From: a virus
DNA length: 24,475 bases
Strand: one strand, 5' to 3'
IMG/VR virus record: IMGVR_UViG_3300034104_001467
Span: 1 to 24,475 of that record
The first letter of the stretch is position 1. Every line of letters starts with the position of its first letter. The notes beneath the pieces are model-generated. The model worked only from the letters and a program-made list of their open reading frames with translations. It made no database searches and was not told where the DNA came from. This document shows positions 1-24,475 of the stretch, piece after piece. A program made the translations under genes and the position numbers.

Positions 1-2
1 CA

Positions 3-8
3 CCTCCT
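3..8 (-). promoter_or_regulatory. Shine-Dalgarno of a gene beyond the left edge
   Basis: On the minus strand the first bases of the window read CACTAGGAGGTG. The AGGAGG core is a near-consensus ribosome-binding site, and its first two bases are also the last two of a TAG stop codon (9-7). The same stop-plus-SD arrangement (TAGGAG) occurs at two confident gene boundaries in this window, so a further minus-strand gene probably starts just left of position 1. Its start codon is not in the window. Confidence 0.55.
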
Positions 9-150
9 AGTGAAAAGCCCCATCCGTGGGGCGAACCGAATCCCTCCGAAGAGAACGGCGGAACAAAACCGCCGCTCGGCCCAACTGTCCGAGAGCGAGA
101 AGGGTGAGCAGAGTGCCCACGCCGTGAAGAAAAATGACGACCACTAGCAA
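7..150 (-). CDS. possible very small membrane protein (47 aa)
   Basis: This is a speculative reading frame starting at TTG 150 (an in-frame GTG at 144 is an alternative) and ending at TAG 9-7. The product would be one hydrophobic helix (LVVVIFLH...LLTLLALG) followed by a basic tail (FRRSLRRDSVR), a shape seen in small phage membrane proteins such as holin-like peptides. In favour, the stop codon is fused to an AGGAGG ribosome-binding site, as at real boundaries nearby. Against, the start codon is weak, a G-run about 11 bases upstream is the only SD-like sequence, the same DNA contains three hairpins, and the frame stays open far into the antisense of the recombinase. It may simply be non-coding. 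No function is assigned. Confidence 0.25.
   Translation of the reverse strand: MLVVVIFLHGVGTLLTLLALGQLGRAAVLFRRSLRRDSVRPTDGAFH
13..32 (-). terminator. GCCCC/GGGGC hairpin with short T run
   Basis: Read on the minus strand, GCCCC, a 6-base loop (ACGGAT) and GGGGC are followed directly by TTTTC. A 5-bp GC-only stem followed by four T residues resembles a weak intrinsic terminator. It lies only a few bases before an AGGAGG ribosome-binding site, so it could equally act as an RNA structure controlling translation of the next gene. Confidence 0.3.
56..74. other. CGGCGG/CCGCCG hairpin
   Basis: This is a perfect 6-bp GC inverted repeat (CGGCGG, 7-base A-rich loop, CCGCCG). It is the second of three hairpins in the first 160 bases; the third is CTAGC-AAA-GCTAG at 144-156. 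No T run follows on either strand. The cluster suggests a structured non-coding or attachment-site region rather than ordinary coding DNA, although a short reading frame also crosses it. Confidence 0.4.
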
Positions 151-160
151 AGCTAGGACC

Positions 161-237
161 GCCCCCCTTAGAATTCGGGAGAGCCACCCACTTGGGGGGC
201 CGCTTCGACCGATCCTATCCAATTGAGCTAGGGGTGC
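161..237 (-). tRNA. tRNA-like relic (5' half), candidate attachment site
   Basis: On the minus strand, bases 237-214 read like the 5' half of a bacterial tRNA: GCACCCC (acceptor 5' strand), TA, then a D-arm GCTCAATTGGATAG. It most resembles tRNA-Arg-type genes as I recall them. A 77-base stretch down to 161 ends in GGGGGGC, which pairs with the 5' strand at 6 of 7 positions, so size and acceptor look right. However, no convincing anticodon arm with a 7-base loop and no TTCGA T-loop can be found, so a functional tRNA is unlikely. Lying immediately upstream of, and 4 bases from, the recombinase reading frame, it is best read as a tRNA-derived relic or attP-like site. The G-run pairing may be chance. 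Confidence 0.4.
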
Positions 238-240
238 CTT

Positions 241-1155
241 GTGCGAGCCGAGTATAGCAGAGGGCTTGTGGATTCCAACGGAGGGGGTAGTCTCACCCCC
301 CTCACCCAGATCCACAAAATTTCCGATAACAACATGACTGTGCGACAGTTCGCGGAGGCTTACGCCCTCCAGTCGGGGGCTAGCCCCGGATACCGTGAGC
401 AACTCGTTGTGATGGCAAAGCGGCTCCCTTGGGGGGTGGCCGACTTGACCGTCGCCAACATCGATGCGTACCTGACGAATGCTCTCGGTCATCTCGCCGC
501 CTCCACGGTTCACAACCATCGCCGGATGCTGTCCACCCTGCGACGAGCCGCCCTGCGCGACGGCCTGCTGGTGGACGATTGTACACGCCCGATCCGCCGT
601 GTCAAGCACACGCTTCCGATGGTCCGCGCTTGGACCCATGACGAGATGAGAACACTGCTTGCGGTGGCCTCTGAGATGCCGGGGGGTACGCTGTACTGCC
701 CGCACAGAATCCTGCTGCCCGCATGGATTCTTGTGGGCTACAGCAGCGGGCTGCGGCTCGGGGATCTGCTGGCCATTACCTACGATTCCCTTCGCGGGGA
801 TCGCTTGGCTACGGTGCTGCAGAAAACTCGCCAGCCGCATGTCGTCGTCCTTGACGCTAATGCCTTGGAATCCATTCGCTCCCTACCTCGTCGCGGCCCG
901 AAGATTTTCGGGGGACTGGTTGGAAGGAGCCGGATCATAGTGGCCATGCGCGCACTTGTCAAAAGTGCAGGTCTGACTGGCTCAGGCAAATACCTGCGTA
1001 GAAGCAGTGCAACTTACGCCCAATTAGCGGGAATGGACGCAACTGGACACCTGGGTCATTTGACCCCGGGCATGAAACGGCACTACCTAGATCCCGTGAT
1101 TCTGTCGGATCTGAAGCGGGCGGTGCCCAGCCTAGAACTGGCTGGGCAACCCTAG
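241..1155 (+). CDS. int: tyrosine recombinase / phage integrase
   Basis: This is a site-specific recombinase of the tyrosine (lambda-integrase/XerD) family, expected to integrate and excise the phage genome. With GTG 241 as start (304 aa), an N-terminal SAM-like core-binding region (about 32-115) is followed by the catalytic domain. Arg172 lies in SGLRLGDLL, Lys195 in the beta-hairpin, Arg253 in KYLRRSSATYAQ, His273 in HLGH, and the nucleophile Tyr282 in KRHYLDP. The usual HxxR histidine is Lys250 here. The start is uncertain: GTG 241 has AGGGG six bases upstream but touches the tRNA-like element, while ATG 334 (273 aa) begins right at the conserved domain but has no clear SD. It is the only plus-strand gene. 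Its last 24 bases overlap the 3' end of the opposing 1222-aa gene. No excisionase or repressor is visible. Confidence 0.9.
   Translation: MRAEYSRGLVDSNGGGSLTPLTQIHKISDNNMTVRQFAEAYALQSGASPGYREQLVVMAKRLPWGVADLTVANIDAYLTNALGHLAASTVHNHRRMLSTLRRAALRDGLLVDDCTRPIRRVKHTLPMVRAWTHDEMRTLLAVASEMPGGTLYCPHRILLPAWILVGYSSGLRLGDLLAITYDSLRGDRLATVLQKTRQPHVVVLDANALESIRSLPRRGPKIFGGLVGRSRIIVAMRALVKSAGLTGSGKYLRRSSATYAQLAGMDATGHLGHLTPGMKRHYLDPVILSDLKRAVPSLELAGQP
1125..1147. terminator. 8-bp hairpin at convergent gene ends
   Basis: GCCCAGCC, a 7-base loop (TAGAACT) and GGCTGGGC form a perfect inverted repeat. It spans the stop codon of the minus-strand 1222-aa gene and lies just before the stop of the plus-strand integrase. 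The position suits a bidirectional terminator or mRNA-end structure for convergent transcripts. No U-run follows on either strand, so it is not a textbook intrinsic terminator. Confidence 0.35.
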
Positions 1156-4100
1156 CATCTGCATCGGGTCCATCCCGGCCTGCGCTTTTTTCTTGTCCCG
1201 GGCGCGCTTGGCGGCTTCGTTCTGGATGATCTTGTAGAGCAGGTACATGTCACGCTGTTCCTTCGGCATGGACCGCAGGACATCGTCTGGGACAGTTATG
1301 TTTTCGTAGGTGCGGACGCCGGGGGTGGTGGACAGGAGTTTGTTCAGCATGTCCCGGGCGGCGAGTTGCTTGGTCCGTTCGCTATCAACGTCCGTGAGCT
1401 TCAGCCCTGCCAAGAGGTTGAATGCTGCCTTGGAGTATCTGTCTGCTGGATCAAGCCGGTCGTCACGCAACTGCCGGTAGGTTCCGATGGCACGGGCACC
1501 GAACGGCAGCAGGTTGGTCGCAAGCTGCTCCAGCGGCCTGCCCATTGGGCCAATGTCTTGCTCTAGGACTGAGTAGAGGTCTGACAACTGTCTGCCGGAA
1601 TACAACTGCCGGTTGGTGATGTACTCCAGTGGGGCTTTGATCAGCGGGTTAGCCATGCCCAAGATGTTGGAGCCAGTGCGCTGAACGGCGTCGGCCACCC
1701 TTGCGGAGGCCGTGGCCCCAACACCAAGTGATGGCAAGCCAAACGTCGATTCCCACGGCAAGTCTACGTTGGTCAGATACCGGCGCAGCCCCGGCTTTGG
1801 GGAGCCGCCAAGCAGCGAAGTCCACTCCGCTGGGAGCGGGATGGCTGCGGATTGCCGAAGATGCTCGGGCACCATGTTGCCTTCGGTAGGCTCGGTGCCA
1901 CGGGTCACCGCCCGTATCGACTGGCCCTGCAGTCCGCCAGGGTTGTAGACTAGTCGGTCGAAAATGCTTGGCATGATGTTTTTCTGGAAACTCCAGAACG
2001 GCATCGCGCGCTTCATAAACGTCCGGTCGAAGCCAGTGAAAGCCTCCGGCCGATAGTCCACGTTCACCATGCGGTTGAGGTCACCAGCCACGCCAGGATC
2101 GACACCCTTGCGTAGCTGATTGATGAACGTGCCGTTTCGCAGCATGTCCTCAACGGTCGAACCAATTGCGTCATTAGCAACTAGTAGCGGGTTGGTGTTG
2201 CGAGAAGGTGCCTCGCGAGTCCAGCCGACTCCTCGCATGCTGGTAAAGTCGTCTACAAACTGCCCCCACGTTCGCTCGGGATTGTAGAACGAGCGAGCCA
2301 CGGAACCCCCGGTAGAAGCTCCTGGGTAGTTGCCGCGAATCTCCTGCTCAGGACGACCAGACACGTCATCAATGAGGTTGCCAGTGGAGACTTGTTGCGC
2401 ACCAGACAGCCGGATGTATCGCTCTAGGATCTGATCGTCGGTCAGGCCCTCAAAGGCAGGAGTGCCTCGCAGTCGATTCACTAGCGCGTCGTAGTTTCCG
2501 CGGCTGGCCTGAAACGCCGCCCAATAGTCAGAAGGACTGAAAGCCCCGTGTGCCGCAGCATTGATCATGCCGCTGTAGGAGTTACGGACATGGAACGCGG
2601 GCGATGCAAGTGCCCCAACCTTAAAGGCATTGGTCAGGTTATCGATGCCCTTCAGCAATCCCTGCTCGGGGAGCGCGGCCCGCGTTTGCGGGGCGAGCGT
2701 GGCGAGGGCATTGATGTATCGCTCATTGATAGAAAAGTTGGTGGGGTCTTGGCCTGTGCGCGCCTGCCACATCTGACGGAAGTTCCGCTCGTCATAGCCA
2801 AGGCGCTGAGCGGCCTCGGGCAACGCAATGTTTACACCACCAGCGGAAGCTCCTGCCGGGACATTCTCCACCAGCTGCATCATGCGATTGGTGAGAACGT
2901 CCGAGTTAGCCTGGGTGCGCGCCTGCCCCCGGCGATACTGCCGCACGTTCTCCCAAGCGGGCGTGTCGTAGATGCCAGTGCCAGTCTCAGCGAACTGCGT
3001 GTCCGCAGATCGAATGATGTCTGCAAGGTCGCGGTAGTTACGCCCAACGCGAGCGGTCAAGGCAGTATCCATTGCGGCCCGCTCAGCAGGAGTGGCAGCA
3101 ATGTACTCAGGGGATTGACGAACGGAATCTTCAATGCCTTGGTACACCGACTGCCCAGGCTGTTTCCGGCCGATGGCATCAAATGCTGAGTCCAAGATCA
3201 TGCGAGCCTGCCGCTCGTTGGCACCAATGAGAGACTGTTGCAATCCGCGGGAATCAATCACGCCCCGCCTGCCGTTAGCGATGGCATCGGCAAAGTCCTG
3301 CGGAGTCGTTCCGGTAAGCGCGTTGAACGTGTCCTGCCCGCCAACAACGTCTGTGTATTCGGGGCGGCTGCGGCCAAAGTTGTCGGCCGTGTTGATGAAA
3401 CGCGCATCTCGCCCCCACGGCCGCTGGGTGGCAACGCCTCCACCCGGGATGTCGGGCGGAGCAGGACGCTCAAACCATTTTGTCTGGCGCGGTATCCAAC
3501 CCGTGTCTGAGTTGGCGCTCGCCCACTGCGGCGCAGGCAGTCCCCGCGATGCAGACTCTGCTTGCGCCTGCGGACCAAGGTTAGTCATGGAGTCACGGAT
3601 GATCCGAAACTCTGGGGTGTTCTCCATGACCCAGTCGGCTACCGCATCGCCGCTAGTGCGGGGGAGGCTCGGGCCAAAAACGGTGGGCTGAGACTCTACC
3701 CAGTTGTTTAGCGCACGCTGGAGATCGGAGCTTTGGAACTGTCGAAGCGTTCTCGGGATAGCCTCGCCCGCCAGAGGCCCAGAAGAGACAACCTCGGGAA
3801 CCTGGGCGCGCTGGGCGTTAAACACCGCCACGGCATCCTCGCCATCGACCCGTTCTACAGCATCACGCGCAGCCCGATGGGCCATGCGGTGATCCATCTG
3901 GAGCGCATTGGTCAACTCCAGGTCGTTGCTGACCACTCCAAGAGGCCCAGCCGCGGGGCTAGTAAGCGAAGCGGCTGTGCGAGTGATGTTGCCAATGACT
4001 GGAGCAGTCTTTGTCCAGTTCCCCAGCGCATCGGCGTTTCTGGCAACCGCATCGCCAAACGCGCCGCCGTCAACGCTGAAGCCGATGTTTGTGCCCGGGA

Positions 4101-4800
4101 CGCGGAAGTCGTCCAAGACACCAACGGCTTCGGTCATCCCGTTGGGGCCGACTCCAAACCGTTGAAATTGCTGATTCAGCCTTGTCTCTGCGGCCTGTCT
4201 GGCAGCGGGGTCAGCGATCTGGGCGAGGAGAGTGTTGGGCGTGGACAGCCTGTTGTATTCTCGCACCCTCGGCAGATCGTCGGCGTACGCTGGCAACCCG
4301 CGAGCAAGACGCAAAGCGCCAAGGTTGTCCACGGAATCCAAGGCCGCATCCCGCATCAAGCCTGCCGCTTGGGCAGCGCGACCGGCCGGACCTAGCGCAC
4401 CTTTTCCTAGCACAGCACTCAGGCCCAGCGTGCCGTAGGTCAGTGGGTCTAGGAGAATCTCAGCCGCCAAGCCACCACCGAAGTTGCCCCAAGTATCTTG
4501 GGTGCCAGCCATGCCGTACTGGCGCAGAAGTTCCCGGCCCGTTACGCGGTCGTCGGATGATCCAAGAAAACTAAGGGGCTTGCCTGCCAGAACGCCTCGC
4601 ACAAGCGCGCCAGGGGTGTCCAGCAGCCAACCGGCCGTAGACAGAGTGGACGTTCCAGCCTCCGCAAGAGAGCGGAGCATGCTGCTCTTCTCTTCCTGCG
4701 GCATAAGGTCCGCAAGAGTCGGATCATCGTTGGGGATCCCCTCCTGCCCATTCAGCAGGCCATAGGGATCGTATAGATCAAAGAGCGGGGAGCGAGCCAT
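1132..4800 (-). CDS. very large internal virion (ejection-type) protein
   Basis: This 1222-aa protein is the largest in the window and the last gene of the structural operon. It resembles the giant internal or ejected proteins of short-tailed phages by family-like segments: GRELLRQYG and EILLDPLTYGTLG near residues 88-126, SPAFHVRNSYSG near 733, MKRAMPFWSFQKN near 930, and NLLAGLKLTDVDSE near 1128, followed by a charged helical tail rich in Lys and Arg. In related phages such proteins line the capsid interior and enter the cell with the DNA. I see no lysozyme or transglycosylase active-site pattern, so an enzymatic role is not claimed. Its ATG (4800-4798) overlaps the preceding stop as TAATG, giving translational coupling. 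Its 3' end overlaps the convergent integrase gene. Confidence 0.6.
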   Translation of the reverse strand: MARSPLFDLYDPYGLLNGQEGIPNDDPTLADLMPQEEKSSMLRSLAEAGTSTLSTAGWLLDTPGALVRGVLAGKPLSFLGSSDDRVTGRELLRQYGMAGTQDTWGNFGGGLAAEILLDPLTYGTLGLSAVLGKGALGPAGRAAQAAGLMRDAALDSVDNLGALRLARGLPAYADDLPRVREYNRLSTPNTLLAQIADPAARQAAETRLNQQFQRFGVGPNGMTEAVGVLDDFRVPGTNIGFSVDGGAFGDAVARNADALGNWTKTAPVIGNITRTAASLTSPAAGPLGVVSNDLELTNALQMDHRMAHRAARDAVERVDGEDAVAVFNAQRAQVPEVVSSGPLAGEAIPRTLRQFQSSDLQRALNNWVESQPTVFGPSLPRTSGDAVADWVMENTPEFRIIRDSMTNLGPQAQAESASRGLPAPQWASANSDTGWIPRQTKWFERPAPPDIPGGGVATQRPWGRDARFINTADNFGRSRPEYTDVVGGQDTFNALTGTTPQDFADAIANGRRGVIDSRGLQQSLIGANERQARMILDSAFDAIGRKQPGQSVYQGIEDSVRQSPEYIAATPAERAAMDTALTARVGRNYRDLADIIRSADTQFAETGTGIYDTPAWENVRQYRRGQARTQANSDVLTNRMMQLVENVPAGASAGGVNIALPEAAQRLGYDERNFRQMWQARTGQDPTNFSINERYINALATLAPQTRAALPEQGLLKGIDNLTNAFKVGALASPAFHVRNSYSGMINAAAHGAFSPSDYWAAFQASRGNYDALVNRLRGTPAFEGLTDDQILERYIRLSGAQQVSTGNLIDDVSGRPEQEIRGNYPGASTGGSVARSFYNPERTWGQFVDDFTSMRGVGWTREAPSRNTNPLLVANDAIGSTVEDMLRNGTFINQLRKGVDPGVAGDLNRMVNVDYRPEAFTGFDRTFMKRAMPFWSFQKNIMPSIFDRLVYNPGGLQGQSIRAVTRGTEPTEGNMVPEHLRQSAAIPLPAEWTSLLGGSPKPGLRRYLTNVDLPWESTFGLPSLGVGATASARVADAVQRTGSNILGMANPLIKAPLEYITNRQLYSGRQLSDLYSVLEQDIGPMGRPLEQLATNLLPFGARAIGTYRQLRDDRLDPADRYSKAAFNLLAGLKLTDVDSERTKQLAARDMLNKLLSTTPGVRTYENITVPDDVLRSMPKEQRDMYLLYKIIQNEAAKRARDKKKAQAGMDPMQMLGLPSQF

Positions 4801-6104
4801 TACTCAGCCGTGGGGACTGGGGCGTATTCTGGATGCGGATACCACATGCGTGAGTGTGCAGAACCTCTGGCGCGCTGGCCAGGAGATTCGACGCCCATGC
4901 CATGGCGCGTAACAAGCTCCTTGCGCACCGCGGGGTCGGTGATTCCAAGACGGATCAAAACAGCGTCCATGCGCTTGGCATCGTCCGTAGTGAAGCCAAG
5001 CCAAGACTTGTCAGAGCGTGCCGCAATAGCGTCAAGAGACTCTTGGGCATTCGGCGTGCCATACTGGCCTTGCACCAGATCGACGCCGCCAGGACCAGCA
5101 AGAGCAATCGCTTCTGCCTCGCGCTGCTTTTGCTGCATTATCTTCATGCCAGTTTCGCGCGCCGTCGTCTCGGCACCGAGCTTCGCCTGAGTGGCTGCAG
5201 CAGCGACCTCTGCTTCCTTGAGTCGCTGATCCGCAACGTACTTGTCAGTCTCTGAGCGAGACTGCGTAGCCGCCGTGGCGGTTGCCAACTGCACCTCCAG
5301 GCCCTTAATCTTTAGTGCCGTGTCTCGGGCTGCGTCTGTTTGGCCGTTCTCCAGCTGCTTTACTAGCAATGCCTGCTGCTGATCCATCTTCTTTATCATG
5401 ATCTCATTCTGCTGCTGTGACTGCTGCTGCTGAGCGGTGAACCTGCGTTCTTCAGAAGCCCGTGCAGTCTCACGCTCTTCTCGGGCTGCAACCCTGTTGG
5501 CTTCAGCAATCTCAGCAGCAGAAGCCCGTGCGTCCTGCCCTTCGGCACGGCGAGTCTCCGCTTCCAACTGAGCGATGGCCATGCGAGGATCGTTGTTGTT
5601 GTTGTAGCGATTGCCTGTCAGCCGTGATTCGATGACGCGCTGCTGTTGCTCTGGGCTAAGCATGCCAAAAGCGTTGGACATGTTGGCCCGGGAGTTGGAG
5701 CTAGCCAACAGCATCTGCGACTTCCACTGCGCCATCCGCGCGTTCTCATCATCCATGCGCTTCTGGGCCATGGCGGCGCGGGCCTGCATCGGCATCACGT
5801 TGTCGTCGGATCGGGCTTCCCCCACACCGCTCCACTCTGGCTGCTGCATCAGTTCCTCAACCGGAGTGCCAGTAGCCTTGGCCGCACGGTACAGCATCCG
5901 CTCCCGCCGGTAGTCGTCGGTCTTAATCCGATTGGCCTGCCTCTGGAACATTGCCTCTTTGTCTTCGTCCGACATTACCGGATCTTCCGCAATCGGAGTG
6001 TCGGCCCCCTCCAAGCCATCAGACAGCGACTCTGGCCCAACGGGAATGCCGGAACGTCGAAGAGCTTCTAGGCGTGAAAGCCTTGCACTGGGATCGATTT
6101 CCAT
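4800..6104 (-). CDS. coiled-coil virion protein, Ala/Gln/Glu-rich
   Basis: This 434-aa protein has no recognised catalytic motif. Residues about 160-330 are strongly helical and rich in Ala, Gln, Glu and Arg (AEIAEANRVAAREERETARA, then QQQQSQQQN), typical of a long coiled coil. The N-terminal third is acidic and rich in Met and Gln; the C-terminal 80 residues are more globular. ATG 6104 follows a clear ribosome-binding site (TAGGAGAGAAG) formed partly from the stop codon of the upstream gene. It ends as TAATG on the start of the 1222-aa gene. Its place between two presumed internal proteins suggests a packaged or ejected virion protein, but scaffold or minor structural roles are possible. Confidence 0.5.
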   Translation of the reverse strand: MEIDPSARLSRLEALRRSGIPVGPESLSDGLEGADTPIAEDPVMSDEDKEAMFQRQANRIKTDDYRRERMLYRAAKATGTPVEELMQQPEWSGVGEARSDDNVMPMQARAAMAQKRMDDENARMAQWKSQMLLASSNSRANMSNAFGMLSPEQQQRVIESRLTGNRYNNNNDPRMAIAQLEAETRRAEGQDARASAAEIAEANRVAAREERETARASEERRFTAQQQQSQQQNEIMIKKMDQQQALLVKQLENGQTDAARDTALKIKGLEVQLATATAATQSRSETDKYVADQRLKEAEVAAAATQAKLGAETTARETGMKIMQQKQREAEAIALAGPGGVDLVQGQYGTPNAQESLDAIAARSDKSWLGFTTDDAKRMDAVLIRLGITDPAVRKELVTRHGMGVESPGQRARGSAHSRMWYPHPEYAPVPTAE

Positions 6105-6112
6105 CTTCTCTC

Positions 6113-7672
6113 CTACCGGGTCTGGGCGTAGTTGCGCTGCTGATCACCCATGGCTTGGAGCCTGCGGACTTCCGCCATCATCTGCTGGGCCTGCGGGACT
6201 TCACCGCCAGCCTGCTGACGCATCTGGTTCAACTGGGCGATGAGAGCCTGAGCCTTGATGTGAGGATCACTGGACCCCTGCGCCTGTTGCGGAGTCATGG
6301 CGTTACGGCTCTGATTGCTCATCGCCATCAGACGATTGATCTCCTTCATCATCTGAGGAGCCTCGGGCACTTCGCCACCCGCATCACGCCGCATCTTGTT
6401 CAGCTTTGCAATCAGAGCCTGGGCTTGGTCGCGCGGGCTGACCGGGGGTGCTTCTACCTTCGGAGCAGGGCGGCTCTCTTCAACGAGATCCGCGGTGCCA
6501 TCGGTGCTGTCTAGCTCGCCAACGGCCTCCGACTCCGTGGATCGCATTCCCTTGGGCATCATGTTGTAAGCAGTAGCCCCGGCACCGATTAGGCCAGCAC
6601 CCGCAGCGGCCTTGGCCCACGCGGGCATACCGCCGGGAGCAGGAGCGGCAGAGGCGGCTCGCGAGCCGCTATAGCCGTATGGAGCAAGTTGAAGATCCTC
6701 AGTGGGGGCGCGCCCACCCATCATGTTGTCGAACTGGCTAGCAATCCCATCGACTGCCTGCTGATCACGCATCGCCGTAGAGGCAGGGGCAGGGAGAGCT
6801 TTCTGAGCCGGGGCCGGGAGAGCCTTGCGCCCGCCTCGGGCAAGCTCCAAGCCGCGGGGCGACATGGTCAGCTGGCCATTGCGATCAAAAGTAAACGGAC
6901 GCTCTTGGTCCCACTGGCGTACCATGTCATTCCAAGACTGCTGGTCAGCTGCGCTCAGCGGCTCGTCCAAGCTGCTCTCTGACATGCCGAACATATTCAC
7001 ATCGTCGCCGGGGTTTCGATCAACAGGAACGCCAGCCGTGGTTCCGATGCGAGGCTGTGCCGGGGCCGGGAGTCCGCGCATGGGTGCGGGAATCATAGCG
7101 CCGCCTTGGGCTGGCATTGCAACTCCGGGGCCGCGCAGGCGACTGTTCATCAGCGACTGCCGTGCGGCCACTAGGTCGGGCGACATTTCCCAGCGGCTCG
7201 CCGCATTCGGAGAGGCCAAGCCTGCAGAAGCGGCCTGTGAAGGATAGTCAAAGCCCAGCCAGTCGTTTGACTGCAACGCCTGCAGGTACTGCCTTTGCTC
7301 GGGCGAGAACTCCGACATGGCGTCCAGCACCTCCGACTCGTCGGCGTCGTACGCAACAGGCCAAGAGTCCCGCAGTTCATTGTGCGCGGCAACGCGGTCG
7401 CCGGACATGCCAGTGCCGCGCGGCTGACCAACTGGAACCCCAGGTCCGCGTCCCCCATATGGGATTAACGCCCGGATCTCGTCTTCCGGTGCTTGGAGGG
7501 GCAGCTGCATCTGACGGACCGGGGCAGGGGATGCCATGCCAGCGACAGCGCGATGAATCTCGTCGGCCGACATTCCCGGCTTAATTAGGCCAGCATCAGC
7601 GGCGCGCTTGAGCCAGACCGAGTTAACGCCGCTTGCGCCGGTGGCAATGAGGTTGTCTAGCCAATTAGCCAT
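6113..7672 (-). CDS. Pro/Ala-rich virion protein with C-terminal tandem repeat
   Basis: A 519-aa protein is called from ATG 7672 (MANWLDNLIATG). The frame stays open 39 codons further upstream, but that part only overlaps the 92-aa gene and looks like antisense-type shadow. The middle is low complexity, with repeated KALPAPA/GLPAPAQ units. A glycine-zipper-like hydrophobic stretch (AAAGAGLIGAGATAYNMM, about 355-372) could insert in a membrane or pack helices. Residues 416-519 contain two copies of an about 50-residue helical unit with the core AGGEVPxAxQMM. No enzyme motif is seen. The start overlaps the upstream stop by 8 bases. Context and composition suggest an internal virion protein; function unknown. 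Confidence 0.5.
   Translation of the reverse strand: MANWLDNLIATGASGVNSVWLKRAADAGLIKPGMSADEIHRAVAGMASPAPVRQMQLPLQAPEDEIRALIPYGGRGPGVPVGQPRGTGMSGDRVAAHNELRDSWPVAYDADESEVLDAMSEFSPEQRQYLQALQSNDWLGFDYPSQAASAGLASPNAASRWEMSPDLVAARQSLMNSRLRGPGVAMPAQGGAMIPAPMRGLPAPAQPRIGTTAGVPVDRNPGDDVNMFGMSESSLDEPLSAADQQSWNDMVRQWDQERPFTFDRNGQLTMSPRGLELARGGRKALPAPAQKALPAPASTAMRDQQAVDGIASQFDNMMGGRAPTEDLQLAPYGYSGSRAASAAPAPGGMPAWAKAAAGAGLIGAGATAYNMMPKGMRSTESEAVGELDSTDGTADLVEESRPAPKVEAPPVSPRDQAQALIAKLNKMRRDAGGEVPEAPQMMKEINRLMAMSNQSRNAMTPQQAQGSSDPHIKAQALIAQLNQMRQQAGGEVPQAQQMMAEVRRLQAMGDQQRNYAQTR
6116..6427 (-). repeat. two-copy internal protein repeat
   Basis: The last 104 codons of the 519-aa gene encode two consecutive related units (6427-6257 and 6256-6116). 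Both carry AQALIAxLNxMR, then AGGEVPxAxQMM, then RLxAM. The similarity is clear at protein level and partly at DNA level (for example CATCATCTG blocks), pointing to duplication of a helical module. Confidence 0.7.
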
Positions 7673-7943
7673 TGTGCTTCTTCCCCTTCTTCGGAATGTC
7701 AGGCATCTCTTCCCCGTCCTTCGGCCCGTCGTCGTCTTCGACCATCGGGGTGTTGGGCTTGCCGTGCATCTCTTCGTCCAGATCGGCAAGGTCGTTCTTC
7801 GGCTGCTTGTCGGACTTCTCGCCCTTGCCCAGCTTGGCGATGATCTTCTTTTCCTCTTCGTCGCTGGCGGATAGCAGCTGCTTGACCAGTCGCTTCAGTC
7901 CGGCCTGCGTCAGATCGTCTAGGTCAAAGTCAATGCGTGCCAT
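7665..7943 (-). CDS. small charged protein with acidic/lysine-rich tail (92 aa)
   Basis: A short soluble protein. The first 35 residues (MARIDFDLDDLTQAGLKRLVKQLL) look like an amphipathic helix. The remainder is extremely charged and probably disordered, alternating acidic runs (DLDEEMHG, VEDDDGPKDGEE) with a lysine-rich C-terminus (KKGKKHNG). ATG 7943 overlaps the preceding stop as TAATG, and a GGAGG lies about 12 bases upstream. Its own stop lies 8 bases inside the next gene. I do not recognise the family. A packaging, scaffold-like or head-associated role would fit its charge and place, but nothing in the sequence shows it. Confidence 0.5.
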   Translation of the reverse strand: MARIDFDLDDLTQAGLKRLVKQLLSASDEEEKKIIAKLGKGEKSDKQPKNDLADLDEEMHGKPNTPMVEDDDGPKDGEEMPDIPKKGKKHNG

Positions 7944-8320
7944 TACTGAAGCAAGCCTCCAAGGATCGAAGTCGCAAAGTTCATCGCAGAGTTCTGCCGC
8001 TGCTGTGCGGCCATCTGGTTGTTGTATTGCTGCTGCATCAGCAGAGACTGAATCGACTGGTGCTGCGAAGCGTCGGACTGCTGGTTCTGCATGGAGTAGG
8101 CGTTGTTGTAGTCCTGTGCCTTCTGCTTGGTGCCGTACGCCTCCGCGATGCCTTGGGCCATCTTCTGCGCACCCATCATGCCAGCGTTGCTCATCTGCCC
8201 TGCGCCGCGAGACATGCCGCCGCGGTCCATCTGCTTCATCGTCAGGCGCGGATCGCCCAGCGAGATCGCACTGGCGTAGTCGTTGTTGAAGTTGGCGTTA
8301 ACCCGCTGCTGTGGGATCAA
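7943..8320 (-). CDS. small Gln/Met/Asn-rich virion protein (125 aa)
   Basis: The product is rich in Gln, Asn, Met, Ala and Ser (for example QSLLMQQQYNNQMAAQQRQN) and ends in a hydrophobic segment (NFATSILGGLLQ). The start is TTG 8320, which overlaps the upstream TGA as TTGA and has GAGGG eight bases before it, so the rare start codon is well supported. The next gene starts on its stop (TAATG). Composition resembles the neighbouring 88- and 399-aa products, and both small proteins end with a glycine-leucine hydrophobic tail, so they may be related minor or internal virion components. No known domain is recognised. Confidence 0.5.
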   Translation of the reverse strand: MIPQQRVNANFNNDYASAISLGDPRLTMKQMDRGGMSRGAGQMSNAGMMGAQKMAQGIAEAYGTKQKAQDYNNAYSMQNQQSDASQHQSIQSLLMQQQYNNQMAAQQRQNSAMNFATSILGGLLQ

Positions 8321-8583
8321 TTAAATAGCCCTCGCAAGATGTTGCCAGCAGGCCCAAAGACGCCATCCATTCGCGACTGCATCAAGTTGTTTCGCTGCCC
8401 CTGCTCCGAGATGTCGTTCTGCAAACCTTGCAGCGCGTACCTCTGGGCAAACTCCTTACTCTGCTTGCCAAGCTCCGACTGGCGGCGGGCGGCGTCCATG
8501 TCGTTGCTGGCCTGCGCCCCTTGGAGGAGCGAGGCGAAAACGTCTTGGTGGCCTTGCGGATAGGTGGAGTAGGGTGATGGCAC
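8317..8583 (-). CDS. small helical virion protein (88 aa)
   Basis: Starts at GTG 8583 and ends in TGA sharing three bases with the TTG start of the next gene. The sequence is mostly amphipathic helix with many Gln, Ala, Arg and Asp (NDMDAARRQSELGKQSKEFA) and finishes with a short hydrophobic end (AGNILRGLFN). The nearest SD-like sequence (GAGG) is about 14 bases upstream, so translation may depend on coupling with the 399-aa gene, which ends 15 bases earlier. The family is unknown. The C-terminal pattern parallels that of the following 125-aa protein. Confidence 0.45.
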   Translation of the reverse strand: MPSPYSTYPQGHQDVFASLLQGAQASNDMDAARRQSELGKQSKEFAQRYALQGLQNDISEQGQRNNLMQSRMDGVFGPAGNILRGLFN

Positions 8584-8598
8584 TGTTAGTAGTCGCCT

Positions 8599-9798
8599 CT
8601 ACATGAAATTTCTGAACGTGGACTGACGACGCTGAACCCCGGCGTAAGGAGAGTTGGCGACCTCGGCAAGCGCCCGCTCTCTCTCGCGCTTGCTACGCTC
8701 CCTAGCCGCGTCCTCCATTGACCACTGCTCCTGCTGGACTTGGGGCTTGCTGCGGAACATGCCCATGTTGCCAATGGAGCGGTTGAACAGATCGTTCACC
8801 CCGGCCACGGACGAGTTGTACATGCCCTTGTTGTCCGACCAGCCAGAGTTCATATCCGTCTGGACGGTCCCGATCCGATTGGCCGAATCGGAATAACCAC
8901 CAGCCAGGGCTTCCAAGAGCGAGCCGGTCGGGATCGCTTGGCCGGGGCGGTTGTTGTTTTCCTGCGACTCACGCGCGAAGTCATAGAACTGATTCATGCC
9001 GCCGGATGACGCGCCGAGATTCATCCGGTTAAAGTCCATCAGTGCGCCATAGGCATCGCTCACCATCGTACGGGGCATGTTGCGGGCGAGGGCTTGATCT
9101 GCATTGAGGGAGCCAACGTCAGCGTCATGCGTGCGCGCCAAGGCGTTTAGCTCAGCGCCGTTGTTGATGTCACCGCGCAAGCCTTCCAGCATGCTGTAGC
9201 CTTCGCCACCGCTAGCAGGAGAGCTACCAGTGGCATTGCCTGCCAGACCGGGAAGGGAAGCGGAGACATCGCGGCCGACCTGCATCGCCGCGCCAGACTT
9301 GCCCAGGCCAGCCAAGGCGTTGTACCGACCAATGCCAAGCTGGCTGACAGCGTTCTGGTTGCCGACATTCATGTCAGCCAGAGACTTCTGGTAGCCGTTC
9401 TGGTTCTGCGCCCACGCTTGCAGACCTTGGCCAGCCACGTTGCCGTAGTTCGCCATAGCTGCGGTGCCGAGATTCGACACTGCCGCCTGACGCGCAGCCT
9501 CGGCAGCGGAAGCAGCTTGGTTGTTGGCCTGGGCGTTGTTCCACGTATTGCCAAGAGCGTTGGCCACGCCGCCGATACCACCAGCCATGGCGGCATAGTT
9601 CTGGGCGTAGCTGTTTCCAAGGCTTGCAAGCCCTTGGTTGTACGTGCCATACCCCTTGTTGTAGGAGTCGTACATCCCGCCCAGCGTCTGGCCAAACTGG
9701 GTTGGTGCCCCAGCAACCTGACCACCAACAGCCGTGGCGTATTCCTTGGCGGTGTTCGCCCCCCACGGGGCCAGAAAGGTTCCATCAAATGCAGCCAT
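8599..9798 (-). CDS. Gly/Ala/Asn-rich structural protein (399 aa)
   Basis: A low-complexity but ordered-looking protein. The first 200 residues are dominated by Ala, Gly, Asn, Gln and Tyr with a loose repeat (YDSYNKGYGTYNQGLASLGN, then YAQNYAAMAGG), suggesting long helices packed through small residues. The middle has more typical globular sequence, and residues 350-380 form a highly charged helix (EDAARERSKRERERALAEVA). There is no catalytic motif or signal peptide. ATG 9798 has the ribosome-binding site TAGGAGACACGC, which also contains the upstream stop. Position after the receptor-binding genes and composition suggest an internal or ejected virion protein; this is inference. Confidence 0.5.
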   Translation of the reverse strand: MAAFDGTFLAPWGANTAKEYATAVGGQVAGAPTQFGQTLGGMYDSYNKGYGTYNQGLASLGNSYAQNYAAMAGGIGGVANALGNTWNNAQANNQAASAAEAARQAAVSNLGTAAMANYGNVAGQGLQAWAQNQNGYQKSLADMNVGNQNAVSQLGIGRYNALAGLGKSGAAMQVGRDVSASLPGLAGNATGSSPASGGEGYSMLEGLRGDINNGAELNALARTHDADVGSLNADQALARNMPRTMVSDAYGALMDFNRMNLGASSGGMNQFYDFARESQENNNRPGQAIPTGSLLEALAGGYSDSANRIGTVQTDMNSGWSDNKGMYNSSVAGVNDLFNRSIGNMGMFRSKPQVQQEQWSMEDAARERSKRERERALAEVANSPYAGVQRRQSTFRNFM

Positions 9799-9807
9799 GC
9801 GTGTCTC

Positions 9808-11043
9808 CTATTTGCTATTGCCCCGAATGGCTCGTTTCAGTGCCGACAGGGAAATAGCGGCCAAAACCAAGGCGTACCCAGCGGGTTGGAAAAACCACAA
9901 ATCCCGCTTTTCGGCCTCTTCCTTGAGCCAGCCGATGATCTCAGGCAGGCGCGTCAGGCACTCCCATTCCCCCCAAGCGTCCATCTGTGCAGCCCGCGCG
10001 TTACAGCTGCAGGTGGGGGATGCCACAATTCCCGCGAGGCTCAGGAGCCTTTTGACTTCCGCCCCAGGCCCGGGTGGCGGTGGCGGTTCCTCCCCGGCTG
10101 CGTAAACGATTGGATCACCAATGGCTGCGGGCGTGTAGCCGGGGCAGGGGTCCGGTGTGATGGTCCCGGTGAAAGTTCCGCGGTTGTCTCCAGTATTTGA
10201 ATCGTTCTGGCGCAGGTACAACAGGCCCGCCCCAGGCGACCCGGAGTAACTTGAGCCAACCAAGAAGGGGGTGCCTGTTAGGCCAATCCTGCCAATGAGA
10301 GCCATGTGGCAAATAGCAAACACCACGCTGTTCGCATTGGAGCAGTCAGCAGCAGGCACGCCATTGGGCGTGGCAGTCGAACCGGCTCCCGCCCACTCCA
10401 CTGTCCCTGCGGCGCAGCGGTCGCAACTCGCCGTGGCCGAGATCGCCACGGCTGAACCCGCCGTAAGCGTCACTCCAGTGTTCAGCCACTCGTTTGTGTT
10501 GACATTGACGGTGAAGCTGGTGGTCGATGCAGGAAGACATCCAGATGACCCGCAGCACTTCTGTCCAGATGTGCAGCAGTTGTAGGCCGAACCAGTTCCA
10601 GCGCAGAACGTGCCGGTCGTACACTTGTTCACACAGTTCCCGCTGGCATTATCGCATCTCTGCGACAGCGGACAGCACGTTCCGGCACAGCAGGAACGAG
10701 GAGCAGGGCAGGTGAGAACGCAGAAACCCGTGGCGGTGTCGCATGCGTTGCAGTAGTAGCTTGGGCACCCGCCGTTAAAGACACCGCCCGAAGTCAGCGT
10801 GACACAATTGCATGTAGTGTAGGGGGCGTGCAGAATCTTACCTGCATTGCTGCACTGGCACGCATCCGCAAGGGTGCATTGCGGGGAGACTGAAGGCTGG
10901 TTTACGGGGGCGGTGCATGCGTACTGCGTGCAATTCCCGCCCGCTGTAAACGTGCCGGAAGTGGCAGCGCACTGAGAGGCTCCCGTAGCAGTGCAAGTGG
11001 CCCCGTTGCAGCACCGGCCTGTCTCGCAACATGAACACGCCAT
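9808..11043 (-). CDS. cysteine-rich protein with LecA-like lectin domain and C-terminal hydrophobic anchor
   Basis: This 411-aa, three-part protein is probably a virion receptor-binding component. Residues 1-170 contain 32 cysteines, many as CC or CxC pairs (SCCAGTCCPLSQRC), implying a disulfide- or metal-stabilised rod. Residues about 176-297 match the PA-IL (LecA) galactose-lectin pattern: NEWLNTGVTLTAGSAVAI, then MALIGRIG, then FLVGSS, then LLYLRQNDSNTGDNRGTF. In LecA the corresponding loop holds calcium and sugar; Asp281, Thr284, Asp286 and Asn287 are the likely equivalents, with the loop slightly shortened. A Pro-rich linker (about 319-325) leads to a C-terminal module with Cys345, Cys347 and Cys362, then a hydrophobic stretch (about 384-402) and a basic end. 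No signal peptide is seen. ATG 11043 overlaps the upstream stop (TGATG). The lectin call is fairly secure; the role is inferred. Confidence 0.7.
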   Translation of the reverse strand: MACSCCETGRCCNGATCTATGASQCAATSGTFTAGGNCTQYACTAPVNQPSVSPQCTLADACQCSNAGKILHAPYTTCNCVTLTSGGVFNGGCPSYYCNACDTATGFCVLTCPAPRSCCAGTCCPLSQRCDNASGNCVNKCTTGTFCAGTGSAYNCCTSGQKCCGSSGCLPASTTSFTVNVNTNEWLNTGVTLTAGSAVAISATASCDRCAAGTVEWAGAGSTATPNGVPAADCSNANSVVFAICHMALIGRIGLTGTPFLVGSSYSGSPGAGLLYLRQNDSNTGDNRGTFTGTITPDPCPGYTPAAIGDPIVYAAGEEPPPPPGPGAEVKRLLSLAGIVASPTCSCNARAAQMDAWGEWECLTRLPEIIGWLKEEAEKRDLWFFQPAGYALVLAAISLSALKRAIRGNSK

Positions 11044-12932
11044 CAGAATCGCGGCCTCAAGTAAACGAGTATGTCTGCCTTGGGCGCTACTGTTATGTCC
11101 AGTTTCTTTGTCTCCTGCTCTTCATCCAGTGACACCTCGTCGTCCTTCAGAGTCCCTTCGCCCGTAGGCTCCTTGACTGCTATTGAACCACTTAAGGACG
11201 CGGGCACATCAATGGTGCCCGCCGTTAGCGTGACGGTGGCTCCAGTAGCACTGACCGTAACTGTCGATGTGGTGCTGCCGCTCGTTGGAGTGAACGTGCC
11301 GCCATTCACCGTGAGCGAGGCAGATGCGGACCCAGAGGACTTTGTGAGCGTGACGGTGGGCGTGGTGATGGAGACGGCGGTGGCTGTAGAGCCAGTCAGC
11401 GAAACAACACCACCGGAAACTGGAGCAGAAAACGCGGCGGTGGCAGCTGTCTTGGTGAGCGAGATGGTTGGCGTTGTGATTGACAACGCGCGAGATGTGG
11501 AGCCAGACAGGGTGACCGTACCACCTGCGACTGTGAACGTCGGCGTGACGGTTGCGGTGGACTTGTTCAGAGTTACGGATGGGCCAAAGACAACAAGGCT
11601 ACGGTTCGTTTCACCGCCCAGCAGAACACTGCCCGCAACACTTCCCTGCGAGCTAATGGTCACCCCGGGCGTGCCCGTGAAGGTCACGTTGTAGGTCTGG
11701 TTGGTGGTTGTAAGCACTAACTTGCAGGAGGCGTCCAAGTAGCCTCCGGTCGGCATCGGTATGGTGACAGTTCCTGCAAGAGAACCCAGTGAAGCGGCGG
11801 CTTGGATGCCCGTAGGCGTTGCGGTAAAAGATCCCGTGGTCGGAACAGGGCACAATCCAGTCACGGATCCCACGTTGACGGTCGGGTATATGTCGTACGT
11901 GAGTGAGCCACTTGCCGTTGCGCCAGCGAGCGCCCCAGTGGTTGGGAGCGAGACGGTTCCTGACACAGTGCCACAGGTCGCTGTTGGGTAAGTGTCGTAG
12001 GAAATGGTGCCGCCAGCCGTCGCTCCAGACAGCGCCCCGCCAGTAGGAAGAGATACCGTGCCAGTGATGGTGCTGCACGTAGCGGTCGGGTACGTGTCGT
12101 AGGAAATGTTGCCGCTCGCTGTGGCACCCGATAAAGAACCGCCCGTGACGGTCGGAAGGGTTACCGTCCCGGAGGCGCTGATGGCACTGATGCTTGCGCT
12201 TTCGACAGTCGGAACTTCCACGGTTCCCGTGACCGTAAACTCCTTGTTTCTGTCCGTGGTGCCAACGGTCACCGCTTTGTCGAACACGTAGGCGTTGGTC
12301 GCGTGCGGCACACCTACTGTGCCGTTAACAATCACGCTCTTCAGAATGCGCGTGCGGCCGTTAGTGAAAGGCAGCTGCATCGGAACGAAACCACCGCCGC
12401 CAAAAAGGACGGTGGTTATGCCATCGCGCCCGTCGCGCCCGCTCGCGCCATCGCGACCGGCTTGACCAACGTAGGTGTTGTTGATGTAGTCAACATTAAG
12501 GTTGGTGGTGTTGAGGTTCTCGGTGGTTGTGTTGTTGATGGTGGTGTTTTCAAACGTGCTGTTGCCTGCGACGTTGAACGTGTCGCCACCGAAGTAGTTG
12601 TTGTAGTTGAAGTCTTGGTTGATCGGGAAATTGAACTGGTGACCGTCGTAATTGTTGGTGTTGTTGGTGTTGTTGTAAGTGTCGCCAGCGACATCAACGA
12701 AGGTGTCTTGGCCAGCGGTAGGCAGCAGATCGCGGTAGTCGGATGTCTTCCACACTCCTGGCCGCGCCAGACCACCAGCGCCTGTGGTGTTTGGGGGCTG
12801 GATATTGACCGCACCGCGGTGCGAGAGCGGCTGCTGGCAGTTACCGAGAGCCTGCATCAGCTGCCGCAGCGCGGCTTCTGGGAGAGCGCCGGACAGAGCC
12901 TGCGCCAGCTGCGGCATGCTTTGCGTAAACAC
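11043..12932 (-). CDS. collagen-like, beta-repeat tail fibre/spike protein
   Basis: This 629-aa fibrous protein starts at GTG 12932, overlapping the upstream stop as TAGTG, with GGAGGG about nine bases before. Residues about 85-155 are Asn/Thr-rich with repeating NNT/NTT units typical of beta-helical shafts. Residues 156-171 are five collagen-like GXY triplets (GQAGRDGASGRDGRDG). Residues about 255-358 hold three 34-36-residue units (GTVSLP...SGATA...ISYDTYPTAT). Residues 450-560 hold three 37-residue units (TPTxxLTK...GGxVxLxGSTS). The C-terminus is acidic, then ends in LVYLRPRF. Collagen triplets and beta-repeats are common in trimeric phage fibres. No receptor-binding tip domain is recognisable, so a shaft or decoration role is possible. 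Confidence 0.65.
   Translation of the reverse strand: MFTQSMPQLAQALSGALPEAALRQLMQALGNCQQPLSHRGAVNIQPPNTTGAGGLARPGVWKTSDYRDLLPTAGQDTFVDVAGDTYNNTNNTNNYDGHQFNFPINQDFNYNNYFGGDTFNVAGNSTFENTTINNTTTENLNTTNLNVDYINNTYVGQAGRDGASGRDGRDGITTVLFGGGGFVPMQLPFTNGRTRILKSVIVNGTVGVPHATNAYVFDKAVTVGTTDRNKEFTVTGTVEVPTVESASISAISASGTVTLPTVTGGSLSGATASGNISYDTYPTATCSTITGTVSLPTGGALSGATAGGTISYDTYPTATCGTVSGTVSLPTTGALAGATASGSLTYDIYPTVNVGSVTGLCPVPTTGSFTATPTGIQAAASLGSLAGTVTIPMPTGGYLDASCKLVLTTTNQTYNVTFTGTPGVTISSQGSVAGSVLLGGETNRSLVVFGPSVTLNKSTATVTPTFTVAGGTVTLSGSTSRALSITTPTISLTKTAATAAFSAPVSGGVVSLTGSTATAVSITTPTVTLTKSSGSASASLTVNGGTFTPTSGSTTSTVTVSATGATVTLTAGTIDVPASLSGSIAVKEPTGEGTLKDDEVSLDEEQETKKLDITVAPKADILVYLRPRF
11253..11585 (-). 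repeat. three tandem 37-residue beta-repeats
   Basis: In the 629-aa fibre, units start at residues 450, 487 and 524 with an exact 111-base spacing. The shared pattern is xPTxxLxK, then about 12 Ala/Ser/Thr residues, GGxVxLxGSTS, and SIT. The regular alternation of beta-branched residues suggests stacked strands of a fibre shaft. Confidence 0.65.
11859..12173 (-). repeat. three tandem 34-36-residue beta-repeats
   Basis: In the 629-aa fibre, residues about 254-358 repeat GTVSLPTxGALxGATAxGxISYDTYPTAT three times, with a cysteine in the first two units. DNA similarity is visible as recurring GTCGTA(G/C)G and TCGGGTA blocks, so the copies are recent enough to recombine. Confidence 0.7.
12420..12467 (-). 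other. collagen-like GXY segment
   Basis: Residues 156-171 of the 629-aa fibre read as five consecutive Gly-X-Y triplets with Arg-Asp pairs (GRD, GRD, GRD). Such short collagen-like runs are widespread in phage fibres, where they help trimerise the shaft. The run directly follows the Asn/Thr-rich region encoded at 12468-12680. Confidence 0.75.
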
Positions 12933-15517
12933 TACTTCGCACCCTCCACAACGACCGTGTGTATGGAAGGCGTGTTGCCGGACGACGACTGAGTACCGGC
13001 AAACGCTACGGCGACATGCCTGTCGGCCCCGGCAGAGCGCTCTTCATTGCCGCCGCTGAACATGGCGCGTGCAACACCGCTCGCCTCACCGAGAGCAGAG
13101 CGGGTGCGTTTCATGTTCAAAACAGACTCCGCGCCCGGGACGACTGGGACAAACCCATCCCCCCGATCACTGGCAACGGCATTCGGACGCGGGGTATCGG
13201 AGCCGTTGAAGTAGCGAGACAGCGAGAGCGGGGCATCGCCAGTAGTCGGCGTGTACAGCACGCTCACGGCCTGCCTGCTTTCCTCAGTCACTAGCTCCAT
13301 GTTGCCGGAACGGAAGCTGTACGGGATTGCCGTGCCGTTGTCTGAGTAACCAGCCATGCGTACGAAGCCAGACGCGGCGTACGCAACCCCCTGCTGCCCG
13401 CCAACTGCATAGGGTGCCGCAGCAGTCAGTGGCACTGCGTACTGCTCGTCCCACCAAGACTTGGTAGTTACCGAGTAGCACAGCGCGCGGGCGGGCGAGG
13501 AGTCTGTGGAGTTGCAGTAGAAGAATCGGACAACCTTGGTGGCCAAGTCGGCCCGCACAAAAAACAGCGCGGACTTTGAGAAGTCGATGATGCCGTCACG
13601 CCAGTAGTTGTCCACCGGCACGGAGATAGGCTGGTCGCCCTGGCCGTCAAAGACATACATCCCGTAGCTATCCGCAATGAAAGCCACGCCGCCCATCACA
13701 TCCCAGCAGCGGCTGTTCAGCACGCCGCGGTAGGCCACCAGCATGATGCTGGCATCCAGCACTGGCTGGGCCACGTAGTTCAGCTTGTATAGGTGCCGGG
13801 ACTGGGCGGCGACTAGAAATGAGCCGAGAGGGATGAGGGCCACCACTGCATCGGAGTCGCCAGCGTTCTCCTGGACAACAAGCTCATTTTCCAAGGGGAT
13901 GGATTCTGGCTCGTCCACCTCTGAGAAGTAGAGGCTGTTGGGTTTCTCGCCGGTCGTATCCACGGCCAGCCAGCAGCGGTCTTGGAACATGCACGCCACT
14001 GAGAAATTCCCTGGAGGCACTCCAAACCGGCGGGCGTTCAGCTGGCCGCTAGGCAGCGTCACAGGCAGCAAGCCGTAGCCATCGCGCTCCGCATCAGACA
14101 GCTGCTCGTCAGTGAACGTATCGGTGAACGTGCCAGTAAAATTCCCGGCCGACCGCAGGATCTTCGCCACGCGGAACAGCAGGACGCTTTGGTCGGAGGT
14201 GGTGCGCCACAACTCCACGGCAGTGACACGGTCGTCCAGCCCCGCGTGCGCAAGAGTCCAGGTCAAAGAGGACGCACCGTTTTGAACGTCAACCTCAACC
14301 AGTTCCGAAATCGAAGAACTGATCGGGCCGCGGAACTTCTCTGGCGTGGAGTCGATGTATCGGATCGCGCACTTATACTTGCCGCGCAGGACGTTGGAGA
14401 CAGTCGCGGTGGCAGTGGCGTTGTAGTCGCCAAGCGCCACAGTCGGCGGCAAGGCGTAGCTGCCAGCGCCATAGACAGATACCTTCGTTATGCTTCCGCC
14501 GGACACCGCCGCAGTGGCCGCGGCTGCAGAGGCTGTATCGTCGGTGGAGTCGGGCTGAAATGAGATGGTGGGCGGCGAGAGAAAGCCGGTCCCGCCGTTG
14601 GTGACCGTCACCGCCGCTACCCCGTACTGCATGCCGACAGACAGGACGGCACCCGCACCACCGCCTCCAGTCAGCGAAGCAGTCACAGCGCCAGTCGCTC
14701 CCTTGCCGCCAGAGCGAAGGTCTACGGCCGAGATAACTCCAGTGTCCGATACGGTGACGACAGCGTTCGCGCCGGTCAGACCCTGCGCACTGGAGAACAC
14801 CACCGTGGGAGTGGAGGTATAGCCCGTGCCGCCATTGACCACAGTTACGGCCTGCACAGATCCAGAGACGCCAACAGAGAACGTCGCGCCAGCCGCATTG
14901 CTGACGCTCAGGGACACGGCTGGAGCAGATGTGTAGCCCGCCCCAGGCTCCGAGATGGTGATGCCCACAACCCTTCCGCCAGCGACATCCGCACGCGCCA
15001 CTGCAGTGGTGGTTGGGGAGCCGCCAGAGAACGTGACTGTCGGAGCGACCGAGTAGCCGTTGCCGGGGCTGACGACATTGACCGCATCCACATAGCCAGC
15101 CATTGATGAACTGGCGATAGCGACTGCCGGTCCCTTGTAGGGCTTCTGCAACCCGATTGGCTGCATGGTGCCTGCGGAGCCATCCCAGCGCAGGCCGCGG
15201 CCCATGCCATCGAACACGTACAGATCATTGAAGCGGGAGCGGACAAACGACGCCGGGATGATAGAACCCGCGTAGACGCTCGCGGACGCCAAGGCATTGC
15301 CAGAGAGAGTGACCGTGGGTGCGGATGTGTAGCCTGTTCCACCATTGGTGATAACGACAGACTCAACCTGCGTACCGGCCATGTGGGCAAGTCCGACAGC
15401 GCCCGTGCCGCCGCCGCCAGAAAAGCTCACTGAAGGTGGAGCGGTGTACCCGGAACCGCCAGTGGTTATTGAGATTGAGACGACTTGGCCGGATCGACGC
15501 TGGGCCAGATAGGTCAT
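12932..15517 (-). CDS. tail nozzle/stabilisation-like protein with GGxGYTxxPTV repeats
   Basis: An 861-aa protein is called from ATG 15517 (MTYLAQRRSG), which overlaps the upstream stop as TAATG. The open frame continues upstream, but there it only shadows the 91-aa gene. The N-terminal 350 residues hold about eight copies of a beta-repeat (ITNGGTGYTSAPTVTLSG). After about residue 360 the protein has a propeller-like pattern of short strands ending in aromatic or glycine turns (LYVFDGMGRG near the N-terminus; LYFSEVDEPESI, GSFLVAAQSRHLYKL, SYGMYVFDGQGD, TKSWWDEQY further on). This resembles the nozzle or head-closure proteins of short-tailed phages (T7 gp12-like role). It sits directly after the adaptor gene, as expected. 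Assignment is by pattern and gene order, not by a decisive motif. Confidence 0.6.
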   Translation of the reverse strand: MTYLAQRRSGQVVSISITTGGSGYTAPPSVSFSGGGGTGAVGLAHMAGTQVESVVITNGGTGYTSAPTVTLSGNALASASVYAGSIIPASFVRSRFNDLYVFDGMGRGLRWDGSAGTMQPIGLQKPYKGPAVAIASSSMAGYVDAVNVVSPGNGYSVAPTVTFSGGSPTTTAVARADVAGGRVVGITISEPGAGYTSAPAVSLSVSNAAGATFSVGVSGSVQAVTVVNGGTGYTSTPTVVFSSAQGLTGANAVVTVSDTGVISAVDLRSGGKGATGAVTASLTGGGGAGAVLSVGMQYGVAAVTVTNGGTGFLSPPTISFQPDSTDDTASAAAATAAVSGGSITKVSVYGAGSYALPPTVALGDYNATATATVSNVLRGKYKCAIRYIDSTPEKFRGPISSSISELVEVDVQNGASSLTWTLAHAGLDDRVTAVELWRTTSDQSVLLFRVAKILRSAGNFTGTFTDTFTDEQLSDAERDGYGLLPVTLPSGQLNARRFGVPPGNFSVACMFQDRCWLAVDTTGEKPNSLYFSEVDEPESIPLENELVVQENAGDSDAVVALIPLGSFLVAAQSRHLYKLNYVAQPVLDASIMLVAYRGVLNSRCWDVMGGVAFIADSYGMYVFDGQGDQPISVPVDNYWRDGIIDFSKSALFFVRADLATKVVRFFYCNSTDSSPARALCYSVTTKSWWDEQYAVPLTAAAPYAVGGQQGVAYAASGFVRMAGYSDNGTAIPYSFRSGNMELVTEESRQAVSVLYTPTTGDAPLSLSRYFNGSDTPRPNAVASDRGDGFVPVVPGAESVLNMKRTRSALGEASGVARAMFSGGNEERSAGADRHVAVAFAGTQSSSGNTPSIHTVVVEGAK
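14445..15485 (-). repeat. array of about eight GGxGYTxxPTVxFSG repeats
   Basis: Within the 861-aa protein the following occur in order: GGSGYTAPPSV, GGTGYTSAPTV, PGNGYSVAPTV, PGAGYTSAPAV, GGTGYTSTPTV, a degenerate GGKGATGAV, GGTGFLSPPTI and GAGSYALPPTV. Each is preceded by a V-x-x-V-x-V-strand and usually followed by a glycine-rich turn. Copies 2 and 3 are separated by an about 65-residue non-repeat segment that carries the LYVFDGMGRG motif. Confidence 0.7.
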
Positions 15518-15792
15518 TAGGCGCTGCCTGTCTTCACGGAGGAGTAGATGCGTCCGGCCGAGTCTTGGTAGACGAGATGCTCTTGTGTGCCGCTCTGGTA
15601 TCGGAAGGCTGACACAACAGGAGATGCCGTGGAGTCGGCAGAAGTAAACGTGATGGGCGACAGGCCAGCGCGCACAGTGAGCTTCCCCGGCACCAAGCAC
15701 TGCAGGTTGACTTGCTGTACCGTTGAGCCGGGAGGTATGGAATACGGCGAGGCGTTTGTGACCAGCCCAGCCCACTTGTCGATGACGATCAT
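15517..15792 (-). CDS. N-terminal part of nozzle-like protein on its own ORF (91 aa)
   Basis: This 91-aa protein (MIVIDKWAGLVTNASPYSIP... to ...SVKTGSA) looks like the N-terminal segment of the nozzle/stabilisation type of phage protein (SPYxIPPGxxxQQVNLQCLxPGxLTVRxG, then SAFRYQSGTQEHLVYQD). In phages I recall, this segment is fused to the propeller-like part that here lies in the next gene. The two are joined by TAATG, so they are co-translated. ATG 15792 has an excellent ribosome-binding site (GGAGGT, spacing 5) formed by the last codons of the adaptor gene, whose stop it overlaps as ATGA. It is either a genuine separate subunit or half of a split gene. No slippery heptamer is visible at the junction. 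Confidence 0.6.
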   Translation of the reverse strand: MIVIDKWAGLVTNASPYSIPPGSTVQQVNLQCLVPGKLTVRAGLSPITFTSADSTASPVVSAFRYQSGTQEHLVYQDSAGRIYSSVKTGSA

Positions 15793-16925
15793 GGATTACC
15801 TCCATCGAAGTTGTCGGCCTGCAGCGGCGTCCTCCACGCCATAGCATCGAAGATCACTCGCTGCGGCTGCTGGAACGGAGTGAGGGCATCAGACTCCATG
15901 GCCAGACGCAAGTCCCGCTGGTACATGGCGAAGGCGTTGTCCGGCTTGGTGTTGCGCGTGCGGGCCAGCCAATACGCAGCACAGGACAAGAATCCGTTAT
16001 TCATCCCAGGCGACATGTCCACTATGTCGGTGACGAGGTACTTCGCCCCCGTTGCAGTAAGGGAGGTGGCCAAGGTGCAAGAGGTGGCGCTGGCGACTGA
16101 TGCGATAACTGCCTCTCCTTGGTAGGGGAGAAGCGATCCATCGCTGCCTGGGAAATCAGTGGCGGTGCCCACTCGCATGACCGAACCAACCATGGCGGCT
16201 GTGAAGGCAGTGCCCGTGCCAGTGACGGCCGTGCCAGCGATGGTCACCGTGCCCTGACGCGAGCTAGCCTCATGGCCCGAGATCCGCAGGCGGCGCGGCA
16301 GGCGGCGATACGTGAAGTCCAGGTTAGAGTTGGCGACCGGATACCCAACGACCTTAATCGCCCACCCAGTGCCATGAGGATCCTTGATGACCGTCCACGC
16401 ATGCGGCGGTCCTGCAAGGTTATTGGCGTTCTCCAGCTTCATCGCTTGGTCTGCCGACACGTAGATGAACCGCGTCCAAGCGACATGGTCGATTGGGGAG
16501 TCCAGCGACCGGAAGTCGGACGGCAGGGGAAAGGTGTCTTGGTACAGCGTGGCTGCTGTGGGATTGAGGAAATCACTGGATGGAGTCAGGATCGGGTCGC
16601 ACAGCAGTCGGGTGCTGCTGACGCGGGTGGCAATCTTGGCGACCGTGTTGTTGAGTCGCATGCGCGACAGCACCGAGTTGGTCGGGAATGCGTCCCCAGA
16701 CGACAGGTCGAAGAACCTTGTGTCTTGGCTGTAGGTAACCGAGCCGTACCAGTTGATGGAGAACCGGATCCGGCCGTGAGTCTGGTAGTAGTTCCAGTCG
16801 CGGATCGTTGAGAGTTCGCTGTAGGCGCGCTGGATGGATGTGCGGATGTCGGTCTGTTCAGCATCCTGCGGGCCACCCGAACTGCTGGTGATGAGATGTT
16901 CGACCGCGTCGTAGTAAGTCAGCAT
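15789..16925 (-). CDS. head-tail adaptor / tail-tube-A-like protein
   Basis: A 378-aa protein, probably the ring that joins portal to nozzle (T7 gp11-like role). The N-terminus (MLTYYDAVEHLITSSSGG, then RAYSELSTIRDWNYY) has the helical hairpin with conserved WxYY typical of podophage adaptors. The middle is beta-rich (FPLPSDFRSLDSP, KVVGYPVANSNLDFTYRR). Residues about 230-260 contain the TVTIAGTAVTGTGTAFTAAM pattern, frequent in adaptors as an inserted beta-domain. The C-terminal helices (LSCAAYWLARTRN) complete the fold. ATG 16925 overlaps the upstream TAA, with GAGG about seven bases before. Gene order (fibres, adaptor, nozzle) supports the call. The C-terminal codons DGGN double as the SD of the next gene. 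Confidence 0.65.
   Translation of the reverse strand: MLTYYDAVEHLITSSSGGPQDAEQTDIRTSIQRAYSELSTIRDWNYYQTHGRIRFSINWYGSVTYSQDTRFFDLSSGDAFPTNSVLSRMRLNNTVAKIATRVSSTRLLCDPILTPSSDFLNPTAATLYQDTFPLPSDFRSLDSPIDHVAWTRFIYVSADQAMKLENANNLAGPPHAWTVIKDPHGTGWAIKVVGYPVANSNLDFTYRRLPRRLRISGHEASSRQGTVTIAGTAVTGTGTAFTAAMVGSVMRVGTATDFPGSDGSLLPYQGEAVIASVASATSCTLATSLTATGAKYLVTDIVDMSPGMNNGFLSCAAYWLARTRNTKPDNAFAMYQRDLRLAMESDALTPFQQPQRVIFDAMAWRTPLQADNFDGGNP
15798..15803 (-). promoter_or_regulatory. SD embedded in adaptor C-terminal DGG codons
   Basis: GGAGGT lies five bases before ATG 15792 and is read in the adaptor frame as Gly-Gly of the C-terminal FDGGNP. It is the strongest of the embedded ribosome-binding sites in this operon and fixes the start of the 91-aa gene. 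Confidence 0.75.
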
Positions 16926-17236
16926 TAGGAAGCCTCGCTTGCGATCACGCCCTGCTCGCGGCCAATCTTCGCCACGTATGCCATGAGGCTCGCAACTACT
17001 GCACCGAGTTCAGCGTCGGCTGCGGAGCCTGTTAAGACATCACGCACTTCCAGCCACTGGCCTTGCGCTGGCTCCAGAGTGCCATCGGACTGGCAAAACC
17101 TCCGCAGTCGCACGCGGGCCGTAACCTCCGCGAGCGGGTCGGGCGCAGATACAACAACCTCCTCCACCCAGACCGCATCGTAAGCCTTGGCAGGGATCAG
17201 AATCGGATCAGCAGACAACAGTGTTTCTAGGGGCAT
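16925..17236 (-). CDS. small phage protein of unknown function (103 aa)
   Basis: Called from ATG 17236 (MPLETLLSADPILIPAKAYD) because AAAGGAGG lies five bases upstream. The frame is open further upstream but only shadows the 418-aa fibre gene. The product is a mixed strand and helix protein with a beta-rich front (WVEEVVVSAPDPLAEVTARV) and a C-terminal alanine-rich helix (ELGAVVASLMAYVAKI). I do not recognise a family. It is placed between the fibre block and the adaptor gene, with its stop overlapping the adaptor start (TAATG). Its independent strong ribosome-binding site suggests higher expression than its neighbours. Confidence 0.6.
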   Translation of the reverse strand: MPLETLLSADPILIPAKAYDAVWVEEVVVSAPDPLAEVTARVRLRRFCQSDGTLEPAQGQWLEVRDVLTGSAADAELGAVVASLMAYVAKIGREQGVIASEAS

Positions 17237-17249
17237 GTGCCCTCCTTTG

Positions 17250-18506
17250 TTACCAAGTCGCGTGTGCAATGCGCCGCCATGTATTGGTGGCCGTGCATAT
17301 GTACAGATGCGTAGCGTCCCAACAGACCTCGCCCACTGCGCCAGTCGCCGTGGCTGATGCTGGCGTCCGAGCAGTGCGGATGCGGACTGTGCTGCCAGCC
17401 ACATCGATAGGCACGGTCGGGCTTGTAACGCCCACGCCGATGCTTCCAGCGAAGTAGCTCTGTGCCGTGGCGTCCGAGTAGATTGCATAGTTGCCGCCTG
17501 CGGCGGGTGGATTGACGATGCGCACGCCATAGTTAGTGCTGGCATTAAGCGCATTCACGTAGACGCCGGTATTTGCAGTCCCTGCGCCCGTAGCCTGCCC
17601 CATGAGGGCATAATTAACCGTTCCGGCACCTGCGTTAATGACGCTATTTACGCCTGTCCCGCTAGAGTGGGTGACATACAAAGCCGCTCCCGTACTCGCC
17701 GCGCCGATGCCTACCTTGCCCGAAGAATCAATCCGCATCCTCTCCACGCCACCAGTGCTGACGGCGAGTGTGTCTGCAGCCGGAAATAGTAGCCCAGTGT
17801 TCGCGTCCGAATACACGCTAATCGAAGGCGCAGCCGCCGAGCCGGACGAATAAACGGCAAAGCCAACATTGTCGAATCGTCCAACATCGATCCCGCTAAC
17901 TAGGAATCTGTGAGCGCCTGCTCCGACTTGGTTGTAGATGATCTGCGAGCCGGTCACGTAGTTGGACAGGTACAGAAGGCCAGCTGTTGTTTCTGCAAGC
18001 TGGCCCGTGCCTGCTGTCGCTGTCAGGTTGAGCGTAGCACCAGCCGCCACTGAGACAGTGAAGGTGCCAGACACCGTTCCGCCAGTCAGCGGCAGATAGG
18101 AAGATGCGGCGGCTGTGGCCATCGTCCCGAGGCCGAGCGTGGCACGGGCCGCGGAGGCATCCGCGTCATCAATGATGGATCGCCCGAACGCTGTGCAGGT
18201 GATCTCTTCCACCACCCCGGCCCCAGCCGTTGACCGGCCAAGCACGCGGTCGGTGGCAGACACGTTCTGGACTTTGGCGTATGTGACGGCAGAGTTTGCT
18301 ATGCCTGCCGTTATTACCGCCCCGCCCGCAATCTTCGCTGCGGTGACGCTGCCATCCGCGGGCGTGGCGACGAACGTCGAAACCCCACCGGCAGCAGTCT
18401 GGTAGAAGAGTTTCCCATCCGCTTGGTTGATGGCAATTTCGCCGTCAGCCAGCGAGGCTGGGACTTGTCCGGCGGCGTTGCTGCGCTTTAGGCGTGGAGG
18501 GGGCAT
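17250..18506 (-). CDS. tail fibre protein (418 aa)
   Basis: A receptor-binding fibre. The N-terminus (PRLKRSNAAGQVPASLADGE, then IAINQADGKLFYQ) is the virion-attachment motif shared with the 601-aa and 255-aa fibres of this window. Typical shaft signatures follow: ARATLGLGTMATAAASSYLP, then LTGGTVSG, DANTGLLFPAADTLAVSTGG and VERMRIDSSGKVGIGAAST, with IGVGVTSP near the end. The C-terminus (GAVGEVCWDATHLYICTATN, then TWRRIA) is a common closing beta-motif of phage fibres. No C-terminal intramolecular chaperone is visible. ATG 18506 has AGG six bases upstream and follows the largest gap in the operon (40 bases), so its translation is less coupled than its neighbours. Confidence 0.75.
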   Translation of the reverse strand: MPPPRLKRSNAAGQVPASLADGEIAINQADGKLFYQTAAGGVSTFVATPADGSVTAAKIAGGAVITAGIANSAVTYAKVQNVSATDRVLGRSTAGAGVVEEITCTAFGRSIIDDADASAARATLGLGTMATAAASSYLPLTGGTVSGTFTVSVAAGATLNLTATAGTGQLAETTAGLLYLSNYVTGSQIIYNQVGAGAHRFLVSGIDVGRFDNVGFAVYSSGSAAAPSISVYSDANTGLLFPAADTLAVSTGGVERMRIDSSGKVGIGAASTGAALYVTHSSGTGVNSVINAGAGTVNYALMGQATGAGTANTGVYVNALNASTNYGVRIVNPPAAGGNYAIYSDATAQSYFAGSIGVGVTSPTVPIDVAGSTVRIRTARTPASATATGAVGEVCWDATHLYICTATNTWRRIAHATW

Positions 18507-18546
18507 GGAAAACCTAAGAAAGTGGGCCTAAAGACTATTGTCCCCG
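18507..18546 (-). other. 40-base intergenic gap, largest in the operon
   Basis: This is the only spacer of more than about 15 bases between structural genes. On the plus strand it contains a direct repeat, CCTAAGAAAG and CCTAAAG. I see no convincing hairpin with a T run and no sigma-70-type promoter. It could hold a phage-specific promoter, but nothing demonstrates this. Confidence 0.3.
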
Positions 18547-18897
18547 CTAGATCGTCGCCGCCTCAATGAACGCCTGATCGACCTGCGCCTCGCTCATTCC
18601 CAGAGCCGCCGCGAGCGGCACAAGCATGGGGTGCGTCCGCTCCACGTAACCTGAGTAGTCCCACTCCACCCTCACAGAGTCTCGCTGTAGCTGGTCGGGG
18701 ATCGCATCGATGGCTGCATCAACCTGTGCGAGGCTAATGCCCTGACGCAGTAGCCAGAGGCGTATCTGGCGGGCAGAGACGCTCGCCGGTACAGATTCTT
18801 CCACGGCCTGTTGGTTCATGCCGATGACGTTGCCGCTCTCATCACGCACTTCCCATGTGTGCATGCCGTTGATCACGCCGATATAGGTGGTGTTCAA
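18547..18897 (-). CDS. fibre-associated accessory protein (116 aa)
   Basis: A short protein with an N-terminal beta segment (YIGVINGMHTWEVRDESGN) followed by helical sequence with a pattern I recall from small proteins next to phage tail fibres: SARQIRLWLLRQGISLAQVD, then AAIDAIPD, VEWDYSGYVERTHPMLVPLA, then MSEAQVDQAF. A role in fibre assembly or as a small tail component is plausible but not shown. The start is TTG 18897, sharing the TTGA overlap with the stop of the 263-aa gene and preceded by GGGAG at six bases, which supports the unusual start codon. Confidence 0.55.
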   Translation of the reverse strand: MNTTYIGVINGMHTWEVRDESGNVIGMNQQAVEESVPASVSARQIRLWLLRQGISLAQVDAAIDAIPDQLQRDSVRVEWDYSGYVERTHPMLVPLAAALGMSEAQVDQAFIEAATI

Positions 18898-19685
18898 GAG
18901 ATTCTCCCGTACATCATAAAGCTGCCAGATGACACGGTAGTAGCCGATGTTGGCATGTCTGACAGGCTTCCCACATTACCCGCAACCATCGGCGGTAGAC
19001 GCATGAATGCGCCAGTGCTGACAGTGGCGGTTTGCCACTGCCCAGCCGTGGTGCCGACAAGCAGGAACCCTACCGCGTAGCGAGAGCCAGCGACGAGATC
19101 GTATGACGCAGGAAAACCACCGGCCGTGCTGAATGTGCGAGAGTAGATTGTATTAGCGACGTTGCCAATCGTTGTGTCACTGGCAGTCTGCGCGACCATA
19201 GTGATAGATGGTGATGTAACCGTTTTGCCGTCGATTATCGTTTCGGAGACTGTAAACAAAGCGAACTTGCACAGCGTGAGCGAAGCGGTCGCCGTTCCCG
19301 CGGTTACAAACGTGATCGTTGTCACTGTGGTGTTTGTTGGTGCGGTGAAAAAAGCTAGGTTCAAGAGGCCAGACGAGGCATTGGCACCTCCGATTACGCC
19401 ATGCCCTCGCGGCAACCAATCAATCGCGTTGCTACTTGCCTGCATTGCCCAGCGCAGATTTGAGTTCACTGTGACGTTGCCGCTCAACCTCGCATCGCTC
19501 AGCGTGCCAGAGGTGACCTGCGAGGCTGCGAGCGACAGGGCATCGACACCGCCCGTAGCATGGCTGGCCGCATGCCCCGAGACGTTGGCAACCAAGCTCC
19601 AGGCGTAGCCGTCCCAAGAGTAGGTACGTCCGTTGACCACCGCGATTTGGCCGGACGCTGGCGAGGAGGGAAAAGTGATTGGCAT
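18894..19685 (-). CDS. fibre/collar-like receptor-binding protein (263 aa)
   Basis: The N-terminus (FPSSPASGQIAVVNGRTYSW, then DGYAWSLV) is a common phage fibre motif in which a short beta-hairpin ends in W. It is followed by a collar-like segment (HAASHATGGVDALSLAASQV) as found before receptor-binding tips. The C-terminal 180 residues are beta-rich and Thr/Ser-rich with no catalytic pattern, probably a jelly-roll-type or Ig-like tip. ATG 19685 lies nine bases after the 601-aa gene with a GGGG SD-like run. It ends in a TTGA overlap with the 116-aa gene. Fibre or head-decoration roles are both possible. Confidence 0.6.
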   Translation of the reverse strand: MPITFPSSPASGQIAVVNGRTYSWDGYAWSLVANVSGHAASHATGGVDALSLAASQVTSGTLSDARLSGNVTVNSNLRWAMQASSNAIDWLPRGHGVIGGANASSGLLNLAFFTAPTNTTVTTITFVTAGTATASLTLCKFALFTVSETIIDGKTVTSPSITMVAQTASDTTIGNVANTIYSRTFSTAGGFPASYDLVAGSRYAVGFLLVGTTAGQWQTATVSTGAFMRLPPMVAGNVGSLSDMPTSATTVSSGSFMMYGRIS

Positions 19686-19694
19686 GGGCTACCC

Positions 19695-21500
19695 CTACGC
19701 GATGCTCAGTGTGGCCGTGATTCTGTCGTTGTTGTTGTTTTCGCTGCCGTCCTTGGCGTAGCGAAGAACGAGGTGTTGACCGGACGTGACGGCCACAGTC
19801 CCGGTGGCGGCCCCTGTGCCCGATACCGCAGCCGACACGTTTGTCAGCCCAGCAATCGAAGCAACGTCAAACGCTGGCCCGCCCGTGTGTGACGCCGGTG
19901 ATCCAGACGTTAGATACAATCGCCCGCCGTCGCAGCCGCCCTCGCTGCTCGCCGTGACTGTGTACGACAGCGTGCCAGTTGCGCCGACGAGCAGCCACAG
20001 GCGAGTGTCGGCGTTGTCGCCGCCGCCCGTGACTGTGGCAGTGAACGTACTGGTGCCAGAAAACGTGTGTGTGCCGGTGCCGTACTTGTTGGCATATGCC
20101 AGAGCAGCCGCCGCAGCAGGCGTCACGGCACTAGATGCCGTGGAGTAGCCGCTAGTGCCAACTGCGTTTACAGCGGCAACGCGGAAAATATAGGCCGTGC
20201 CGTTCGTCAGGCCCGTCACGGTGGCCGATGCAGAAGCTGACGCGGCGCGCGTGACCGTCGTCCAAGACGACCCGCTGCTGGTGCTGAACTGGACGGTGTA
20301 GTCCGTTATCGGCAGCGTGGACAGTGTTGCCGGTGCCGTCCATGACAAGACCGCCTGAGCATTTCCCCCAGTCGCCGTAACGCCTGATGGAGCAGATGGG
20401 GCGAGAAGCGTGCGTAGTAGGCTGTCTGAGCCACCAACACTGCCGGTGCCGACCACAGGCAGCGTCTGCGCCGCCGTGTATGCGCCGATTTGGTAGGTGG
20501 CGGTGGGAGGCGTGAAGGTGCCTGTGTATCTTGCGGCCCGAGTTATGCGAATGTCATCCAAGTACCCCGTGTAGTCTTGGATGTAGCTGCTCACCTTCAG
20601 CCCGCCAATCGCAAGAGTTGCACCATCGGAAATGTCTGTCGTATTGGTGGTAGACGCTTGAGATACGCCGTCAACATAGATCGACAGCGTTGACCCAGAC
20701 CGCACTATCGCCAAGTGGTGCCACGTATTAGTGGACCATTTGCCGCCAGTGGTTGAGACAAGCGAGGAGTCGCCGTAGCCGAATCCGATGCTTCCGGCGA
20801 TTGGCCCGTCACCGTCGTCCTTGTTGAGCTGTAAGGCGAATCCTGTTGGGCTGGCAACGGCCTTGTAGGCACTCAGGACAGACATTCGCGATGTTGATGC
20901 AGTACGAAACCACGTTTCAATTGTGAAGTCAGATGTGCCAAACCCAGCCACATCTGCGTCAAATGCGGTGCCAATCTCCAGCGCTGAGTCGCTTCCATCA
21001 AAATAAAGTGACGAGCCACCAAACTTGGACTGCGCCGTACTGGTGACCGTGTTTCCGGCCCGTACAATCGACTTAGACGCAGGCCCGCTGTCGGCAAAGG
21101 CTGTACCGTCGTTTGGCCCATCACCGCGCAGCAGCAGCTTCACAGACTCCCAGTTCTGGTCGCCTGTGGCCGGAATCGTCACGGTCGCTGAGAGCGAGCC
21201 GCCACCACCAACCGGACCCACTTCAGAGTAGACGCTGCCGTTCCATTGATAGACGCGGCCGGACGCGATGCTCAGGTATAAGGCTGTAGTGGCCCCGGTG
21301 CCCGGGAAGTTGGCCGTGGTGGCATAGGTGAATAGCTCTGTACCACCACCGCCGCCTCCGGTAGCCAGCTGCGTGACGGCACCCGAGCCGTTCCTATAGA
21401 ACAGCTTGCCGTCTGCCTCATTGATGGCGATCTGCCCAGAGACGAGCGAAGACGGCACCGCAGCGGCCGTCGTTGATCGGAGGATCCGTACGGTCGCCAA
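19695..21500 (-). CDS. tail fibre with LamG-like and fibronectin III domains (601 aa)
   Basis: A modular adhesin. Residues 1-45 are the shared fibre attachment motif (PSSLVSGQIAINEADGKLFY). Residues about 56-95 carry a shaft motif (TTANFPGTGATTALYL, then GRVYQWNGSVY). Residues about 118-330 form a concanavalin-A-like LamG jelly roll (SSLYFDGSDSALEIG, FTIETWFRT, WHHLAIVRSGSTLSIYVDGV, GYLDDIRITRAARYTG), a fold that binds glycans or proteins. Residues about 368-461 are a fibronectin type III domain (PSGVTATGGNAQAVLSWTAP, then YIFRVAAVNAVGTS). The C-terminal 140 residues are beta-rich (THTFSGTSTFTATVTGGGDN). The start is TTG 21500, supported by GGAGG ten bases upstream and by the paralogous N-terminus. 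It is likely the main host-surface binding fibre. Confidence 0.8.
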   Translation of the reverse strand: MATVRILRSTTAAAVPSSLVSGQIAINEADGKLFYRNGSGAVTQLATGGGGGGTELFTYATTANFPGTGATTALYLSIASGRVYQWNGSVYSEVGPVGGGGSLSATVTIPATGDQNWESVKLLLRGDGPNDGTAFADSGPASKSIVRAGNTVTSTAQSKFGGSSLYFDGSDSALEIGTAFDADVAGFGTSDFTIETWFRTASTSRMSVLSAYKAVASPTGFALQLNKDDGDGPIAGSIGFGYGDSSLVSTTGGKWSTNTWHHLAIVRSGSTLSIYVDGVSQASTTNTTDISDGATLAIGGLKVSSYIQDYTGYLDDIRITRAARYTGTFTPPTATYQIGAYTAAQTLPVVGTGSVGGSDSLLRTLLAPSAPSGVTATGGNAQAVLSWTAPATLSTLPITDYTVQFSTSSGSSWTTVTRAASASASATVTGLTNGTAYIFRVAAVNAVGTSGYSTASSAVTPAAAAALAYANKYGTGTHTFSGTSTFTATVTGGGDNADTRLWLLVGATGTLSYTVTASSEGGCDGGRLYLTSGSPASHTGGPAFDVASIAGLTNVSAAVSGTGAATGTVAVTSGQHLVLRYAKDGSENNNNDRITATLSIA

Positions 21501-22268
21501 CTAGAACGAACCTCCATCAATATCGGAGCTAGGCGCGAGATAATCGGTTCCGGCGCTTGCTACGGAATACGCAGAGCCGTTGCCTTTGAGGAGTCCATTT
21601 ACCGCCGATGTCAGGCCCGTGCCGCCATAGCCAACGGCTACCGCGGTGCCCTGCCAGACACCCGTGGAAAGCGTGCCAACGCTCGTCAGGCTGGAGCTTG
21701 TGACTCCCGAGCCAAGCGTGGTGGCCGAGAGGACGGTCGATCCGTTGATCTCGTACACCTTGCCAGTCAGCAGGTTGAAGTCTTGGTTGCTCGTCCAAGC
21801 TGCAGTGGCGCTGACCCAATTCAGCGTCTTGTCACTGTTCCCCTTGAGCGTAATGCCACCACCGTCGGCTGTGGCGTCTGAGGGCGAGGCGGTATCGCCC
21901 AGAATGACGTTGATGTCATCCACGCTGACCGCGGTGCTATTGATGGTGGTCGTCGTACCGTTGACGGTTAAGTTGCCGCCGACAGTGACGTTGCCAGAAA
22001 AATTAGCCCCAGCCAGCTGGGCGTACCCGGATAGATCGACGTTGCCGCCGCCCGCCGCGACAGCCGAATCGACATAGGCCAGCGTGGCAAACGCCCCGGA
22101 TCCACCGATGGCGATAACGCTAGTGGCCAGCCCACCCGCGCCGCCAGTGCCAGTCCCGTAATAGAGGATATTTGTCTGCTCATTGAATGCCAACTCTGCG
22201 TTGGCCATGCTGCTTGGTGCGCCAGCCCCGCCTCCGCTCGCCCGTCGCTTGATCCGTAATGTCGCCAT
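21501..22268 (-). CDS. tail fibre protein (255 aa)
   Basis: The N-terminus (MATLRIKRRASGGGAGAPSS, then MANAELAFNEQTNILYYG) is the common attachment module of fibre proteins that follow each other in phage genomes. The middle has shaft repeats (GNVTVGGNLTVNGTTTTINS, then TAVSVDDINVILGD) widely seen in aquatic phage fibres. The C-terminal part has a second typical motif (GTGLTSAVNGLLKGNGSAYS) and ends in DIDGGSF. ATG 22268 overlaps the upstream TGA (TGATG). The terminal Asp-Gly-Gly codons form the ribosome-binding site of the 601-aa gene. No tip domain is seen, so it may be a proximal shaft or an adaptor for other fibres. Confidence 0.75.
   Translation of the reverse strand: MATLRIKRRASGGGAGAPSSMANAELAFNEQTNILYYGTGTGGAGGLATSVIAIGGSGAFATLAYVDSAVAAGGGNVDLSGYAQLAGANFSGNVTVGGNLTVNGTTTTINSTAVSVDDINVILGDTASPSDATADGGGITLKGNSDKTLNWVSATAAWTSNQDFNLLTGKVYEINGSTVLSATTLGSGVTSSSLTSVGTLSTGVWQGTAVAVGYGGTGLTSAVNGLLKGNGSAYSVASAGTDYLAPSSDIDGGSF
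21510..21515 (-). promoter_or_regulatory. SD embedded in C-terminal DGGSF codons
   Basis: GGAGGT, encoding Gly-Gly of the C-terminal DIDGGSF, lies nine bases before TTG 21500. It explains how the rare TTG start of the 601-aa fibre can be used efficiently. Confidence 0.7.
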
Positions 22269-22627
22269 CAGAAGTTACCCCCGTCTACAACCGAACTCTC
22301 TGGATAATTACGCCACTTGCCGCTTGACCACCGCAGCACATCACCTGTTCTGATGTCTGTCATCTCCACATCGCTAGACGACGGCAACGAGAACCGCAAC
22401 GCAGACAGCAGATACGGCAAATCGTTCCACCGCGTCACACCGTCACCGATCTTGATCGCGCCCGAGCCGAACGCTGGGTCTGTGTAGTCGTACGTGTCTG
22501 CCGATGGTTCCGTGGTAAGCGGGACATCTCGCTCATAGCCCACCTCGCCTGCAAGAAGGATCGGATTCGCGGCCGACCATTCCGCAGCCGTACCGCGTCG
22601 AAGCTGCGAGTATTTGATGTAGCTCAT
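22268..22627 (-). CDS. Mtd-N-like fibre base protein (119 aa)
   Basis: The first 75 residues match the N-terminal domain of phage fibres of the major-tropism-determinant type: LRRGTAAEWSAANPILLAGE, then IKIGDGVTRWNDLPYL. This beta-prism module attaches fibres to the virion or trimerises them. The protein stops after GDVLRWSSGKWRNYPESSVV and DGGNF, with no lectin or variable domain, so it is a module on its own ORF rather than a full receptor-binding protein. ATG 22627 overlaps the upstream TGA (ATGA). A GGGGGT in the terminal Asp-Gly-Gly codons precedes the next gene by eight bases. No reverse transcriptase or template repeat is visible, so the Mtd-like domain does not by itself imply a diversity-generating element. 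Confidence 0.75.
   Translation of the reverse strand: MSYIKYSQLRRGTAAEWSAANPILLAGEVGYERDVPLTTEPSADTYDYTDPAFGSGAIKIGDGVTRWNDLPYLLSALRFSLPSSSDVEMTDIRTGDVLRWSSGKWRNYPESSVVDGGNF
22277..22282 (-). promoter_or_regulatory. SD-like site embedded in C-terminal DGGNF codons
   Basis: GGGGGT, encoding Gly-Gly of DGGNF at the end of the Mtd-N-like protein, lies eight bases before ATG 22268. It is a weaker match to GGAGGT than the two sites at 21510 and 15798 but has the same architecture. Confidence 0.5.
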
Positions 22628-23166
22628 ACGCCGCGCCCTTTGGCCCGATAGGCATGCTTGGCAATCACTTGCTCGCGGAGGTCCGAGTTCTTTGCGGAGG
22701 GGTTCAGCTTCTTGGCCTTCGCCACTTCCTCTCGCACAATCGTCTCGCTGATGAGCTTCCGCTTGGGATCGGCCACGCCCGGGTCGTAGTTCACCGTTCC
22801 GCTCACGGCCAATCGCCGCTTGTGGGCGACTTTGAGGACATCGTCATTGTTGGAAACCCACGCTTCGGGATCGCGCCAGCCTCGCTTGTCAGCCAGCCCT
22901 CCCACGTAGTGCTTGCCCGAGATGTTGATCCCGGCGCTCTTGGCTTCCGCGGCCACGTACTTGGCCTGTCGGACGGGCATGTCGTCCAGCTGCTGGTTGT
23001 TCATGCGGCCCTCCATGAACGCACGGTCAGTGCCCTTGGTGCCGGGGGGCGCCTGGAGGGCACACATCTCTGCGAATAGCACAGACTGGCCGTCCGCAAT
23101 CATCTTGCGGTAATGGGACTGAACAGACTGCGAAGCGCGGGCGATTGAGAACGGAAGGTCGGTCAT
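22624..23166 (-). CDS. conserved phage protein of unknown function (180 aa)
   Basis: A soluble, mostly helical, basic protein. Its central part (QAPPGTKGTDRAFMEGRMNN, then QLDDMPVRQAKYVAAEAKSA, then KHYVGGLADKRGWRDPEAWV) resembles a small protein I recall next to phage structural genes, never with a stated function. The RMNNQQLDDMP and GWRDPEAWV segments look like conserved cores. Its C-terminus is a Lys-rich helix. ATG 23166 overlaps the upstream TGA (ATGA), and its own TGA overlaps the next start. No known catalytic motif is evident, and scaffold function cannot be shown. Confidence 0.55.
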   Translation of the reverse strand: MTDLPFSIARASQSVQSHYRKMIADGQSVLFAEMCALQAPPGTKGTDRAFMEGRMNNQQLDDMPVRQAKYVAAEAKSAGINISGKHYVGGLADKRGWRDPEAWVSNNDDVLKVAHKRRLAVSGTVNYDPGVADPKRKLISETIVREEVAKAKKLNPSAKNSDLREQVIAKHAYRAKGRGV

Positions 23167-23378
23167 TGGTTGTAGGTCACTCTGTGGCCACGGGATTTCA
23201 GAAACTCACCCAGCTGTTGCGGGTTCACGTTAGGCCCATTGGCGCGGGCGAAGTCCAACGTCTCGCTAGTGGAACGGGCCACCTCCGGGTTGACCCCATG
23301 CGCCAGCAGCTGACGAATGCGGTCTTCTGGCGAAAAATTCCCGAAACTCTCGTCCACGTTTACATTTTTTTTAAACAT
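23163..23378 (-). CDS. small protein following portal (71 aa)
   Basis: Called from ATG 23378 (MFKKNVNVDESFGNFSPEDR), with AGAGG about seven bases upstream. The frame continues upstream but overlaps the portal gene and lacks a ribosome-binding site. The product is a small helical protein with the pattern RIRQLLAHGVNPEVARSTSE and a short basic end. The start lies 8 bases inside the portal gene, and the stop is shared with the next start as ATGA. I do not recognise the family. Confidence 0.6.
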   Translation of the reverse strand: MFKKNVNVDESFGNFSPEDRIRQLLAHGVNPEVARSTSETLDFARANGPNVNPQQLGEFLKSRGHRVTYNQ

Positions 23379-24475
23379 TCGGCGTCCTCTCAGAAGGTGA
23401 ATCAGCGGGCGGTGGAGGGGGTGGGGGAGGTGGCGGCGGAACCATGTACCGCGACACATCGGTGTTCATCGCCTTGCCCCAGTCCTCTAAAAGCGCGTTG
23501 AACAGTTCCGGCTTACCGGCCTGCAACAGACCCTGACTGATCGGCGCGAGGATCTGCATCGCGTTGGTGATGTTCTCAATGCGAGTGGCGACGTTGGGCT
23601 TCTTCACAGACCCAGCCTCAACGCGGTACGAATACTCCCGCACAACGGAATCCGGGTCTTCGCCTTGAACGTGCATCTGCCACGCCTGCGCAGCCATGGG
23701 GCCAAGCAGAGGAGCAACGTCTTGCGGGCCAATCAACCATCGGGCAAGAAGAGCTTCCTTGCGAGCGACCAGCGACAGAGCGTCTTCCAAAATATTTGCG
23801 TAATCGTCCGGCCTGACCGAAATCTGCTCAGCCTTCACCTGCGCTTCTGCAGCTGATCTGAAGGAATTCCTGGTCATGCCATAGATGAGTTCTGTCAGAC
23901 CCACGCGACGGTCGAACAGTGCGGTGACCTCAGAGATGATCTGGTACATGTCCGAGGTGACACCCGGCATCTGGAAGACCGAGATCACATCGTTGACCGA
24001 CCGGCCGATGGCTTCAGAGATCTCTACGATCTTGAACCCGCCCTCATCCTTCTCCAAGATCTTGGCCTTCAGATCCGGGTCTGCGGACTTGGCTACACCG
24101 ATCAGCACCTGCGCGCTGGTTGCAATGCGCGTGGCGAGGAACGACATCGCCCAGTTGATGAATCGAAGCTCACCGATACCGGGACGAATGATAGAGATGG
24201 GCCAGCTGTACCCCGGCTTGCCGTGCCAAGCGAGCGGTGTGAACGGCCAGCCTCCTGGTTCTGCCCAGAATGGGATGGGCCACTGAGCCGCCATGAACAT
24301 CGACGGCGCAACCCCAGTCTCGTCCACCTCCTCCTGCAACATCGCTTCGGGCATGTTCAGTGGGAAATCAATTCCCTCTGCCACGGCGATATAGCAGTTG
24401 GGTCCGAACGCATCGAACTTGCCGCGGAGGTCTTTGTCGGCGTTCTTGAGCCGGTCGCCAAACCCCGTCTTTGAG
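23371..24475 (-). CDS. portal protein (head-tail connector), N-terminus beyond window
   Basis: The visible 367 residues are the C-terminal part of a portal protein of the short-tailed phage type, which forms the dodecameric DNA channel of the capsid. The frame is open through the right edge of the window (upstream residues SKTGFGDRLKNADKDLRG), so an internal GTG at 24384 is not the true start. Family-like segments are SWPISIIRPGIGELRFINWA, DVISVFQMPGVTSDMYQIIS, YGMTRNSFRSAAEAQ and VEAGSVKKPNVATRIENITN. The C-terminus has a run of 11 prolines followed by ADSPSERTPNV, an unusual flexible tail. The gene overlaps the next start by 8 bases. Terminase and capsid genes are expected to the right. Confidence 0.75.
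   Translation of the reverse strand, partial: SKTGFGDRLKNADKDLRGKFDAFGPNCYIAVAEGIDFPLNMPEAMLQEEVDETGVAPSMFMAAQWPIPFWAEPGGWPFTPLAWHGKPGYSWPISIIRPGIGELRFINWAMSFLATRIATSAQVLIGVAKSADPDLKAKILEKDEGGFKIVEISEAIGRSVNDVISVFQMPGVTSDMYQIISEVTALFDRRVGLTELIYGMTRNSFRSAAEAQVKAEQISVRPDDYANILEDALSLVARKEALLARWLIGPQDVAPLLGPMAAQAWQMHVQGEDPDSVVREYSYRVEAGSVKKPNVATRIENITNAMQILAPISQGLLQAGKPELFNALLEDWGKAMNTDVSRYMVPPPPPPPPPPPADSPSERTPNV

Follow-up and report, generated by a model that had tools for sequence, protein, structure and literature searches.

A phage protein that joins a cysteine-rich region, a LecA-type fold and a helical module: a candidate tail adhesin

Tail-fibre assembly chaperones such as Tfa and T4 gp38 are encoded directly downstream of the fibre. 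We compare with these chaperones, with the PA-IL/LecA lectins (LecA of Pseudomonas aeruginosa, PllA and the N-terminal domain of EclA) and with a family of bacterial wall proteins a 411-residue protein encoded by an uncultured phage. Its gene lies in a virus record of IMG/VR, 24,475 bases long, whose whole length we call the window. A cysteine-rich region is followed in this protein by a domain of predicted LecA-type fold and then by a small helical module.

How far does the likeness to described systems go? The lectin domain has the predicted beta-sandwich fold of the PA-IL/LecA family (TM up to 0.84) and the ND...DN-S/R-G pattern of its calcium loop, although the phage loop is two residues shorter; identity is about 20%, the domain is embedded in a 411-residue protein, and it has no Pfam match. 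The module is likewise a small gene right after a presumed adhesin gene, usually overlapping it and sometimes in one reading frame with it, and we also count as resemblance to Tfa and gp38 its single copy per genome and its fusions. It differs from the chaperones in its conserved CSC...C motif, and neither its sequence, searched in PHROGs and Pfam, nor its fold, searched in the PDB, significantly matches known chaperones or other entries; a chaperone-like role would be assigned to it by analogy. A protein of an uncultured Caudovirales phage in BFVD, A0A6J5QC46, has the same module fold and no assigned function, and differs in its length of 171 residues, over which it lacks both the cysteine-rich and the lectin part. 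Finally, planctomycete cell walls are reported to hold cysteine-rich YTV proteins (PMC8567305). The phage protein is like them in its high cysteine content and its planctomycete connection; homology or any other link between the two would be speculation, in which the phage would encounter host walls of the YTV type.

A preliminary description of this DNA knew of no described receptor-binding protein with the three-part build. It is indeed absent from Pfam, PHROGs, NCBIfam and 50,697 phage records; neither the whole protein nor any of its parts matches the three family databases, and no LecA-type adhesin of a phage came up in searches of the literature. The cysteine-rich protein and the module, split in some phages and fused in others, appear to be an undescribed pair, and the real novelty lies in this pair and in its fusion in the window phage. 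Extremely cysteine-rich structural proteins are unexpected in phages, being made in a reducing cytoplasm, and their tight linkage to a conserved partner module offers a way into the question of how they are folded or attached. The gene pair would be a marker for probable planctomycete-phage tail adhesins and, with a phage LecA-type lectin, would make receptor recognition on the unusual planctomycete surfaces testable.

The gene and its operon

The preliminary description had reported an open reading frame at 9808-11043 without a strand. The frame lies on the minus strand, with its ATG at 11043 and its stop at 9808-9810; the plus strand over this interval is interrupted by stops. The stop codon of the upstream gene and the start codon share one base, the last of the former and the first of the latter, in the manner of tight operons, and the two genes are likely to be translationally coupled. 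Portal, tail-tube-like and fibre genes lie nearby, which bears out the placement in a phage structural operon. The genes and the parts of the protein are as follows.

8599..9798, minus strand: downstream gene, 399 residues, Gly/Ala/Asn-rich and virion-type; by inspection, a similar gene follows the split pair in contig L097
9808..11043, minus strand: complete gene for the 411-residue cysteine-rich, LecA-fold and helical-module protein (basis: reading frame, relatives and dN/dS)
11043..12932, minus strand: upstream gene, 629 residues, fibre-like structural protein with a short collagen-like stretch; N-terminus conserved in the Pirellulaceae contig L097
12932..15847, minus strand: virion protein, 971 residues, repeat-rich, in a tail tube- or connector-like place; homologous to the same-place gene in L097 and in a Pirellulaceae contig
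10534..11043, minus strand: cysteine-rich region, residues 1-170, 32 cysteines, CxCC motif at the start
10930..11019, minus strand: GxCC..C..C..G.F..G..C repeat, residues 9-38, shared with the free-standing cysteine-rich proteins that other phages encode ahead of the module
10138..10533, minus strand: predicted LecA/PA-IL-type beta-sandwich lectin domain, residues 171-302 (profile against the PDB, AlphaFold, Foldseek)
10183..10206, minus strand: putative Ca2+ site, residues 280-287 (N-D-S-N-T-G-D-N), with D281, D286 and N287, by alignment with the PllA calcium loop
10072..10110, minus strand: proline-rich linker, residues about 312-324, with a recombination breakpoint between relatives nearby (dS jump against L014)
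9811..10077, minus strand: five-helix C-terminal module, residues 323-411, CSCN...C, one copy per phage genome and a separate gene in many phages

Relatives of the 411-residue protein occur in other phage contigs of IMG/VR at 50-98% identity, the close ones found directly and the distant ones through the C-terminal part. Against six of them dN/dS is 0.16-0.21 (Nei-Gojobori). Given this conservation and the invariance of 32 cysteines described below, the frame is a real, conserved phage gene and not a product of chance.

The phage is probably temperate, since a tyrosine recombinase is encoded at 241-1155 on the plus strand, opposite to the virion genes (a weak Phage_integrase match, E 2.6e-4). 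The protein at 12932-15847 carries GGSGYTxPPxVxFSGGGG repeat units, and these account for most of its matches to many PHROG virion families that are unrelated to one another. Several fibre-like genes whose N-termini are alike (GQIAINxADGKLFY) occupy 17250-22268; the content of this region differs in G001, a contig otherwise near-identical to the window, which suggests rapid fibre exchange.

Three parts of one protein

Exactly 32 of the protein's 40 cysteines fall within residues 1-170, as the preliminary description had counted; that they lie mostly in CC or CxC pairs was an overstatement, since 17 of the 32, about half, do so. Each of the 32 is kept in all of ten sequences, which range down to 50% identity with that of the window. 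Many free-standing cysteine-rich proteins of other phages begin, as the window protein does, with CCC or CxCC, and several carry a GACC...C...C..GG.F.G.G..C repeat. Against a profile of this repeat residues 9-38 score 16.4 bits, a modestly significant value reached by 2 of 1000 composition-preserving shuffles; no shuffle reached the scores of the relatives L015 and L016, and L009, L010 and L018 gave no significant shuffle-calibrated match. HMMER was run here without composition correction, because the correction removes cysteine-rich matches, and was calibrated on the shuffles. Nor does the cysteine-rich part stand alone: in unrelated phages, genes just before the free-standing module encode comparable proteins.

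Profile search and structure prediction both point to a LecA-type lectin domain in residues 171-302, so that the family proposed in the preliminary description is right at the level of the fold. A profile of six relatives placed three PA-IL-type lectins at the top of 177,635 PDB sequences (E 0.0015 to 0.02). AlphaFold, supplied with ten relatives, modelled the domain at a local pLDDT mostly of about 80-93 that falls to 58 at about residues 231-240; the full-length model (mean pLDDT 73, pTM 0.45) is modest outside the lectin and the module. When the lectin domain was compared with the PDB in Foldseek, all 11 matches at E<1e-3 were PllA, EclA, LecA and PA-IL structures, with TM of 0.71-0.84 and rmsd down to 1.9 A. 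On these models the domain has a LecA-type fold. The curated PA-IL Pfam model matched neither the whole protein, nor the domain alone, nor any of the ten relatives. LecA was reached through the multi-sequence profile only; a single-sequence PDB search gave chance matches, including a poliovirus chain at E 0.09.

In the profile alignment D281, D286 and N287 coincide with the calcium-ligating loop (ND...NNSG) of the PA-IL family as seen in PllA. These residues and the lectin-like motifs are present where the preliminary description located them, and the pattern of the putative site is kept in eight of ten relatives and lost in L010 and L016. The segment at the likely position of His50 and Gln53, the galactose-specificity residues of LecA, reads T-P-N-G; the alignment is uncertain there, and the LecA His and Gln are not clearly present. 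Because the lectin profile matched none of the free-standing cysteine-rich proteins, the lectin is confined, among the loci seen, to the window's phage clade.

The C-terminal module is modelled by AlphaFold, at pLDDT 93, as five helices packed into a compact domain. A search of IMG/VR with the last 85 residues gave 43 matching loci, and the module is present in a single copy in each of the 38 records tested, which are uncultured phage contigs. Its consensus is PGTELKxLLxxxGIxASPTCSCNARAxxMDxxGxxWCxxNxDxIVGWLxEEAxKRxLPF, with the CSC invariant and the third cysteine nearly so. A0A6J5QC46 was the one significant match in BFVD (E 1.9e-5, 37% identity), and the module was not found among the 50,697 phage records. 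In sampled bacterial genomes other than the seeds it occurred in 1 of 391 from the phylum of the Pirellulaceae seed, 0 of 398 from that of the alphaproteobacterial seed and 0 of 288 from that of the verrucomicrobial seed; it is therefore not an ordinary host gene.

Between the window and L014, dS is 0.07 in the cysteine-rich part, 0.04 in the lectin part and 0.91 in the module. The module has thus been exchanged near the proline-rich linker, and the parts of the protein behave as separable units. Domain exchange at a linker among close relatives is typical of adhesins.

The pair, split and fused

Most other phages encode the module as a small gene of its own, and the gene immediately upstream usually encodes a cysteine-rich protein. 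Counted as one case per module cluster, this neighbour is cysteine-rich in 17 of 21 non-redundant clusters, against none of 88 other same-strand reading frames in the same loci (Fisher p 1.8e-16, with cysteine-rich defined as at least 3.5% Cys, a cut chosen after seeing the data, and with some background frames possibly spurious). In those 17 clusters the module thus has the position of a chaperone gene, immediately downstream of the presumed adhesin gene. The neighbour is not cysteine-rich in the other four clusters; in L083 the module precedes a terminase. Overlaps of about 1-40 bases between the two genes are common, and the upstream proteins hold 86 cysteines in L042, 45 in L082 and 35 within 191 residues in L032. 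Since elsewhere the free-standing module usually follows directly on a cysteine-rich gene, the window clade and L035 are natural fusions of two otherwise neighbouring genes.

Where does the pair lie? It follows the tape-measure gene in L020, in L081 and, by inspection, in a prophage-like region of G259, and it lies among tail-fibre genes in L035 and L038. Two contigs belong to one Pirellulaceae metagenome-assembled genome (MAG). The first, of 55 kb, shares its gene order along most of its length with G001, the 61.7-kb relative of the window (identity 82% in the portal-position protein, 81% in the capsid-position protein, 70% in the terminase-position protein and 51% in the integrase), and carries a split pair, a 45-cysteine gene and then the module, elsewhere in its structural region. 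The second, L097, reads tail gene, fibre gene, 117-residue gene, 19-cysteine gene, module gene, core gene; here the split pair occupies the slot of the window's fusion.

Several features of these loci may be recorded. Open-ended reading frames of at least 1544 residues lie directly upstream of the module gene in L023 (positions 1-4635 of a 200-kb contig) and L027 (194 kb); they hold 213 and 219 cysteines (about 14%), a content extraordinary for phage proteins, and end in NPLP. The same or a similar tail closes the upstream cysteine-rich proteins of L019, L020 (NLLP), L031, L034, L036, L080 and L081 and could be a docking or sorting signal. L042, L044 and L045 carry the module as a fusion with a protein that, by inspection, resembles glycosyltransferases; in the first two of these contigs the gene just before the fusion encodes a protein with 86 cysteines. 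A divergent module with a CxxC (CNECSGRKDLMNRWG) is encoded in L098 (G259:C2, reverse complement 9464-10036), a 102-kb contig, possibly a prophage, whose genome belongs to the same phylum as the Pirellulaceae seed; it comes after an 11-cysteine gene and a 568-residue gene that by inspection is tape-measure-like.

Function, alternatives and host

We propose, at a probability of about 0.6, that the protein is a virion tail adhesin, or receptor-binding protein, of a temperate phage of the short-tailed type, made of a cysteine-braced rod, a LecA lectin and a fused partner module. This reading draws on the LecA fold, the place among portal, tail-tube-like and fibre genes, the linkage of cysteine-rich proteins to the module, the split pair in the same slot of L097, the pairs near tape-measure and tail-fibre genes, the single module per genome and the exchange at the linker. 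Against it, the full protein matches no known phage receptor-binding family, four of the 21 clusters and L083 depart from the usual pairing, and the full-length model is modest outside the lectin and the module. We infer alike the protein's place in the virion, its binding of a glycan, the bracing by disulfide or metal, the partner role and the host. Residues 1-170 would form a compact rod held by disulfides, by metal or by both, either through bridging of the cysteines after lysis or through metal binding inside the cell. At its tip residues 171-302 would present a lectin, probably calcium-using, that binds a surface glycan. Residues 323-411 would be the adhesin's dedicated assembly or docking partner, acting in cis here and in trans in other phages, and the CSC and third cysteine might, hypothetically, engage client thiols or metal.

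Could it instead be an internal or minor virion protein, for example one that is ejected or part of the head-tail connector, in which the cysteines bind metal in the cytoplasm and the LecA fold is structural rather than sugar-binding? The gene adjoins genes for probable internal virion proteins (8599-9798 and 1132-4800), and cytoplasmic thiols favour metal over disulfide. Two points that speak against an adhesin also fall here: the cytoplasm is reducing, which leaves cysteine bridging unexplained, and the Ca-site residues are lost in two relatives, so glycan binding would not be universal. Most lineages nevertheless keep those residues, the pair comes after the tape-measure gene in relatives that have one, which is the place of tail-tip genes, and, like surface adhesins, the cysteine-rich partners vary greatly and are long and full of repeats. 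We hold the internal role to be unlikely.

The preliminary description had also read the C-terminus as a hydrophobic membrane anchor and had considered a lectin displayed on the surface of a lysogen. The most hydrophobic 19-mer of the protein, residues 384-402, has a Kyte-Doolittle value of 1.58; the last helix is unusually hydrophobic in the lectin clade (best 19-mer 1.6-2.4, against mostly 0.5-1.5 in homologues elsewhere), and outside the cell the cysteines would be oxidised. This helix is, however, the final one of a compact, conserved domain (pLDDT 93) that is free-standing elsewhere, where the homologous helices carry Lys, Arg and Asp. Hydropathy reveals no N-terminal hydrophobic stretch suited to export, and the gene sits inside the tail operon among virion-type genes. 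The anchor does not survive these observations, and display on a lysogen is very improbable. Anchoring is not what the module does in general; the lectin clade may have a membrane contact of its own. We give even less credence to a decoy or anti-host effector, a soluble lectin released at lysis that has no part in the virion. Bacterial LecA-type lectins are soluble proteins and a small soluble partner gene is common, which would suit a decoy; the tight translational overlap with tail genes and a tail-module place conserved in unrelated phages do not.

Beyond the tail adhesin itself, we advance tentatively, as a possibility that we would still bet against, an undescribed adhesin system in uncultured phages, probably of Planctomycetota and neighbours. 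In it one small helical protein, the CSC module, would either handle the thiols or metal of highly variable cysteine-rich tail adhesins during assembly or dock these adhesins to the tail, and the fusion in the window would betray the pairing.

The host is probably a member of the Planctomycetota, although phage contigs can be misbinned. The lead comes from the collinear relative in a Pirellulaceae bin and from the five MAG contigs that carry the module (three from Planctomycetota, one from Verrucomicrobiota and one from Alphaproteobacteria). A phrase-based literature search found no paper on phages infecting planctomycetes. G001 also encodes an S8 subtilase at 58716-59654 (Pfam E 2.6e-57), and the Pirellulaceae contig has a homologue of it at 69% identity.
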